From positions 1-64,000 of the forward strand of contig JAPPFM010000002.1 in the NCBI GenBank assembly GCA_028821605.1: a DNA stretch of 64,000 nucleotides, given 5' to 3'. Position numbers and translations under genes: made by a program. The notes beneath the pieces were generated by a model, which ran no database searches, was not told where the DNA came from, and saw only the letters and a program-made list of their open reading frames with translations. The stretch's first letter is position 1, and every line of letters begins with the position of its first letter. This DNA comes from Candidatus Poribacteria bacterium. GTDB lineage: Bacteria; Poribacteria; WGA-4E; WGA-3G. Below are positions 1 to 64,000 of this stretch, one piece after another.

Positions 1-70
1 CCTTTGCTACGCTATGTCGGATTATTACCGAATTAAATTCTGAAACTTCATTTAGATTGTGTCCCATAAG

Positions 71-95
71 GCGCAAACTAAAAGTTTGCGCTACA
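71..95. repeat. GCGCAAACT palindromic repeat
   Basis: GCGCAAACT and AGTTTGCGC form an inverted repeat around a short A-rich loop. The same core (GCAAACT..AGTTTGC) recurs three times at 62701-62898. It lies just upstream of the first secreted-protein gene. It is one of several short palindrome families scattered through the intergenic DNA of this window. Confidence 0.7.
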
Positions 96-133
96 AATAC
101 AGAACTCACGTTACTAATAAAGAGGAACCTATC

Positions 134-1024
134 ATGTTAAAAAGATTACGTTTCGTTTTAAGTCTACTGCTCATTTTTGGCTTCAGTACAACGCTGTTCG
201 CAGCGGAAAGCAAAGACACCTATTTCCCACACGCACCAGGGAGCTACTGGGTTTACGAAGATCAGGATGGAAATGAATTGACCCGCCGTGCTGTAGAGAA
301 AAAAGAAATTGAGGGTAAGGCGTATCATGCCTTCAGTTATGAACCCACCTTCGAGGATTGGGCAGATTATGACTATCACATCCATCCCAATTTCTACCGG
401 ATCGGTGAGGAGAAGGTCACGTTCTGGGTCGGTGATGAGGCAGAGAAAGCCGTCAAAGCACATCTTACCAAAGAGATGGAGGCTTTTCTGAAATTATTGC
501 AGAAAATGGGGGCACCGTTTATTATGCTCTATAATATTGAGATAGAGGCACAAGATCCGTTTTATGCGCTGCCGATGCCTGTCACCTTCAACGAAAAGTG
601 GAAGGCAACGCAGATAAAAGCCAAAATCACGCTGACACCTGTTCCTCCTCAAGATCCTCCAGAAATCACACTCGAATTCACTATTGTCGAAACAGGGACT
701 GTGGTGGGCAGGGAAAACGTTGAGACACCCGCTGGCACTTTTGAAGACTGTTTGAAAATTGAATACCGAACAGAAACAGAGGTAGCAGCAGTGCCTTCAC
801 CGGAAACGGGATCAGATCCGCCCGGCGAATCCGTTACAACGCTGTGGGTGGCACCGAATATCGGGATTGTCAAGTTTCATCAAAAGGCCGAGGATATTTT
901 TCTGAAAACTATCTCTACGACTATGCCTCCTGAAGTTGGAGCTCTGCCTACAGTCAAGCCCTCTGAATTAAACATAGAATTAAAGAAGTATGAAGTCAAG
1001 CCTGTTGATTCGGGAAGCGAATAA
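134..1024 (+). CDS. secreted YWVYEDQDG-family protein, paralogue 1
   Basis: A 296-residue protein of unknown function. I chose the ATG at 134 over the upstream in-frame start at 59 because an AAAGAGGAA ribosome site precedes it and a clean signal peptide follows (MLKRLRF, then a hydrophobic stretch ending LFA-AES). The mature part opens with the motif YFPHAPGSYWVYEDQDGNE and has a conserved block near the end, TPAGTFEDCLKIEY followed by TLWVAPNIGIVKF. Two full-length paralogues occur here (23239-24096 and 33349-34224). The Cys-containing block and the 'W.A..GLVK' block also appear in domain D1 of the two longer M61-family proteins at 36035-41448. It is probably an extracytoplasmic domain; the function is unknown. 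The upstream gap contains only a palindromic repeat. Confidence 0.85.
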   Translation: MLKRLRFVLSLLLIFGFSTTLFAAESKDTYFPHAPGSYWVYEDQDGNELTRRAVEKKEIEGKAYHAFSYEPTFEDWADYDYHIHPNFYRIGEEKVTFWVGDEAEKAVKAHLTKEMEAFLKLLQKMGAPFIMLYNIEIEAQDPFYALPMPVTFNEKWKATQIKAKITLTPVPPQDPPEITLEFTIVETGTVVGRENVETPAGTFEDCLKIEYRTETEVAAVPSPETGSDPPGESVTTLWVAPNIGIVKFHQKAEDIFLKTISTTMPPEVGALPTVKPSELNIELKKYEVKPVDSGSE

Positions 1025-1206
1025 GCAACTTTCGGTCCATCATCAATCAAACGTCAGAATAACAACAGCCAACGATGTATTATCCTGTTAGGTATTTTGG
1101 GAAATAGCCAGTAATTTTATTCTCCTGAGGTTGCTGTTTGAGAACCAAAACGGCAACTTGGGTTAATATTTGTAGAAGGAGCCTTCTTGTCCCGAATCTT
1201 CGCATA

Positions 1207-1321
1207 ATACCATTTCTAATTGAATACCTTTCAATGTGCATGTAGCATAGACTGTTAGTCTGTGCCACCGTGCCCCTTTCAGAAAAGTTGTTCATGCGAT
1301 ATCTACTTTCAGAAATGGTAT
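1207..1321. repeat. MITE-like element in the 1025-1461 gap
   Basis: ATACCATTTCT (1207-1217) and AGAAATGGTAT (1311-1321) are perfect 11-bp terminal inverted repeats about 115 bp apart. Inside at 1241-1265 is a TGTAGCATAGACTGTTAGTC unit that recurs almost unchanged at 28073-28097. The element is too short to code for a transposase. I see no gene in the rest of the 437-bp gap. Confidence 0.5.
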
Positions 1322-1461
1322 AAGAGGGACAGGAAGGCTTCTTAATGCAGTCGCAAGAGTGGCACCGCTTATCTTCTTGACAAGTGTGCCAGATAGGAAT
1401 AGTATTAAATAACCCCTAATTATCCGATTGGTGAACTGGATACCAACAAAAGGAGTTTCAG

Positions 1462-2349
1462 ATGACAAAGTCCAAGCGGTTCGTCGCTTTTGTGATCTTT
1501 CCGCTTCTGTTCCTATCATTGATTATTCTTGGTCTACTCTCATCAGGAATCAGCCAATCAAGCTCGAGATCAGAAGGGCACAACGTTCATCCTACCGGAC
1601 ATTTAACAGTTGACACAGAGTTCGGTACAATCAATATAGAAACCACAGATCGCAATCACGTCGATATCGCCATCAAAAAAATATGGAGATCAAGAGTGCT
1701 AATAATGCGACCGAAACTTGTCGGGTGGAGGGACGAATTGTTTGAGGATTTTGAAACTACGATTGAATACGAAGGGCTGGATACCCATACCCAATCAAAT
1801 ATCCGAGTCGTGGGAAAATTCAAGCGCGGACGGGAATATTGGCAAGAGGAATTGAAGTGGTTTAAGGTTGAAATTCAAGCGACAGTCCCACGTCAGTATA
1901 ATGTCACGCTCAAGACTGCATCTCGCGGAGATATTCATGTCGGCGACTTGACAGGGACAGTAAAAGCCGAGGCTTTAGGCGGTAATATTTATCTTGGAAA
2001 AATCCAAGACGAAGTCTGGGGAGAAACCGGTGTGAGTGGGAACATTACTCTCAAAGGGTGTCAAAGTAGCGTTAATCTGACAGCCGCTACAGGGGACATC
2101 CGTGCGAAAATGACAATGCAACCACAACATCCATGGACCTTGCAAGCATTGTTAGGCGGTACGATAGATGTCACGCTCGGTCCCCATATTGCTATTGACA
2201 TAGACGCTCAAACCCAAGGAAAAATCTCAAGCGATTTCTCTCTTCAACCTCAAGATGAAATTACAGAAAATCTGCTAAAGGGAACACTGAACGGTGGTGG
2301 ACCCTTACTGAAATTGCACGCCTCTACAGGTGAAATCCGCCTGAAGTAA
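1462..2349 (+). CDS. DUF4097-like beta-strand repeat membrane-anchored protein
   Basis: A 295-residue protein. An N-terminal hydrophobic segment (residues about 6-28, FVAFVIFPLLFLSLIILGLL) is an uncleaved anchor or signal peptide. The rest is rich in short beta repeats of the pattern GxIxVxxLTGxVxAEALGGNIYLGKI and ends STGEIRLK, typical of the DUF4097 right-handed beta-helix-like family of bacterial surface or adhesin-type proteins. AAAGGAG lies 7 bases upstream of the ATG. The family has no settled biochemical role. In other genomes DUF4097 proteins often sit next to sigma/anti-sigma modules; here a sigma factor lies 2.4 kb downstream on the same strand. Confidence 0.75.
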   Translation: MTKSKRFVAFVIFPLLFLSLIILGLLSSGISQSSSRSEGHNVHPTGHLTVDTEFGTINIETTDRNHVDIAIKKIWRSRVLIMRPKLVGWRDELFEDFETTIEYEGLDTHTQSNIRVVGKFKRGREYWQEELKWFKVEIQATVPRQYNVTLKTASRGDIHVGDLTGTVKAEALGGNIYLGKIQDEVWGETGVSGNITLKGCQSSVNLTAATGDIRAKMTMQPQHPWTLQALLGGTIDVTLGPHIAIDIDAQTQGKISSDFSLQPQDEITENLLKGTLNGGGPLLKLHASTGEIRLK

Positions 2350-2445
2350 AAGTAGGCTATAGTAAAATCTGCACTGCCTCCCATCTCCCTGTAGGAGCGA
2401 GCTCCCGACCCAATAAAATTGAAATTTTCCCATTTTTTTAGCATT

Positions 2446-2485
2446 ATGCAACCTTTTTGCACAAAACTGGGTCTTTAATTATAAA
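2446..2485 (+). promoter_or_regulatory. ECF-type promoter element upstream of the selenoprotein candidate
   Basis: TGCAACC at 2447-2453 followed after 17 bases by GTCTTTAATTATAAAGG. The upstream block and spacing match elements at 13592, 13892, 33310 (minus) and 41549 (minus). AAC-type -35 and GTC-type -10 boxes are typical of ECF sigma promoters. The element lies about 70 bases before the ATG at 2550. Confidence 0.5.
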
Positions 2486-2549
2486 GGGGTCAACTTGAAA
2501 TCTCCATCTATGTTCACAATTCACGATAAATCAAATCAAGGAGTTAATA

Positions 2550-4145
2550 ATGAAAAGGAATTGGTTGATTGTCTCAACGTTAGTAATATCGGTTTTGGGG
2601 TTGAACTTAGCCCTTCAAAGCACCGCTGATAAAATAAACATAGAGAATACACTGGATGAGAACGCAACTTTACAAGTGCGTGCCTATTGGGAACCTATTG
2701 CAGATTCAGCACTGGATCTGCCCAATTATTCACCGGAAAATGCAGCCATTTTTAACAACCTGTCACCGGCGCATCCGAGTCAGGAATATGAAGCAGACGC
2801 TTTCACAGCCTTTTTCCCCAACGGAGATGTTACCGTCAGAGACCTATGGGAACTTGATGTTAACGAGGTTGTCCCTCTTCTTCGTCAATTTCACCCCGGG
2901 GCAACTGCTGAAATGCATATAAATCCGGGTGCTTGGTATACGGACGCAAATAATCGTCGTATTGCCGTAAGTGGTATGGAATCGGACGGTGGATTTGCGT
3001 GTCTACGAGCACTGTCGTCCGGTTATGCCGAAATTGTCTTCAGAGTTCATGCGGAATTTCTATTGGATAAGGATGCTCCAGCTTATTTTACGCCAGCGCA
3101 ATTTACTGGACGATTGGTACTGAATCGGAATAGTGGGACGATTCGAGAGTTTTGGCTCTATCTCCCTTCTCGCAATACCAATGTTGACATCAATGCCTTT
3201 AACGGAGCAGATATGGTTTTCGTCCCACGCATGGAACTGATTGGACGGAACGCAGATGATCAGAGTGATATTGTCTGGGAGACTGCCATTACAGAAGAAG
3301 ATACGAAGGCGATGTTGGCAGCTGCCTTCTACAAGTCTGCCGAGATTGAGAGGTTTCCTATTGAAGAGGTTGTTGCACAAGCACAAGCGAAGGATCGCCC
3401 TATTCATGTGCTTCTGACATGGGGTGTATTTGACGATGAATCGTGCTGAGCGAGCGGCAAAAATTTGAGGACAGGTGTCCTCTCCAATTCAAAAATTATA
3501 GGACTTCTCAACGAACAATTTGTCAATGTATTCGTTCTTTTAGGAGACCTGCCTGAATTTCAGAGCGGGACGAAGGGTGAACCGGTAAGTAGATTGGCGA
3601 ACACGATTTCTACAACACTTGAAGAGGCTGTGGCACAACACAAGATAGGGCGCTCGGTAAACACTTTTATACTCTCACCCGAGTTAGAGTTGATAAGTCA
3701 TTTACCCTATCGAAAACCGGGCGAGTCCCATATTGACGTGAAAAAGTACGAAATATTTCTAAAAGATGCTTTGGCGGCACTTGGGAAACACCGCGGACCG
3801 AGTAGTAGTCGACACGTCGCACTCAACGTTCTCGACGTTCAGCGAACCTCAGCGGAAAATGTAATGAACACTTTCGTGGAAGCCTTTAAAAATCTCGATT
3901 CAGAGACAATACGCTCGATGCTTACAGGAGATGCCAGAGAAACATTTGAAAGTGATTTTGAGGATATACCAGACGGTATGCGTCCTCAGATACGTCAAAT
4001 GTTGAGTCAGATGGAGATTGTAAGCAGCGAATATGTGGGTGATGAATTCCACTTCCGATTAAGAGTGCCGACGGCGCAGCCGCCAGAGGTATCTGTTAAG
4101 ATGAAAAAAGTGGAAGGTATCTGGCGCATTTATGATGCTGAGTGA
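2550..4145 (+). CDS. thioredoxin-like protein, candidate selenoprotein (in-frame UGA at codon 300)
   Basis: Read continuously, this gene encodes 531 residues with one internal TGA (3447-3449) in the same frame. The paralogue at 7642-9339 aligns across the break: ...DDESC-UGA-ASGKNLR versus ...DDEACGGSGKGLR. The aligned reading frame on both sides is intact, so this is not a frameshift. Order: signal peptide (residues 1-26), an N-terminal family domain shared with the paralogue, a thioredoxin-like segment (about 280-420) with Cys299 next to the UGA, and an NTF2/SnoaL-like C-terminal domain (about 425-531, ending VEGIWRIYDAE). A hairpin at 3467-3482 has the geometry of a bacterial SECIS. Alternatives are a nonsense mutation (two pseudogene halves) or a separate downstream gene. 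No selenocysteine machinery lies in the window. A start with RBS AAGGAG precedes 2550; no comparable RBS precedes the second half. Confidence 0.65.
3467..3482 (+). other. SECIS-like hairpin downstream of UGA
   Basis: GAGGAC-AGGT-GTCCTC is a perfect 6-bp stem with the four-base loop AGGT. The loop begins 24 bases after the UGA at 3447-3449. Bacterial SECIS elements sit in this distance range and carry a G or GU in a small apical loop (E. coli fdhF has AGGUCU). SelB binding is inferred, not shown. Confidence 0.55.
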
Positions 4146-4193
4146 TTCAAATTTCAAAATTGAATTCTCCCGCTGCTATCCTGTTAGAGGTCC

Positions 4194-4360
4194 CGTAGGT
4201 TGGGTTGAGCGGGATTGAAAATCAAAGGTAGATATTTCAAAATACATCAAACCTGATAGACCCGCGTATGCATAGAGAAATCCAGCGAAACCCAACGTTC
4301 TTTGTGTCAAACAGTACAAACATGGCAGGTTTGTGTTGGGTTTCGCTATCTCGTTGGAGG
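4194..4360 (+). repeat. partial copy of the 24502-24745 inverted-repeat element
   Basis: The sequence from GTAGGTTGGGTTGAGCG through AGCGAAACCCAACGTTC to GTGTTGGGTTTCGCTATCTC matches 24502-24670 with few changes. The distal terminal repeat found at 24729-24745 is missing, so this copy is truncated by about 75 bp. It abuts the ribosome site of the next gene and may supply part of its leader. Confidence 0.7.
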
Positions 4361-4368
4361 TTCTGACG

Positions 4369-4743
4369 ATGTTTAACAGCATTTTTTACGGGCTGAATAT
4401 TATTGTATGGTTGGCACTTGCAGTGCTACTGGTGGTTTTATGTTTTCGGACGAGGTCAAGGGGGTTGATACTCATTAGCGCGATACTCCTTACCAGTGGA
4501 ATGTTTAATTCGATTTTTGAACAAGTCCTTGGTTTATATATAGATCAATGGATAGCGAGTGAAATAGCCGGTGAGCGAGTGTTGAATACGAATATCGGAG
4601 ATTTCCTAATGAGTGTTGCCCTGGTAAAACCCTTGCTATACAGCTGCTTATGTTTGCTTGGTGGCTTCCTCGTTTATAGAGAGTGGCGACTGGGAAAATT
4701 TCGCAACCCTCAACCCGAACAGGTAGAAAAACCCAAAGCATAA
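4369..4743 (+). CDS. small three-helix membrane protein
   Basis: A 124-residue integral membrane protein of unknown function. Three hydrophobic segments are visible: residues about 4-26 (YGLNIIVWLALAVLLVVLCF), about 32-60, and about 80-105 (VALVKPLLYSCLCLLGGFLV). A short charged cytoplasmic tail ends PEQVEKPKA. I placed the start at 4369 because TTGGAGG lies 8 bases upstream and the in-frame extension to 4333 is encoded by the repeat element. It ends 13 bp before the sigma factor gene, so the two are probably cotranscribed. It could serve as a membrane partner of that sigma factor, but nothing in the sequence proves this. Confidence 0.7.
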   Translation: MFNSIFYGLNIIVWLALAVLLVVLCFRTRSRGLILISAILLTSGMFNSIFEQVLGLYIDQWIASEIAGERVLNTNIGDFLMSVALVKPLLYSCLCLLGGFLVYREWRLGKFRNPQPEQVEKPKA

Positions 4744-4756
4744 AGGAAGCACTCCA

Positions 4757-6079
4757 ATGGAAGAAAACGATGTTCAACTAATTCACAAAATTTTGTCAGG
4801 GGACGAAGAGGCATTCGGTGCATTAGTCCGAAAACATCAGAAGAGCGTTCACGCCCTGGCGTGGCGCAAGCTTGGGGACTTTCACCTTGCCGAAGAAATT
4901 ACGCAAGATGCCTTCCTTCGAGTATATAAAAGCCTCTCAACACTAAAAAATCCCAATCAGTTTTCTGGATGGCTTTATGTCATTGTAGATCGACTTTGTA
5001 TTAATTGGATTCAAAGGAACAGATATGTGATGCAATCGCTTGAGGACACACCCGTGGAAGAAATAGAAGAAGCCTCCTATACACATCATGTATCGGAGCA
5101 GCTCGACCTGGAAACGACTGAACAACGGCATAAAATCGTCAAAAGACTTCTGGAAAGACTGCCCGAGAGCGAACGGACGGTGGTGACGCTTCACTATCTT
5201 GGCGAAATGAAAGTGAAGGATATTAGCAAATTTTTGGGTGTTTCGGCGAACACAATTAAAAGTCGGCTTAGCCGTGCGCGAAAACGTTTACAAGCACGCG
5301 GCGAAGAACTTTTGATTAGTGAAGTGCTCAGTAGCGTACAATTGCCCAGCAATTTAACCGAGAACATTATACGAGAAGCCAACCGCATCAAACCTGTTCC
5401 TTCTTCAAATGGCAAACCCATAGTGCCATGGGCGATAGCCGCGTCAGTCGCTATTTTGGCGACACTCACTCTCGGAATAAGCAATAAATATCTATCCCGT
5501 TTCCAGCAACCCTATAGTTTGGAGGCAGTTTCTGCCATAAAGGTTGACATTGTGGAGGCAAGGGTGAAACCCATCATCAAGGCGAAACCTGCTGTGCGAA
5601 CACAACTGGGTAAGATAGACATGTCGGGTAAAAATAGTAGATCCAATCCACAAGTAGACAGCCTCCGAGTAATAGGTGCGCAAACGCAAGAGACAAAAGC
5701 AGAAATAGAAGAGATACAACAAATTCAAACAGAAGTCTTAGACTTTTTTCGGACACCGGAGAGAGAGCATCAGGATTATACCGTTGTAAAAATTGATGCT
5801 ACCGCGTTTGAAGACGGTGGTATGCTAACCATTGACATCCGAGTTGGTAGCGGCAAAGCATCTGGCTCGTTCGATCTGTTCAATGGGACCAGTGAGCTGC
5901 CTACAGAAGGCATACCCAACAACAGACTCGCACATGAATGGGGAATTCCGCCCGGTGGAACAGGGATAATCGCTTATCGGTTCGATCAAGGCAAAGTCTT
6001 TCAATTGGGAGCTACTGGCGATTGGTTCAGTGAGAAAGGGAGCATCAATGCTTTTCATGCACGAATTTCCATTCGGTGA
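4757..6079 (+). CDS. ECF sigma factor with membrane anchor and C-terminal IDATAF domain
   Basis: A 440-residue protein, far longer than a normal ECF sigma factor (about 180-200). Region 2 is at residues about 20-95 (HLAEEITQDAFLRVYKSL...GWLYVIVDRLC). Region 4 is at about 130-185 (LPESERTVVTLHYL...SANTIKSRLSRARKRL). A transmembrane segment follows at about 222-242 (VPWAIAASVAILATLTLGIS), then a linker, then about 100 residues from DYTVVKIDATAFEDGG to INAFHARISIR. That last domain is about 60% identical by eye to the C terminus of the thioredoxin-like protein at 7642-9339. The layout suggests a membrane-tethered sigma factor with an extracytoplasmic sensor domain. Release from the membrane would need proteolysis or another step not visible here. 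The stop codon touches the end of the TnpB element. Confidence 0.85.
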   Translation: MEENDVQLIHKILSGDEEAFGALVRKHQKSVHALAWRKLGDFHLAEEITQDAFLRVYKSLSTLKNPNQFSGWLYVIVDRLCINWIQRNRYVMQSLEDTPVEEIEEASYTHHVSEQLDLETTEQRHKIVKRLLERLPESERTVVTLHYLGEMKVKDISKFLGVSANTIKSRLSRARKRLQARGEELLISEVLSSVQLPSNLTENIIREANRIKPVPSSNGKPIVPWAIAASVAILATLTLGISNKYLSRFQQPYSLEAVSAIKVDIVEARVKPIIKAKPAVRTQLGKIDMSGKNSRSNPQVDSLRVIGAQTQETKAEIEEIQQIQTEVLDFFRTPEREHQDYTVVKIDATAFEDGGMLTIDIRVGSGKASGSFDLFNGTSELPTEGIPNNRLAHEWGIPPGGTGIIAYRFDQGKVFQLGATGDWFSEKGSINAFHARISIR

Positions 6080-6081
6080 TA

Positions 6082-6200
6082 CCACCCACACGCTAAAGCG
6101 TGGGGCTTCGGCTTCGTAGCGACTGCGGTTTTCTCAAAGAGTCCACCGTCTTATTTTCGCTCCACCAGCAGGCAATTCCCTGAAACTCTGAAACGAGTAT
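6082..6200 (-). ncRNA. putative omega RNA scaffold at the 3' end of tnpB
   Basis: TnpB nucleases are known to use an RNA made from the 3' end of their own gene and the right end of the element. The stretch after the tnpB stop ends on the minus strand in the hairpin CCCACGCTTTAGCGTGTGGG, and the flank beyond it would supply the guide. Position and hairpin fit; no RNA boundary can be fixed from sequence alone. The 5' part would extend into the coding sequence. Confidence 0.35.
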
Positions 6201-7333
6201 CAGGCATATCGTGCGGAAACTTTCACGGGTATCCCTGCCTGCAATATGTTTATCGCAGCGTTGATGTCTCGATCGTGGTGTGAACCACATTCGGGGCATC
6301 TCCACTGCCTATCAGAGAGTGTTAGGGTTTCGTTATGATACCCACAATCGGAACAAGGTTTTGTTGTCGCTGTCCATTGATCAACTTGTTTTAGAAGACG
6401 CTTATGTTTTTGACACTTATACTTCAATATCTCAACAAACTGGTAGAAGGCGAGGTCAGAAACTTTACGACCCCACAGCCGTTTCATGCCGTCAAGGTTC
6501 AAAGTTTCAAGGACAATCGTATCAAACTTCTTACAGAGTTCAGATGCGAGTTGCCAATGAAAATCTTTGCGTTGATTGTTTATCTTCCGATAAAGGCGCG
6601 CGAGTTGTCGCACACAATGCCACCACCCGTTAGAACCTTTTTGCTTACGACTCAATGCTTTGTTGAGAGACCGAAGTTTCTTCAAGTTAGTTTTCAGGGG
6701 TTGTGGGTGTTGTATTTTCTCACCCGTGGAAAGTGTCAAATATGCGTCTTTCATACCAAAATCTGCCCCAACACTCTGACCCGTTGTCGGCAGAGGCTTG
6801 GTATCTACAAAATCGGTTATCAGATAAAGCCAATAATCGCCACAGTTATCGCGTTTGATCGTGATACGTTTGATAGTCCCATGAAACTCACGGTGCTTAT
6901 GGAAAGTATAAGGCACTTTATCAAACTGCCACTTATGCGTCTTAGGATTCCATTTACGGAAAGACAGCGTGATACGATTATTTTTCAGACTCCAACCTGT
7001 CTGTTTAAGTGTGATAGACTTGAACTTGTGTTGTTTCTTGATTTTCGGTCTACCGCCAAGTCTCTTGAAAAATCGCACATACGCTGTATCAATGCGTCTG
7101 AGTTCTTCTTGAATCGCTTGGCTCGGCAAAGCGTTCCAATGCGGGTGTGTCGTCCGCTTCAAATCGGTCAAATGCTCACACATGGCAGCATAACCCGCAT
7201 AAGGCAGTCCATCTTTATAGCGTTGACGCTGCCGTCTATGGAAATACACATGCACCTGCCATATATCGTCAAGCAGGTTGCCTATACGTATCGTATTCGA
7301 TTGATCACCGAACTTATATTTATAGGTTTTCAT
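6200..7333 (-). CDS. tnpB: TnpB family RNA-guided nuclease (IS605 OrfB)
   Basis: A 377-residue protein, normal for TnpB. The RuvC-like catalytic residues are visible: Asp in VGADFGMKDAYL (about residue 191), Glu in DTIVLETLNL (about 275), and Asp in HHDRDINAAINIL near the C terminus. A zinc ribbon CSDCGYHN...CPECGSHH separates the last two. The N-terminal helix-turn-helix and the OrfB N domain are present, so the protein appears intact and the three acidic residues are kept. Known TnpB proteins cut DNA at sites matching the omega RNA guide and help keep the element in place. It is oriented against its neighbours and separates the sigma factor from its domain-sharing neighbour at 7642. Confidence 0.92.
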   Translation of the reverse strand: MKTYKYKFGDQSNTIRIGNLLDDIWQVHVYFHRRQRQRYKDGLPYAGYAAMCEHLTDLKRTTHPHWNALPSQAIQEELRRIDTAYVRFFKRLGGRPKIKKQHKFKSITLKQTGWSLKNNRITLSFRKWNPKTHKWQFDKVPYTFHKHREFHGTIKRITIKRDNCGDYWLYLITDFVDTKPLPTTGQSVGADFGMKDAYLTLSTGEKIQHPQPLKTNLKKLRSLNKALSRKQKGSNGWWHCVRQLARLYRKINNQRKDFHWQLASELCKKFDTIVLETLNLDGMKRLWGRKVSDLAFYQFVEILKYKCQKHKRLLKQVDQWTATTKPCSDCGYHNETLTLSDRQWRCPECGSHHDRDINAAINILQAGIPVKVSARYA

Positions 7334-7375
7334 GGACTATCAAGTATCAAGTCTTTAACCCCTGAACAGTGGGTA

Positions 7376-7422
7376 GGAAACCGACACGTTGCCTTGCGAC
7401 AACGCTGTTCATGTCGGTTTCC
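7376..7422. repeat. left-end hairpin upstream of tnpB
   Basis: GGAAACCGACA (7376-7386) pairs perfectly with TGTCGGTTTCC (7412-7422). A nested CGTTG/CAACG stem lies inside, leaving a bulge. It sits 43 bp upstream of the tnpB start on the minus strand, where IS200/IS605 left-end structures are found. Confidence 0.6.
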
Positions 7423-7571
7423 AACTTGATACTCATATTATACAACATTTTATTGGAAATTTCAAGTTTATTTTTCATACAAACCCTTATCTCGCCTACA
7501 TCCCCAACCTAAAGGATGGGGCTTTGGCGAGGGGAGCGGTAAATCTCGAACAGATCCACTTGCTACCCAAC

Positions 7572-7597
7572 GCTGGCGAGGTTTGAACCTCGCCAGC
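7572..7597. repeat. GGCGAGGTT palindrome
   Basis: GCTGGCGAGGTT-TG-AACCTCGCCAGC is a perfect 12-bp inverted repeat. It is related to the GGGGCGAGGT/ACCTCGCCCC family found at 17448, 19852, 24824 and inside the gene at 28216-29520. It could act as a hairpin in the leader of the next gene. Confidence 0.6.
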
Positions 7598-7641
7598 AAA
7601 GGGTGTGTAAATCCTATTCAATCTTGTCCGAGGGTTTCAAA

Positions 7642-9339
7642 ATGAAAATATTAGGCATTGGCTATCTGATATTCCTCCTGTCTTTGCAATATGGATTCGT
7701 GGACGAAGTACCTACTCCCAACAGAATTGTACTCATGCTTGACAACAACGCCAAAGTGTTGATTAAGGGTTTCATTGCCCCAATCGAGTACACCCAAGAC
7801 AACTTCCACCTGACATGGGATGCACTGGCGAATCTGCGAGTCGCCGAACCTGAAAAGCATCAGTCTGCTTCAGTCTTTGAGGCATTTCTCCCGCCTGAAG
7901 CACGCCTGCAGAAGGGAAGAGAAAAACCGTCTCTGCAGGAATTAAAGAGATCTCCTCACGAAAATCCTACAGGAAAAGGAAATAGTGTTTCTGTTGGCGA
8001 AGTCTGGCAGATTGAACAAGATGGGTTACTGGAATTACTGAGACAACTTCAGCCCAATCCCAATCTGGATATGCACAACAATTGGGGAGACTCTCGCGGC
8101 GCATGGGCGTGTCTGCGCGCTTATAACGCTGAATTTGTGGATATCGTATTCCGTATTCATGCAGAGTTTAAGTTAGAGAACGGCTGGTTCACCCCCTCAC
8201 AATTTACGGGGAATCTTGTTATTGATCGGACAGAAGGGAAAATTGCCTTCTTCAAGATGTCCGTTCCCAAACGCACAATCAATTTTGATGTCAACCGCTA
8301 TCATCGTCCCGGTGGTACCTCCTTTGGTGCGGATATGGGCTTTTGTCCACAAATCGAACTCCGTACGGGTACGAAAAATATAATTCAAGACACTCAATTT
8401 TCTGAAGCAATAACCTTAGCAGAAGCCAAACGTGTCCTGACGCTGCGTTTTTATAAATCACAACAAATCAATTGGGTATCGGTAAACGAAGCACTGGAAA
8501 TAGCAAAGACACAACAGAAGCCCATTCATGTTATTTCAATAAATGGTCCGCTTGATGACGAAGCATGTGGCGGGAGTGGCAAAGGTTTGAGGGCAACTGC
8601 CCTTTCTGATGATGGGAACATCAAATTCTTGAATGAAAATTTCGTCAACACATGGGTGCTCAATACCGATATGAAACGTTTGCGCGATGCAAAAGGTATT
8701 GACGAAATGCTTCCTTTGACCCAAACAATCGTTCGGGCGTGGAAGAGAGACTCACCTACAGATTGCTTGATTATCTCGCCTGAACTTGAACTCATGGGCA
8801 GGCAACCCGTCAATGAACTCTCCAGGCACGAGTGGTACATGAAGGCAGAACATTATCAGTTGTTCCTTATGGAATCATTGGAAGGAAAACGTCCCGGATT
8901 GGGCGAGAAAGACCCTGTCGCTTTATCAAGCAGTCTGAACGTTGTGCTTGATCGTGCGCAGCCTTCAATAGAGGTATTAGACACCTTTCAGGCATCTGCG
9001 GCAGGCTCTCAAGAGTACACCGTTATTAAAATAGATGCCACAGCGTTTGAAAACGGTGGCACACTCACCATTGATATTCACGTCGGTCGAGCAGCCCCTG
9101 TAGGTTCGTTCGATCTGCTTGATGGCAATAGCGATCTTCTCACAGAAGAAACACCTGAGAGCATACTTGCACAGGCATGGGGGATTCAACCCGGTGAAAC
9201 GCGGACAATCACGTATCAGTTTGACAAGGGACAAATTTTTCGACTAAGGGCTACCGGTGGCTGGGTCGGTGAGAAAGGAAGTATCAACGCTTTTCGAGCA
9301 CGAATCTCCATTCAGGAATCCATCAATCAAACTAAATAG
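7642..9339 (+). CDS. thioredoxin-like secreted protein with C-terminal IDATAF domain
   Basis: A 565-residue paralogue of the selenoprotein candidate at 2550-4145. I use the ATG at 7642 (MKILGIGYLIFLLSLQ signal peptide) rather than the in-frame start at 7603. The N-terminal family domain (for example GAWACLRAYNAEFVDIVFRI) and the thioredoxin-like region (LDDEACGGSGKGLRATALS...NENFVNTWVL) align with the paralogue. Here the residue after Cys309 is Gly, so neither a second Cys nor Sec is present. Instead of the NTF2-like end it carries about 100 residues from EYTVIKIDATAFENGG to NAFRARISIQ, matching the C terminus of the ECF sigma factor at 4757-6079. It is likely periplasmic. A single Cys makes ordinary two-Cys thioredoxin chemistry unlikely; function unknown. 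Confidence 0.8.
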   Translation: MKILGIGYLIFLLSLQYGFVDEVPTPNRIVLMLDNNAKVLIKGFIAPIEYTQDNFHLTWDALANLRVAEPEKHQSASVFEAFLPPEARLQKGREKPSLQELKRSPHENPTGKGNSVSVGEVWQIEQDGLLELLRQLQPNPNLDMHNNWGDSRGAWACLRAYNAEFVDIVFRIHAEFKLENGWFTPSQFTGNLVIDRTEGKIAFFKMSVPKRTINFDVNRYHRPGGTSFGADMGFCPQIELRTGTKNIIQDTQFSEAITLAEAKRVLTLRFYKSQQINWVSVNEALEIAKTQQKPIHVISINGPLDDEACGGSGKGLRATALSDDGNIKFLNENFVNTWVLNTDMKRLRDAKGIDEMLPLTQTIVRAWKRDSPTDCLIISPELELMGRQPVNELSRHEWYMKAEHYQLFLMESLEGKRPGLGEKDPVALSSSLNVVLDRAQPSIEVLDTFQASAAGSQEYTVIKIDATAFENGGTLTIDIHVGRAAPVGSFDLLDGNSDLLTEETPESILAQAWGIQPGETRTITYQFDKGQIFRLRATGGWVGEKGSINAFRARISIQESINQTK

Positions 9340-9486
9340 TTAGGTACATTTACAAAAAAAGATTCCCCGACAGTTTTTGAACAAAGGAGACCTTCATCAC
9401 CGCCGGTGAGGTTTGTATCCTCGCCTTTTTGGAGGGTCTCATTAATTCTAAACTTTACTATAACATTGCTCGGAAAGGAAAACCCT

Positions 9487-10242
9487 ATGTCGAACACCCA
9501 ACTCAAAAACACGTTTAATACCGCCTCAACGCTCTATGAAGATGTCCGACCCGGATACCCTGAAGAACTGATCCAGGATGTCTTGGACATCTCTGGACTC
9601 AGCAATTACAGCAGAATCCTTGAAGTCGGATGCGGCACAGGACAAGCGACGCGTCCCTTTGCAGAACGCGGGTATGAACTGGTCTGTCTGGATATTGGTG
9701 CCGATTTAATCGCCGTTGCGCAGGAAAAACTGAAGGCGTTTCCAAAGGTTTCGTTTGTGAGAGAAGCGTTTGAGGAATGGGAATCAGACGGAAAGTTTGA
9801 CCTGATTATCTCTGCCACCGCTTTTCATTGGGTGGATCCAAAAATGAGATATCCGAAGGCATCCGAGGCACTTAAATCGAATGGCTTCCTTGCCGTTTTC
9901 TCGAACCAACATGTCAGAAAGGACGAAGGATTCTTTGCAGAAAGCCAGAGTCTCTATGATAAATACTACCCTCTGCTGACTACAAATCGCTACACACACG
10001 CCACAAGCTTTCCCGGCGTGGAAGCCTTCCGAGATCCAATTAAACGAGCCTATCCATGGACGCAAACGTATTCATCTGAGCAATACATCAAACTCTTGGG
10101 TACATATTCAGGGCATATCGCGCTGCCGGATAAGAATAGACATCTCCTATTTGAAGGAATTACCAATCTCATCGAAACAAAGTACGACGGGCAGATCACC
10201 AAACACTACGAATCCGTTCTCGACCTTCGCAAAGCGAAATAA
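9487..10242 (+). CDS. class I SAM-dependent methyltransferase
   Basis: A 251-residue protein with a Rossmann SAM-binding fold. Motif I is ILEVGCGTGQATRPFAERG (about residue 42). The acidic residue ending strand 2 is in YELVCLDIG (about 65), and post-motif FDLIISATAFHWVDP is at about 105. It resembles the methyltransferase type 11/UbiE-like group; the HWVDP signature is common in this set. The substrate cannot be read from sequence. I start at the ATG at 9487, after GGAAAGGAAAACC, because the in-frame extension to 9406 has no fold signal. It is followed 34 bp later by the ABC permease genes but is probably functionally separate. Confidence 0.88.
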   Translation: MSNTQLKNTFNTASTLYEDVRPGYPEELIQDVLDISGLSNYSRILEVGCGTGQATRPFAERGYELVCLDIGADLIAVAQEKLKAFPKVSFVREAFEEWESDGKFDLIISATAFHWVDPKMRYPKASEALKSNGFLAVFSNQHVRKDEGFFAESQSLYDKYYPLLTTNRYTHATSFPGVEAFRDPIKRAYPWTQTYSSEQYIKLLGTYSGHIALPDKNRHLLFEGITNLIETKYDGQITKHYESVLDLRKAK

Positions 10243-10276
10243 AAGGGACACCAATGAAAATTACAGAGGTTGAAAC

Positions 10277-11752
10277 ATGTTACGCACACTGATAAACCAA
10301 GAACTTCTATCCCTTATGATGAGCGCGCGCTTCCTCGCTGCGGTCATTATTACGCTCCTACTCGTCGTTGCCAATACCGTTGTGCTGATCGATGAGCACG
10401 AAAACCGAGTGGCGAGTTATAGCCAGCAAGAGAAAGTTCATCGTGAGAAAGCGGTGGCAGCGGAAACCTATTCAAGGTTGGAACTTTTTGTTGAACGTCC
10501 TCCGAATCCCCTAAGTCTTTTTAGTGCGGGGTTGGACAAACGGTTGGGAACCACTGTCGAAATTTATCACGGAGACGTGCCCATGATTTCAAGTGTCTCC
10601 GCACGAAACCTGGAGAATCCGTATCTAAATCTCTTTTCGCAGATCGATTTGGTATCCATCTTTCAAGTCGTCCTAAGTTTACTCGCTTTACTCTTCGCTT
10701 ACGATGCAATTGCCGGCGACTGGGAAAGCGGTACCTTGCGACTGGTTATCTCACATCCCGTGCGGCGCGGGTCTATTCTGTTCGCGAAATATATCGCTGC
10801 CATGATATGCTTGCTGCTGCCTGTGCTAATGAGTCTGCTGATGGTGCTGATTTTGTGCTCCCTCGCCAGTTCGATCCAGTTCAGCACAGCGGATCTGCTC
10901 CGGATCGCCGGGATAGTTTGGACGACGATTGTCTACTTATCCCTTTTCTACCTCATCGGACTATTGATTTCCACAACAACCCGCCGCACGGCTACATCCC
11001 TGATGCTCTGTATGTTCTTATGGGTCGGTTTGGTCCTCGTTTATCCGAACTGGAGTCGCTTTTCCATTAATCCGGTGGGCGATATGCGCGCCGAAAGACA
11101 GTCCGCGAGTCAACAGATTGACCAAATTTGGGAAGAAGCAGACCGGGAAGAACAACGATTTTTAGCAAATAGTCCCCTTGAGGGGGATCCCCCTAAGTTT
11201 AACATAGGATATTCAGGGTCAAGCTCTTGGAGCGGCAGAAGGTATGGGTTTAACATGACCAAAGTGAACGAGGAGTCAGAACCGTCTATCCCTCATTTCC
11301 AAAACTATCAGGCATTCATCGGCGCGACACACATCCGCCTGGCAGAAAAAGCTGCGTTGATACGTGAACAACGCTTGGCGCGGACAGACATCCGGCAAGC
11401 AACGTGGGATAAACGGTTGATGAAATTCAGTCCTGCGAGTCTCTATACCTTTGCAACCTCCGCCTGGGCAGGCACCGATTTAGATGGCATGTTAGATTTT
11501 AGTCGTACCACCCAAGGATACCGCCAGATGCTGATTGACTATTTCCATGATAAAGACGCGCTTGCGAGTCGGCAATGGTTCGCTTCTGATCAAGGCACCG
11601 TAGATTGGTGGGATTTGCCCCAGTTTCGCTTTGAACGGACGGATGTCTGGGAAAACGCACAACGCGCCTTAGCGGATGTGTCACTCCTTTTTCTCATGAA
11701 TCTGATACTGTTTATAGTGACATTCCTGATTTTCATCAAAGTTGAAGTGTAA
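10277..11752 (+). CDS. ABC-2-type transporter permease (pair member A)
   Basis: A 491-residue integral membrane protein. TM1 is at residues about 18-38. A large extracytoplasmic loop follows, then five clustered TM segments at about 130-265 starting LVSIFQVVLSLLALLFAYDA, a second large loop, and a last TM at the C terminus (LFLMNLILFIVTFLIFIKV). The motif YDAIAGDWESGTLRLVISHP after the second TM is the cytoplasmic coupling-helix region typical of ABC-2 permeases of the DUF3526/NosY-like group. It pairs with the type B permease 14 bp downstream, and an ABC ATPase follows at 14076. Homologous pairs without an ATPase are at 21594-23132 and 26467-27987. Substrate unknown. A 14-bp palindrome lies in the coding region. 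Confidence 0.85.
   Translation: MLRTLINQELLSLMMSARFLAAVIITLLLVVANTVVLIDEHENRVASYSQQEKVHREKAVAAETYSRLELFVERPPNPLSLFSAGLDKRLGTTVEIYHGDVPMISSVSARNLENPYLNLFSQIDLVSIFQVVLSLLALLFAYDAIAGDWESGTLRLVISHPVRRGSILFAKYIAAMICLLLPVLMSLLMVLILCSLASSIQFSTADLLRIAGIVWTTIVYLSLFYLIGLLISTTTRRTATSLMLCMFLWVGLVLVYPNWSRFSINPVGDMRAERQSASQQIDQIWEEADREEQRFLANSPLEGDPPKFNIGYSGSSSWSGRRYGFNMTKVNEESEPSIPHFQNYQAFIGATHIRLAEKAALIREQRLARTDIRQATWDKRLMKFSPASLYTFATSAWAGTDLDGMLDFSRTTQGYRQMLIDYFHDKDALASRQWFASDQGTVDWWDLPQFRFERTDVWENAQRALADVSLLFLMNLILFIVTFLIFIKVEV
11181..11194. repeat. palindrome inside a permease gene
   Basis: AGGGGGATCCCCCT is a perfect 14-bp palindrome, preceded by AGTCCCCTTG. It is translated as part of NSPLEGDPPKF in the large extracytoplasmic loop, where an insertion should be tolerated. 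Confidence 0.6.
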
Positions 11753-11766
11753 AAACATGGAGAAAT

Positions 11767-13329
11767 ATGATGATCGGACATATTGTTAAAAGAGAATTCT
11801 TTGACCATCTCAACAGTCTCCGCTTTGCCTTAACCACCCTTATTCTAACGGCACTCATGGTAACGAACGCCGTGGTGCATCTTCAGAGCCATCCAGACAA
11901 AGTCCGAAGGTACGCTGAGAACGTTACCGCCGACCAAAATAAATTGCAGTCCCGGACAGAACTCTATGAACTCCTGAAAGAGGGACCCGGTACACTTTAC
12001 AAACAGCCATCCGCCCTGACTTTCATTGCAGACGGTGGGGATGCCTTTCTACCGAATCGCGGAACAACAAATTGGGGGTCTTGGAGTAGAACTGCAGGAT
12101 CCAGCGGAAAGGTAAGGAGCATCTGGTCGCTGGATTATCCAACTGCTAACCCGAATGCGCGGAACCTTCGTCCCAAAGCAACAAAGATAGACTGGGTATT
12201 CATCATCACCTATCTGCTCTCTTTCATCCCGCTTTTGTTTACGTTTGATGCCCTCTCCGGCGAAAGAGAAAGGGGAACGCTTCGGTTGTGTCTCGCGAAC
12301 CCAATTTCTCGCCCCGCGTTGTTAGTCGGAAAATTTTTAGGGACTCTAATAACCGTTCTCATTCCTTTCGTCTTTGCAGTTCTGCTGAATCTGGCAGTGA
12401 TTTCTTTAGATAGTTGGACACAGCTCGGGGCAGCGGACTGGGGACGTTTGGGAATGATCCTGCTGATCGCTTCAGGCTATACCAGCATCTTCATCGCAGT
12501 AGGGTTGATGGTCTCCGCCAGCACGCGGGATAGCCGAGTCAGTCTCGTTGTGCTATTGATTGTTTGGGTGGCACTCGTCGTCTTTATGCCTTCTACCCTC
12601 GGCACGCTTGCCACAAAATGGATGTCCCCTGTCCAGACCGCTCACCAACGGAAAATGGCAAGAAGTAGCGCGCTTGAGCAGATTAACGAAGATTTTGACG
12701 AGCGAATGAGGAACAAACGAGAGGCACAGTCACCTGCAGCCAGTCTTCTCAATGAACTCGAGGAACTTTGGAAAACCTCGCCTGAAGAGGCAGAAAAATT
12801 AGCGAAGGAGAACGAGGCAGAACTCAGATTAGCGATGGCGCAATTGGCATCCCAAAAGGCAGGTCCGGAGGAATTGCGCATCAGGGCTGAGCTCATCAAC
12901 AGAGATGTTGAGGTTCGGGAACGGCTGAACCGCGAGCATTTAAGCGCACAACTCGCGCAGGTCCAGCGCGCAAGGATGGTGACCCGGTTCTCGCCGGCAG
13001 CAATTGTCCAATACGCCCTTGAATCGATGACTGGCACAGGGTTGAACCGGCATTTGCAATTCCTTGAAGGTGTGGATCTTCACATAAGACAGTTCCGAGA
13101 CTTCATCACTGAAACCGATCGCGCCGACACAGAGAGTTTCCATATCATCGGTGTCCCTGAAGGAATGTCTAAAAAACCGATTTCACCGCAGGCACTTCCA
13201 AGTTTTGAGGACAAGATCACTTTTGGTGATACCTTCAATGCAGCGATAGTGGATATGCTACTCCTCGTTTTATTGCTCGGTGTGTTTCTTTCAGGTGCCT
13301 TCCTCGTCTTCATCCGTTCAGATGTGTGA
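11767..13329 (+). CDS. ABC-2-type transporter permease (pair member B)
   Basis: A 520-residue integral membrane protein. TM1 is at about 17-36 (FALTTLILTALMVTNAVVH), with a large loop to about 135, then several TMs between about 138 and 280 beginning VFIITYLLSFIPLLFTFDAL. A long charged, partly helical region (about 295-430) follows, then a C-terminal TM ending LSGAFLVFIRSDV. The coupling motif FDALSGERERGTLRLCLANP is present. It follows permease A after 14 bp with GGAGAAAT before the ATG, so the two form a heteromeric export permease. It is homologous to the type B genes at 19880-21364 and 24852-26312. Confidence 0.85.
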   Translation: MMIGHIVKREFFDHLNSLRFALTTLILTALMVTNAVVHLQSHPDKVRRYAENVTADQNKLQSRTELYELLKEGPGTLYKQPSALTFIADGGDAFLPNRGTTNWGSWSRTAGSSGKVRSIWSLDYPTANPNARNLRPKATKIDWVFIITYLLSFIPLLFTFDALSGERERGTLRLCLANPISRPALLVGKFLGTLITVLIPFVFAVLLNLAVISLDSWTQLGAADWGRLGMILLIASGYTSIFIAVGLMVSASTRDSRVSLVVLLIVWVALVVFMPSTLGTLATKWMSPVQTAHQRKMARSSALEQINEDFDERMRNKREAQSPAASLLNELEELWKTSPEEAEKLAKENEAELRLAMAQLASQKAGPEELRIRAELINRDVEVRERLNREHLSAQLAQVQRARMVTRFSPAAIVQYALESMTGTGLNRHLQFLEGVDLHIRQFRDFITETDRADTESFHIIGVPEGMSKKPISPQALPSFEDKITFGDTFNAAIVDMLLLVLLLGVFLSGAFLVFIRSDV

Positions 13330-13591
13330 ACCTTCCCATCTGCTTTGTGAGAAATTGCTTTGTTTTATCAGTGCTGATGAGCATCAACAGATTATTCCCA
13401 AAAGGCAAATAACCGTCATGAAGAGCCTGCATTCTCCTGCCTTGAAGAAGCTTTGGGGTATTGCCGCGTTCACCGTTAGTGACACCCATTTTCGGAACTT
13501 CTCTGAGGAAATAGTGTGTAATTAGACCGGGGAAGTACTAAATCTTGTGTGTTCATATATTTTCAGGCTTTATTATAATATTTTTCGTTTT

Positions 13592-13637
13592 ATGCACCCT
13601 TTTCCTCCCAAACCTATATCCTTAATTATAAAAGGGG
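13592..13637 (+). promoter_or_regulatory. degenerate ECF-type promoter element
   Basis: ATGCACCCTTTTCCTCC followed by TCCTTAATTATAAAAGGGG parallels the element at 2446-2485, including the TTAATTATAAA block. The first box reads CACCC instead of CAACC. No gene follows directly, so it may be a decayed copy or drive a long leader toward 14076. Confidence 0.35.
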
Positions 13638-13738
13638 ATCATACACTACTTCACGGAAATTGGTTTCACAAAAATCCAATCTCTGGAATAGGTAAAATTA
13701 TGACTATCTTTTACTGTGCAAAGGGTCTCTAATAAACA

Positions 13739-13852
13739 AAACCCTCAACTTTCAAAATTTAAAATTAAAATAAAGCACAACTTTTTTGAAACTCGTTTGT
13801 AGTAGTAACAACAACCTCAAAAGGCGCGGACGGGATTGAAACAACTCATTTC
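13739..13852 (+). repeat. dispersed repeat, inverted copy at 24270-24380
   Basis: The stretch from about CAAAATTTAAAATTAAAATA through ACAACCTCAAAA to GGGATTGAAACAACTCATTT matches the reverse complement of 24270-24380 with scattered changes. No coding capacity is seen. It occupies part of the 746-bp gap (13330-14075), which otherwise holds only promoter-like elements and AT-rich DNA with no convincing gene. Confidence 0.6.
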
Positions 13853-13891
13853 AGATTAAAATTCAGATTTTTCACGATTCTTTTGAAAATA

Positions 13892-13931
13892 ATGCAACCT
13901 TTTCACCTTTAAAACGCGTCACTATAACATA
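13892..13931 (+). promoter_or_regulatory. ECF-type promoter element before the ABC ATPase gene
   Basis: ATGCAACCTTTTCACC followed by TTTAAAACGCGTCACTATAA. The AACC box and GTC are separated by 18 bases, as in the elements at 33274-33310 and 41513-41549. It lies about 145 bp before the ATG at 14076 and upstream of a sigma-70-type promoter. Confidence 0.5.
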
Positions 13932-14015
13932 AGCCAAAATATAGTTTCGTGGCTAAATTTAAAAAAATAGAATGAAGGAATACAACGTCTCTTAGGTTAA
14001 ACCAGTAAGTCTTGT

Positions 14016-14044
14016 TTGAAAACGCCTTAGACTTCTGGTATTAT
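14016..14044 (+). promoter_or_regulatory. sigma-70-type promoter for the ABC ATPase gene
   Basis: TTGAAA (14016-14021), 17-bp spacer, TATTAT (14039-14044). Transcription would start near 14051, about 25 bases before the ATG, with GGAGGAG as ribosome site. Confidence 0.6.
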
Positions 14045-14075
14045 ATAGCGGAAAATCAACCGGAGGAGAAACCCG

Positions 14076-14810
14076 ATGTTAGAAACCCGTGACCTCACGA
14101 AAGTTTACAACGAAAGCGTGTTAGCCGTCAACGAACTGAATTTGAAAGTGGACGACGGCGAAATCTATGTCGTCCTCGGCGCGAACGGTGCTGGAAAAAG
14201 CACGACCATCTCTATGCTGCTGAACTTCATTGAACCGACGAGCGGTACTGCCCTGATCGGCGACATTGAGATCCCCAAGTTCCCACTCGAAGCAAAGAAG
14301 CATCTCGCCTACGTCTCCGAGAACGTGGAACTCTATCGCAACTTTACAGCACGACAAAACCTCTCCTTTTTCGCGAAACTCGGCGGACGGAAGAAGGTAT
14401 CAAATGAAGAACTCGATGCGACCCTTGGACGCGTCGGTTTACCCGAGGAAGCCTTTACACGGCGCGTGAAGACATTCTCCAAAGGGATGCGCCAACGTCT
14501 GGGTATTGCCATCGCGATTATGAAAAACGCACAAGCCGTCCTGCTCGACGAACCGACTTCGGGACTCGATCCGAAGGGCGGTGCCGATTTTTTGAATCTG
14601 CTCCGTGAACTAAAAGAGGAAGGCAAAGCCATTTTCATGTCCACTCACGACATCTTTCGTGCGAAAGAGATCGCCGACAGGATTGGCATTCTCGTGCAAG
14701 GCAACCTTGAGCGAGAATTGACGCGTGAGGAGATTCAAGAAGAGGACCTCGAGGCACTGTATCTGCATTACGTTGCTGGATACGAACCTGAGGAAGACGC
14801 GACCGAGTAA
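14076..14810 (+). CDS. ABC transporter ATP-binding protein
   Basis: A 244-residue nucleotide-binding subunit with all signature motifs: Walker A GANGAGKST (about residue 37), Q-loop region YVSENVELY (about 87), ABC signature FSKGMRQRLG (about 134), Walker B AVLLDEPTSGLDP (about 152), and the switch His in MSTHD (about 188). It is most like the CcmA/NosF-type ATPases that work with ABC-2 permeases, so the permease pair at 10277-13329 is the probable partner. It may also serve the ATPase-less pairs at 19880-27987. RBS GGAGGAG precedes the ATG. The next gene starts 21 bp downstream. Confidence 0.95.
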   Translation: MLETRDLTKVYNESVLAVNELNLKVDDGEIYVVLGANGAGKSTTISMLLNFIEPTSGTALIGDIEIPKFPLEAKKHLAYVSENVELYRNFTARQNLSFFAKLGGRKKVSNEELDATLGRVGLPEEAFTRRVKTFSKGMRQRLGIAIAIMKNAQAVLLDEPTSGLDPKGGADFLNLLRELKEEGKAIFMSTHDIFRAKEIADRIGILVQGNLERELTREEIQEEDLEALYLHYVAGYEPEEDATE

Positions 14811-14831
14811 AACAGAGAAGGGTGAAGAAAT

Positions 14832-17174
14832 ATGGATGGATGGATGGAAGCAAAGACGGAAGAATGGAAACCGGCTGGAAGGAAGATCGGAAGAAATACG
14901 CTTCCAATCTTCCAATCTTCCAGTTTTCAGTCTTTGATGCTCTTACTGGCTTTTGTTAGCGTAGTAGGAATGCTGTTTGTAATTACCATACTGGCATTTG
15001 CAGAAGAGACCGAACCCCCGGATCGAGACAGCCCAAAAACCAAAGAGGAACAGAACCGTCAAATCCTGATAGAAATCGATCGGCTAACGATGGAATTGGC
15101 AAAAAAGCTGATGGATAAGAAGCAAGTGGACCTTGAAAATCTCAAGGCAATGATGTTGGAGGAAAATAACATCGTCACCGTCTCCGAAGTGAATAAGGCA
15201 GAGGAGGCTTACGAACGTGCCGTCGATGAATACGAACAGGCAAAACTGACGTTGCAACAGACAGAACTTGATTCGCTAAAAGATGAATGGCACATCACCG
15301 TCGAAGAAACACGCCTCTATGAATCTCTCGAAGGGAGAGAGAAGTTCTCGATCGTCTTGCGGAACAGTTCGTCGCCTGTCAAACTCATTGAAAGTTCTAA
15401 AGTGCTAGGACGAGAAATTATCATCAGTGCCCAGATTGACAACATCTTCGTCACAATTAAAGAGCAGGAAGGTTTTGGTTCAGGCGCAATTATCACCGAA
15501 CCTTATGAACAACGCATTGAGACGCTTAAAGAGGGTGAGTCTGTCACTTTGGAGTTTGAACTCATAAAAGAGAATGTGCGGGATGTCGTCGTAGAGCTGA
15601 AATACGCCGATGCTGTTGACGAAAAGAATATTCACCTCAAACAGGAGGATCCGTATATCTCTGTCGTGTCGGCGAGGCGATATAAGGAGGGTGATCGACG
15701 GCGTTTGGAAGTTGTCCTGATCTATGGTGCACTGAAAGGCGAGACAGAGGAAACGAATACCAACATAGCACAAGAAATCAACAACGTCTATGTCTCTATC
15801 AAAGACGATACGGAATCTATCATCGGTTATCCTTATGAACCCCGTATTCCGACACTGAAAGACGGCGAAGAGAAAACGCTCGACTTTGAACTGCGGCGGA
15901 ATGTGGACAGTCTCACCGTTAATCTGAAATACCTTGATAAGGATATTTCCTATAAAATTCACCTTGAGGAGGATACACGCTACATCTCCATCCTGAGTGC
16001 GAAAAAGTTTCGCGTCGACAACCAGATGATGGTGACGATTCAACTGAAAAACACGTCTACGACCGAGGCGATGCCTGTTAACGCGACCCCCGAAGAGATT
16101 GCAGCGGCGAATGAGATCCGCGGCATTTATGTCTCCTTACTTGATGTTCTCGATGGCACGAACATCGTTAAACCGTATGAAGAGAAGATCCCAGTCCTCG
16201 GCTACAACGAAACCGTGGATTTGACGTTCCAACTCCAGAAAGATGTCGAGAGTCTACAGGTATCGTTAAATTATCCCGAACTTGCCGAACCTGATACACG
16301 ACTGATCTATCTGCAAAAAGAGTCTGCGCTGGATGTCGTCAATGTCAGTTCGCTCCGATTTTCGCAGGAAGGCAACTTGGGGAGCAGCATCACTTATGAT
16401 TTGACGCTCGACCGGTTGGCGGAAACCGAAAATACATTTCAGTTGCGTGTCATTAACCTACTCAACCGCCTCAACTTTGAATTCCAGGATCCCGAGACGA
16501 AATCTCGGCAGTCCCAGGTGAAATTTACGCAGGAGCAGTCGAAACGGAATCTGTCGTTGATTGTCTATCTGCCAGAAGAATTGGATGCGTCCTATCTTGA
16601 CAGCACCCTTGAGTTCTACGTCGCTGTGCTTGACGAAACGGAAGCCAATGAACTCGGTGGTGTCAACAATCGGTTGGACCTACCCGCTGATAGGATTGCG
16701 AGTATACAAGGTGGTGTCGAGCGGTTTGAATTGATTCCAAAGGGTGTGCCGGAGATTGAGGTGTTCGTGCCGAATGCGTTCCAGACAATCAAAATCGGCG
16801 AAGAAGTCAATATGACAGCGACGCTAAAGAACATTGGTACCCGTGATTTGGTTGACATCCGCATGGTTGTTGATGTCAACACGGATTGGAAATACACCGT
16901 TGTCCCTGAAGTTATCGGTTCACTCGGACGGAACGAGGAGACGGAAATACAACTCACGCTAAGTCCACCTGCGGATATCGGGGTCGGTGAATACCAAGCG
17001 AAGTTGAACGCAGAAGTCACCGTCGATAACCGTAAGTTTGAGGCACGCGACCGGTCAATTACAGTGCAAGTCGAGTCAAAGACGCAAATGTCCGTGACAA
17101 CACTGCTGTTTGGTGCATTGATACTCCTTATGATTGCGATTGTTATCGTCACAATCCGCATTAGCCGACGTTAA
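14832..17174 (+). CDS. membrane-anchored NEW3-like repeat protein
   Basis: Up to 780 residues. A signal or anchor segment is MLLLAFVSVVGMLFVITILAFA. A coiled-coil stretch follows (about residues 60-150 with EEAYERAVDEYEQAKLTLQQ). Then come three or more similar beta domains, each with a 'YISVVSARRYKEGD...PYEPRIPTLKDGEEKTLDFEL' type pattern. A NEW3-type domain (IEVFVPNAFQTIKIGEEVNM...) and a C-terminal TM (LLFGALILLMIAIVIVTI) ending SRR complete it. The start is uncertain. GAGAAGGGTGAAG precedes the ATG at 14832, but residues 3-35 are encoded by a repeat also seen at about 50115-50220, and the ATG at 14937 gives a clean signal peptide. It is probably an extracytoplasmic partner of the adjacent export system. 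Confidence 0.75.
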   Translation: MDGWMEAKTEEWKPAGRKIGRNTLPIFQSSSFQSLMLLLAFVSVVGMLFVITILAFAEETEPPDRDSPKTKEEQNRQILIEIDRLTMELAKKLMDKKQVDLENLKAMMLEENNIVTVSEVNKAEEAYERAVDEYEQAKLTLQQTELDSLKDEWHITVEETRLYESLEGREKFSIVLRNSSSPVKLIESSKVLGREIIISAQIDNIFVTIKEQEGFGSGAIITEPYEQRIETLKEGESVTLEFELIKENVRDVVVELKYADAVDEKNIHLKQEDPYISVVSARRYKEGDRRRLEVVLIYGALKGETEETNTNIAQEINNVYVSIKDDTESIIGYPYEPRIPTLKDGEEKTLDFELRRNVDSLTVNLKYLDKDISYKIHLEEDTRYISILSAKKFRVDNQMMVTIQLKNTSTTEAMPVNATPEEIAAANEIRGIYVSLLDVLDGTNIVKPYEEKIPVLGYNETVDLTFQLQKDVESLQVSLNYPELAEPDTRLIYLQKESALDVVNVSSLRFSQEGNLGSSITYDLTLDRLAETENTFQLRVINLLNRLNFEFQDPETKSRQSQVKFTQEQSKRNLSLIVYLPEELDASYLDSTLEFYVAVLDETEANELGGVNNRLDLPADRIASIQGGVERFELIPKGVPEIEVFVPNAFQTIKIGEEVNMTATLKNIGTRDLVDIRMVVDVNTDWKYTVVPEVIGSLGRNEETEIQLTLSPPADIGVGEYQAKLNAEVTVDNRKFEARDRSITVQVESKTQMSVTTLLFGALILLMIAIVIVTIRISRR
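14838..14936. repeat. GGAAGATTGG-rich repeat at the 5' end of a gene
   Basis: Short direct repeats of CTTCCAATCTTCCAATCTTC type together with GGAAGAATGGAAACCGG. A related stretch in the opposite arrangement lies at about 50115-50220, also at the 5' end of an exported-protein gene. Confidence 0.6.
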
Positions 17175-17192
17175 CCTTCAACATAGGCCCAG

Positions 17193-17395
17193 GTCCGGTA
17201 GGGTTTTTGCTTGGGTGTTTCTTCACTGTTTCCAACTGCGCCGGGTTTTAGCCATAAACCTTGTACCTGCCAGAATGCTTCTTTAGTCCCGTAGGGTTTA
17301 TTTGCTGGGGTGTTTCTTCAGCATCTTTGTAGAAACGTGTGTCCAACAAGACTAAGCCCCGTAGGGGGTTTTTGCTGGGGTATTTCTTCAGCATT
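17193..17395. repeat. three copies of a CCCGTAGGG-GTTTCTTCAGCAT repeat
   Basis: Units of about 38 bp at 17193-17230, 17286-17324 and 17357-17395. Each has (C)CCGTAGGGTTT, TTGCTGGGGTGTTTCTTC and usually AGCAT. A GGGGCGAGGT/ACCTCGCCCC palindrome follows at 17448-17468. The 352-bp gap before the TolC-family gene holds these repeats and no gene that I can see. Confidence 0.65.
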
Positions 17396-17526
17396 TGAAG
17401 ATACCGTGCTACAAAACACCTTGAAAAATCCCTCAATTGACCTCTATGGGGCGAGGTAACCTCGCCCCTACAAAAACGAAATTTTCAAATTAATGACAAT
17501 CACCCAAAACACAATACGAGATAGGC

Positions 17527-18918
17527 ATGATTAAAAAAATTAGAATAAACAAAAGGTTGACGGTACTCGCAGTCTGGCTGCTCTTTTCCATCGTCGGTGT
17601 TGTCTCAGCACAACAGCTGATCTCGCTCCAGCCAGCACGCGCAATAGAACTCGCTTTACAGAACAACGAGACGGTGAGAAAAGCAGAAAAGGTCGTAGAA
17701 CGTGCCAAGGCGAACCTCCGGGTGTCCAAGGCTATTTATCTACCACAGGTAGGTGTCACAAGCGAATATCAACGTCAAAAAAATGGCGATATCGATGAAA
17801 GAGACTATCTCACCCGTGCACAGATGAGTATGCTTCTCGTCCAATTCGGTGAAATCCCTGAAGCACTTGATACTGCACAAGAAGAGGTACGCAAGGCAGA
17901 AATTGAATACGAACGCGCGAAAAAAGAGAGCGTTCACGATGTCCGGAATCTCTGGAACAATATCATCCTCACACAGGAAGAAATTAAAGAACGTAGCGCG
18001 ATTGAGGTAGAACTCAATAACAAACTCGAAGGCACAAAACTCAAGCAAGCAAGCAAGCGGATCCCCTATCTCAGTCGCCTCAATACGGAACTCGAATTGT
18101 TGGAACAGCAGCTTGCGCTCAATGAACTCCAGCGACGGCTCGATGTGGATACTGCCGAACTCATCAGTCTCATCGGTCTCGATCCGCTGTCACAAGTTGT
18201 CCTCTCACAGCCCCTCCCTGATGACGATATAGCACTCGATGCCGCTGTTGAACTCGCACTCGTAAACAACCTTGATTTGCGCGACTTACAAGGGGACATT
18301 GTCCGCCAAGAACGTCTCGCCGCAGAAACAATCTGGAACCGATTGCCTGAACTTTCTGCCGAAGCACGCTACAAGGATCTCCACGTGCTGTTGGAACAAC
18401 ACCAACAGAACCGGACCTGGGATGCAAAGGCACTCTACGATCCAGTGATTTTTGACCGGGAACGAGATACGTCGAGTATTTTTCAGACAAACCCGCGTAC
18501 CCAAGACGGATGGGAGGTACGCTTTAATCTCAACATTCCACTCTATGATGGAAAAAAGACTGAGCATCTCCGTTCTGTAGAACTCGCCGAACTCGAGCGG
18601 CTTCAGTTGGAACATGTCGAAAAAGTAAAGTCAATCCGTGTAGAGGTCCGACGTGACTACCGTGCCGTGGCAAATGCAAAAGAACGGTCGGAGATAGAAG
18701 AAAAACGCGTAAGAATTTTTGAGCAAAGGTTACGAACAATAGAGCGCGTGCTTGATGAAGCGAGGCTTGAAATACCCGGGTATCAAAACCTCACTTTCGA
18801 CAGTGCGTTTCAAGCACAAGCACAATTTACAGAGGCACAACGCGTCTTTTATCAAACACGCCGAGACTACGCGGAGGCGAAGGAAAAACTCCGAGAAACA
18901 ATGCAATGGATCGAGTGA
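17527..18918 (+). CDS. TolC-family outer membrane efflux protein
   Basis: A 463-residue protein with a signal peptide (residues 1-28, ending VVSA-QQ). Two repeats of a mostly helical pattern with heptads follow, as in TolC/OprM-type proteins. The first opens ISLQPARAIELALQNNETVRKAE and the second at about residue 240 with DAAVELALVNNLDLRDLQ. The C terminus ends KEKLRETMQWIE. Such proteins form the outer-membrane channel of tripartite exporters or type I secretion. With the ABC permeases and ATPase upstream it probably completes an export route; a classical periplasmic adaptor is not obvious unless the protein at 14832 takes that role. The stop codon is joined to the IS-end-like sequence that follows. 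Confidence 0.9.
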   Translation: MIKKIRINKRLTVLAVWLLFSIVGVVSAQQLISLQPARAIELALQNNETVRKAEKVVERAKANLRVSKAIYLPQVGVTSEYQRQKNGDIDERDYLTRAQMSMLLVQFGEIPEALDTAQEEVRKAEIEYERAKKESVHDVRNLWNNIILTQEEIKERSAIEVELNNKLEGTKLKQASKRIPYLSRLNTELELLEQQLALNELQRRLDVDTAELISLIGLDPLSQVVLSQPLPDDDIALDAAVELALVNNLDLRDLQGDIVRQERLAAETIWNRLPELSAEARYKDLHVLLEQHQQNRTWDAKALYDPVIFDRERDTSSIFQTNPRTQDGWEVRFNLNIPLYDGKKTEHLRSVELAELERLQLEHVEKVKSIRVEVRRDYRAVANAKERSEIEEKRVRIFEQRLRTIERVLDEARLEIPGYQNLTFDSAFQAQAQFTEAQRVFYQTRRDYAEAKEKLRETMQWIE

Positions 18919-18963
18919 TAGCACCCACACGCTAAAGCGTGGGACTTCGATTTCATAGCGACA
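18919..18963. repeat. solo IS-end-like sequence matching the TnpB element
   Basis: From GTGATAGCACCCACACGCTA to CATAGCGACA this matches the 6078-6123 end of the TnpB element, hairpin included, with no transposon gene beside it. It could be the remnant of an excised element or an independent small element. It may also act as a transcription terminator-like hairpin after the TolC-family gene. Confidence 0.6.
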
Positions 18964-18994
18964 AGACTGATAAGATACCCACACGGAGAAAAAT

Positions 18995-19627
18995 ATGAAA
19001 AGTGCTTTAACAACACACACTGAACCCAAGCATTTTGATGAACAGGAACTTATCACGCGTGTCCTGAATGGTGATGCTGATGCGTTTAACCCACTTGTGC
19101 GCAAATACCAGCAAAAAATCTATAATATGATTTACCGTCAGGTTCACGACCATGAGACAGCGAAAGACCTCTGCCAAGAGGTGTTCCTCAAAGCATGGCA
19201 AGCACTGCCAAAATTTAAGGGACAATCTGTGTTCTATACTTGGCTCTACAAAATTGCTGTCAATTGCAGTATTGACTTCCTCCGCAAGCGGAAACAAAAG
19301 AAACAGATTATTTTCGCTTGCGAAGCATTACCCCAAAACGCAGACGATGTCCTTCCGATGATTCAGATGCAGCCATCGCCTTGTCAAATCCTTGAGAAGG
19401 AGGAACTTGGACACACTATCCAGAGGGCAGTGCAGCAATTGCCATCTCGCCAACGTCAAGTGTTTCGTTTGCGTTACTTTCATGAACTCCCGATAAAGCA
19501 AATTGCCTTACACATGAACAAGTCGGAGAGCACTGTTAAAACGACCCTGCATCATGCCCGAAAAAAACTTCAAAATATGCTGCGTCCTTACCTCCAAAAC
19601 GAACCGCTTGAGCACCAGATCCGGTAG
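18995..19627 (+). CDS. ECF-type sigma-70 family RNA polymerase sigma factor
   Basis: A 210-residue protein of normal ECF length. Region 2 is at about 35-100 (NPLVRKYQQKIYNMIYRQ...AKDLCQEVFLKAWQALPKF...FYTWLYKIAVNCSIDFLR). Region 4 is at about 145-195 (LPSRQRQVFRLRYFHELPIKQIALHMNKSESTVKTTLHHARKKL). It is of the RpoE/SigW-like group. Unlike the sigma factors at 4757 and 38467 it has no C-terminal extension, and no anti-sigma gene is beside it. It follows the TolC-family gene by 76 bp with GGAGAAAAAT as ribosome site. Confidence 0.92.
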   Translation: MKSALTTHTEPKHFDEQELITRVLNGDADAFNPLVRKYQQKIYNMIYRQVHDHETAKDLCQEVFLKAWQALPKFKGQSVFYTWLYKIAVNCSIDFLRKRKQKKQIIFACEALPQNADDVLPMIQMQPSPCQILEKEELGHTIQRAVQQLPSRQRQVFRLRYFHELPIKQIALHMNKSESTVKTTLHHARKKLQNMLRPYLQNEPLEHQIR

Positions 19628-19879
19628 GTTCGGCTTCCTAACCGAACCGAGTTTTATACAGAAACTTTGAAGCGTTCAAAAACCTCTTGAATCCCGTAGG
19701 GATGGTATCTGTGTAGAAATGGGAATAAAAAAAGATAAAGCCCCGTAGGGGCGGCATTTGTTGGCACGTTTCTATAAAATACAACGAAATATCCTTAAAT
19801 TGACACCTATGGTGCGGTTTCCTAACCGCACCAAAAATACACAAACCCGGTAGGGGCGAGGTTACCTCGCCCCTACAAA
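19628..19879. repeat. cluster of short palindromic repeats between convergent genes
   Basis: In order: CGGTAGGTTCGGCTTCCTAA with CCGAACC, CCCGTAGGGATGGTAT, CCCCGTAGGGGCGGCATTTG, TGCGGTTTCCTAACCGCACC, and GTAGGGGCGAGGTTACCTCG with CCCCTAC. The last two also end the gap before 24852. They could serve as bidirectional terminators between the sigma factor and the permease gene. Confidence 0.6.
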
Positions 19880-20215
19880 TCACTTAATCTCACTCATCAG
19901 AAAAGAGACCTGTGCCACAATAAAGAATAGCAAATTAAACAGCACCAGCAACCCGACTTGCGATAACACACTCCGATAAGAAATCCGCTCCTCAAAGACC
20001 GGCACAGCATCCGGATCCACGGGTTTCTGAGATAACCCCTCTTTCACTGGATAGATATGGAGACTTTCCGAGTCGCTCCGATCCTCGGTTTTAATGAAAT
20101 CTATGAACGTCTGCCGATAGCGGCGCGCCTGTTTCACAAAATTCATATAACTCACAATACCTGTATTTGCAAGTCCTTCCATCGCATACTGGAAAGTCGC
20201 TATCGGTGAGATCTG
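19799..20215. repeat. near-identical duplicated block (copy 1)
   Basis: Nearly base-for-base identical to 24767-25187. It covers the repeat-rich gap and the last about 110 codons of the type B permease. Only a few differences are seen, while the rest of the two genes has diverged strongly. Confidence 0.85.
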
Positions 20216-21364
20216 CGTCAGGTCACGGGCAAGCTGCACCTGCCTAAACTGCTGATCAATATGTTCATCAAGACTTTTTGTTTCTATTCCTTTCTGCGTT
20301 GTAAAGTATGTTGCCCACTGTCGCGTCGCTGATGGATTTTCGGTGGAGGGTGCTTCGTTCAACTTACTTGATGTTTCGCTGGACGTGCCCCAAGGCCCGT
20401 ACGCGCCCCAAGGCTGAAATTGCTCGCTAATTTGCTTCAATTGTGCATCTCTTCGCAATGAGACTTCGTCAACCGATGGAATTGGATTCAGGTTGCCGAC
20501 AAAAATCCCGAGTAGATTCGGAAAGACAAACGCAACGAAAACCCAAGTGAGTAAGAGCCATACCAAACTTGTAATGGCATCTGAGACACGACTTGAAAAA
20601 AACAAGCCGACGAAAATAAAAGCAGAAATGAGCAACCCAAAAAGTCCTATCATACCCAGAATCCTGAGAGAGGTTCCCGAATCAAAGGAAAGACTCCCAG
20701 AAAGTTGGATAACCAATAGATTCAGCAGGATGCCAATTACGAGTGGCACCATGAGCGTCAGAAATGCACCGACGGACTTTCCCAACAACACTTGGCTGCG
20801 CGAGACTGTGTTGGACATCATCAAACTGAGTGTGCCGCTTGATCGTTCCCCAGCGACAGCATCAAAAGTGAACAGGATGGCGAAAAAACTCATCAGCACA
20901 CCGATGAAAACCCAGTCAATTTTGATACCGCGGGTTGCACTCCCTTCATCAAAACTATTCAACGGATACCTTAACGTCCAGGGTCCCTTCCATGCATAAG
21001 CTTCAAATTCATCAGACCTACCACTGCGACTGGCAGTGCCGTACTCCTGCATGATGACATAACGCGGTATCACTTCATCAGCCCCATTGGCGGAGAATTT
21101 CAGAGGACTCGGACGTTTCGGCATATCCCCGGGGCCTATCACCGCCAACCCCCCTAAACCCTGGGCGGCATACGTTTCAAGGTGAGATAACTTTTTTTCT
21201 ATTTGCTTATTGTAAGCATTGACCCGTGTTATATATCCATCATCACCATAACCGTATATCAACGCGTTCGCTATCATCAGAAGGGGTAGCAGAATTATCA
21301 TCAAAGCGAACCGGAGCGTTGTGAGATTGTGATGAATCTCTTTCTTCGCAATGTGTAAAATCAT
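19880..21364 (-). CDS. ABC-2-type transporter permease B, copy 1 of the duplicated pair
   Basis: A 494-residue membrane protein. TM1 is at about 17-36 (RFALMIILLPLLMIANALI). A large loop follows to about 150, then a TM cluster at about 152-290 with the coupling motif FDAVAGERSSGTLSLMMSNT, a second loop, and a C-terminal TM (VGLLVLFNLLFFIVAQVSFL). Its last about 110 residues are identical to those of 24852-26312. It lies 230 bp downstream of permease A copy 1 (21594-23132) with a repeat-rich gap between. No ATPase gene is in this minus-strand block; the nearest is at 14076. Confidence 0.85.
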   Translation of the reverse strand: MILHIAKKEIHHNLTTLRFALMIILLPLLMIANALIYGYGDDGYITRVNAYNKQIEKKLSHLETYAAQGLGGLAVIGPGDMPKRPSPLKFSANGADEVIPRYVIMQEYGTASRSGRSDEFEAYAWKGPWTLRYPLNSFDEGSATRGIKIDWVFIGVLMSFFAILFTFDAVAGERSSGTLSLMMSNTVSRSQVLLGKSVGAFLTLMVPLVIGILLNLLVIQLSGSLSFDSGTSLRILGMIGLFGLLISAFIFVGLFFSSRVSDAITSLVWLLLTWVFVAFVFPNLLGIFVGNLNPIPSVDEVSLRRDAQLKQISEQFQPWGAYGPWGTSSETSSKLNEAPSTENPSATRQWATYFTTQKGIETKSLDEHIDQQFRQVQLARDLTQISPIATFQYAMEGLANTGIVSYMNFVKQARRYRQTFIDFIKTEDRSDSESLHIYPVKEGLSQKPVDPDAVPVFEERISYRSVLSQVGLLVLFNLLFFIVAQVSFLMSEIK

Positions 21365-21593
21365 TTTTAATAGTTGTCGGTTAATAGTAGTCAGTTAACA
21401 GTCATCAGTCACAAGAGGTTTCTGGTAACAATAACGAAAAGCCGGTTCGTAGTCGCGCAATTCATTGCGCTCTTACATGCAGAAACTTTTAATGCGTTTC
21501 AAAACCACTGAAATGCGACTTTATTTTTTAGATTTGGTATTACAAAACGCCTCTTAACTGAAAACTGAAAACTAAAAACCGATAACCCTCCTT

Positions 21594-23132
21594 TCAACTC
21601 ATCTCATATCTCAGAAAAGACACATAAGCCAACATAAACAGAATGATATTCCATGCTAACAAGATCAGAATATCCACAGAAGCGCGTGAGAAACTTTCGG
21701 AGAGGGAGAACCGTTGATGTCGATAAACCGGCAGATCCGCCAAATCCGCAGCACCCTGGTCATCCGAAAACCAAGCGCGCGAAGAAAATGCCTTTTTATC
21801 TTTCAAATACTCAACAATCTCACGTTTATGGGTCCTGGAACTCTCAAGAAAGTCATTATAACTCTCCCGGTCGGTCCCTGCTATTGCCCCAACAGCAAAA
21901 CGGTACACATCTGCGAAGGAAATACGGGAGAGAAAATCTGCGAACTTTGCGTTCCGCTCTCGGTCATCCGCAGCTTTTCTGAGAATTTCTTCCGCCCTAT
22001 CCGTATACGCAATCCGAAGTGGTTCCTGATAACTTAAAAATTCTTGGAGAACAGAAACGTCGGCGTACTTCATATTTCCAATGCGATAACTCTCTGTAAC
22101 AAACCATTCCGCAGAGGTAGAGGAAGTACCAGCAGACCCACCACTTCTACCTTTTTCATCGCGGTGCCAAGAGACCGTCTTCGTTGGACTATCGTACCCC
22201 CTTTTTTTGAGGTAATCGTCGCGTTCTTTTCTGAAATCCTTCCAGAGTTGAATCGTCTGTTGAAAAACTTTTTCCTCCGAGTCCGGTTTATGTGGCGAAA
22301 ATTTCGTCACCGCAAATGTCGCCACGTTCGCATGAACACTTGTCAGGATCACCCAGAGAAACATCGAAAGAATTAATGTCGTTGTTGCTTCCTTCGTCCA
22401 AACAGATAAGAGCAGTCCTAAAAGATACCACGTTGACACGTACAACAGCGAAATACCGAATATCAGGACCACGTGTGCAATGTCGTTTCCATCAAAGGCA
22501 ATGTCAGGTGAAGAGAGGGCAAGCAACAGTGCCACAACCAAACTCACCACAACAATAGGGAACAGCGACAACATACCACCGAGGTATTTCCCCAAAACCA
22601 CCGTGTCTCTCGGTATCGAATTGGATAACACGAGTTTCAGCGTGCCGTCCTCTCTTTCGCCCGAAATCGTGTTGTAAGCAAACAGAATCGCTAACGCACT
22701 GAGTACAATCTTGAAGATGAAAACCACATCAACGGAGAGAAACATTGCCAGAAAAGGGTTGTCTGCTCCTATCTTCCGAGTCGTTTCGCCCCAACCGGGG
22801 GAACTGCTATCCCGTTTCCAAATCGGCTTGTCAGGCTCAACAACGACCGTATTTACACCAGAGGTTTCCATCCCGATGTTAAAAATGCCGAGCGGATTCG
22901 GTTTTCTGTGCACCTTGGCACTAATATCAGTGTAGAGTTTCCAATTCTTTGCTTCTGCTTGGGATTCCCGGATAGCCGTGTTATATCCCACTAAACGCTT
23001 TTCGTGATCATCCACCTGGACGAAAACCGCGACAGCCGTTGAAAGCACACACACGATAAACCCAATCATAAATCGGGCGGTCAACACATTTGAAACAAAT
23101 TCTCGTTGGATAACAAGCCAAAGTGTATGCAT
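21594..23132 (-). CDS. ABC-2-type transporter permease A, copy 1 of the duplicated pair
   Basis: A 512-residue membrane protein. TM1 is at about 18-40 (RFMIGFIVCVLSTAVAVFVQ). An extracytoplasmic loop contains HRKPNPLGIFNIGMETSG, followed by a TM cluster at about 133-275 with NTISGEREDGTLKLVLSNSI, a second loop with a GGSAG-rich patch, and a C-terminal TM (ILILLAWNIILFMLAYVSFL). It is strongly similar to 26467-27987 and more distantly to 10277-11752. The first gene of its A-B pair on the minus strand; upstream (23239) lies a secreted YWVYEDQDG protein. Confidence 0.85.
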   Translation of the reverse strand: MHTLWLVIQREFVSNVLTARFMIGFIVCVLSTAVAVFVQVDDHEKRLVGYNTAIRESQAEAKNWKLYTDISAKVHRKPNPLGIFNIGMETSGVNTVVVEPDKPIWKRDSSSPGWGETTRKIGADNPFLAMFLSVDVVFIFKIVLSALAILFAYNTISGEREDGTLKLVLSNSIPRDTVVLGKYLGGMLSLFPIVVVSLVVALLLALSSPDIAFDGNDIAHVVLIFGISLLYVSTWYLLGLLLSVWTKEATTTLILSMFLWVILTSVHANVATFAVTKFSPHKPDSEEKVFQQTIQLWKDFRKERDDYLKKRGYDSPTKTVSWHRDEKGRSGGSAGTSSTSAEWFVTESYRIGNMKYADVSVLQEFLSYQEPLRIAYTDRAEEILRKAADDRERNAKFADFLSRISFADVYRFAVGAIAGTDRESYNDFLESSRTHKREIVEYLKDKKAFSSRAWFSDDQGAADLADLPVYRHQRFSLSESFSRASVDILILLAWNIILFMLAYVSFLRYEMS

Positions 23133-23238
23133 CTAATACACCTCATTAGCAGAATGACATCTGCAGCGATTTCCTAAAGACAGCACATCATGAAATATTG
23201 CTATTTCCATGCTTGATTGGCGATAGCTGGAAAGTTAT

Positions 23239-24096
23239 CTATCTGCCTTTAGAATCAGTAGATTTGACTTCATACCTCTTTAATTTAAGGGTTTTAACCG
23301 TGGTTGAAGCCTTAACTTGAGAGTGATCTATAATTGTCAGAAGGATATCCTCCGCTTCTTGGTGAAACTTGACAATTCCGACGTTAGGAGCTACCCACAG
23401 CGTCGTAACGGATTCACCGGGCGGATTTGGGATCTGGCCAGAAGGGAATAGCTCCACTGTTGTCTCTGTCTGGTATTTAATCTTTAAACAGTCTTCAAAA
23501 GTACCAACAGGTGTCTCAACGTTTTCCGTCCCTAAGACCTTGCCTGTCTCAACAATAGTGAACTCAGGTATGATTTCTTCAGGATCTTGCGGCGGATCAG
23601 GTGTCACCGTGACTTTGGCTTTTATCTCTGCTGCGTCCCACTTTTCGTTGAAGGTAACAGACGTTGGAAGCACATAAAACGGGTCTTGTGCTTCTACCTC
23701 AATGTCGTAGAGGAGATCGAAATTCTCCTCATGTATTTTGCCGAAGGTTTCTACCTCTTTGGTAAGACGCGCCTTGACCGCTTTCTTTACATCGTCACCG
23801 ACCCAGAATGTAACCCGCTCTTCACCAACTTGATAGAGAAGTGGGTGGATGTGATAGTGATAATCCGCCCAATCTTCAAAGATTGGCTCATAACTGAAAG
23901 CGCGATACGTCTCTCCGTCGATATCTTTGTTTTCAATGACACGACGTGTTAATTCGTTTCCGTCTTGGTCTTCATAAACCCAGTAACTTCCTATCGCGTG
24001 TGGGAAATAAGTGTCTGCCTTTTCTTTCCCGATCAGCGTCGCACTAAAGCCAAAAATGAGTAACAAACTAAAAATGACACGAAATCTTTTCAACAT
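23239..24096 (-). CDS. secreted YWVYEDQDG-family protein, paralogue 2
   Basis: A 285-residue protein with a signal peptide (MLKRFRVIFSLLLIFGFSATLIG) and the same architecture as 134-1024: SYWVYEDQDGNELTRR near the start, WADYHYHIHPLLYQVGEERV in the middle, PVGTFEDCLKIKYQTE and TLWVAPNVGIVKFHQ near the end. GAGGAATCTATC precedes the ATG, nearly the same leader as in the other two paralogues. It lies between the two duplicated permease pairs on the same strand. Function unknown; probably extracytoplasmic. Confidence 0.85.
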   Translation of the reverse strand: MLKRFRVIFSLLLIFGFSATLIGKEKADTYFPHAIGSYWVYEDQDGNELTRRVIENKDIDGETYRAFSYEPIFEDWADYHYHIHPLLYQVGEERVTFWVGDDVKKAVKARLTKEVETFGKIHEENFDLLYDIEVEAQDPFYVLPTSVTFNEKWDAAEIKAKVTVTPDPPQDPEEIIPEFTIVETGKVLGTENVETPVGTFEDCLKIKYQTETTVELFPSGQIPNPPGESVTTLWVAPNVGIVKFHQEAEDILLTIIDHSQVKASTTVKTLKLKRYEVKSTDSKGR

Positions 24097-24269
24097 GATA
24101 GATTCCTCGAATTTTTCGTTTTTTAACCTAATGTTCTGTCAGGATTATTTTGAGAGGTTATAGGTTGGGTTGAACACAGTAAAACCCAAAGTATCCTGTC
24201 AATCTAACCTATTAGTTTAGAGGTGACAGAACACTAACTTATAGGTAGAAGCGATTTTCAAGCATGCTG

Positions 24270-24380
24270 CCTGAAATGAATTGCTTCAATTCCCACCGCG
24301 CATTTTGAGGTTGTCGTTACTACAAACGACTTTCAAAAAAGTTGCATTTTATTTTAATTTTAAATTTTCAGAGGGGTTTG
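24270..24380 (-). repeat. dispersed repeat, inverted copy of 13739-13852
   Basis: Reverse-complement match to 13739-13852, with the same TTGTAGTAAC and ACAACCTCAAAA blocks. It lies in the 755-bp gap 24097-24851, which also holds the inverted-repeat element at 24502-24745, a GTTCTGTCA/TGACAGAAC pair near 24135/24225, and no gene that I can support. Confidence 0.6.
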
Positions 24381-24501
24381 GACAGCATTATTTGGGTAAT
24401 TTTCGGTTAGAAGGGGAGATTTTCTTTCGCTATCAACTTGACTCAAATAAGGCTTACGCAATTTGAAGAGACTCCCTTAACAATCCCAATGCTTTAGTCC
24501 T

Positions 24502-24745
24502 GTAGGTTGGGTTGAGCGAGGTTGAAAATCAAAGGTAGATATTTCAAAATACATCAAATCTGATATACCCACATACGCATAGAGAAATCCAGCGAAACCC
24601 AACGTTCTTTGCGTCAAACGCTACAAACATGGCGGTATATTTGTGTTGGGTTTCGCTATCTCCTTGACTGATAGGGCGGTGTAGCGTGGTAAAATGTGCT
24701 TGGGGTGTCGGTATCATTTTTTCGGTTCCGCTCAACCCAACCTAC
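24502..24745. repeat. 244-bp MITE-like element with 17-bp terminal inverted repeats
   Basis: GTAGGTTGGGTTGAGCG (24502-24518) and CGCTCAACCCAACCTAC (24729-24745) are perfect inverted ends. A second inner pair, AGCGAAACCCAAC and GTTGGGTTTCGCT, is also present. A truncated copy lies at 4194-4360. It encodes no transposase, so it is probably non-autonomous. Confidence 0.7.
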
Positions 24746-24766
24746 GGTACTATGATGCGGCTTTTC

Positions 24767-25187
24767 TAAAATTGACACCTATGGTGCGGTTTCCTAACCG
24801 TACCAAAAATACACAAACCCGGTAGGGGCGAGGTTACCTCGCCCCTACAAATCACTTAATCTCACTCATCAGAAAAGAGACCTGTGCCACAATAAAGAAT
24901 AGCAAATTAAACAGCACCAGCAACCCGACTTGCGATAACACACTCCGATAAGAAATCCGCTCCTCAAAGACCGGCACAGCATCCGGATCCACGGGTTTCT
25001 GAGATAACCCCTCTTTCACTGGATAGATATGGAGACTTTCCGAGTCGCTCCGATCCTCGGTTTTAATGAAATCTATGAACGTCTGCCGATAGCGGCGCGC
25101 CTGTTTCACAAAATTCATATAACTCACGATACCTGTATTCGCAAGTCCTTCCATCGCATACTGGAAAGTCGCTATCGGTGAGATTTG
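24767..25187. repeat. near-identical duplicated block (copy 2)
   Basis: Partner of 19799-20215. Similarity drops at the start of the more divergent upstream coding part (about 25188 onward), which argues for a local homogenisation event rather than a recent whole-gene duplication. Confidence 0.85.
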
Positions 25188-26312
25188 GGTGAGATCGCGG
25201 GCAAGCTGCACCTGTCTAAACTGACTGTCAATCTGTCCATCAGCAAACCGAGTTTTCGTCTCCATTTCTCTGGTGAAGTAGTCCGCCCAAAGACGCGTCG
25301 CTTCTGGATTCTCAACAGATGCCGCCTTGCTTAATTTAGAGGGAGTTTCTCTAGATCCGCCATTAGGACGGAATTCATCTCTCAGCTGCCCCAATTGCGC
25401 CTCCTTTTGCATTGAGACTTCGTCAACCGACAAGATCGGATTAAGATTACCGACAAAAGTACCCAACAGACTTGGAAACACAAACGCCAAGCAAACCCAG
25501 GTTAGTAACAACCACACTAAACTTGTAATAGGATTCGAGACGCGACTGGAGAAAAACAGTCCCAGAAAAATAAAAATAGAGAGATGTAACGCGAACACCG
25601 CCACCATCCCTAAAATCTTCAGCCAATCTTCTGACGCAAACGGAATATTTCCGGAGAGAAGGATAACCAACAAATTCATCAGAATGCCGATTACAAGCGG
25701 CACCATCAGTGTTAAAAATGCCCCGAGGTATTTCCCCAACAACACCTGTCCGCGTGAGATAGTGTTGGACATTATCAGACTCAACGTACCGCGCGTCCGT
25801 TCCCCGGCGATCGCATCGAAGGTGAACAAGATAGAAAAAAAACTCATCAGAATACCAATGAAGACCCAATCAATCTTAATCCGCTGCATCGCGCTCCGCG
25901 CCTTGCTCTGCAAAGGATACTCTAATGTCCACGGTGGTGTCCATTCGTAATCTTCAGTCTCATGTTGACCGCTTCGACTCCATGAACCGCCACTCACCAT
26001 CTTGACAGAACGCGGTATCTGGGCATCTGCGCCATCGGCACAGAAAGTCAACCGACTCGGAGATTTTGAAATCTCCCCAGGTCCCACCAGTGCTAACTCC
26101 GCCAAACTTTTATTCGCGGAATTTTGGATATGTTTTGTCTGCTGTGTCCCCTGTCGGTTATAGGCATTGACTTGCACCATGTAGCCATCGCCACCGAGAC
26201 TATACATCAGCGCGTTCGCTACAAACAGGACAGGCAGCAGAATTATCATCAAAGCGAACCGCAGCGTCGTGAGATTGTGGTATATCTCCTTTATCGCAAT
26301 ATGCAAAATCAT
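24852..26312 (-). CDS. ABC-2-type transporter permease B, copy 2 of the duplicated pair
   Basis: A 486-residue membrane protein homologous to 19880-21364 over its whole length: TM1 RFALMIILLPVLFVANALM, TM cluster with FDAIAGERTRGTLSLIMSNT, and a C-terminal TM. The N-terminal three quarters differ at many positions, while the last about 110 residues are identical. It sits 154 bp downstream of permease A copy 2 (26467-27987). Probable role is the second half of a heteromeric exporter permease. No ATPase is adjacent. Confidence 0.85.
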   Translation of the reverse strand: MILHIAIKEIYHNLTTLRFALMIILLPVLFVANALMYSLGGDGYMVQVNAYNRQGTQQTKHIQNSANKSLAELALVGPGEISKSPSRLTFCADGADAQIPRSVKMVSGGSWSRSGQHETEDYEWTPPWTLEYPLQSKARSAMQRIKIDWVFIGILMSFFSILFTFDAIAGERTRGTLSLIMSNTISRGQVLLGKYLGAFLTLMVPLVIGILMNLLVILLSGNIPFASEDWLKILGMVAVFALHLSIFIFLGLFFSSRVSNPITSLVWLLLTWVCLAFVFPSLLGTFVGNLNPILSVDEVSMQKEAQLGQLRDEFRPNGGSRETPSKLSKAASVENPEATRLWADYFTREMETKTRFADGQIDSQFRQVQLARDLTQISPIATFQYAMEGLANTGIVSYMNFVKQARRYRQTFIDFIKTEDRSDSESLHIYPVKEGLSQKPVDPDAVPVFEERISYRSVLSQVGLLVLFNLLFFIVAQVSFLMSEIK

Positions 26313-26466
26313 CTTTTTAATCCTTGGCCTTCGCGCTTTGCTCCACTTCGTTCCGCAAAGGTTCTCGACATGTCTTCACGGTACCTTTTCCAAGGAACCC
26401 CAGATACATATCGGAAACCCGCCTGTAATGGAATGGAAGGCGGTCAAAGTCCAATCGTTTAAAAAT

Positions 26467-27987
26467 TCAACTCATATCATATCGTAGGAAGGATACATAA
26501 GCCGTCATGAATAGAACAATATTCCATGCCAACAAGATTAGAATATCTACTGAAGCACGGGCGAAACTTTCGGTGAGGGAGAGCCGCTGATGTCGGTAAA
26601 CCGGCAGATCCACCAAATCCGCAGCACCCTTATCTGTGGAGAACCACGCCCGCGAAGAAAACGCCTTTTTATCTTTTAGGTATTCAACAATCTCACGTTT
26701 ATAAGCTCTGGACCCCTTAATAAATTCGTTATAACTCTGCTGGTCAGTCCCTGCTATTGTTCCGACAGCGAAGTGATATACGTCTGCGAAGGAAATACGG
26801 GAGAGCGCGTTTGCAAACTTCGCATTCCGCTCCCGTTCTTCCGCAGGTTCGTTGAGAATTTCCTCCGCTTTACCCGCATATTCAGCCCGAAGCCGCTCTT
26901 GATATCCTAAAAGTTCTTGGAAGACGGAGGTATCCGCTTTGCTAATGTTTTGGACGCTATAATTTTCTATTAAAAAATAACCGCCAGACCAAGAACTACT
27001 GCCGGTTCCCGTAAGCTCGTCAGGCTCCCAAGAAATAGACTTCGTTATATTCTCATATCCGCGCTGTTTGACGTATGCATCCCGTTCCTTTTTGAACTCG
27101 TCCCAGACATCGAAAGCAGGTTGGAGAAACGCTGCTTCAGGTTTCGACTGGTACGGTGGGAATTTCTCCACAGCAAACGCCACTACATTTGAATGAACAC
27201 TCGTTAGAATCACCCAAATAAACATCGAAAGGATTAAGGTCGTCGCAGCCGTCTTCGTCCATACTGATAGAAGCAACCCCAAAAGATACCATGTTGATAC
27301 GTACAATAGCGAGACACCGAATATCAGCACGATGTGGGCAATATCGTTTCCATCAAAGGCAGTAACTGGAGAAGAGACAGCGATTAGCAATGCTACGATT
27401 AAACTCACCAACACAATTGGGAACAGGGACAACATCCCGCCGAGATATTTCCCCAACACTATCGTATCTCTCGGTATTGAATTGGATAACACAAGCTTCA
27501 GTGTGCCGTCCTCTCTCTCCCCGGAAATAGTGTTGTACGCAAACAGAATCGCTAAGGCACTCAGCACGATTTTGAAAATGAAAACAACATCAACAGTCAG
27601 GAACATCGCAAGGAACGGGTTGTCTGAACCTCGCTTCTGTGTCGGTGCTTCCCATATTGGGAAAGAGAGTTCAAAGATGGGCTTTGCCAATTCAATAGTG
27701 ACCGTATTTGCCCCATCATTCTCCATTCCCACGTTAAAGATACCCAAAGGATTCGGTTTTCGGTGTGCTTTCGGTTTAATTTTACTATAGAGTTCCCATT
27801 CCCGCGCTTCCACCGTTGCTTCCCGGACAGCAGTATTATATCCCGTCAAACGCTTCTCGTAATCGTCCATCTGAACGAAAACCGCGACGGCAGTTGAAAG
27901 CACGCACACGATAAACCCAATCATAAATCGGGATGTCAACACGTTTGAAACAAATTCTCGCTGGATAACAAGCCAAAGTGCATGCAT
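26467..27987 (-). CDS. ABC-2-type transporter permease A, copy 2 of the duplicated pair
   Basis: A 506-residue membrane protein closely similar to 21594-23132: MHALWLVIQREFVSNVLTSR at the start, HRKPNPLGIFNVGME in the first loop, NTISGEREDGTLKLVLSNSI in the coupling region, and ILILLAWNIVLFMTAYVSFL near the end. A Ser/Gly-rich patch (TGTGSSSWSGG) lies in the second loop. It is first on the minus strand of the A-B-secreted-A-B block. Confidence 0.85.
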   Translation of the reverse strand: MHALWLVIQREFVSNVLTSRFMIGFIVCVLSTAVAVFVQMDDYEKRLTGYNTAVREATVEAREWELYSKIKPKAHRKPNPLGIFNVGMENDGANTVTIELAKPIFELSFPIWEAPTQKRGSDNPFLAMFLTVDVVFIFKIVLSALAILFAYNTISGEREDGTLKLVLSNSIPRDTIVLGKYLGGMLSLFPIVLVSLIVALLIAVSSPVTAFDGNDIAHIVLIFGVSLLYVSTWYLLGLLLSVWTKTAATTLILSMFIWVILTSVHSNVVAFAVEKFPPYQSKPEAAFLQPAFDVWDEFKKERDAYVKQRGYENITKSISWEPDELTGTGSSSWSGGYFLIENYSVQNISKADTSVFQELLGYQERLRAEYAGKAEEILNEPAEERERNAKFANALSRISFADVYHFAVGTIAGTDQQSYNEFIKGSRAYKREIVEYLKDKKAFSSRAWFSTDKGAADLVDLPVYRHQRLSLTESFARASVDILILLAWNIVLFMTAYVSFLRYDMS

Positions 27988-28072
27988 AAACTGACCTCTT
28001 ACTATCTTTCAGCCATCGGCTATCGGCTATCAGCAAGAAACCCTCTTTGCTGATAACGCAAGTCGCCATCTT

Positions 28073-28097
28073 TGTAGCATAGACTGTTAGTCTGTGC
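28073..28097. repeat. TGTAGCATAGACTG repeat
   Basis: Same unit as 1241-1265, with GACTG/TTAGTC inverted arms. It lies in the 228-bp gap before 27987, next to short CGGCTAT direct repeats at about 28017-28035. Confidence 0.6.
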
Positions 28098-28215
28098 TTG
28101 TGCATCGGCAAATTAACAATTTACGCTATGAAATGCCACGAATAATCAGCCTCGTTGCCTAAATCTCGTCCGTAGCAACTTGGGTTACTGATAACCGATC
28201 ACTGGCGACTGATGG

Positions 28216-29520
28216 CTATTCTGTTTCGGACTTGCCATCCGCTTTTTCGAGGAGTGCAATGCCGATACGTTGTAAACTCTCAGATGTCCCGATATGCCAT
28301 TTTCCATTTATCATATCCACAAACACGAGTGCATCCCGATCCATTTCCAATTCCTGAAGTGCCCAGTTGGTGTACGTAACCGGTTCACCACTTATCCACT
28401 GCCATTCGGTTTGATTCGCCAGATGAGTCAACCCGATTAAAAACGGTTCTTGCCCGAATGTTTCTACAAGCCACTTCTGCTCTGCTTCGTCGTTAATCGA
28501 CACCAAGTGTGCTCCTTCAGCAGTCGCCGTAGCATAGGCATCCTCCCAACTCCTACACCGAATCTTTTTATACGTGTGCCCATTGGCAGGATTCACGACC
28601 CACGCTTCCATGGGGTTCGGCATCGGCATCTTCGGGACAGGCGGAACTGAAGCCTCGCTCAACCGGAAAACCAAATTATGACGGCGTTGCCCCTCTGCGA
28701 TCTTAAACGTTTCCGCTGTTGCCGTGTCTCCTTGATATTCTACAGACACTGTGCAAAACGCTGGCAAATTTACATACATCACAATGTAGCCATCCGAATC
28801 CGTATAGGTTGGACTCCTGCTGAAACTCCCGCTCATCACATCATCTAAACTCCGATAGCTTAGGTGAAGTTTTACGGTTGCGTCGGTTAAGGGTGTGCCA
28901 TCCGCCAAAAGGACCCGACAACGGACGCGCATTCGAGGTTGCACAGTTACTGTTATGTCTTTGATATCCACCCCCGACTTGATGTAAAGCGGGATACCAC
29001 CTACAGTTGACACTTTCTTCGGTTCGACTTCAAAAGTAGAAAGGAACCTAATACGCTGCTCATGTGATACCTGGAAATTTGGCCTGTCAATTGTCAAGAA
29101 ACTCAAACCGCCAATGTCAATGGAGCGAATTTCCGTATCGGATTCAACGGTTCCTGACTTTGGAATTACCACCAATTTCGCGTGCCCCGGAACGATGCTG
29201 CCGATGCGAAAGCTCCCCGTTGAATTGGTCCGAGATTGTTGCATCGGTGTAGGTATCTGCCACATCTCTCCATCAATAATGTCAATCGGTTGAATTCCCA
29301 ACGTAAGATCGGAAACGGGATTCTCCTCCATATCAATAACGCGTCCTGAGAGGGTACTCGCGTCCTCTTGTAGGGGCGAGGTCACCTCGCCCCTACTAAA
29401 CAATGAGGCAACAAGTAAAAGTACTAAAATCCCAATGAAAGCCGCAAGCGGGTGTCTGAAGTTTTGAAATCTTATGATTTTTTCTCCTTTTGATAGATTT
29501 TTTGTGTTGGTTTTTAACAT
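28216..29520 (-). CDS. membrane-anchored carboxypeptidase-regulatory-like / C-type lectin-like protein
   Basis: A 434-residue protein when started at the ATG at 29520, which follows GGAGGAAG; the longer in-frame start at 29559 lacks this. An N-terminal TM is at about 22-40 (PLAAFIGILVLLLVASLF). A CarboxypepD_reg-like domain follows (STLSGRVIDMEENPVSDLTL), then a second beta region (RVRCRVLLADGTPLTDATV). A C-type lectin-like domain closes the protein (about 305-425): NGHTYKKIRCRSWEDAYATA, then AHLVSINDEAEQKWLVE, FLIGLTHLANQTEWQWISG and a WALQ..W stretch. The classical paired cysteines of the fold are not evident. A palindromic repeat is translated right after the TM. Likely a surface glycan- or protein-binding protein. 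Confidence 0.8.
   Translation of the reverse strand: MLKTNTKNLSKGEKIIRFQNFRHPLAAFIGILVLLLVASLFSRGEVTSPLQEDASTLSGRVIDMEENPVSDLTLGIQPIDIIDGEMWQIPTPMQQSRTNSTGSFRIGSIVPGHAKLVVIPKSGTVESDTEIRSIDIGGLSFLTIDRPNFQVSHEQRIRFLSTFEVEPKKVSTVGGIPLYIKSGVDIKDITVTVQPRMRVRCRVLLADGTPLTDATVKLHLSYRSLDDVMSGSFSRSPTYTDSDGYIVMYVNLPAFCTVSVEYQGDTATAETFKIAEGQRRHNLVFRLSEASVPPVPKMPMPNPMEAWVVNPANGHTYKKIRCRSWEDAYATATAEGAHLVSINDEAEQKWLVETFGQEPFLIGLTHLANQTEWQWISGEPVTYTNWALQELEMDRDALVFVDMINGKWHIGTSESLQRIGIALLEKADGKSETE
29371..29397. repeat. GGGGCGAGGT palindrome inside a coding sequence
   Basis: TAGGGGCGAGGT-CA-(A)CCTCGCCCCTA type palindrome, the same family as the intergenic copies at 17448, 19852 and 24824. Here it is translated as part of SRGEVTSPLQ just outside the membrane segment, without breaking the frame. 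Confidence 0.75.
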
Positions 29521-29615
29521 GCGGGCAACTTCCTCCGATAATTTTGTATAGAGACACAACCCTTACAGCCTCAATTTATGTTCAGATTGTACTATATCCC
29601 TTGGGGAACCGATAC

Positions 29616-30449
29616 CTATTCGTCAGTAATTGCCCTATGCTTAATATCTCCCCAAGTAGTAGCAGTCTTGTCTCTGGGCGAAACCGCAAGCATGTTACCC
29701 TTCATTACTGTTCTGATTTCAGTTTGGGTAAGAGAGCGGCTCCAGAGTGCGACTTCATCGATAGCACCGTTGTCAAAGGCATACTGCGGTCGGTCCTTAG
29801 CACATCCAATCCGCAGTGCCTGATCATTGACTTCAGGAAAATCTCGATTGATAGGAAGACTTTCAAAGAAGAGTTCTCCATCAAGATAGACTTTCGCAAA
29901 CGTGCCGTCGTACGTCCCAACAACGTGATGCCACTTTTCATTTTCCGTCTTCGGAAGGGGCTTACTGATTCTTGTCTGATGTCCGGCCCCACCCAAAATT
30001 ATCGTTATAACGGTGCCTTTTAAAGGACCAAGGTGCCAGTGAGCCTCCTTCACTTGGAAGACAGCCATGCCGTAGGCATGCTGCTTGTTTGCAACCCCCC
30101 CAGCATAGACCCCTTTATCAAACCAGTACCCTGAGCCGTCAGCCCAATCTTCTCGATAAACCCAGGCACTCATGGTTATCTCACCACTGATTTTCAGAGA
30201 CTGCCAAGTAGGAACGTTGACCCACTCCTCGGTATCAGCAGTAATCTGAATCGCGTTGCGATGTTTGCCTTTAACAAATTTAGTTTTGCCGACAATCTCG
30301 GCATCGTGCTGGTTGTCAGAGGCATCAAGAATCTTCTTGCCTTCCACACTGTCAAAGGTAAAATAAACAACAAGGTCCTCATCCAGCCCAGCAGAGACGA
30401 AGTTCACTGCCAATAGCCCAAGAATCAAAGGAAATAGTATCCCTTTCAT
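29616..30449 (-). CDS. secreted LamG/concanavalin-like domain protein
   Basis: A 277-residue protein with a signal peptide (KGILFPLILGLLAVNFVSA) and one LamG-like jelly-roll domain over nearly all of it: LVVYFTFDSVEGKKILDASD at the start, ITMSAWVYRED in the middle, WHHVVGTYDGTFAKVYLDGE and IDEVALWSRSLTQTEIRTV toward the end. Known members bind glycans or protein ligands outside the cell. I place the start at the ATG at 30449 (GGAG 7 bases upstream); a GTG at 30455 overlaps the previous gene's stop. It is separated from that stop by 2 bp, so the two are translated in close coupling. Confidence 0.85.
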   Translation of the reverse strand: MKGILFPLILGLLAVNFVSAGLDEDLVVYFTFDSVEGKKILDASDNQHDAEIVGKTKFVKGKHRNAIQITADTEEWVNVPTWQSLKISGEITMSAWVYREDWADGSGYWFDKGVYAGGVANKQHAYGMAVFQVKEAHWHLGPLKGTVITIILGGAGHQTRISKPLPKTENEKWHHVVGTYDGTFAKVYLDGELFFESLPINRDFPEVNDQALRIGCAKDRPQYAFDNGAIDEVALWSRSLTQTEIRTVMKGNMLAVSPRDKTATTWGDIKHRAITDE

Positions 30450-30451
30450 TT

Positions 30452-33196
30452 TCACTCTCCAATCGGATATTGATGCGGAACGATTTCAACAATTTTATCC
30501 CCAGCGTTTGCCTCAAAAAAGGCGACAATATCATCAATCATTTCACTTTTGATTTCATGCCCGGTATCCTCATAGGTAACAAATTGGGCAGGAATCTCAA
30601 GCGTTTTGTATATTAATTGGCTTAAGTGCCATCGATCCGGCATCATTTTAACTTCAATGAGACTTTTGATCGATCTGGCACCTGTTTCATCATAAGCATC
30701 TTGATACCACGGAATAGCATCATTGTTATCAAGTACACCCATGTAGATGTACTGGGACACCTTCTTATATGACGTTTCATCAAAGTTAATCCTAGTGATC
30801 TCTTTCACGTCTGCAATTCCGATAGGATAACGCATTATGGTATCACTCCAGCGATCCGTTGGAAAGGTCGGTATACTATTGACACCACCCGTCGCGACCG
30901 CTCGGACAACCTTCGGATGCAAAATCGCAAACCGATTTGTAAACAACCCTGAAGCCGAAAATCCGTTCATGAAAACCTGCTCATTTACCTTTAGGTCATT
31001 GTGCCGCAGAAGCCGCTGTGCATGGACTATCATTTTGATAAGTTGTAAGTCGATCCGCCTAAGTTCGCCCTCTTTAACAAGGAGGGTATCTCTATCTAAA
31101 GAATGCGTGTAGATATGATTCCGCTCTCCACCGGGTCTCGGAAAAACAGGCACAAGCAATGGAACTTTCAGTTTTCTTGCGATTAGAGTCGCATGAGATC
31201 TCTCTGCTAATCCCTTCGCATTCTTATCGTGGACTTTAAAATTGTCGCTAACTGTTCCGGTGTTGCAAGGCTCTATCAGTAGATGAACCGGCTTGCTGGA
31301 ATCTATTCCTCGTGGAACAAACAGATAATACGGAAAAGCAAATCCTTCTGTGAGGTCAACTGAAACGCGGCAAAGTAGCTCATTCGAGAGGTTTAGTTCC
31401 TCAATACCTGTTACATGGATAGGTGTCATATCCACAAAAGTAGGCGTAACTGGATCGGGACCCTCCGTTGTAAATGTAAGGACATACTCTTCTTCCATCG
31501 GAACCCCTATCATGTTTCTATAACCTTCATTGCGTCCCAATATAAGCCGGTAAATCTTTGAGGGTGATAGACGTTGATTAAACGAAATAACGTGGATTGT
31601 GTTGTTGTCTTCCCACCGGACATTGCCGACCGGAACCCCACCGTGCGCCACATCGACACCTGTCATTTTTTGATTGAAAACAATCCTTATCTCCTTGAGA
31701 TCCATTGGAACTTTTTCAGATACGTCGGGAATGGTTCTCACTACTTTTGGAGGTGTTGTCCCTTGTTGGGTCAAATCAGCATGTTCTTCGCTTTCCGTAG
31801 CAGCACCGGCACGCGGAACGTTGATGCGTTCGTCTGAATATTGGTATGGGTTAATTTCAACTATCTCAGTACCCGAATTCGCCTTGAAAAACCCGATGAC
31901 ATCATCAATCATCTCATCCTTGATTTCATGCCGGGTATTCTCGTACGTAACAAATTGCGCAGGGATTTCAAGTGTCCTATATATCGACTGACTCGTGTCC
32001 CACCGATTTGGCATCATTTCAGCACCAATGAGGTTTTTGACCAATTCAGCGTCAACCGCATCATAAGCATCTCGGTATGGAATGGTGTCATTGTTATCCA
32101 AGGCACCCATATAAATGTACTGGGAAACACGTTTATATGCCGCTTCGTCAAAATCAATACCAGCGATCTCTTTTATGTCAGCAATTCCAACAGGGTAACG
32201 CATTGTGGTCCCGTTCCACTGATCCGTTGGAAAGGTCGGAATGCAGTTGACTCCACCCGTCGCTACAGCACGAACAAGTGTTGGATGTAAAATCGCAAAC
32301 CGATTTGTAAACGTCCCGGAAGCCGAAAATCCGTTCATGAAAATCTTCTCATTTACCTTCACATCATTGTGTCGCAGCAGTGTTTGGGCATGCGCTATCA
32401 TTGCAATTAGCTGCAAGTCAATTCGCTTGAGATCTCCATCTCTAATCAGGAGTGTTTCCCTATCCAAAGCGTGTGTGTAGAGCGTCCCACCGGGTCTCGG
32501 AAAAACAGGCATGAGCAACGGTATTTTTAGTTTTCTTGCGACACTACTGGCAGAACATGTCTCTATTGATTCCTTTGCATTCCTATCAAGGCTTTTAAAA
32601 CTGCTACCAACCCCTGTGTTGTTTGGTTCTACAAGTAGATAAATCGGTTTGTCCAAGCTTATTCCTTGTGGAATGAGTAGATAATATGGGAAGTTAAACC
32701 CTTCTGTGGGGTTTTCGGAAACGCGACAAAGCAGCTTGTCTGAAAGATCAAGCCCTTCAATATCTGCCACACGAACAGGCGTTGTATCTACAAAAGTAGG
32801 CGTAACCGGTTCGGGTCCCTCCGTTGTGAAGGTGAGCACATATTCTTCTGCTAACGGAACTCCAGCCATATTTTGGTAGCCCTCGTTGCGTCCTAATATA
32901 AACCGATAGACTTTTGAGGGTGATAAGGGTTCACTAAATGAAATAACATGGGTTGTGTTGTCGTCTTCCCACCGGATACCGACCCGCTGGACCCCACAAT
33001 GCGCCACATCAACACCTGTCATTTCTTCACTGAAGACAATCCTTATCTCCTTGAGATCCGTTGAAATTTTTTCAGATACGTCGGGAATAATCCTTACAAC
33101 TTTTGGGGGTGCTGCCCCTTGCTGTGCCAAAACAGCACTTGATGCACCGCTCAAAAGGATTATTAACACTACCAAAAAGACGAAACTGCTTATCAT
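30452..33196 (-). CDS. secreted protein with two tandem Big_5 + alpha/beta-hydrolase units
   Basis: A 914-residue protein. I use the ATG at 33196 (TAGGAGGAAAC upstream; signal peptide MISSFVFLVVLIILLSGASS) rather than the longer in-frame start. Two homologous halves are arranged head to tail. Each has an Ig-like Big_5 domain (PPKVVRIIPDVSEKI...YVLTFTTEGP) followed by an alpha/beta-hydrolase-like region. Both halves keep a G-x-S-x-G nucleophile motif (MNGFSASG), an Asp in (L)DNND, and a late His (TRHEIKDE or TGHEIKSE), consistent with a Ser-Asp-His triad. The halves have diverged but align throughout. Substrate unknown; an esterase or peptidase-like role is possible. An ECF-type promoter element lies 78 bp upstream. 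Confidence 0.8.
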   Translation of the reverse strand: MISSFVFLVVLIILLSGASSAVLAQQGAAPPKVVRIIPDVSEKISTDLKEIRIVFSEEMTGVDVAHCGVQRVGIRWEDDNTTHVISFSEPLSPSKVYRFILGRNEGYQNMAGVPLAEEYVLTFTTEGPEPVTPTFVDTTPVRVADIEGLDLSDKLLCRVSENPTEGFNFPYYLLIPQGISLDKPIYLLVEPNNTGVGSSFKSLDRNAKESIETCSASSVARKLKIPLLMPVFPRPGGTLYTHALDRETLLIRDGDLKRIDLQLIAMIAHAQTLLRHNDVKVNEKIFMNGFSASGTFTNRFAILHPTLVRAVATGGVNCIPTFPTDQWNGTTMRYPVGIADIKEIAGIDFDEAAYKRVSQYIYMGALDNNDTIPYRDAYDAVDAELVKNLIGAEMMPNRWDTSQSIYRTLEIPAQFVTYENTRHEIKDEMIDDVIGFFKANSGTEIVEINPYQYSDERINVPRAGAATESEEHADLTQQGTTPPKVVRTIPDVSEKVPMDLKEIRIVFNQKMTGVDVAHGGVPVGNVRWEDNNTIHVISFNQRLSPSKIYRLILGRNEGYRNMIGVPMEEEYVLTFTTEGPDPVTPTFVDMTPIHVTGIEELNLSNELLCRVSVDLTEGFAFPYYLFVPRGIDSSKPVHLLIEPCNTGTVSDNFKVHDKNAKGLAERSHATLIARKLKVPLLVPVFPRPGGERNHIYTHSLDRDTLLVKEGELRRIDLQLIKMIVHAQRLLRHNDLKVNEQVFMNGFSASGLFTNRFAILHPKVVRAVATGGVNSIPTFPTDRWSDTIMRYPIGIADVKEITRINFDETSYKKVSQYIYMGVLDNNDAIPWYQDAYDETGARSIKSLIEVKMMPDRWHLSQLIYKTLEIPAQFVTYEDTGHEIKSEMIDDIVAFFEANAGDKIVEIVPHQYPIGE

Positions 33197-33273
33197 TTGT
33201 TGTTTCCTCCTAACCTCCCTTGAAAATCGATGGAATCTCAAGGGATAACTTCAGAAAAAGAATATTGCCTTAC

Positions 33274-33310
33274 GACGTTATGTCGCGTTTTAACGGAGGA
33301 AAGGTTGCAT
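33274..33310 (-). promoter_or_regulatory. ECF-type promoter element before the duplicated hydrolase
   Basis: On the minus strand: TGCAACCTTTCCTCC, then TTAAAACGC and GACATAACGTC. The distance from TGCAACC to GACATAACGTC is exactly the same as at 41513-41549. GACATAACGTC is itself a near palindrome. Confidence 0.6.
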
Positions 33311-33348
33311 AAAACGCATCTTTAGGCAACTTTTCTCACCTACCGTGT

Positions 33349-34224
33349 TTATTTTTTGTCCGAATCAGTAGATTCGATTTTGTATTGCGTGAGTTCAAGG
33401 CTCTTCTCTATTTTTAAATCAGCGGATTTGCGGATAAACTTCACAATTCCGACATTAGGTGCTAACCAGAGCGTTGATTTTTCTATATCAGAGACATCTG
33501 AAGATGTAGGTTTTGCCGTTTCCGCTTTTTTTGATGCCTCCCTATCATCTCCCATCCAATACTCAATTTTTATACAGTCCTCAAACATTCCTGCAGGGGT
33601 CTTCACAGTTTCTGTACTTACAACCTTCCCTTTCTCGACTAAAGCAATAGGAATAGCATTAGCCCGATCACCACCCGGAATCTGAAAATCGGGACTTTGT
33701 ATTTTAAGTTTGAGTGTTATAGATCCACTGATCCGCATCGCTGTCCACTCTTTATCGAAAACAACAGGGGTTGGAAGAAGATAAAAATCGTTCTGCGCGT
33801 CGACTTCAATTGCATAACTAAAATCAGCACTGGCACCAGAGGTAGTCGAGATGCCTTGCTGTTCCTTGATATCCGCATCCATCCCTTTACGGAGCCTTGC
33901 CTCAAATGCTTTTTCAACTTCATCACCGACAAAGAACACGATTCCGTCTTTACGGATTTGGTAAAAATTGGGATGAAAGTAATGCTCGTAATCCATCCAA
34001 TCTTCCACAGCGGGTTCATAGTCGAAGGCATGATACGTTTCACCCTCAATCGTTTTCTCCTTTACGGCACGGCGTGTTAATCTGTTTCCGTCCTGATCTT
34101 CGTAAACCCAGAAACTTCCGGATGTCCGTGGGAAATAGCCGTTTAGCGATTCCTCGGCTATCAATGCTGGGCTAACACCAAAAATAAGCAATAGACTAAA
34201 AAGGATACGAAATCTTTTCAACAT
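33349..34224 (-). CDS. secreted YWVYEDQDG-family protein, paralogue 3
   Basis: A 291-residue protein started at the ATG at 34224, after TGGAGGAACTTATC, rather than 5 codons upstream. Signal peptide MLKRFRILFSLLLIFGVSPALIA. It is homologous to 134-1024 and 23239-24096, with SFWVYEDQDGNRLTRR near the start, TPAGMFEDCIKIEYW and STLWLAPNVGIVKF near the end. It follows the M61 operon by 24 bp on the same strand, so it may be its last gene. This placement matters because D1 of the upstream proteins is a related domain. Confidence 0.85.
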   Translation of the reverse strand: MLKRFRILFSLLLIFGVSPALIAEESLNGYFPRTSGSFWVYEDQDGNRLTRRAVKEKTIEGETYHAFDYEPAVEDWMDYEHYFHPNFYQIRKDGIVFFVGDEVEKAFEARLRKGMDADIKEQQGISTTSGASADFSYAIEVDAQNDFYLLPTPVVFDKEWTAMRISGSITLKLKIQSPDFQIPGGDRANAIPIALVEKGKVVSTETVKTPAGMFEDCIKIEYWMGDDREASKKAETAKPTSSDVSDIEKSTLWLAPNVGIVKFIRKSADLKIEKSLELTQYKIESTDSDKK

Positions 34225-34248
34225 GATAAGTTCCTCCAATAGACAAAA

Positions 34249-36054
34249 TCACCGCCTGCTGCCTAAAATACCATCCAAAATGGAGCGTTGGAAGCCTGTG
34301 CTATCCGCGCTTTTGCTTATTGCTACACTTACCACTCCCTCTTCTACTGGCAGTTCTTCAGCTGTTCCGCCTAATGTGACGGGCAGTGTGATTTTTTCAC
34401 CACTTCTTTCAAGAGTCAATTCAACCACATCACCAGATTTCCAATCTTTGGCAAGTTTCGCCATGCCGCTAAACGAATTCACCGGTGTACCATTGATGGC
34501 AGCCAGATTATCTCCATCTCTATACGTCGAGGATTTATCGATAATTAGAGTTCCCCCTTGTGTTCGTGTCAGGGATCTGATACCGAGCATCTCTTTAAGG
34601 ACATAACCGAGCTCAGGAAGCTCATCCTCTATCTGCACGTCCAGACCCGCCTCTCCGAAATATTCAGCGAGCGGCAACCTTTCCGTTCCCGAAACATACT
34701 TGCGAAAGAACGGCTCAAAATCTTTACCCGCAACGTCAGTGATAATACGGATGACATCATCTATCGTATACGTTTCATCGGTGGTGCCAAACTCCTGATA
34801 CATCTGTTTCATCACATCGTCCAGACTCTTTTGCCCCGCGTCCATTGAGACGTGTGAGAGTTTGCGAATCTGCACATCCAAAGCCGCAGCAACCAGACCG
34901 CCGCCACAATAGACCAAACCTGAGTTTCCCATTTTGTCTGCCCCCGCCTCGCGCATGGAGAGTGTGCCAGCTTGACGTAGATACGATTCACAGATTCGTT
35001 CAAGGTTTTTGAAGAAATCGGCTTCAGAAAGGAGTCCGAGCCGAACAGAGATAATCTCTGAATAATAATCGGTGAACCCTTCCATAAACCAGTATTCCTG
35101 TTCATCAAAAAATTCAATGGCTGTCCCGATCCAAATATGGCAAACTTCATGTGCCACCAGCGGCACCCAAAAATTTTTACTCGTTTCATCTAAGGGACCC
35201 CCCATCAGCGTGCTGATGCTGCGTCCAGAAACGCCGCCCCGCGTTTCACCCTTTCCGCCATAAGGGTTTGCAACAAACAGCATCTTCTCCTTCGGGGTCC
35301 CGCCGAAAACCTTTGAATACGCGTGTAAAAGTGCTTCAACTGTGCGCTGTATTTCATCAGCAGCGACTTTAAAACTCCCACCGATTGCCAATACAATCTC
35401 CGCTTCATTGGTTTCCCTGTTTGACAAACGTGCTATCTTCTCAGAATGCGTACCAAGCACCATATACGCATACATCAAATCGTCTTGGTCTGCAATAGTG
35501 AAACGGTGTCCTTTATCGTCGACGTGTTGCCAAGGAGTCGAGACGTGCCAATCATCGGGTACATCAACAGACAGTTCAATATCGCTCACCTCACCAACGA
35601 CGAACAGTGCATATCCGGGACAGAAAATACAGTCCTCTTGGACGTAGGGAGCCTCATCGCGACCAGGGGGCCATTCTATTTCATCATGGTTCAGCAATAC
35701 TTTGTAATTCAGCACCATAGGCGATTTATCCCTTGTTTTAACCGCCCACTGCGTTTTACCAAGAAGCACGAGCGGTAGTTTTTCTCCGTCAGCATTCGTA
35801 ACCGATAGATCTCGGAGGTACCTGCCATATCCATCGTGTATCCCGTTCGCGCCAAAATCACTCATAGACAATAGAAGCCCTTCGCCGTTGTCATGTTTCG
35901 GGGTTAAGACACCCCTAACATGCGCCACACGCGGTTCGCCAGCATCTATTTTAACTTCATACCTCACTGACGCAAGTTCCATCGGGTTCTCAAGAGTGTC
36001 GGACTCACCGAAGTTGCTGACAACGTGACATGTTTCAATAACCGCTTCTTTCAT
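34249..36054 (-). CDS. M61-family peptidase with C-terminal PDZ domain (short form)
   Basis: A 601-residue protein. I start at the ATG at 36054 (CAGGAGGGAACTC upstream); the in-frame extension to 36240 overlaps the previous gene. It opens directly in the beta-rich N-terminal domain (MKEAVIETCHVVSNF). The zinc motif is complete: HEVCH in PLVAHEVCHIWIG and the third-ligand Glu in YWFMEGFTDYY, 18 residues later. A PDZ domain closes the protein (GYVLKEMLGIRSL...GDNLAAINGTPVNSFS...GDVVELTLERSG). M61 peptidases (glycyl aminopeptidase group) are known to carry a C-terminal PDZ. No signal peptide is visible, so it may be cytoplasmic. It overlaps the upstream gene by 20 bp. Confidence 0.85.
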   Translation of the reverse strand: MKEAVIETCHVVSNFGESDTLENPMELASVRYEVKIDAGEPRVAHVRGVLTPKHDNGEGLLLSMSDFGANGIHDGYGRYLRDLSVTNADGEKLPLVLLGKTQWAVKTRDKSPMVLNYKVLLNHDEIEWPPGRDEAPYVQEDCIFCPGYALFVVGEVSDIELSVDVPDDWHVSTPWQHVDDKGHRFTIADQDDLMYAYMVLGTHSEKIARLSNRETNEAEIVLAIGGSFKVAADEIQRTVEALLHAYSKVFGGTPKEKMLFVANPYGGKGETRGGVSGRSISTLMGGPLDETSKNFWVPLVAHEVCHIWIGTAIEFFDEQEYWFMEGFTDYYSEIISVRLGLLSEADFFKNLERICESYLRQAGTLSMREAGADKMGNSGLVYCGGGLVAAALDVQIRKLSHVSMDAGQKSLDDVMKQMYQEFGTTDETYTIDDVIRIITDVAGKDFEPFFRKYVSGTERLPLAEYFGEAGLDVQIEDELPELGYVLKEMLGIRSLTRTQGGTLIIDKSSTYRDGDNLAAINGTPVNSFSGMAKLAKDWKSGDVVELTLERSGEKITLPVTLGGTAEELPVEEGVVSVAISKSADSTGFQRSILDGILGSRR

Positions 36055-38467
36055 GAGTTCCCTCCTGAAAAGGATGATTCCCATTGCCCAACATCCCTGA
36101 CCAGATCGAGCGTTGGAAGTCCGTGCTATCCGTTCTCTTCGTAATGGTAACATCAATAGGACCTGCCTCCAATGGGATTTCTTTAGACGCGTCCCCTCCC
36201 AACGTGATGGGTAGGATAATCTCTTTCCCCACTCTTTCAAGGGTTAACTCCACCACATCACCGGGTTTCCAATCTTTGGCAGCCTTCCTGATGTCGTCAA
36301 AAAACTTCACTGGTGCGCCGTTGACCCCTATCAAGTTGTCGTCATCCTGATACTGCTCGGACTCGTGGATGAACATACCCCCTCCTGTCGGACCACCAAA
36401 TGAACTGATTTGAAGCATCTCATGCACAATATACCCAAGACTCGGAAGTTCCTCGCTAAATTCTACATGGGAATCTTTACCAGCCTTCTCAAGATATTCC
36501 TCCAAAGGCAAGCGTTCCGTTCCCGAAACATACTTGCAGAAGAACGGTTCCAAATCTTCACCCGCAATTTGGTTGACAACTCTGATGACATCACGCATTG
36601 TGTATTTATTTCCGGTGAGACCGAATTCCCGATATATCTGCTTCATTACATCGTCCAAACTCCTCAGGTTTTGCGTGAGACTGCGAATCTGTAAATCCAA
36701 AGCTGCAGCAATTAGACTCCCTCCCTGATAAACGAGTTCTCGGTTGACGGACTTGTCCTCGCCCGCCTCTCGGATAGAGAGCTCACCCTGTCGAGATAGA
36801 TACGATTCCCACTTGCTTTCAAGATCTCTGAGAAAATCACTCTCAGAAGTTAATCCGAGGCGGGTACAGACAATTCTTGAATAGTATTCGGTGAAACCTT
36901 CGCTAAACCAGTATTCCTGCCATTTAAAACCGATCGTTTTTCCAAGCCAGATATGGAAAACCTCATGCGCAACCAGCGGCCCCCAAAAACTCCTATCCGT
37001 TTCACTCAAAGATCCACTCGTCAGAACACTGATACTGCGTCCAGAAACACCACCTCCGCGGTGTTTTTCATCGGGGTTCGCCACAAACAGCATACGCTCC
37101 TTTGGCGTACCCTCAAAAACTTCGGAATACGTGTGTAGGAGTGATTCAACAGTTTTTTGAACCTCATCCATAGACGCTCTGAAGCGTCCACCCAGTGCAA
37201 GCACAATTTCTACCTCTTCCGCCGCCTTTGACAAACGTGCTATCCTCTCGGAATGCGTCCCAAGTAAGAGATAGGCAGACATCAAATTGTTCTCGTCCGT
37301 GATAGCAAAACGGTGTCTTTCGTTTCCAATACGCTGCCATGATGTTGAGACACGCCAATTCTCGGGAACATCAAGATAAAGTTCGATATCCTCCACTTCT
37401 GCAACGATGAACACGGCATATCCGGGCAAGAAAATACAGTCCTCTTGGAGGTAAGGGGTTTCAGGCTTACCGAACTGCCATTCCCGCTCATCATGATTTA
37501 GCAATACTTTGTAGTCCAGTGTCACAGGCGCGTCATTCTCAGTTTCAACCATCCACTGTGTTTTGCCAATCTCTGTGACCGGTATTCTTTCGCCATTGGC
37601 ATTGGTAGCTCTTAAATCGCGGAGATATCTGCCATATCCATCGTATAAATTCCCAGCACCAAAATGGCTCATGGACAAGAGTAACGGCTTTCTATCTCCG
37701 TTTAGATTACTACTTACTTTCGGCGTTAAGACACACGTGACATGCGCTACACGCCGTTCCGTAGCATCCATTTTAACTTTATACCGCGCCGATACAAGTT
37801 CCATGGGATTATCAAGATTTTCAGGTGCACTGAAATTTCTGATGACGTGCCACTCTTCAATAATCGCTGCGTCGCGATAATCGTTCTGCCATTTGTAGGC
37901 CCACATATTACCGATTTGTAACGGAAGGTATTCTTGGGCTTCGGCAGGAATTTCATATTCAAGCAGCTCAGCTTCCGTGACAACACCGTTGGAATGCTCA
38001 TAGCGCATCTTCACGAGTCCAACGCCCTCGGCAAACCATAGATAGCGCGTGCCGTCTAAGTACGCCTTCCCCAGTTCAGCATTGGGACCCGCAACATCAG
38101 CGTCTGTGAACACAGTTTTATGTTTCAGACACGATGGGAAAGTCTCAGTGGAGGTTTCGACCGTCTCATACCCTTCCAAACTCGCGGCTGCTTTTGATCC
38201 ACCAGGCCCCTCCCGCTCCCAACCATCTCCAATAACTAAAGGAAATCTAAAGAGGTTAACGTTACCACCATAACTAACATAGTGTAGCAACATGTACATC
38301 GGTAGCGGATAGCCGCCACTGCGCCCTCTCGTGCGAGAACCGGTAGATGCCAAAGCGGTATCGGTTTTCTTGAAATTGAGAGTCCCTTCCGCCAAATGCT
38401 CACCATTTTCTGTAGCAGCATCAGCAGCAAATACAATAGTGCGTTCGGATTTAACCGTTTTTTTCAT
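36035..38467 (-). CDS. D1-M61 peptidase-PDZ protein (middle form)
   Basis: An 810-residue protein. Residues about 5-172 form domain D1, related to the C-terminal part of the YWVYEDQDG family (FPSCLKHKTVF, then TRYLWFAEGVGLVKM). Residues about 175-690 are the M61 peptidase with HEVFH at 501-505 and Glu in YWFSEGFTEYY at 523 (17 residues between, one fewer than in the short form). A PDZ domain follows (GYIVHEMLQISSF...DDDNLIGVNGAPVKFF). There is no signal peptide; the start MKKTVKSERTIVFAADAA aligns with the junction after the sigma domain of the upstream gene, as if it were that protein without its sigma part. The ATG overlaps the upstream stop by one base, so translation is coupled. Confidence 0.88.
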   Translation of the reverse strand: MKKTVKSERTIVFAADAATENGEHLAEGTLNFKKTDTALASTGSRTRGRSGGYPLPMYMLLHYVSYGGNVNLFRFPLVIGDGWEREGPGGSKAAASLEGYETVETSTETFPSCLKHKTVFTDADVAGPNAELGKAYLDGTRYLWFAEGVGLVKMRYEHSNGVVTEAELLEYEIPAEAQEYLPLQIGNMWAYKWQNDYRDAAIIEEWHVIRNFSAPENLDNPMELVSARYKVKMDATERRVAHVTCVLTPKVSSNLNGDRKPLLLSMSHFGAGNLYDGYGRYLRDLRATNANGERIPVTEIGKTQWMVETENDAPVTLDYKVLLNHDEREWQFGKPETPYLQEDCIFLPGYAVFIVAEVEDIELYLDVPENWRVSTSWQRIGNERHRFAITDENNLMSAYLLLGTHSERIARLSKAAEEVEIVLALGGRFRASMDEVQKTVESLLHTYSEVFEGTPKERMLFVANPDEKHRGGGVSGRSISVLTSGSLSETDRSFWGPLVAHEVFHIWLGKTIGFKWQEYWFSEGFTEYYSRIVCTRLGLTSESDFLRDLESKWESYLSRQGELSIREAGEDKSVNRELVYQGGSLIAAALDLQIRSLTQNLRSLDDVMKQIYREFGLTGNKYTMRDVIRVVNQIAGEDLEPFFCKYVSGTERLPLEEYLEKAGKDSHVEFSEELPSLGYIVHEMLQISSFGGPTGGGMFIHESEQYQDDDNLIGVNGAPVKFFDDIRKAAKDWKPGDVVELTLERVGKEIILPITLGGDASKEIPLEAGPIDVTITKRTDSTDFQRSIWSGMLGNGNHPFQEGTHERSGY

Positions 38468-41448
38468 CAGTCAGAATTCTCCTTTCCCAACATTCCCAAC
38501 CAGATAGCGCGTTGCGATTCCGTGCTATCTTCGCTTTTTGTGATCGTAACATCAATAACGCCCGTCTCTAAAGGCGGTTTTTTAGAAGCATCACCTGCTA
38601 ATGTGATAGGTAGGATAATCTCTTTGCCTTCTCGCCCAAGGGTCAAATCCACCACATCACCGGATTTCCAACCTTTGGCAACCTTCCTGATGTCGTCAAA
38701 TGTCTTAACTGGTGTGCCGTTGATGCCTACCAATTCATCGTCATCCTGATACTGCGGTGAATGATGGATGAACATACCACCACTTGTTGGTCCTCCAAGA
38801 GACTGAATCTGAAGCATCTCAAAAAGAACATATCCAAGGCTCGGAAGTCTTTCACCAAAGTCTATCTCAACATCTATACCCGCATCTTTAAGGTATTCTT
38901 CTAAAGGCAATCGCTCTGTCCCTGCCACATATTTGTGGAAGAAGGGTTTAAAATCTTTACCCGTAATCTGGCTGACGATCTTGATGACATCGTTCATCGT
39001 GTACGTGCTGTTGGTAAGACCGAATTCCTGATACATCTGCTTCATCACATCGTCTAAGCTGCTTCGATTTTGTGTAAGTGTGCGAATTTGCAAGTCCAAA
39101 GCCGCAGCGACTAAACTACCGCCATCATAAACGAGTTCTCGGTTAGCAGATTTATCTTTCCCTGCCTCACGGATAGACAACTCCCCCTGTTGGGATAGAT
39201 ATGCTTCCCACCTGCGTTCAAAACTCCTGAGAAAACGGCTTTCAGAAGTAAGCCCAAGACGGACAGAAACAATATCTGAATAATATCTCGGGAAACCCGC
39301 GCCCAACCAATATTCCTGCTCCTTAAAATTGAGAATCTGCCCGCCAATCCAGAGAGAGGAAACCATGTATCCCACCAGCGGTAACCAAAAACGTCTGCTC
39401 GCTTCATCCAATTCACCACCGATCAACACGCTGATGCTGCGCCCGGACGCACCCCCACTCATGCTTCCCTTTTCGTGATATGGGTTTGCGACAAATAACA
39501 GCTTACCGCTCGGGGTGCCACCGAATATCCCTGAATACGCGTTCAGCAGTGCCTCAACAGTACCCTGGACTTCATTCATCGACGCTTTGAAGTGTGCCCC
39601 AGTCGCCAGTACAATCTCGGTATCCCCAACCTTCACCAAACGTTCGTGGTGTTCACCAATCACGAGATACGCAAACATCAAGTCGTCCTGATCCTTGCAA
39701 ACGAAACGGTGCTCATCAGACTCAATCCGCTCCCAAGGCGTTGAGACATGCCAATTATCAGGAACATCAAGGTACAGTTCAACATCGCTCACCTCACCGA
39801 CAACAAACAGCGCATACCCTGGACAGAAAATACAGTCCTCTTGGACATAAGGGGCTTCATCTGGACCCGGTGCCCACTCCCGTTCATCGTGATTCAGCAA
39901 CACTTTGTAACGCAACGTTACAGGGGATGCATCCCGCGTTTCAACCAACCACTGTGTTTTGCCAATCTCCTCTACCGGCAACCTCTCACCTTTTGCATCG
40001 GTAACGGTCAAATCTCGAAGATACCGACCATATCCATCATATACATACTCAGCCCCAAATCGACTCATGTATAACAGCAAAGGCTTTCGATCCTCTGTTG
40101 CGCCGCTGCTGCCTTTCGGTGTTAGCAGACACTTGACGTTTGCCACGCGTCGTTCAGCGGCTTCTATTTTAACCTCATACCTCGCCGAAGCAAGCTCCAT
40201 CGGGTTATCAAGATTCGCGGGATGACTGAAATTCCGGATGACGTGCCACTCTTCAACGATCGCTTCATCGCGATAATCGTTCTGCCATCTGTATGTCCAT
40301 CGCGTGCCAATTTGCGAAGGTAGATATTCTTGTTCTTGGACAGGCATTTCATACTCAAGCAACTCGGCTTCTGTAATAACACCACTGGAATGCTCATAGC
40401 GCATCTTCACGAGTCCAACGCCCTCGGCAAACCACAGATAACGCGTGCCATTTATATACGCGTTTCCATCTTCAGCGTGGGGGTCTTCCACGTCAGCGTC
40501 TGTGAAGACAGTTTTATGTTTCAGGCACGATGAGAAACTCCCAGCAGAGATTTCGACATTTTCATATCCTTCCAAGGTTATCGTTGCCTTCGATTGGTGA
40601 GGACCTTCCTGCTCCCAGCAACTTCCAATAACCAAAGGAAATCTAAAAAGGTTCATCTCATTACCACGGTGGTTAATGTAGTGTAGCAACATGTACATTG
40701 GCAGCGGGTAATCCCCTCTGAGTCCTGTCGTACGAGAACCGATAGATGTGAAAACCTTATCGGTTTGACTGAGGTCGAAACCGCCTTCCGCTAAATGTTG
40801 ACCGGTTTCGGTTGCCGCGGTCGCTTGAACACCAATGTATCGCGGTTCGCTTTTCAATAAATTTGGACTTAAGTTTTCTCGAAGCATCGACTCCTCCTGC
40901 TCCAACCGTTTCCGTGCACGATATAGTCGACTTTTCACTGTGTTCAGGGATACATCCAAACGCGTACCTACCTCTTCACATGTCAAGCCGTTGAAATAGT
41001 GCAATACCATCACTGAACGTTCTGCTTCTGGTAACTTCTGAAGAAGGCGTTCCACAACTTCACGCAGTCCATCTGTTGATGCTTGCGTCTGCTCCTTCTC
41101 AAGATACTGCGTATAGAATACCGTTTCTAACTCGGCTTTCGGCATGGCATCCAGTGATTGCATGGTAATCGGCTTCCGCCGCAGCCATTCAATACACTGA
41201 CGTTTTGCTATTACATATAACCATCCTAAAAAACGATTGGTGTCTCTTAAATTTGGAAGTGATTTAAAAGCCTGAATGAATGTGTCCTGCGTAATTTCTT
41301 GTGCCGCGTGGAAATCACCGATCTCACGCCATGCGAGCGAATGAATCCACTTCCGATGTCTTTCCATCAGCGCGGTGAACGCACCTTCATCACCCGACAA
41401 GATGCGTTGAATCAGAGTAACGTCTTCGCCTTGATTGTTAAAATCCAT
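38467..41448 (-). CDS. ECF sigma factor fused to D1, inactive M61 domain and PDZ
   Basis: A 993-residue fusion. Residues about 1-195 are an ECF sigma factor: region 2 FHAAQEITQDTFIQAFKSLP and GWLYVIAKRQCIEWL; region 4 LPEAERSVMVLHYFNGL...LNTVKSRLYRARKRL. Then D1 (about 205-365), an M61-like region (about 370-890) and a PDZ domain (GYVLFEMLQIQSLGG...GINGTPVKTFDD). Where the neighbours have HEVCH or HEVFH this protein has YMVSS, and where they have the third-ligand Glu it has Ala (YWLGAGFPRYY). All zinc-site residues are gone, so it should be catalytically dead. No TM segment links the parts. It heads an operon with two peptidases whose zinc motifs are complete. It may sense a ligand or peptide in the cytoplasm and control the sigma domain; that is inference. 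An ECF-type promoter lies 65 bp upstream. Confidence 0.9.
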   Translation of the reverse strand: MDFNNQGEDVTLIQRILSGDEGAFTALMERHRKWIHSLAWREIGDFHAAQEITQDTFIQAFKSLPNLRDTNRFLGWLYVIAKRQCIEWLRRKPITMQSLDAMPKAELETVFYTQYLEKEQTQASTDGLREVVERLLQKLPEAERSVMVLHYFNGLTCEEVGTRLDVSLNTVKSRLYRARKRLEQEESMLRENLSPNLLKSEPRYIGVQATAATETGQHLAEGGFDLSQTDKVFTSIGSRTTGLRGDYPLPMYMLLHYINHRGNEMNLFRFPLVIGSCWEQEGPHQSKATITLEGYENVEISAGSFSSCLKHKTVFTDADVEDPHAEDGNAYINGTRYLWFAEGVGLVKMRYEHSSGVITEAELLEYEMPVQEQEYLPSQIGTRWTYRWQNDYRDEAIVEEWHVIRNFSHPANLDNPMELASARYEVKIEAAERRVANVKCLLTPKGSSGATEDRKPLLLYMSRFGAEYVYDGYGRYLRDLTVTDAKGERLPVEEIGKTQWLVETRDASPVTLRYKVLLNHDEREWAPGPDEAPYVQEDCIFCPGYALFVVGEVSDVELYLDVPDNWHVSTPWERIESDEHRFVCKDQDDLMFAYLVIGEHHERLVKVGDTEIVLATGAHFKASMNEVQGTVEALLNAYSGIFGGTPSGKLLFVANPYHEKGSMSGGASGRSISVLIGGELDEASRRFWLPLVGYMVSSLWIGGQILNFKEQEYWLGAGFPRYYSDIVSVRLGLTSESRFLRSFERRWEAYLSQQGELSIREAGKDKSANRELVYDGGSLVAAALDLQIRTLTQNRSSLDDVMKQMYQEFGLTNSTYTMNDVIKIVSQITGKDFKPFFHKYVAGTERLPLEEYLKDAGIDVEIDFGERLPSLGYVLFEMLQIQSLGGPTSGGMFIHHSPQYQDDDELVGINGTPVKTFDDIRKVAKGWKSGDVVDLTLGREGKEIILPITLAGDASKKPPLETGVIDVTITKSEDSTESQRAIWLGMLGKENSD

Positions 41449-41512
41449 GACAATCCTCCAAAGCCATCTGATAACAAGTTTCGACTTGCAAGTTTCGCCG
41501 AAATTGCCTTGT

Positions 41513-41549
41513 GACGTTATGTCGTATTTTAAGGAAGGAAAGGTTGCAT
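41513..41549 (-). promoter_or_regulatory. ECF-type promoter element before the sigma-M61 operon
   Basis: On the minus strand: TGCAACCTTTCCTTCC, then TTAAAATAC and GACATAACGTC. It matches the element at 33274-33310 in sequence and spacing. Its place before the sigma gene suggests autoregulation. Confidence 0.65.
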
Positions 41550-41664
41550 AAAATGCATTTTATGCAAAAATTTTTTGTTATTGTGGAGAAAATGGAAGGA
41601 AGTGCTTATATAAAAACCTAAGTTGCTACTAACAAATTCTGAACGTTCCAACGACGGTTTTAGG

Positions 41665-41825
41665 TATTTTCCTCACCCCAGCGGGGTGGTATATCTATAG
41701 AAACCGGGATCCACAACTTCTTGCACTCCAGCGGAGTGCTATGTGAACAAACAGGTGGCAACTTAGGTATATAAAAAAATTATAGTGGAGCAAGTTTACG
41801 GGCACCCACAAGGGGTGCCTCTACA
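41665..41825. repeat. palindromic repeats in the 41449-41860 gap
   Basis: CACCCC-AGC-GGGGTG (41674-41688) and CACTCC-AGC-GGAGTG (41724-41738) are two copies of one stem-loop with paired base changes, each followed by GTAT or CTAT. GGCACCC-ACAA-GGGGTGCC lies at 41801-41819. These hairpins separate the sigma operon from the downstream ends of the next minus-strand genes. No gene is seen. Confidence 0.65.
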
Positions 41826-41860
41826 AGAAACCTCGCCATCGAAGAAGAAATGTTGTCCTT

Positions 41861-42958
41861 CTAATAATCGGCGATGGAGCCATCCGCCAATCGACTGTTC
41901 GGCCAGGTGAAACGTCTACCCGCTTCCTGTCCGACTTCAATAACCTTTGCCTCATCCACTTCGACCCCTAAGCCGGGGCCTTCAGGAAGCGACACATAGC
42001 CCTCTTCGTCCATCTCCCACGTCTTGCGAGCAACACCCTCTGGAAGGACGTTCTCATAGCCTTCGTGGATAAGGAAAAACGGCACAGCAGCGGACAAGTG
42101 AAAACTCGCTGTGAGACCGAGGTAGGACATCGTGCAGTGCGGTGCAATCGGGACGTGATGTGCTTCCGCAAGTGCCGCGACCTTCTTAACCTGTGTAATG
42201 CCCCCACCGTGTCCAACATCGGGTTGAAGGATGTCAATCACCTGCGCCTCAAGGATCTCACGAACCTCCCATATTGTACGGTCGCGCTCCCCTGTCGCCA
42301 GTGGTACAGGAACGGACTCCCTGATTTTGCGCATCACTTCAATATTGCCCGGCACCCACGCCTCCTCTAAGAAGAGGAGATCATCGGGCTGTAAGTAACT
42401 CGCGAACTGTTTGACGATAGGCGGTGGTAAGCAGCTATGTGCATCAAACATAACAGCACCGTCGGAACCGACCCTCTCCCGTGCATCGCGCACGCGCTGC
42501 ACCATATCAGCAATTTCATCAGGAGAACCTGCAAACGGCTTAGAGCCTCCCGGTCCCGTTTTAATCGCTTTCGGACTTGGATATTTCCAAATTTTATCGC
42601 GGCAGGGACCTCCAAGTAGGCGATAGACCGGCACACCCCAGAGTTTCCCAGCAATATCCCACAACGCCATATCAATCGCAGAGATCGTATGCACCATCAA
42701 CCCACCACCACGGATGTTGCGATGTGCGCGGAACAAGCGTTGCCAGTGATGTTCAATACGCGTCGGGTTCTCATCAATAATCATTTCCGACAACGAACGC
42801 GCCAACGCACAGGTGACGGTTGTCTCCATATTATTGATCTCGCCCCACCCCGTAACACCCATGTTCGTTTCAATCTTGACGTAGGCTTTCACACCCATTG
42901 GGAAAGCCTCAAGGTTTGTCACTCGAATCTGCGAACCTTTATCTTCATAGTCTGCCAT
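41861..42958 (-). CDS. enolase-superfamily (mandelate racemase/muconate lactonizing) enzyme
   Basis: A 365-residue protein of normal length for the superfamily. An N-terminal capping domain (GVTGWGEINNMETT) is followed by a TIM-barrel domain. Metal ligands appear to be Asp in AVMFDAHSCLP (about 172), Glu in LFLEEAW (about 198) and Glu in ATGERD (about 224). A conserved His is in PIAPHCTMS. Members act on acid sugars, commonly as dehydratases of the galactonate/gluconate type. The exact substrate cannot be assigned. GAGAGGAC precedes the ATG. A radical SAM gene lies 99 bp upstream on the same strand. Confidence 0.9.
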   Translation of the reverse strand: MADYEDKGSQIRVTNLEAFPMGVKAYVKIETNMGVTGWGEINNMETTVTCALARSLSEMIIDENPTRIEHHWQRLFRAHRNIRGGGLMVHTISAIDMALWDIAGKLWGVPVYRLLGGPCRDKIWKYPSPKAIKTGPGGSKPFAGSPDEIADMVQRVRDARERVGSDGAVMFDAHSCLPPPIVKQFASYLQPDDLLFLEEAWVPGNIEVMRKIRESVPVPLATGERDRTIWEVREILEAQVIDILQPDVGHGGGITQVKKVAALAEAHHVPIAPHCTMSYLGLTASFHLSAAVPFFLIHEGYENVLPEGVARKTWEMDEEGYVSLPEGPGLGVEVDEAKVIEVGQEAGRRFTWPNSRLADGSIADY

Positions 42959-43057
42959 TTGATGATGTCCTCTCTTTCAGTGTAGTCTATAAGTCTATAC
43001 CGCGTTCCCTTACTGACCGCTGACGGCTATTCTTCTGAAAACCGACAACCATTCTCC

Positions 43058-44632
43058 TCATATCTCCTTCCGATTTTGCCCCGTCGGGCTGTCTGCTATA
43101 GTTAACGCCCTGCTCTGTTCCGATTTGAGATAAGCGTTCGGATCGTAATGCAAAGCACCCTCTGGAAGCCACTCCCACAACGGACCCAGGTCATTTCGTA
43201 TGCGATCTACATAGAACTGCGGGAGTTCTGTTGTTTCCTGTTCAAAGTAAGCGCGAAACTTCCGATCGGTATCAAATCGCTGAAGCATTTCTCTATGCAT
43301 CTTCATTTTACCAGCTCGCGCCTCTATACCTCTTACAACATTCGTCCATCGTGGAATCGGCTCCTTATTGACTCTGCAACGATTTACAATCGATTTCCAT
43401 GAGAACGCGTGATCGTTTAAATCAATCATATATGTGTAGAATTCGGTCCATGAATAATTACTCGGTTTTACGTTCGTGCATAAATTGTTCATGAAATGAA
43501 ACGGTATCGGTATAACACGATTCGCACGTTGGTAATCGAGATTCAGTACTGCGGCCCTTCCATAAGCGGTAACGATATTGTAGGCTGGATATATGCCGGG
43601 AGTCATATCTACAAATCGTTTCGTCAATTCAAAAGGTTCCGTACCTTCATCGGTATCGAGTCCGAATACAAAATTCGCTTGAACATAAGGGATATATCTC
43701 AAGATAGTATTGACCTCATGAGAGATCTTTCGGACCTTCTCCATCCCCATCATTGAACCTGTTTTTGATTTGTTGCCGAGGTCAAACCACGACTCAATAC
43801 CCGGTAGGATCGCTTTAAACCCATTCTTCTGGAGACGTTTGAGATGTCGCTCAGGCAACAGCGACAAACTACTTTCGGCAATGAAACGGATGCTATTTGG
43901 CGGTATCGCCTCTTCAATCGCACCCATATAGTCATCAAATCGAACCCCGAAATTCGGATCATGCCAGCCGACTATAGGATGTCTGACTTGAGCCAAAAGA
44001 AAACGGAGATCCTCCTTGATAACATCAAAATCGAGCGGTTGATACGGGATATCCGCATCAATACAGAAAGCACAAGTATACGGGCATCCAAGACTTCCTA
44101 ACATCGGGATGCCCTTGAAAAGCCATGCTTTTTGCAATATCGGTTCAATAAACGACCAACGCTCACGGACGCTCGGAAGTTCCACCGGTTGTTGTTTCGC
44201 AGCCATATAGGCACCAATCGGACGATATTTTGAACAATCAGATAAGACTTCTCTAATGACGGCTTTATCCGTAAAACCCAGCACGTAATCAAAGTATTGC
44301 TGCGCATCCTCCGGGTAGCATCGCGCGTGTGGACCCCCTAATACAGTGATGACACCTTCCGACCGAAGACGGTTGCTTAAGGCATAAGCAAGTTGTGCAC
44401 CGAGCGTAAAGGTCCCGATAATTGCGAGGTCCAGGTCATCTGGCAAATCTTCAATTAAATCTTCATGCCCCGTATAACATACAAATGTAACATCGTGTCC
44501 TTCTGCTCTACACCAGACCGCTATTGCTTGAGGCATAATACTTGCAAAGTTCGGATACATAACACGCCCGTATAAAGAATGACGACTCTTGTTAGTCGTC
44601 AAATCAATAACCGCAATTTTTTTTCGATTCAT
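43058..44632 (-). CDS. B12-binding-type radical SAM protein
   Basis: A 524-residue protein. The N-terminal domain (about 5-150) has a cobalamin-binding-like Rossmann pattern (AIAVWCRAEGHDVTFVCYTG, DLAIIGTFTLGAQLAYALSN, VITVLGGPHARCYPEDA). The radical SAM core follows, with the cluster motif CPYTCAFC in LGSLGCPYTCAFCIDADI (about 192). The C-terminal part has no domain I recognise. Known relatives modify lipids, peptides or cofactors; the substrate here is unknown. I use the ATG at 44632, since GGAGGAG lies at the right distance; the in-frame GTG at 44638 is part of that leader. A possible short peptide gene lies 153 bp upstream. Confidence 0.88.
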   Translation of the reverse strand: MNRKKIAVIDLTTNKSRHSLYGRVMYPNFASIMPQAIAVWCRAEGHDVTFVCYTGHEDLIEDLPDDLDLAIIGTFTLGAQLAYALSNRLRSEGVITVLGGPHARCYPEDAQQYFDYVLGFTDKAVIREVLSDCSKYRPIGAYMAAKQQPVELPSVRERWSFIEPILQKAWLFKGIPMLGSLGCPYTCAFCIDADIPYQPLDFDVIKEDLRFLLAQVRHPIVGWHDPNFGVRFDDYMGAIEEAIPPNSIRFIAESSLSLLPERHLKRLQKNGFKAILPGIESWFDLGNKSKTGSMMGMEKVRKISHEVNTILRYIPYVQANFVFGLDTDEGTEPFELTKRFVDMTPGIYPAYNIVTAYGRAAVLNLDYQRANRVIPIPFHFMNNLCTNVKPSNYSWTEFYTYMIDLNDHAFSWKSIVNRCRVNKEPIPRWTNVVRGIEARAGKMKMHREMLQRFDTDRKFRAYFEQETTELPQFYVDRIRNDLGPLWEWLPEGALHYDPNAYLKSEQSRALTIADSPTGQNRKEI

Positions 44633-44784
44633 AGGCACTCCTCCGAAAAACCGTCAAAATTTTCGATAAATTACTTCCCAAAAAATATATGGGAATTGAA
44701 ACTTATTCTCCATTGTTCTTAACGAGCATTGGTGAAAAGTGTTATCGTTTTTATAGTAAAATCCGAAAATATGTTTACAGGTCG

Positions 44785-44862
44785 TCAGGGAATAAACACC
44801 CCACCGCCGCTGGCGAGGGAGCTTTTGCGGATTTCCCGAATGTCTGGCACTTTTTTATTCAT
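44785..44862 (-). CDS. possible 25-residue peptide upstream of the radical SAM gene
   Basis: ATG (44862) with AAAGGAG ten bases upstream, 25 codons and TGA at 44787-44785. The peptide reads MNKKVPDIREIRKSSLASGG followed by GVFIP: a charged first half and a small-residue second half. It is transcribed toward the radical SAM gene. It might be a precursor peptide, the start of a decayed gene, or chance. Part of its 3' half (CTCGCCAGCGGCGG) resembles the local palindromic repeats. The rest of the 44633-45129 gap is AT-rich and holds no other gene that I can support. Confidence 0.3.
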   Translation of the reverse strand: MNKKVPDIREIRKSSLASGGGVFIP

Positions 44863-45046
44863 CAATGCTTCACTCCTTTAGAAATCATGTAGCAGAGAAT
44901 AACATATTGATGAGAAATAGTCAATCAGATATGGTATTAATAGCCACCCGTTCCCAATAACGCGTAGCGGCTGATCCTTCGCCTACAAAATAGGGACAAA
45001 GCTAAGAGATAAAAACATGGATGTCTCGGGAATCTTAGGGAAAAAT

Positions 45047-45076
45047 TTGACAAAAACAGTGAGGGAGTGATAGAAT
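45047..45076 (+). promoter_or_regulatory. sigma-70-type promoter for the Gfo/Idh/MocA gene
   Basis: TTGACA (45047-45052), 18-bp spacer, TAGAAT (45071-45076), with TGA just before the -10 box. The ATG at 45130 follows about 45 bases after the expected start, with AAGGAG as ribosome site. Confidence 0.65.
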
Positions 45077-45129
45077 AGTCAGCACGGTTTTAGGAATTTG
45101 CTTGAATACCAAAATAAGGAGATTAACAG

Positions 45130-46206
45130 ATGGCAAATCAGACATACCGTGTCGGAATCATTGGCTGCGGCGGAATGGGCAGGTCCCACACCAGAGCATG
45201 GACGGCACATCCCAGGGCAGAAGTCGTAGCAATAATGGACATCTACGAAGAGGCAACAAAACGCATCACAGACGAGTACGATGTATCCGCTGTCTACACC
45301 GACGTTGACGAAATGTTAGCAAAAGAGGATTTGGACATCGTCAGCGTTACAACATGGCAGGGACCGAGGGCGGAAGCCACGGTCGCCGCAGCGAAAGCAG
45401 GTGTGAAAGGGATTATCGGTGAGAAGCCTATGGCAGCTTCACTCGGACAAGCTGACGCTATGATTGCTGCCTGTGAAGAGAACGATGTCAAGCTTGTCAT
45501 CGGTCACCAAGGCAGGTTCGCGCCTGGAAATATAGAGACACGCAGACTCGTCGCTGCCGGAGCGATTGGTGAACCAACAACTGTCCACCACAGTGCCAAA
45601 AGGCACGCAGGACTGTTGAATACAGGCACACACGCCATCGATGGGTGGCGATTCATTCTGTCTGATCCTGAAACACTGTGGGTCATCGGACAGACCTCCC
45701 GCGAGAGCGATCGGTGGGAACGTCGCACGATTTGTGAGGACCTCTGTATGGGCTTGGTCTGTTTTGAAGGCGGCGCACGCGGTATCTACGAAGGCGATCT
45801 GCCGGAACCGTCAGTCTCCATGCCCAGAATCGCTGGAACGGAGGGACAAATTCGTAACGGACCTGACGGCACAATTCTGCTCCAAAACGGGGACGCGAAG
45901 GGTTGGCAAAGCGTTACACCACCTCCACAAATGAAAAATCAGTACGATGAACTCATCGAGTGGATCGAAGGGGACATTTCTGACCATCGCGGCAGCGGCG
46001 TTCAAGCACGCTACACGCTTGAAATCATGATGGCTATCTATGAATCGTTGCGCATCAAAAATGTCGTTACAATGCCGATGGAAACGAAAGAGTTACCCCT
46101 TGAACTCATGGTTAACGACGGCACGCTCCCCGTCTTAGTCGAAGGCAAATACGATCTGCGTAGACCGTTTGAAGGGCAAACGTGGAAAAAGCCTAAAAAA
46201 GCATAA
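45130..46206 (+). CDS. Gfo/Idh/MocA family oxidoreductase
   Basis: A 358-residue NAD(P)-dependent oxidoreductase. The N-terminal Rossmann fold has YRVGIIGCGGMGRSH and an acidic strand-2 end (VVAIMDIYEE). The family Lys is in GIIGEKPMA (about residue 100), and the C-terminal alpha/beta domain includes GHQGRFAPGN and a His near HAGLLNTGTHAIDGWRF (about 165), a usual catalytic position. The C-terminal part matches GFO_IDH_MocA_C. Substrates of this family are mostly sugars or inositols; this one is not predictable. It has its own promoter. The Rieske gene begins 58 bp downstream. Confidence 0.93.
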   Translation: MANQTYRVGIIGCGGMGRSHTRAWTAHPRAEVVAIMDIYEEATKRITDEYDVSAVYTDVDEMLAKEDLDIVSVTTWQGPRAEATVAAAKAGVKGIIGEKPMAASLGQADAMIAACEENDVKLVIGHQGRFAPGNIETRRLVAAGAIGEPTTVHHSAKRHAGLLNTGTHAIDGWRFILSDPETLWVIGQTSRESDRWERRTICEDLCMGLVCFEGGARGIYEGDLPEPSVSMPRIAGTEGQIRNGPDGTILLQNGDAKGWQSVTPPPQMKNQYDELIEWIEGDISDHRGSGVQARYTLEIMMAIYESLRIKNVVTMPMETKELPLELMVNDGTLPVLVEGKYDLRRPFEGQTWKKPKKA

Positions 46207-46264
46207 GTAACTGACACAACTTGGTACTGCTGAATGGACTTGCTTGTCGTAAAGGAGGAAACGG

Positions 46265-46732
46265 ATGGAGAAACAAGGGAGACGCTCATTTTTAGAGATC
46301 GCAAGTGCTATTATCGGCGGAGTGTTGAGCCTCGCAGCAGGCATTCCTCTCATCGGCTTTGCGATTTCGCCCGCTTTCAAAAAAGGGGAGTCAAAATGGG
46401 TTGACTTGGGTCTCGCCGATCGGCTCAAAAACAGCCGCTTTAAAAAGGTAGACTATACCTTCACTGCGAAAGACGGCTGGGTCCAAGCAACGAAGAAACG
46501 CTCCGTCTACGTAACCGATACTGGTAACGGGGAGTGGAGCGTTTTCTCGCGAACCTGCTCACATCTCGGTTGCCTCGTCCGATGGGACGAAAAACAGGAT
46601 TCCTTTCTCTGTCCATGTCACGGTGCCATATTTGATAAGAATGGAGCAGTTGTCGCTGGTCCGCCGCCGGAACCCTTGCAGAAACTCGAAACCAAAGTCG
46701 AAGCAGGCATTTTATACGTAAAGGAAACGTAA
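46265..46732 (+). CDS. Rieske iron-sulfur protein of a bc-type complex
   Basis: A 155-residue protein. The N terminus has a twin-arginine-like motif (GRRSFLEIA) and a hydrophobic anchor (IIGGVLSLAAGIPLIGFAI). The Rieske [2Fe-2S] site is CSHLGC followed by CPCHGAIF, with the usual Cys-His/Cys-His ligands. It transfers electrons from quinol to cytochrome c in complex with cytochrome b. The stop overlaps the ATG of the cytochrome b gene by one base. GGAGGAAACGG precedes the ATG. Confidence 0.95.
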   Translation: MEKQGRRSFLEIASAIIGGVLSLAAGIPLIGFAISPAFKKGESKWVDLGLADRLKNSRFKKVDYTFTAKDGWVQATKKRSVYVTDTGNGEWSVFSRTCSHLGCLVRWDEKQDSFLCPCHGAIFDKNGAVVAGPPPEPLQKLETKVEAGILYVKET

Positions 46733-47973
46733 TGAGGGAATTTCTCAAAGAACGCCTCCCGCTAACGGAGTTCTCCGAGCATTTACGCAAACCTTTACCG
46801 AAACACATCAACCTGCTCTTCTCACTGGGTAGCTTGGCGATGTTTCTGCTGCTACTTCAGGCGGCTACGGGCGCGTTTTTAGCACTATACTACTCGCCCT
46901 CACCGGAGCATGCTCATAACGCGGTAACTTACATCAGTGAAGAGGTTCCGTTCGGCGCGTTCGTGCGGGGCTTGCACCATTGGGGTGCCAGCGCGATGGT
47001 CATCATCGTCTTTCTGCATCTGCTCCGTGTTGTTCTCTACGGCTCATACAAGGCACCGCGTGAACTCACATGGATCTTCGGTGTGCTTCTGTTATTAGTT
47101 GTGTTAGGTTTTGGGTTCACCGGCTATCTGCTGCCCTGGGATGAGAAGGCGTATTGGGCGACGGTCGTGGGTGTCGAAATCGCCAGTACTGCCCCTCTAC
47201 TTGGCGATTTCGTAGCGAAGGTTTTGCGCGGTGGAGCGGAGATAGGCGCGGTGACACTGTCCCGGTTTTACGCGCTCCACACGATCTGGTTGCCGTGGTT
47301 AGTCTTCGGTCTGGTCGGCGTGCACCTCTTTTTCGTCCGATATTATGGTTCTTCAGGCACACCCCAGAACACGCCAGAAGAGATGAAGACTGGAAAACCC
47401 TTCTATCCGCATCAGGTCTTTGAAGACGTTGTCGGAATGCTCATTCTCTTTGTGGTATTAGCATGCGTCGCGCTGTTTGTTCCTGTTCCACTTGAAGATG
47501 TCGCCGATCCGACGAACGCTGATTACGACCCGCGTCCCGAATGGTATTTCCTGTTCCTATTTCAACTGCTGAAGTACTTCCAAGGTCCCCTCGAAATCAT
47601 TGGAACATTTGTAATTCCGACGGTCGGTATGGTCCTACTGCTCCTCCTCCCGTTTTTAGACAGAAGCGAGCGCGCTGCCCTCTGGAAACGTCCAATCGCG
47701 TTGACGGTCACAAGTGTCTCTGTTGTAGCGATTGTAGGACTGACCATCCTCGGTGCAAGTTCACCGAAACTTGAAACACAAGAAGCACCACAACCCACAG
47801 CCGAAATCGAAAACACTGTGCCTACGGAAGCGGTTGAGGAAGCGGAAGAAGTCTTTGATTTTCAATTGACAGAAGAAGAAATTGAGGGAACGGAAGAAGC
47901 CGAGGAGGTATTTGACTTCCAACTGACAGAAGAAGAAATTGAAGGCGCAAGAGAAGTAGGAGAATCGCAATAA
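46732..47973 (+). CDS. cytochrome b of a bc-type complex
   Basis: A 413-residue membrane protein. The N-terminal four-helix part holds heme b ligands in GLHHWGASAMVIIVFLHLLR and in FYALHTIWLPW...GLVGVHLFFVRYYG. The C-terminal part has the PEWYFLFLFQLLKY quinol-site motif, so both halves are in one chain. A charged tail repeats EEAEEVFDFQLTEEEIEG twice, a 57-bp duplication. It pairs with the Rieske protein just upstream. A cytochrome c1-type gene is not in the following sequence, so the complex is either completed elsewhere or uses another acceptor. Confidence 0.95.
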   Translation: MREFLKERLPLTEFSEHLRKPLPKHINLLFSLGSLAMFLLLLQAATGAFLALYYSPSPEHAHNAVTYISEEVPFGAFVRGLHHWGASAMVIIVFLHLLRVVLYGSYKAPRELTWIFGVLLLLVVLGFGFTGYLLPWDEKAYWATVVGVEIASTAPLLGDFVAKVLRGGAEIGAVTLSRFYALHTIWLPWLVFGLVGVHLFFVRYYGSSGTPQNTPEEMKTGKPFYPHQVFEDVVGMLILFVVLACVALFVPVPLEDVADPTNADYDPRPEWYFLFLFQLLKYFQGPLEIIGTFVIPTVGMVLLLLLPFLDRSERAALWKRPIALTVTSVSVVAIVGLTILGASSPKLETQEAPQPTAEIENTVPTEAVEEAEEVFDFQLTEEEIEGTEEAEEVFDFQLTEEEIEGAREVGESQ

Positions 47974-47980
47974 CCTGTTG

Positions 47981-49402
47981 ATGCGTTTGCACATGAGAAA
48001 CCGAAACTTGGAAGAACAATTCACACTTTTTCCCATAGATACCGAGCTTAAAACCTCAAAAGAAGAGACGATATCTGACGGCGTAGAGCTGGTTTCGTTC
48101 CGAGAACTTGTCCCTGAAATCAACGATACCGGTTACTTGACCCATGCTATTTTCGCATATCCCGCGAAATTCATTCCACAGATCGTTCGGTACGCGATTA
48201 ACACATACACCAAGGAAAGGGATTGGATTGTCGATCCGTTCGCAGGTTCAGGAACAGTGGGTGTTGAGGCGTATCTGTGTAAACGTAATGCCGTTCTACT
48301 CGATCTCAACCTACTTTTAAACCATATTATGCCACTGAAAGTTTATCGTGGGAAAGATAGGTTGAATGAAGCGGATTTGTGCAAACTGTTAGACGGAATG
48401 CAAGAGAGTCGTCACCAATTCACACCTGCTTGGTCAAACGTTGCCTACTGGTACGCTCCTGAAATGTTAGAGGTCCTATCGCGCTATTGGGGTTTCATCA
48501 ATAACACGAACGGTGGGGTCTATTCCACCATCATCAAATCGGCACTGCTAAAGGTAAACAAACGTTTCTCCTATACAGAGGACAGAACACCGAAACTCGC
48601 CAAATCCAAGCGTAAACTAAGTGCCATAGAAGAACTGCTCAAGGAAAATTGGAGAGAACAGTTAGATGAGATGCTTTACAGCCTCTCCCTGAAAACATTA
48701 AAAAGCCTTAACGACTTCGTGATGCACACGCAGCAACATCAAAACGAGGGAGCCCCAGAAATACACTGGCAGGGCGGTGTTGATTCATCTTATGCTACTG
48801 TGCCACAAGAATGCAATGCGCTCATTACATCACCGCCTTACCTCCAAGCGCAAGAGTATATTCGCTCTACGAAGATGGATCTGTTTTGGTTAGGACATAC
48901 CGAGGAGGAGATTCAAGAGTTATCACGGCTTGAAATTCCGTATCGGAAGGCAGATCGGGTGATTCAGACGGAAACATTGGACAAAGTCACAGAGATGCTC
49001 ACTCGGGACGACCTCCACAAACGGCTTGACTCCTATTTCTGCCATACAATCAATGCCCTTGAAAATTCGATGAATCAATTGAAACGGAACGCAGCCGCCT
49101 GCATCTTTGTCGGCAATCCACGGATTGATGGCATAACGGTTGAACTCTGGCGAATATTGGCGGAATATTTCACAGAGCGCGGATTTGTGTTCGAGAAAAT
49201 TTATGAAGACAGGATTAAAACCCGGAAACTCTTCGGCGCGCGGAAGAATAAGAACCCGGACGGAATGAAGTCGGAATTCTTGCTGATTTTAAGGAGGGAT
49301 GCTACTTATCAACCAGCTGCTCAGCAGTGCGGACCTGCTCTTCAAGATGAGGGAGACCCTCTGCCCGCTCCAAGAATATCTCTAAATAACGACGCATCAT
49401 AA
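47981..49402 (+). CDS. DNA methyltransferase (TSPPY type)
   Basis: A 473-residue protein (start at ATG 47981 or 47993). Near residue 60 the SAM-binding motif WIVDPFAGSGTVGVEAYL follows HAIFAYPAKFIPQI, the HxYPAKF signature common in N4-cytosine/N6-adenine methylases. The catalytic TSPPY appears at about 287 (ALITSPPYLQAQEY). The motif order (FxGxG first) differs from beta-class enzymes and fits the gamma/alpha-like order. No restriction gene is adjacent, so it may be an orphan methylase. The last about 34 codons overlap the convergent TPR gene; the natural end may once have been near EFLLILRR. It follows cytochrome b by 7 bp. Confidence 0.85.
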   Translation: MRLHMRNRNLEEQFTLFPIDTELKTSKEETISDGVELVSFRELVPEINDTGYLTHAIFAYPAKFIPQIVRYAINTYTKERDWIVDPFAGSGTVGVEAYLCKRNAVLLDLNLLLNHIMPLKVYRGKDRLNEADLCKLLDGMQESRHQFTPAWSNVAYWYAPEMLEVLSRYWGFINNTNGGVYSTIIKSALLKVNKRFSYTEDRTPKLAKSKRKLSAIEELLKENWREQLDEMLYSLSLKTLKSLNDFVMHTQQHQNEGAPEIHWQGGVDSSYATVPQECNALITSPPYLQAQEYIRSTKMDLFWLGHTEEEIQELSRLEIPYRKADRVIQTETLDKVTEMLTRDDLHKRLDSYFCHTINALENSMNQLKRNAAACIFVGNPRIDGITVELWRILAEYFTERGFVFEKIYEDRIKTRKLFGARKNKNPDGMKSEFLLILRRDATYQPAAQQCGPALQDEGDPLPAPRISLNNDAS

Positions 49403-50261
49403 GTGGATCGCCATTTTTTTGATATGCCTGCGCGAGACGATAATAAGCCTCCGCGTCGCTATCATCAAGAGATAAACCTTTTTCGTAGGATTGGATAGCG
49501 GAAAGAAATTCCTCGTTCTCCTCATAAGCGAGTCCGAGGTTAAAATAGACATCAGCATCGCCCTCTTCTATTTCGAGTCCTGCCTCATAAGACTTAATAG
49601 CGTCCTGATACATCTCGCGGTGCAGATAGGCATCCGCGAGGTTGTAATAGGCATCAACAAAGGTCGGTTCTGATTCAAGGGCGTTATGAAAGGCATCGAG
49701 TGCTTCCTCGAACTGATCTGTTAGGTCGTAAGCATAGCCGAGATTGTTGTAGAAGGCGGGATTTCCGGGTGATAACTCCAGCGCAGCGAGGAACATCTCA
49801 ATCGCAAGAGCAAACATGCGGGTATCGGTATAGACCAAACCGAGGTTGTTATAGGCATGCGGATGCCTGTCATCAAGCGCGATAGCGTTTTGAAATGATT
49901 CTATGGCTTTCTCATATTCACCCAACTCACGGTAGACATTGCCGAGTTGAATATGTCCCTCCGCATCTGTCGGATTAAGTGCCTGCCCCATTCTGAGTTT
50001 TAAGGCATCGCGTTGAAGTTCCCGTCTCTGCTGTTGCGTCTGATCAGACGGATTACAGCCGAACAGCAAACCTGCTAAAAGGATTACCAAAGGTACAAAG
50101 TCGCAAAAACAAGAAAGGAAAAAATTGGAAGGGCGGAAGAATGGAAAGAACTTGGTTGGAAGGATGGGTAGACGCTGTTCTCCAATCTTCCAATCTTCCA
50201 ATTTTCCAATCTTCCAATCCTTTAACCCTTGCAATTTGTAAACTTCCAAACTTTCACACAT
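49302..50261 (-). CDS. TPR-repeat lipoprotein
   Basis: Up to 319 residues. A lipobox is visible (LLAGLLFGC), so the mature protein should be membrane-attached. About seven TPR units follow, with regular spacing: AYNNLGLVY, FYNNLGYAY, AYYNLADAYLHRE, VYFNLGLAYEE, AYYRLAQAYQK. Such proteins act as protein-binding scaffolds. The start is uncertain: from the ATG at 50261 the first about 45 residues before the lipobox are encoded by the CTTCCAAT repeat block, so translation probably starts nearer to the lipobox on a non-ATG codon or the repeat was inserted into the 5' end. The 3' end overlaps the methyltransferase gene by 101 bp on the opposite strand. Confidence 0.8.
   Translation of the reverse strand: MCESLEVYKLQGLKDWKIGKLEDWKIGEQRLPILPTKFFPFFRPSNFFLSCFCDFVPLVILLAGLLFGCNPSDQTQQQRRELQRDALKLRMGQALNPTDAEGHIQLGNVYRELGEYEKAIESFQNAIALDDRHPHAYNNLGLVYTDTRMFALAIEMFLAALELSPGNPAFYNNLGYAYDLTDQFEEALDAFHNALESEPTFVDAYYNLADAYLHREMYQDAIKSYEAGLEIEEGDADVYFNLGLAYEENEEFLSAIQSYEKGLSLDDSDAEAYYRLAQAYQKNGDPLMMRRYLEIFLERAEGLPHLEEQVRTAEQLVDK
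50115..50220. repeat. CTTCCAATCTTCCAAT repeat block
   Basis: Tandem TCCAATCTTCCAATCTTCC units with GGAAGGGCGGAAGAATGGAA on the other arm. It resembles 14838-14936 and lies at the 5' end of the TPR lipoprotein gene. Confidence 0.6.
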
Positions 50262-50285
50262 TTGCAAACTTTCCGAGGAATACCT

Positions 50286-51122
50286 ATGATTATTGATACA
50301 CATACACATTTCTACGATCCAACACGACCTGAAGGTGTGCCGTGGCCCAATCCGGATGACGATGTGCTTTACCGACGCGTCATGCCAGACGATTACAAAG
50401 CACTCGCAGTTCCTGAAGGCGCGACAGGCACCGTCGTTGTTGAGGCAAGCAAATGGCTTGAGGATAACCAGTGGATCCTCGACCTCGCTGCAGATGAACC
50501 TTTCATTGTTGGGTTTGTTGGACACTTAGAACCCGACGACCCAGACTTTGAGGATAACTTGAATCGGTTTTCTGCAAATCCACTTTTCCGCGGGATACGC
50601 CTCGGTGGCGGACATCTACAGGCGATCGGTGACAGCACGTTCTTAGCGAATATTGAGAAACTGGCAGCGAAAGAACTTACCTTAGATCTACTGATTAATC
50701 CCGGAATGTTATCAACGTTGCCGACACTGGTTGAACATACACCGGAGATGCGCCTCGTTATCAACCACATTGCCGGTGCGCGCATATCAGAAGAGCCACC
50801 CGATCCGGGGTGGGTCTCCGCAATCAACGAAGTCGCTCGCTATCCAAACATCTACTGCAAAGTTTCGGCTCTGGCAGAAAATACCGGACAAATCCCCGCA
50901 CCGACAGATGTCGCCTATTACACCCCAACAATCGATGTCTTATGGGAGGCGTTTGGTGAGGATAGGCTCATCTACGGAAGCAATTGGCCCGTATCCGAAC
51001 GCTTCGCGCCATATAAAGTCGTACAACAGATTGTGAACGACTATTTCAGCGCGAAAGGCGACGCAGTGAAAGCCAAGTATTTTTGGCAGAATGCTAAGGC
51101 AGCGTACCAGTTAGTGATTTAA
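50286..51122 (+). CDS. amidohydrolase-family metal-dependent hydrolase
   Basis: A 278-residue TIM-barrel hydrolase of the Amidohydro_2 (COG3618-like) group. The strand-1 HxH motif is in MIIDTHTHFYDP; later ligands are probably His in LVINHIAG (about 158) and Asp or equivalent near LIYGSNWPVSE (about 240). The start at 50286 follows CGAGGAA; an in-frame extension to 50229 runs over repeat sequence and is unlikely. Members hydrolyse lactones or cyclic amides; substrate unknown. The final bases overlap the small minus-strand gene at 51119 by 4. Confidence 0.88.
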   Translation: MIIDTHTHFYDPTRPEGVPWPNPDDDVLYRRVMPDDYKALAVPEGATGTVVVEASKWLEDNQWILDLAADEPFIVGFVGHLEPDDPDFEDNLNRFSANPLFRGIRLGGGHLQAIGDSTFLANIEKLAAKELTLDLLINPGMLSTLPTLVEHTPEMRLVINHIAGARISEEPPDPGWVSAINEVARYPNIYCKVSALAENTGQIPAPTDVAYYTPTIDVLWEAFGEDRLIYGSNWPVSERFAPYKVVQQIVNDYFSAKGDAVKAKYFWQNAKAAYQLVI

Positions 51123-51301
51123 GGTGCCCCGGGAGGCGGCTCCGTGAATTTCTCACCGCGCGCCTCCGCTGCCAACCTTCGGCTATTCCACTCAGCCATC
51201 TCTCGGTAAGCCTCCGCTCTACCTTCCGCTCTGGCTTCCGCGCTGACTTGGGCTTTAAGCACTCTCTCTCTCTTCAGAGTATCTCTAATACGTTGAAACA
51301 T
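51119..51301 (-). CDS. small hypothetical protein
   Basis: A 60-residue charged, mostly helical protein (MFQRIRDTLKRERVLKAQVS, then an Ala/Glu/Arg-rich stretch, ending FTEPPPGAP). No domain is recognised. Codon use is reasonable and there are no internal repeats, but the ribosome site is weak (GTTGACATC before ATG). It lies 21 bp downstream of the nitroreductase gene on the same strand, so it may be a real cotranscribed gene. Confidence 0.45.
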   Translation of the reverse strand: MFQRIRDTLKRERVLKAQVSAEARAEGRAEAYREMAEWNSRRLAAEARGEKFTEPPPGAP

Positions 51302-51322
51302 GATGTCAACTGCGGTAACACA

Positions 51323-51892
51323 TTATGCTACCCAGCGGATAAACTCACCTGCCGGTTGCCGTTTCGGTTGCCCAATGTCGGCGGGGTAACCCGTGTAGAA
51401 GAAGCCGATGATGTACTCCTGTGACGAGTCAATGCCTAACAACTGATACGTCTGTTCTTCAAATGTGATTCTACCAGTGCTCCACTGCATCCCAACCCCA
51501 GCATCCCATGCAGCGAGTTGCACGTTCTGCATCGCACAACAGGCAGCGGCGTAATCTTCGCGGCGGCGTTGTTCGTCGCCCTCCTGTAGGCATGACACCG
51601 CGATAATCGTCGGCTTAGACATGAACTTCTCGTAAGCCAGTTCACCGATTTTGGCAAGATTCTCGGCATCAACGTGGTCAGGTGTATCCTCAATCTTAAT
51701 CTCGCGGTAGCGGTCTGCCAGGATTAGCTTCGTCTCCTCACCAATCACAGTGAAACGCCACGGTTCGGTGACATGATGATTTGGTGCCCATATTCCGAAA
51801 CTGAAAACCTGTTCAATAACATCGTTCGGCACCGGTTCCGGTTTGAACTTAAAAATAGTCCGTCGTGTAAGAATCGCGTCTTTAACATCCAT
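51323..51892 (-). CDS. nitroreductase-family FMN oxidoreductase
   Basis: A 189-residue protein of normal length. The FMN-binding N terminus reads ILTRRTIFKFKPEPVPNDVI and WAPNHHVTEPWRF. The middle has DYAAACCAMQNVQLAAWDAGVGMQWSTG (in parts), and the C-terminal IIGFFYTGYPADIGQPKRQP matches the HUB/Frm2-like nitroreductases. These enzymes reduce nitro compounds, quinones or flavin analogues with NAD(P)H. AAGGAGGATC lies 9 bases before the ATG. Confidence 0.93.
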   Translation of the reverse strand: MDVKDAILTRRTIFKFKPEPVPNDVIEQVFSFGIWAPNHHVTEPWRFTVIGEETKLILADRYREIKIEDTPDHVDAENLAKIGELAYEKFMSKPTIIAVSCLQEGDEQRRREDYAAACCAMQNVQLAAWDAGVGMQWSTGRITFEEQTYQLLGIDSSQEYIIGFFYTGYPADIGQPKRQPAGEFIRWVA

Positions 51893-51982
51893 TATGTCAG
51901 ATCCTCCTTATGGGATTTAATTATACTCTACTGGACAGTTAATTGCAAGATGCTGGTTTCCTTGCAATTTGCCAACTCTGCA

Positions 51983-53356
51983 CTAATATGTTACAGGCTT
52001 AACGCAACGAAATCCACGAGCCTTGTTCGTGATTTTTGGCGTGAACCTTGTCCGATCAGAAACTCGCACAAACTTAGTATCACTCACCCAAGAACCTCCG
52101 CGTAACACACGCACGCTTTTAACATTCATCCAATCAGATACGATAGTATCCACAGTGCCACCGGCAATAGGATTATGACACGGAGAAACAGAATAAAAGT
52201 CGGCATTATATTCATCAAGACACCACTCCCACACATTGCCTGTCATATCGTATAACCCATATCCGTTCGCAGGATACGTCCCAACAGCAGTCGTACCGCT
52301 GACACGCTCACCATAGTTTGCTTTGTCAGCATCAAGCGAAGCACCCCAGGCGTACTTCTTTTTAAATAAGTTTCCACGCGCAGCTTTCTCCCATTCAGCC
52401 TCTGTTGGCAGACGTTTCCTTTGCCACTGTGCGTATGCCATTGCCGCGTACCAACTCACATAAACAACGGGATGATCACCTTTATCGGGTGGATAATCGT
52501 TCCCATCCCAATGTTTCAGATAATCCCCATCGTGGTATTCTTTCGGAATACGACCTTTCTGCCACTGTGGGTTAGCATCAACAAATTCCTTATATTGTCC
52601 ATTTGTTACCTCATACGTGTCTATATAGAACGCATCAACAGAGACTGTGTGCGTAGGTTTTTCATCACGCTCCGCATCTTCGTCCCTATTTATGCCGCCC
52701 ATTTCAAAGTAACCTGCGGGTATGAACATCATGTTATGAGCGGATGGATTTGAAGGATCTCCCACCTCTCGCGCGATGCCTTCCACTATCCTAAAGTGTC
52801 TCTTTATTGCTTTTTTCGGGTATAATCCCTTATGACCGGGAACTTCTCGTGGGCTGTAGATAATAGATATAGTGTTAGTGGACGCATCGGCTAAAACAAT
52901 TTCCTTGAGCCTCGCGCGATCCCCCAATCCGATATAATCAACAGTTCTGAGCGTTTTTTTATCGACCACTTGGAGCTCCCAAAAGACCCCAGAACCACCA
53001 CCACTGTCGGCTAAAGGCACAAAAATATACCGATTACTTTCAACAACATCCTTAGGTAGGATCCTATAATAACTGTACCTGCCGCTATCATCTTCATACG
53101 GTATGCGGAGTTCTATGTAATCGGGGGTGCGGATTACGCCTTCACCTTCAAAAATCACTTCATCACTTCCATCTCCGCTTAACCATGTAACAACGAAAGT
53201 AATTTTGGTGAATGCTTCTTCCAAAGGCATTTCCAGTTTAATAAAACCTTCGGCAGCCTCTTCCGTCGGTTCTGTCGCAAGAGACTGTTGCGCAGACACA
53301 ATCTGTTGGCTCAGAACTAACATCAATAGGCAGATGATTATGCAAAAGCTCTTCAT
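51983..53356 (-). CDS. secreted SUMF1/FGE-like domain protein
   Basis: A 457-residue protein with a signal peptide (FCIIICLLMLVLSQQIVSA). An N-terminal beta region is unassigned. From about residue 210 a SUMF1 (formylglycine-generating-enzyme fold) domain follows: MMFIPAGYFEMG, AFYIDTYEVTNGQYKEFV, HPVVYVSWYAAMAYAQW, RLPTEAEWEKAARG, YDMTGNVWEW, and SVRVLRGGSWVSD...ARGFRCV. At the position where true FGEs carry the reactive cysteines (RGGSxxC) this protein has RGGSWVSDTKFVRV, so sulfatase activation is unlikely; it more likely serves as a binding or structural domain. GGAGAAAGT precedes the ATG. Confidence 0.88.
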   Translation of the reverse strand: MKSFCIIICLLMLVLSQQIVSAQQSLATEPTEEAAEGFIKLEMPLEEAFTKITFVVTWLSGDGSDEVIFEGEGVIRTPDYIELRIPYEDDSGRYSYYRILPKDVVESNRYIFVPLADSGGGSGVFWELQVVDKKTLRTVDYIGLGDRARLKEIVLADASTNTISIIYSPREVPGHKGLYPKKAIKRHFRIVEGIAREVGDPSNPSAHNMMFIPAGYFEMGGINRDEDAERDEKPTHTVSVDAFYIDTYEVTNGQYKEFVDANPQWQKGRIPKEYHDGDYLKHWDGNDYPPDKGDHPVVYVSWYAAMAYAQWQRKRLPTEAEWEKAARGNLFKKKYAWGASLDADKANYGERVSGTTAVGTYPANGYGLYDMTGNVWEWCLDEYNADFYSVSPCHNPIAGGTVDTIVSDWMNVKSVRVLRGGSWVSDTKFVRVSDRTRFTPKITNKARGFRCVKPVTY

Positions 53357-53428
53357 ACTTTCTCCATTACATTAGATGGCTACGGCACACAGCGTGTGCC
53401 TGATCGGGATCACAAATCCCGCCTACAA

Positions 53429-54217
53429 TTAATTCCACCCAACAAACTGCAAGTACGCACGCCAAAGCCTATCTCCCCATAAAAGCACAAGCACAGCAGC
53501 ACCCGCCAAGAATGGACCATAAGGGATCGGACTTTGGCGGCTTTTTATACCAGAAACAATGAGAACAGTCCCGATAATCGCACCACTGAGAGCAGAAAAG
53601 CCTATCACCATCGCGAGTTCGGGCCACGCGCCGAGGAACAATCCGATGAGTGCCATCAACTTGATGTCGCCACCACCCATCGCTTTTTTACGCAAAATTG
53701 CACTTCCAATCACAGCAACCAGCCACAACGCCGCCCCTCCAGCAACAGCACCGATGAGCCGCGTGAGGAGATACCAGACATCCGAACGTTGATACGCTAT
53801 CCCGCAAACGATAACGAGACCGAGAATCAACCCTGTTACGATGAGGACATTTGGAATGATATAATGCTGCGCATCAATGACAGCGATCGGCAATAACACT
53901 GCGATAAAAGCAAGCGCGAGCAGAAATTCAAGGGTCAACCCGAAGCGATAGTACATTCCAAGGAACAGCCCCGCCGTTGCCAGTTCAACCAACGGGTATA
54001 GCATGGAAATTTTTGCGCGGCACTGCCGACATTTTCCCCATAAAAGTAGATAACTCAAAACTGGGATATTGTCGTAAACGTTTATAGGATTACTACATTC
54101 AGGGCAAAAGGAGCGACGCGGTGAGTGGATTGAGATACCCGCGCGTGGAATACGATAGATACAGACATTGAGAAAACTACCGACTGCTAAACCGAAGAAA
54201 AAAATAAACACACCCAT
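53429..54217 (-). CDS. pilD: prepilin peptidase / N-methyltransferase
   Basis: A 262-residue polytopic membrane protein of the A24 peptidase family. An N-terminal methyltransferase part has two Cys pairs CPEC and CRQC. The peptidase part has the aspartates in PIAVIDAQHYIIP (about 118) and in KAMGGGDIKLMALIGLFLG (about 185, GxGD-like). It cleaves prepilin leaders and methylates the new N terminus. A pseudopilin gene lies 107 bp upstream on the same strand, so the two form part of a secretion or pilus system whose other parts are not in the window. Confidence 0.95.
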   Translation of the reverse strand: MGVFIFFFGLAVGSFLNVCIYRIPRAGISIHSPRRSFCPECSNPINVYDNIPVLSYLLLWGKCRQCRAKISMLYPLVELATAGLFLGMYYRFGLTLEFLLALAFIAVLLPIAVIDAQHYIIPNVLIVTGLILGLVIVCGIAYQRSDVWYLLTRLIGAVAGGAALWLVAVIGSAILRKKAMGGGDIKLMALIGLFLGAWPELAMVIGFSALSGAIIGTVLIVSGIKSRQSPIPYGPFLAGAAVLVLLWGDRLWRAYLQFVGWN

Positions 54218-54282
54218 TATTAGTGGTTATCAGTTATAGGTTATCGATTGTCAGTTAAGTGTTAGGTAACAAAAACCTCTTT

Positions 54283-54314
54283 AACTGACAACTGACAACT
54301 GACAACTGACAACT
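54283..54314. repeat. tandem AACTGAC repeat
   Basis: About four and a half copies of the 7-bp unit AACTGAC in the gap between the prepilin peptidase and pseudopilin genes. Related TTATCAGTTATAGG-type units lie just before it, and similar short strings occur at about 21370-21590. Confidence 0.75.
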
Positions 54315-54324
54315 ATTCCTCCGA

Positions 54325-54759
54325 TTACCACCAATACTTCTCACCGAGCTGTGCGTCAGCATGGTAGACTCTGCTAATTTCTGCAACACCGCCGATTCGA
54401 TATTTTTCCGGAACGCGTGGGTGACTTTCCGCAATCCCTACTTTATAGGTGTCTTGATGAAGGACATAGTTCCCGCCCCAAGGTGTCTCAGGGATAGACT
54501 CCAGATAACTGCCACGCCATCCCTCAACGTCCGGATCCGTTATCAGCGCGTCCAAACCTGTCGGATACCCACCCGTGTGCCTGTGGTATTTCTTGATAGC
54601 AACAGCAATCGTTTCTACATCTACATCCGCCGTGCCCGCTTTACGATACTCCAACCACGGTGGAAAAGAGAGTACACCAATCACGACTACTATGACAATA
54701 AGGATAAGCAGCTGAAGCCAAGTCATCCCACCGTTTTCGTTGATGTTTTTCCGTAGCAT
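54325..54759 (-). CDS. GspG-like type II secretion pseudopilin
   Basis: A 144-residue protein started at the ATG at 54759 (MLRKNINENGGMTWLQLLIL); the longer start at 54804 gives a poor leader. It has a prepilin leader ending in Gly, the hydrophobic N-terminal helix (LQLLILIVIVVVIGVL), and the GspG core with YHRHTGGYPTGLDALITDP and TPWGGNYVL. Residue 5 of the mature part, nearly always Glu in type IV pilin-like proteins, reads Gln. It is probably processed by the prepilin peptidase at 53429-54217. Confidence 0.88.
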   Translation of the reverse strand: MLRKNINENGGMTWLQLLILIVIVVVIGVLSFPPWLEYRKAGTADVDVETIAVAIKKYHRHTGGYPTGLDALITDPDVEGWRGSYLESIPETPWGGNYVLHQDTYKVGIAESHPRVPEKYRIGGVAEISRVYHADAQLGEKYWW

Positions 54760-54810
54760 TGTCAGTCCAAATACTCCGTAAGGGACGATAGTCCGAGGTT
54801 CCACACCTCT

Positions 54811-56238
54811 TTAATTGCCAGAACTCGGACGAGAAATACCATACTTGTTCATTTTTTTGTACAAGTTGCTGCGCTCAACCTCTAACGCTTCTGCCGTCTT
54901 CCGGATGTTCCACTTATTTTCTTCCAGTGCTGCAAGAATGCACTGCGCCTCCGCAGAATCCATCATCTGACTCAGCGCTGTCCCCGGTTTATAGAGCGAT
55001 GTACCCAAAGTGGACTGTAAGACACTCGGATCCAGAACGACCCCCGAAGCGTTGTTTGATAAAGAAGGTTGAGAAATCAACGATAACGCTTCGACCACAT
55101 CGGGTGCCATCACAACGTCTCGGTTTACCATAATAAGGAGCCGTTCAACGATGTTTTTTAACTCCCGGATGTTCCCGGGCCAACTGTAACCTTGAAACAC
55201 AGCGTAAGCACCTGGGTCAATAACTTTTGGGGTAGATGCCATATTCAATTGTAAACGCTCGGCAAAGTATTGGACTAACAACGGAACATCTTCCATCCGT
55301 TCCCGAAGCGGCGGCACCGTAATAGGCACAACATTGAGTCGATAGAAAAGATCCCGTCGGAATCGTCCTTTCTCAATCTCTTCGGGGAGATGCTTGTTCG
55401 TTGCTGCGATAATGCGTACATCTACCGTCCGAATCTGATTGCCACCGAGACGCTCGACTTCGCCGGTTTCAATGACACGAAGGACCTTCGCTTGCGCTTT
55501 TAAACTCATATCCCCAATTTCATCGAGAAAGATGGTACCACCGTCGGCAAGTTCAAAGCGACCCTGTCTTCGAGAATCCGCACCGGTGAACGCTCCGCGT
55601 TCATGTCCAAAGAGTTCGCTCTCAATGAGTTCATCAGGTAAGGCGGCACAATTGAGTGGAATGAAGGTTTTCGTGCCACGCCTACTCTGCCGATGAATAG
55701 CGTTAGCAACAAGTTGTTTGCCAGTCCCATTCTCACCAGAAACTAAGACACCGAGTTTGCTTCCTGCAACCCGTTCAATTTGTGAGCGAAGGTGCGAAAT
55801 AACAGCACTCTCACCCACCATCTCATCGGTCGGTGCAATCTGCGACTTTAGGATCTCATTTTCTTGCGATAATCGCGATATTTCCAAAAATGGCTGAACG
55901 TTGGAGAGGATCTTATCGATAGTAGTCGGTTTTGTGATATACCGTTTCGCACCGAGTTCCATTGTCTTAACAGCAATCTCAATATCCTGTTGCGCGGACA
56001 TCATCACTACGTTTAACTCTGGATGACGTTCACGAAGTTTTACAAGCGTCTGAACACCATCCATTCCATCTTCCATACGGATATCCAATAGCACAAGATC
56101 CACATCGGACTTCGTACACTGTTGCAATGCTTCCTCACCATTTGCAGCCGTTAGGGCTTGATACCCTCGCATTTTGAGTCCTTGCGACAACATCTTGAGT
56201 ATATTTTTTTCGTCATCTACAATCAGAATAGTTTCCAT
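54811..56238 (-). CDS. NtrC-family sigma-54-dependent response regulator
   Basis: A 475-residue protein with three domains. Receiver (about 1-118): phospho-accepting Asp in LVLLDIRMEDG (about 53), with the conserved Lys in YITKPT. AAA+ sigma-54 interaction domain (about 140-375): Walker A GENGTGKQ, GAFTGA loop motif, Walker B GGTIFLDEIGD, and the R-finger region GRFRRDLFYRLNVVP. Fis-type HTH at the C terminus (NIRKTAEALEVERSNLYKKM). It activates sigma-54 promoters when phosphorylated by the kinase gene that begins 42 bp upstream. Confidence 0.95.
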   Translation of the reverse strand: METILIVDDEKNILKMLSQGLKMRGYQALTAANGEEALQQCTKSDVDLVLLDIRMEDGMDGVQTLVKLRERHPELNVVMMSAQQDIEIAVKTMELGAKRYITKPTTIDKILSNVQPFLEISRLSQENEILKSQIAPTDEMVGESAVISHLRSQIERVAGSKLGVLVSGENGTGKQLVANAIHRQSRRGTKTFIPLNCAALPDELIESELFGHERGAFTGADSRRQGRFELADGGTIFLDEIGDMSLKAQAKVLRVIETGEVERLGGNQIRTVDVRIIAATNKHLPEEIEKGRFRRDLFYRLNVVPITVPPLRERMEDVPLLVQYFAERLQLNMASTPKVIDPGAYAVFQGYSWPGNIRELKNIVERLLIMVNRDVVMAPDVVEALSLISQPSLSNNASGVVLDPSVLQSTLGTSLYKPGTALSQMMDSAEAQCILAALEENKWNIRKTAEALEVERSNLYKKMNKYGISRPSSGN

Positions 56239-56280
56239 CTCTTTTGTCCTAAGGCAAAGTGTTTAAAAAAACAGATAGTT

Positions 56281-58371
56281 TTAATTTTCTGCGTCTGTCC
56301 TCTGATCTATCGTCTCCAGTTCGGGAACGAAACTTCGGAGCGGCATCAATTCCTCAATTTCTGAGGCTAATTCCTCGGAATCAATACCTTGATTGCACGG
56401 AAAATGGACACGAACCGTTGTCCCTACACCTTGTTCACTCTGAAAATCTATTTTGGCACCGTGCTCCGCAACGATTCTTCCGACAATTGGCATACCGAGA
56501 CCCGTCCCATTCACTTCTGACTTTGTGGTGTAATAAGGCACAAAGATATTAGCCATAGTTTCGTTGGACATGCCGCAGCCGGTATCTTCGATTTCAAGTG
56601 TAACCGTGCCAGGAACATCTATGTCTACATTCTCTTCGTCTCTCACGTTTTCGCCGTCCTCCAGTTCCCTCGGTCTCCCGTTTGAATCTTCTTGCGATGT
56701 GCTCGGCACAAAAGAGGTTTTGACCTTAAGCATTCCACCCTCGGGCATGGCTTCAATCGCATTCTTTAGCAGATTTCCGAGTGCCTGCGCGACCTGTTCA
56801 GGGTCAATAAAGAGGCGCGGAAGTGTATCCAACTCGGTTTCAACCTTAATCTTGGAGATATTTTCAAGCCAAGACTTCTCGGCAGAATCCAGTAGTGCCG
56901 GGTTTCCGTCCTCCGAAATTGCGATTGCAACATCAGTTTCCTGCTCCATATCTGGTATCTGCCTACCGGTGTATAACCCCAACACATATCTCACAATGCT
57001 ATTCAGCTGGCTCAACTTTTTCTGTGGCTTCGGCATCCGCGCGAATTGATGGAATTCATCTATTAACTTTCCAATCCGATCCACCTCTTCAATAACGGTG
57101 TTCGTACATTCACTAAATATTTGCTCAAAAACTTCAGGATTCGATTTCGCTTGCTGTAAGTTTTCAACGGAAAGCCGAATTGGAAAGAGCGGATTTTTGA
57201 TTTCGTGTGCTACCTGCCGCGCGACATCCCGCCATGTTGCCGCCCGCTCTGCTGCCATACGCTCTTCTAAACTCTGTTTCAAGTCTCGCGCCATCTGGTT
57301 GAACCCTTCGGCGAGTTGACCCACCTCATTTCGTGATTGGATCTTAACGCGATGATCGAGATCGCCTGCAGCGATGTGCCCCACTCCTTCACGCAGAACA
57401 GCAATAGGACGCGTAATCCGACGACTGATGATATAACTAATCAGATAAACCAACACCAACCCCCCAATACCGCTCAAAAGCAGTGTGAGCGTAAGTTGCT
57501 GCTGCCACTTCATCTGACGCTCATGTGAATACGCGACGAACAACTCAACAGGCGGTGCCTCACGTGTCGTCGCGAAGGGTGAGTTGAACGGGGTTATCCG
57601 AAAAGCGGTAAAAGAGCGCCCATCTGTCTCTTCTGTCCCTTGTAAGGAAATTTTTCGCTGCCCTTGTGAACTCGGAATCGACTGAAACGAGCGGCGGAGC
57701 GGGGCGTATCGGGAGGCGTTGTTCAATGGAAGCCAATCCGCTGGTGTCGCATTCGATTCGGTGTTGAAGGACGCTGCCTCCGACATTTGCGATTTCCCAA
57801 CAAGGAAGATTGGATGCTCATCTGACTGGATGATGAGCGTTTGCTTCTTCTCCAACCAGTCCTGTAGGAGGTAGCCGCCTCTCACAAATCCCCACTCGCC
57901 TGCTTCCGTTACTTGAACCACATACTGTAGCCCTAAATCGCTCTGCCCAGGAATACGCCTGAGTTGTATATGTCTCTCCTGGTCCTCCGAGGAGGTGTAC
58001 ACCTGCGTCCTCCTCCCCATTCTTGTGTCTGGATATAGCAGTCTTCCATCTGCAGTGCCATACTCTAAAAGATCAAACTGCGGTCCCGGTAGATAAGGGT
58101 GCGACGACGACTCCCTTTCTATAATGTCGTGTAACCTCACGTCAGTGGCTGTGGCGTGAACCTGCTTTTGAATGTCGTTAAGAAAATCCTGATACTCGTT
58201 TGAAATCTGGGCTTCAAGCTTCTCAATATAAGCATCAACGTCTCTTTTAAAGGCGAGCCGAGTTAGGAAACTGGTGCTGCCAAAGACAACGCCAAACATC
58301 ACAAGGAAGACGAAGCCGTAAGCGATAAATATTTTATCATGAAACTTTAAGGCAGAGAGTTTATTCCTCAT
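56281..58371 (-). CDS. NtrY-like sensor histidine kinase
   Basis: A 696-residue protein. TM1 is at about 14-36 (FIAYGFVFLVMFGVVFGSTS). A large extracytoplasmic sensor loop follows to about 300, then TM2 (LTLLLSGIGGLVLVYLISYI), a HAMP segment (RRITRPIAVLREGVGHIAAG), HisKA with phospho-acceptor His in VAHEIKNPLFPIRL, and HATPase_c with N-box NLLKNAIEAMPEGG and G-boxes DTGCGMS and GTGLGMPIV. A 60-residue insertion rich in Glu/Asp/Ser precedes the ATPase G-box. It phosphorylates the NtrC-type regulator encoded next. Both follow the glucose-6-phosphate isomerase gene on the same strand. Signal unknown. Confidence 0.94.
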   Translation of the reverse strand: MRNKLSALKFHDKIFIAYGFVFLVMFGVVFGSTSFLTRLAFKRDVDAYIEKLEAQISNEYQDFLNDIQKQVHATATDVRLHDIIERESSSHPYLPGPQFDLLEYGTADGRLLYPDTRMGRRTQVYTSSEDQERHIQLRRIPGQSDLGLQYVVQVTEAGEWGFVRGGYLLQDWLEKKQTLIIQSDEHPIFLVGKSQMSEAASFNTESNATPADWLPLNNASRYAPLRRSFQSIPSSQGQRKISLQGTEETDGRSFTAFRITPFNSPFATTREAPPVELFVAYSHERQMKWQQQLTLTLLLSGIGGLVLVYLISYIISRRITRPIAVLREGVGHIAAGDLDHRVKIQSRNEVGQLAEGFNQMARDLKQSLEERMAAERAATWRDVARQVAHEIKNPLFPIRLSVENLQQAKSNPEVFEQIFSECTNTVIEEVDRIGKLIDEFHQFARMPKPQKKLSQLNSIVRYVLGLYTGRQIPDMEQETDVAIAISEDGNPALLDSAEKSWLENISKIKVETELDTLPRLFIDPEQVAQALGNLLKNAIEAMPEGGMLKVKTSFVPSTSQEDSNGRPRELEDGENVRDEENVDIDVPGTVTLEIEDTGCGMSNETMANIFVPYYTTKSEVNGTGLGMPIVGRIVAEHGAKIDFQSEQGVGTTVRVHFPCNQGIDSEELASEIEELMPLRSFVPELETIDQRTDAEN

Positions 58372-58448
58372 TTTGGTACAGCCTGCAAAGTATTTTCGCT
58401 TTTAAATTCTGGAAACGCATACACAAGAAGGGATTACATCTCAATCAC

Positions 58449-59852
58449 CTACTCGTTGTCCACATTTGGGGTCAAAGCAAAAGATCGAAAATTCCGTTTA
58501 TAGCCTTCAACACCCTCCTGTAGGTATGTTAACTCATTTCCACTATCGTTGTCAAGATGCAACCCTTGGAGCCTGCCTTTCACAGCAACGGTGTCCATCA
58601 AGATACGCATCAATTGACAGACAGACCGGATATCACGTTTCGGTAAAGTTAGCGTTGCATTGGACACGCCGTTCTCACTAAAATCCAAGGCAGTCCCACG
58701 ATAGGAGGCAGTTTGCATCTGCGTCATGGATAGCCCTTCAAGCTCGATCAAGTTGCTGTCCATTCCAGCATCTATGGGGAGTACCAAATCGGGACCAAGT
58801 TCCTCCCAATGGATAAATAGGATAACCTTGTCCCTGGGACCGGCAATGATACCGTTGAGGATTGAGTGATTACTCGTCGGTCCCTTCGCGTTTATGACAT
58901 TTGCACCGCCGCCGCGCTCCTGAATAGATTCTGTGTAAAGTTGAACAAACCATTCACCGAGGGAACTATTGTCGGCGTAGTTGTAAAAAACAATATTCCC
59001 TTTTCTGTCAACTTCTTCAGCGAGATGAATCCATCGTGCCAATTGATAGGCGATGTTAGCCTGATGTTCACAAGGAAGGTCGAAGTTGTCATGTGCCTGC
59101 TGTACACCTCCTATTGCAGCTCGGATTCGAGTCTCCGGGGTTTCGCCTTTTCCTGCCGTCATAGCGAGAAAGAATAAACCAACCGAGGAGAAGGCAGAGA
59201 ATCGTCCACCGACACCATCCGGAACAGGAAGTAGCGTTCCACCATAGAAAGGAGATTGTTCATGCATTCGGAACAGGACACTGTCGGAGGTCAATCCGGT
59301 AGTAGCGAGGACGCGTTGCTGCCAATTGACATCATCAAGCGCATCACGGATAATCATCAGCGTCGCCATGGTTTCGGTCGTCGTGCCGGATTTGCTAATG
59401 ACATTGAAGAGCGTCTTATGAAGAAGTTTCCGCGATTTCAGCATCTCAAGTAAGCCGACAAGCTTGCGTGAATCAAAGGTATCGCCTGTGAAATAGACTT
59501 CGGGAGCACCGCCGCGGTCTTCAACCGACAGCAAGTTATGATACGGATGGTTGAAAGAATCGTGGAAGACGCGAGCACTTAGGTCGGACCCACCGACACC
59601 GATGATGAGAAGCACCGAGAAATCTTCACGAGCACGCGCAGCTAACGCCGAAACTTGGGCAATATCCTCGGCTTGGAAATGACTCCGGGTCCACGCCCGC
59701 AGTTCACCTTCCAACTCAGCGAGCGATGCTGATGTTTCTTCCTGGAACAAGAGTTGAACCTTCTGCAGAACGGCATCAACCTTCTCCTGCACCGCTTGCG
59801 GAAACAGGTCCACCCCATCATCAACCGAAAAACGCAGTTCTCTGTCCAACAA
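58449..59852 (-). CDS. pgi: glucose-6-phosphate isomerase
   Basis: A 467-residue protein of bacterial PGI length. Sugar-phosphate site SKSGTTTETMA (about 155) is canonical. GVGGSDLSARVF replaces the usual GIGGS-Y/Q-LG block, and VGGRFSAFSSVG (about 222) is the PGI signature 1 area. A late ERGGGANVINAKG replaces the usual QxGxE-like block, so it is a divergent member. It begins with TTG (59852) after AAGGGAG, and no in-frame ATG is close. It converts glucose-6-phosphate to fructose-6-phosphate. It lies 14 bp downstream of the mannose-6-phosphate isomerase-type cupin. Confidence 0.85.
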   Translation of the reverse strand: MLDRELRFSVDDGVDLFPQAVQEKVDAVLQKVQLLFQEETSASLAELEGELRAWTRSHFQAEDIAQVSALAARAREDFSVLLIIGVGGSDLSARVFHDSFNHPYHNLLSVEDRGGAPEVYFTGDTFDSRKLVGLLEMLKSRKLLHKTLFNVISKSGTTTETMATLMIIRDALDDVNWQQRVLATTGLTSDSVLFRMHEQSPFYGGTLLPVPDGVGGRFSAFSSVGLFFLAMTAGKGETPETRIRAAIGGVQQAHDNFDLPCEHQANIAYQLARWIHLAEEVDRKGNIVFYNYADNSSLGEWFVQLYTESIQERGGGANVINAKGPTSNHSILNGIIAGPRDKVILFIHWEELGPDLVLPIDAGMDSNLIELEGLSMTQMQTASYRGTALDFSENGVSNATLTLPKRDIRSVCQLMRILMDTVAVKGRLQGLHLDNDSGNELTYLQEGVEGYKRNFRSFALTPNVDNE

Positions 59853-59866
59853 AAATCTCCCTTTTC

Positions 59867-60232
59867 TTAAGCTCTTCCATACTTGTCTGAAAGGCGAACG
59901 ATATCCTCTTCATCAAACTGCCCAAACGAAATTTCGAGTATCCGGTAATCTTTAGATTCGCCGATGAGTTGATGTTTTGCCCCCCGTGGAATAAACACAG
60001 GTTCCATGCGTTCTGGACGCTGAATCGCACCATCAAGTTTTAAGCAGGCACCCTCATCCAGTGGAATCCACAGTTCACTCCGGTGGTGGTGATACTGATA
60101 ACTCACCTGCTCACCTGCTCGAATTTCTAAAATTTTGACAGTGACAGGTTGGTTGAGCACATACTGTATGAAGCCACCCCAAGGCTTCTCGGTTGTTATT
60201 ATCTCTTGAAGTTCTTTTACGGATGATTGCAT
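59867..60232 (-). CDS. mannose-6-phosphate isomerase type II-like cupin
   Basis: A 121-residue cupin. The motif KPWGGFIQYVLNQPVTVKIL followed by GEQVSYQYHHHRSELWIPL with clustered metal-binding His/Glu matches the C-terminal isomerase domain of type II phosphomannose isomerase/GDP-mannose pyrophosphorylase. A second cupin motif is FIPRGAKHQLIG. It lacks the nucleotidyltransferase part, so it is a stand-alone isomerase-type cupin; the substrate is probably a hexose phosphate. With pgi it links fructose-6-phosphate and mannose-6-phosphate. GGAGAATATACC precedes the ATG. Confidence 0.88.
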   Translation of the reverse strand: MQSSVKELQEIITTEKPWGGFIQYVLNQPVTVKILEIRAGEQVSYQYHHHRSELWIPLDEGACLKLDGAIQRPERMEPVFIPRGAKHQLIGESKDYRILEISFGQFDEEDIVRLSDKYGRA

Positions 60233-60422
60233 GGTATATTCTCCGAATTTCGGTATATATTGATGAAAAATACTGACAAAAATATAACAGATAGTGTATC
60301 ATACAAGTAGCCCACCCGTCAAACAAAAAGCGGGTTTATGTCTCCTTCCGTTCCTATAACAATTTAATTGTCCAAGAGACGCTTCTCTTAATAAGAAACT
60401 GGATTGACGCAGGAAAATCCAA

Positions 60423-61454
60423 TTGCTAAAAAACACAATTTCAACCCTCATGGAGAACAGTATCACGGAAAAGGTGTTTCCGGGTGCCGTCGCCTATGTT
60501 CTTACGGATAAAAAGGTGCTCTATCATGAAGCGTTCGGGTCTCGATCTGTAAAACCGAAACGGCTCCCCATGTTCCAGACGACGCTCTTCGATTTAGCAT
60601 CGCTGACGAAACCCATTGTCGTCGGAACGCTGTGCATGCAGTTAGTTGAGAAAAATAAAATTTGCCTCAACACACCTGCAGAGAAGTATTTACCGGAATT
60701 TAGGCAAGCGGACGTAACGCTTCACCATCTGCTAACGCACACTTCAGGACTCCCCGCATGGTTACCTGTCTATCTACGTGCACCATCACGCGAGGATGTA
60801 ATCTCCTATCTCGGAGGGGTCCCATTGGAATCCGAACCGGGGGAGAAAGCCGTATATAGTTGCTTGGGGTATATCGTGTTAGGGGCACTTCTTGAAAGGG
60901 TAACCGGACAATCGTTAGATAAATTGGCGAAAGAACGGATCTTCGCGCCACTCGGCATGGAATGGACGCGGTTCAATCCACCACAAGCATGGCGTGAGTA
61001 CTGCGCAGCCACCGAGGATTCCAACAGTTTTGAACGCCGTATGGTAAACTATGAACGCTATGACTGGCGTGAAGGTGTCATCATTGGACAGGTTCACGAT
61101 GAGAACGCACACTTTCTCGGCGGTGTCTCCGGCAATGCAGGACTCTTCTCTACGTCAAGAGACCTCGGCAAATTTTGTAGGGCGTTGATGAACAACGGAG
61201 GCGAACTATTACGTCCGGAGAGTTTCCGAAAGATGCAACAAGTCGCCTCAGCAGAAGGGGAACGCCGCTGCATCGGTTGGGCTGTGGCAGACGATGGGTG
61301 CCTCTACCATACAGGGTTTACTGGCACTTCAATACGAATATGTCTAAAAAGAAAACTTGCAGCAATCCTCTTAACGAACCGAGTGCATCCTGATGCCGAT
61401 CGGCGCGGTATTATTGAATTTCGGAAGATATTTCATGATATTCTATTCATTTAA
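60423..61454 (+). CDS. beta-lactamase-class-C-like serine hydrolase
   Basis: A 343-residue protein of the class C beta-lactamase/PBP-like family. The nucleophile motif SLTK (in FDLASLTKPIVV, about residue 59-62) is intact. The second motif position reads YSC (VYSCLGYIVLGAL) where Tyr-x-Asn is usual. The third motif is HTG (YHTGFTGTS). No signal peptide is visible, so it may be cytoplasmic. The start is TTG (60423), chosen because CAGGAAAA lies upstream; the ATG at 60450 has none. It precedes NamZ and AnmK, so a peptidoglycan-recycling role is inferred. Confidence 0.85.
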   Translation: MLKNTISTLMENSITEKVFPGAVAYVLTDKKVLYHEAFGSRSVKPKRLPMFQTTLFDLASLTKPIVVGTLCMQLVEKNKICLNTPAEKYLPEFRQADVTLHHLLTHTSGLPAWLPVYLRAPSREDVISYLGGVPLESEPGEKAVYSCLGYIVLGALLERVTGQSLDKLAKERIFAPLGMEWTRFNPPQAWREYCAATEDSNSFERRMVNYERYDWREGVIIGQVHDENAHFLGGVSGNAGLFSTSRDLGKFCRALMNNGGELLRPESFRKMQQVASAEGERRCIGWAVADDGCLYHTGFTGTSIRICLKRKLAAILLTNRVHPDADRRGIIEFRKIFHDILFI

Positions 61455-61509
61455 CAGCAGCGTTCAATTTTCCAACGTCATATAAAACCTTCATAACACC
61501 AGACCTCTT

Positions 61510-62694
61510 ATGTCCTCCGCAACAAACTCACAAAAAACGGAATTAGGCGTGACAGTCCTGCTCACAAAGGAACTCGATTGGATTCGAGGGAAATCAATTG
61601 GACTGATTACGAATCATACAGGCGTTGACCATAATTTACGAAGCAATTACCGACTTTTCTCAGAAATTTCGGAGTGCCAACTCTCCGCTATTTTTTCCCC
61701 AGAGCATGGCCTCTGGGGCGCAGTCCAAGACGGTATCGCCATCAATAGCGTTGAAACCCCTAATGGAAATATAAACGTACCGGTTTTCAGTCTATATGGA
61801 CAATCAATGCGTCCAACAGCAAAACAACTTGAAGGCATTGATCTACTCGTCTACGATATGCAGGATGTCGGTGCCCGTTATTATACCTATATCTCGACTT
61901 TGCTGTATGCGATGGAAGCGGCGAGCGACTGCGGAATTGAGTTCATTGTTGCTGACCGTCCCAATCCAATCACGGGTACTGCTGCAGAGGGGCCTCTGTT
62001 GGAAAGTGGATTTGAATCGTTTGTTGGCATCCATAAAATCCCGATTCGTTACGGGCTGACAATCGGTGAATTGGCGATGCTTCTGAAGGCCGAACGCGTG
62101 CCATCGTGCCGCTTAAAGGTCGCATGGATGGACGGATACCGACGCGGAATGTGGTTCAATGACTTTCTTCTTTTGCCGTGGGTGCCACCATCACCCAATA
62201 TGCCAACGCTCACAACAGCAATCCTCTATCCGGGTTTGTGCCTGTTTGAAGGAACAAACATGAGTGAGGGACGCGGAACGACGAAGCCCTTTGAATACAT
62301 CGGCGCACCTTGGTGCAACGGGGAAAGGTGGGCTGAGACCCTAAATGCATTACGGCTACCGGGTGTACTGTTCCGTCCTGTCGTTTTTACGCCGGCACCA
62401 GCCGCCGAAAACACAAAACACGCGAAACAGACATGTCATGGTGTGGCAATTCATATTACCGATAGAGAACGTTTCCGTCCGGTAGAAACAGCCATTCACA
62501 TGTTATCTACTTTAGTCACCGAATACAGAGGTCAATTTGCGTTCCGACCTACGCACTTTGATAGGTTAGCAGGGAACAACTGGCTCCGAAACGCTTTGTT
62601 AGATGGAGAGTCATTCGATAAGATTCAGGCACGGTGGGCTGAAGAACTTCAGAGATGGTGTGAAAATACAACACAGTATCACGCCTACGATTAG
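61510..62694 (+). CDS. NamZ-type exo-beta-N-acetylmuramidase (DUF1343)
   Basis: A 394-residue protein matching DUF1343 over its length: IGLITNHTGVDHNLRSNY, AIFSPEHGLWGAVQDG, LLVYDMQDVGARYYTYISTL, VADRPNPI, LPWVPPSPNMPTLTTA, GTNMSEGRGTTKPFEYIGAP and FRPTHFDRLAGN. Characterised members (NamZ) release N-acetylmuramic acid from non-reducing ends. No signal peptide is seen, so recycling inside the cell fits. AnmK follows 206 bp later. The downstream gap holds a 66-bp tandem repeat. Confidence 0.92.
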   Translation: MSSATNSQKTELGVTVLLTKELDWIRGKSIGLITNHTGVDHNLRSNYRLFSEISECQLSAIFSPEHGLWGAVQDGIAINSVETPNGNINVPVFSLYGQSMRPTAKQLEGIDLLVYDMQDVGARYYTYISTLLYAMEAASDCGIEFIVADRPNPITGTAAEGPLLESGFESFVGIHKIPIRYGLTIGELAMLLKAERVPSCRLKVAWMDGYRRGMWFNDFLLLPWVPPSPNMPTLTTAILYPGLCLFEGTNMSEGRGTTKPFEYIGAPWCNGERWAETLNALRLPGVLFRPVVFTPAPAAENTKHAKQTCHGVAIHITDRERFRPVETAIHMLSTLVTEYRGQFAFRPTHFDRLAGNNWLRNALLDGESFDKIQARWAEELQRWCENTTQYHAYD

Positions 62695-62700
62695 AACAAA

Positions 62701-62898
62701 TGTAGCGCAAACTTTCCAGTTTGCGGGCAAATGTTTATGAAAACCATCCAAATAGAAATGATAGAATGTAGCGCAAACTTTCCAGTTTGCGGGCAACTGC
62801 TTATAAAAACCATCCAAATAGAAATGATAGAATGTAGCGCAAACTTTCCAGTTTGCGGGCAACTGCTTATGAAAACCATCCAAATAGAAACGGTACAA
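62701..62898. repeat. 66-bp tandem repeat, three copies
   Basis: Units begin at 62701, 62767 and 62833. Each contains the palindrome GCGCAAACT-TTCC-AGTTTGCG and ends AACCATCCAAATAGAAATGA. In the third copy a few extra bases (CGGTAC) precede the ATGATAGAA that is the start of the next gene. The 8-bp arms could form hairpins in the anmK leader. Confidence 0.85.
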
Positions 62899-62900
62899 AA

Positions 62901-64000
62901 ATGATAGAATTTTATGAACTCCTGAAAAAAGACAAAAAGTACGTTATTGGTTTGATGTCTGGCACTTCTGTTGACGGCATTGATGCAGCCATCGTTGAAA
63001 TCACTGGACACGGTTTGGAAACGACAGTAAACCTAATCGCGTTTGAGACTTTTCCTTTTCCACCCGATGCTCCACAACAAATCCTCGCGCTCTGTCAACC
63101 CAATACAAGCCGCGTTGACGATATTTGTGAGATGAATTTTTACATCGGATACCTCTTCGCGGAGGCTGTCAAGCACATTCTACAAAAAAGCGGAATGCGC
63201 GCCAGCGACATCCATCTCATAGGTTCACACGGTCAAACGATTCACCACCTGCCTGGCGATCCAAACATCGATTCCAATGCAAACGCGATTATAGAAACGC
63301 GTAGCTTGGAACGAAGTGGAAAGCGGGTCTACGGAAATGGGCATGAAACTCCCAACCCACCTTACCGAACCGCAAGGAACATTAAAAATCCGTCAACACT
63401 ACAGATTGGCGAACCTGCGGTCATCGCACACGAAACCGGTATTCCCACCATCGCCGACTTTCGGGTAGCAGACATGGCAGCAGGTGGGCAGGGGGCACCG
63501 TTGGTATCATATCCAGACTATTTGTTGTTTCGTGACAGTGCCAAAACAGTAGGATTGTTGAACATCGGAGGGATTGCAAATCTCACAGTCCTCCCAGCCA
63601 ACGGATCGTTCGATTCAGTTTCCGCTGCAGACACAGGACCGGGGAACATGTGTATCGATGCGGTTGTAAACGAGATAACCGACGGAAGAGAACGTTATGA
63701 CAAGGCAGGACAGCGTGCCGCACAAGGGACTCCTTATCAACCACTCATCAACGAATGGCTAAAACACCCGTTTTTCCACCTCCTTCCCCCAAAAACCACT
63801 GGACGTGAGACCTTCGGAAACACCTTCGCAATGGAATGTCTGGAGGCTTGCCGTAAACACGAACTTGTGGAGAACGACTGTATTGCAACGTTGACGGAAT
63901 TGACAGTCCAAACGATTGCTGACTATATCAAGCGATTTGGAACAGGACAGAACCCAATAGACACACTCTATGTAAGCGGCGGTGGTGTCCACAACCAGAC
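62901..64000 (+). CDS. anmK: anhydro-N-acetylmuramic acid kinase (partial, cut by window end)
   Basis: At least 366 residues are encoded, still open at the window end. The ATP-site motif VIGLMSGTSVDGIDAAIVEI is diagnostic. IGSHGQTIHH, TLQIGEPAVIAHETGIPTIADFRVADMAAGGQGAPLVSYPD, NIGGIANLTV and AADTGPGNMCIDAVV confirm the family (quoted here in sections). AnmK converts 1,6-anhydro-MurNAc to MurNAc-6-phosphate. An unusual stretch, from about IETRSLERSGKRV to PPYRTARNIKN (63298-63385), separates GSHGQTIHH from TLQIGEP, where the family normally has a short loop. The frame stays open, so this looks like an in-frame insertion. Confidence 0.92.
   Translation, partial: MIEFYELLKKDKKYVIGLMSGTSVDGIDAAIVEITGHGLETTVNLIAFETFPFPPDAPQQILALCQPNTSRVDDICEMNFYIGYLFAEAVKHILQKSGMRASDIHLIGSHGQTIHHLPGDPNIDSNANAIIETRSLERSGKRVYGNGHETPNPPYRTARNIKNPSTLQIGEPAVIAHETGIPTIADFRVADMAAGGQGAPLVSYPDYLLFRDSAKTVGLLNIGGIANLTVLPANGSFDSVSAADTGPGNMCIDAVVNEITDGRERYDKAGQRAAQGTPYQPLINEWLKHPFFHLLPPKTTGRETFGNTFAMECLEACRKHELVENDCIATLTELTVQTIADYIKRFGTGQNPIDTLYVSGGGVHNQ
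63298..63385 (+). other. in-frame insertion within anmK
   Basis: About 30 codons rich in Arg, Gly and Pro (SLERSGKRVYGNGHETPNPP then YRTARN) sit where the family has a short loop. Its composition differs from the rest of the gene. It may come from a repeat element that can be translated in frame. Confidence 0.45.

Follow-up and report, generated by a model that had tools for sequence, protein, structure and literature searches.

An ECF sigma factor fused to an M61 peptidase fold without its zinc site in Candidatus Poribacteria

Gene organization of the locus

The window, i.e., the whole 64,000-nucleotide stretch of DNA analysed here, belongs to a Candidatus Poribacteria genome of 5.99 Mb in 60 contigs; its features lie on the minus strand unless marked (+). 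At 38467..41448, an unbroken open reading frame with a GGAGG upstream of its ATG encodes a 993-aa protein, in which a sigma domain is followed by DUF3108-like, pseudo-M61 and PDZ-like domains. The N-terminal part (aa 1–190, 40879..41448) contains sigma2 and sigma4 and matches Pfam Sigma70_r2 and Sigma70_r4_2 (PF04542, 53 bits; PF08281, 60 bits; both over the curated cut-offs) as well as TIGR02937 (93.2 bits vs. a cut-off of 42.9), and by this domain test the protein is an ECF sigma factor. The DUF3108-like domain (aa 199–400, 40249..40854) was assigned from a weak match to PF21347 (16.4 bits). No transmembrane (TM) helix was found by hydropathy in the fusion, where no 19-residue window exceeds 1.25 on the Kyte–Doolittle scale, including the stretch between the sigma and DUF3108-like domains. 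The pseudo-M61 domain (aa 401–860, 38869..40248) passes the cut-off for Peptidase_M61_N (PF17899, 51.9 vs. 23 bits) and is related to the structures 4fgm, 8j9c and 7xyo by Foldseek/VIA, and its score for Peptidase_M61 (PF05299, 18.8 bits) is under the cut-off of 22, which some sister fusions pass. The C-terminal part (aa 861–993, 38470..38868) scores below the cut-off for PDZ_2 (PF13180, 15.2 vs. 27 bits) and is called PDZ-like by its position in the structure model, since the alignment to 4fgm spans this region up to model residue 989.

Two M61-PDZ paralogues with intact zinc sites lie downstream. The first, ORF2 (36035..38467), has neither a sigma domain nor a signal peptide, and its ATG overlaps the stop codon of the fusion by one base. 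The second, ORF1 (34249..36240), probably starts well inside the listed frame. The two are 68% and 57% identical to the fusion across the shared part, which in the fusion opens with the DUF3108-like domain ahead of M61. The initial annotation had described about 800 residues homologous to both paralogues; ORF1, which has no DUF3108-like domain, has no more than about 600 residues in common with the fusion. This domain of ORF1 was lost in the genome of the window and is kept by the orthologues in G008 and G017.

The same gene run continues with an exported DUF3108-like protein (33349..34239; PF21347, 28 bits). Further along lie an exported protein with a Big_5 domain and two hydrolase-like halves (30452..33241, likely start ATG at 33196; Big_5 is the sole Pfam match, and the hydrolase-like character was judged by inspection), an exported LamG/ConA-like protein (29616..30455; PF13385, 80.8 bits), next in the run a carboxypeptidase-regulatory-like and C-type lectin protein (28216..29559), and a pair of ABC-2 permeases (24852..27987, i.e., 26467–27987 and 24852–26312). 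Two ABC-2 permeases are also among the commonest genes downstream of the fusion across relatives, and in the single-contig genome G021 they stand directly 3′ of it. No anti-sigma gene was recognisable among the downstream genes listed or the window neighbours scanned with Pfam. Elsewhere in the window, at 10277–17171(+) and 18995–19624(+), there are further ABC-2-like permeases and an ABC ATPase-like gene, and close by a short, stand-alone gene for an ECF-like sigma factor.

Loss of the metal site

The downstream paralogues carry HEVFH and HEVCH together with the third zinc ligand Glu. At the corresponding positions the fusion has YMVSS (aa 694–698, 39355..39369) and Ala717 (39298..39300), as shown by alignment to the paralogues and by the family profile, which aligns these positions with HE..H and Glu of the M61 structures 4fgm and 8j9c. 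All four metal/catalytic positions are thus substituted (Y694, M695, S698 and A717), in agreement with the initial annotation, and by the zinc-site test the fusion has the M61 fold but is not an M61 peptidase.

Orthologous fusions and their phylogeny

A search with the M61 part, which covered 98 genomes and the set genome_contigs, returned many full-length fusions in open frames of about 1000 aa. Among them are 30 orthologous fusions without a TM helix in two Poribacteria genera, single-contig genomes included. The sigma-M61 fusion reported initially is therefore real, and an assembly error joining two genes is ruled out by the recurrence of the same fusion in many assemblies, some of them single-contig. 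Outside this Poribacteria family, no fusion turned up when 85 genomes of the phylum were searched at E 1e-20, nor by a pattern scan of genome_contigs, which reaches close relatives only.

A maximum-likelihood tree was calculated from 75 M61 domains, comprising the 30 TM-less fusions and 45 other homologues. The TM-less fusions are monophyletic (support 100/99), and their sister group is the sigma-less ORF2-type M61 without a signal peptide. The catalytic Glu is absent from all 30 (M, V or L instead), as is the second His (S or Y instead); the first His position is occupied by Y, H, R, N or G. In place of the third Glu, 22 have Ala, and the other eight keep the residue. HEHE is present in 45/45 of the other homologues. 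The loss of the zinc site is a single evolutionary event without reversion, rather than 30 independent ones.

Homologous fusions that retain the zinc site, which the initial annotation had named as evidence against its reading, do literally exist. In two proteins, L052 and L053, sigma is followed by a TM helix and then by the DUF3108-like, M61 and PDZ-like domains, and HEIFH and Glu are both retained; the TM helix, however, is one that the dead fusions do not have. They are more distant and branch outside the rest of the clade under midpoint rooting, and their peptidase should face the outside of the cell in view of the TM helix after sigma. Several sigma-less M61 proteins possess a TM helix and a stretch resembling the linker of the sigma-TM proteins. 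Lipobox-like signal sequences are seen in M61 proteins that are more distant. The simplest order would lead from an exported enzyme to a sigma-TM enzyme and then to a TM-less sigma factor with a dead peptidase.

An 800-aa fusion in G011 (L060:7267-9666(-)) has no DUF3108-like domain and keeps sigma, the dead M61 and the PDZ-like part. The in-frame stop in shorter sigma-DUF3108 matches most likely just terminates a gene of about 430 aa, as in L007.

Selection and structure of the dead peptidase

The catalytic-fold region of the fusions shows dN/dS values of 0.12–0.24 (Nei–Gojobori, 11 ortholog pairs), which are near those of the active ORF2 type (0.12–0.27); the sigma part gives 0.04–0.20. The pseudo-peptidase is thus under purifying selection. 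Of the M61-PDZ positions, 184 do not vary among 24 active relatives. The fusions are likewise invariant at 121 of these and have clearly lost only 11, including all four metal/catalytic positions and three in the strand close to the active site. Tyr-x-Gly-Gly at 774–777 is kept, and W468, E493, G608, Y657, W747, E771 and E850 are specific to the fusions. The edge strand of the active site has drifted too (667, 669 and 673), so that the old cleft may no longer bind a ligand.

An AlphaFold model of the fusion built with 74 sequences has a mean pLDDT of 80, with higher values over most of M61. Its pTM is 0.64, with modest confidence in the sigma part and the linkers and too little to place sigma relative to the extension; the linker 188–199 has a pLDDT below 50. 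By VIA, the model matches 4fgm with Z 33.7 (rmsd 5.1, 516 aligned), 8j9c with Z 28.4 and 7xyo with Z 24.0, so in the model the pseudo-peptidase keeps the M61 fold. Regarding the conservation of fold and PDZ proposed initially, the fold is borne out by the match to 4fgm, while the PDZ assignment stands only as PDZ-like by position. As to the substrate cleft, for which the initial annotation had suggested a check, it is retained only in part, the metal site being lost and the edge strand having drifted.

A promoter-like motif and its predicted regulon

A highly specific ECF-type promoter-like motif (TGCAACCTT...CGAC) is present ahead of nearly every fusion gene. When the sequences 5′ of the fusion genes are aligned, a strongly conserved block, TTTTATGCAACCTTTCC..TTAAAATACGACATAACGTC, stands out ahead of the start codon; this block looks like an ECF promoter with an AAC-type −35 and a CGAC −10. 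TGCAAC...CGAC is conserved 5′ of the fusion orthologues, and the sigma part of the fusion would be the candidate to recognise it. In the window, the putative promoter of the fusion operon (TGCAACCTTTCCTTCCTTAAAATACGAC) lies at 41521..41548. The full pattern occurs at only one other site in this genome of 6 Mb (33282..33309), also its only other good match, which precedes the exported hydrolase-like protein at 30452–33241, followed by the LamG and lectin genes; the hydrolase-like protein is a predicted target, and the LamG protein a predicted co-transcribed one.

Of 74 genomes, 27 contain the pattern, and these all belong to one genus; a reversed-pattern control gave zero matches. The sites that do not belong to fusions stand in the right orientation to their downstream genes, which encode TM-anchored active M61 proteins (G008, G017, G024, G035), hydrolase-like DUF3108 proteins (G006, G008, G017), LamG proteins (G009, G013, G026), another exported protein (G009) and an ABC-2-like permease (G023, G030); G030 has its site before the ABC-2 gene yet no fusion. 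In G005 a site lies ahead of a sigma-DUF3108 protein, the 418-aa product of L123 (contig C175), which has no M61 and shares the promoter motif of the fusions. In the second genus, the motif matches ahead of the fusion and near-matches occur just 3′ of it. The sigma-TM paralogues are preceded by another motif, TGAGACTTTTT..GCGTCAC. Extra sites are commoner in fusion-bearing genomes (14/28 vs. 1/10), a difference of borderline significance (p = 0.056). The similarity of the motif copies reaches beyond the −35 and −10 elements, so some target sites may have been copied with tandem gene duplications.

Sigma fusions across the lineage

The genome of the window contains 77 Sigma70_r4_2 matches, many of them in frames of 400–1350 aa. 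In 35 of the 42 long sigma proteins that were inspected, sigma is followed by a hydrophobic segment, in most cases near residues 215–225. Fusion of sigma to an effector is thus a habit of the lineage, in which the TM-less form with a dead peptidase is unusual. The parts fused to sigma in the proteins scanned comprise WD40 propellers, BNR/sortilin-like repeats, AhpC/TSA redoxins and DUF3108-like domains. Two TM-less sigma factors, L165:796-2739(-) and L169:181-2358(+), carry a C-terminal AhpC/TSA (peroxiredoxin-like) domain. In another TM-less ECF sigma factor of this genome (L159:628-2346(-), contig C55 near 110 kb), the fused part is an entire DNA polymerase III beta sliding clamp, with all three clamp domains over the cut-off, and a normal 375-aa clamp gene is present as well. 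This sigma-clamp fusion recalls the late transcription of phage T4, where sigma works with the clamp.

Proposed mechanism and alternative explanations

The sequence evidence suggests that the fusion in these sponge-associated Poribacteria activates the operon to which it belongs, together with neighbouring genes for exported enzymes, among them functional M61 copies. The reading that we favour, and consider fairly probable, is that the fusion is a one-protein, autoregulated cytosolic ECF sigma regulator with a de-catalysed peptidase as its sensor. The sigma2/sigma4 part would bind RNA polymerase and read the dedicated promoter, and the C-terminal 800 residues (DUF3108-like, dead M61 and PDZ-like) would replace an anti-sigma factor as a sensor built into the protein. 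The dead peptidase may bind a peptide, or a protein end via the PDZ-like part, without cutting it, and this binding would alter the hold of the extension on sigma2/sigma4. The freed sigma would then transcribe its own operon, which in many genomes includes the sigma-less active M61 and the ABC-2 permeases, as well as other operons that encode exported hydrolases, LamG proteins and active M61 peptidases. The initial annotation had seen the pseudo-peptidase as a regulator of the sigma domain that binds a ligand, peptide or partner. An on-board regulatory role is indeed the best reading, because the fusion is real and conserved, its fold is kept under purifying selection and no anti-sigma gene was recognised adjacent to it, while the ligand and the direction of the switch are what we infer; the earlier interpretation as a whole is thus partly supported.

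Control through a partner is an alternative to which we give a rather low probability. Here, the dead copy and the co-translated active M61 would form a mixed complex that gates sigma, or the dead copy would inhibit the active one. The one-base overlap of the two genes in the window, the position of the active paralogue directly 3′ of the fusion in many relatives and the status of the ORF2 type as the closest active relative are consistent with this proposal. However, seven genomes (G012, G021, G023, G026, G031, G033 and G048), one of them single-contig, have no PF05299 match besides the fusion, and in these the fusion clade is maintained and its upstream motif is unchanged. An M61 partner with an intact site is therefore optional, and an obligate one is ruled out for these seven genomes. 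About equally unlikely in our view is proteolytic release, in which the extension simply inhibits sigma until a signal leads to cleavage or degradation of the extension, with the PDZ or the cleft recruiting the protease, comparable to IutY. Proteolytic activation of sigma-extension fusions has precedents (PMC8999054), and the low-confidence linker 188–199 is in line with this reading. IutY, however, is membrane-bound whereas the dead fusions have no TM helix, and the entire M61 fold is conserved, beyond the need of a simple inhibitor.

Two further explanations concern the dead site itself and are far less probable than either of these. The metal-site residues differ among subclades (Y/H/R/N/G, M/V/L, S/Y and A/E), as would be expected if the M61 part were a functionless remnant carried along by sigma. 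Purifying selection across all domains, the retention of full length in two genera and the 121 retained invariant positions strongly disfavour this decay, and we regard it as ruled out by dN/dS but for a very slight residual chance. It is likewise very improbable that the fusion is an altered enzyme with other chemistry or another metal, e.g., through the Glu remaining in one subclade. The third Glu is retained in eight fusions (GVY..E, NVY..E), and so is Tyr-x-Gly-Gly, but the catalytic Glu occurs in no fusion and no set of metal ligands is conserved clade-wide.

Returning to the built-in sensor, the fusion probably arose from a sigma-TM-M61 enzyme-sensor after loss of the membrane helix and the zinc site. 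A broader proposal, which we hold tentatively and rate a little below an even chance, is that an enzyme turned into a sensor through stages still extant in one family, i.e., from exported active M61 lipoproteins via sigma-TM-M61 with the active enzyme outside the cell to a soluble sigma-dead M61 controlling the genes for active forms of this enzyme.

Comparison with known systems

Regulation of ECF sigma factors by C-terminal extensions is an established kind, and non-canonical ECF sigma factors likewise occur without an adjacent anti-sigma gene (PMC8999054). The fusion resembles these factors (PMC8999054, PMC3426412) in that an extension after sigma2/sigma4 would replace the anti-sigma factor; its 800-residue dead M61-PDZ with a DUF3108-like domain, in contrast, is not among the extension types described in the section of PMC8999054 consulted. 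IutY and ECF52 SCO4117 (PMC8999054) also join sigma to its controller, in a layout shared by L052 and L053, but are membrane-tethered, whereas the window fusion has no TM helix. In the SigI-RsgI systems of Clostridium thermocellum (PMC4711584, PMC12203970), sigma similarly turns on exported hydrolases via a substrate-related sensor; these consist of two membrane-spanning proteins with substrate sensing shown, unlike the single soluble protein with a dead peptidase, known from its sequence, considered here. MocR/GabR regulators (PMC6917764, PMC5320631) provide a parallel in which a DNA-reading domain is fused to an enzyme fold as ligand sensor, although they combine a winged helix with a PLP aminotransferase fold and their ligand binding has been shown, whereas sigma and M61 are combined here and binding is predicted. 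The M61 glycyl aminopeptidases (4fgm, 8j9c, 7xyo) share the fold and the domain order M61_N, M61 and PDZ-like with the fusion, but have the HExxH and third Glu that it has not. A search of the open-access literature gave nothing relevant on ECF sigma factors in Poribacteria or on a pseudopeptidase combined with a sigma factor.

Implications

The initial annotation had called for a search for further sigma-M61 fusions, which yielded the 30 dead TM-less proteins and the two zinc-intact ones with a TM helix. With its 77 Sigma70_r4_2 matches, many in very long fusion proteins, the genome of the window opens up a large, little-read system. If the proposed mechanism is true, this would be a sigma factor that senses its signal through a de-catalysed protease and whose likely ancestors and regulon can be traced in neighbouring genomes, and the fusion family would offer a testable case of enzymes becoming sensors.
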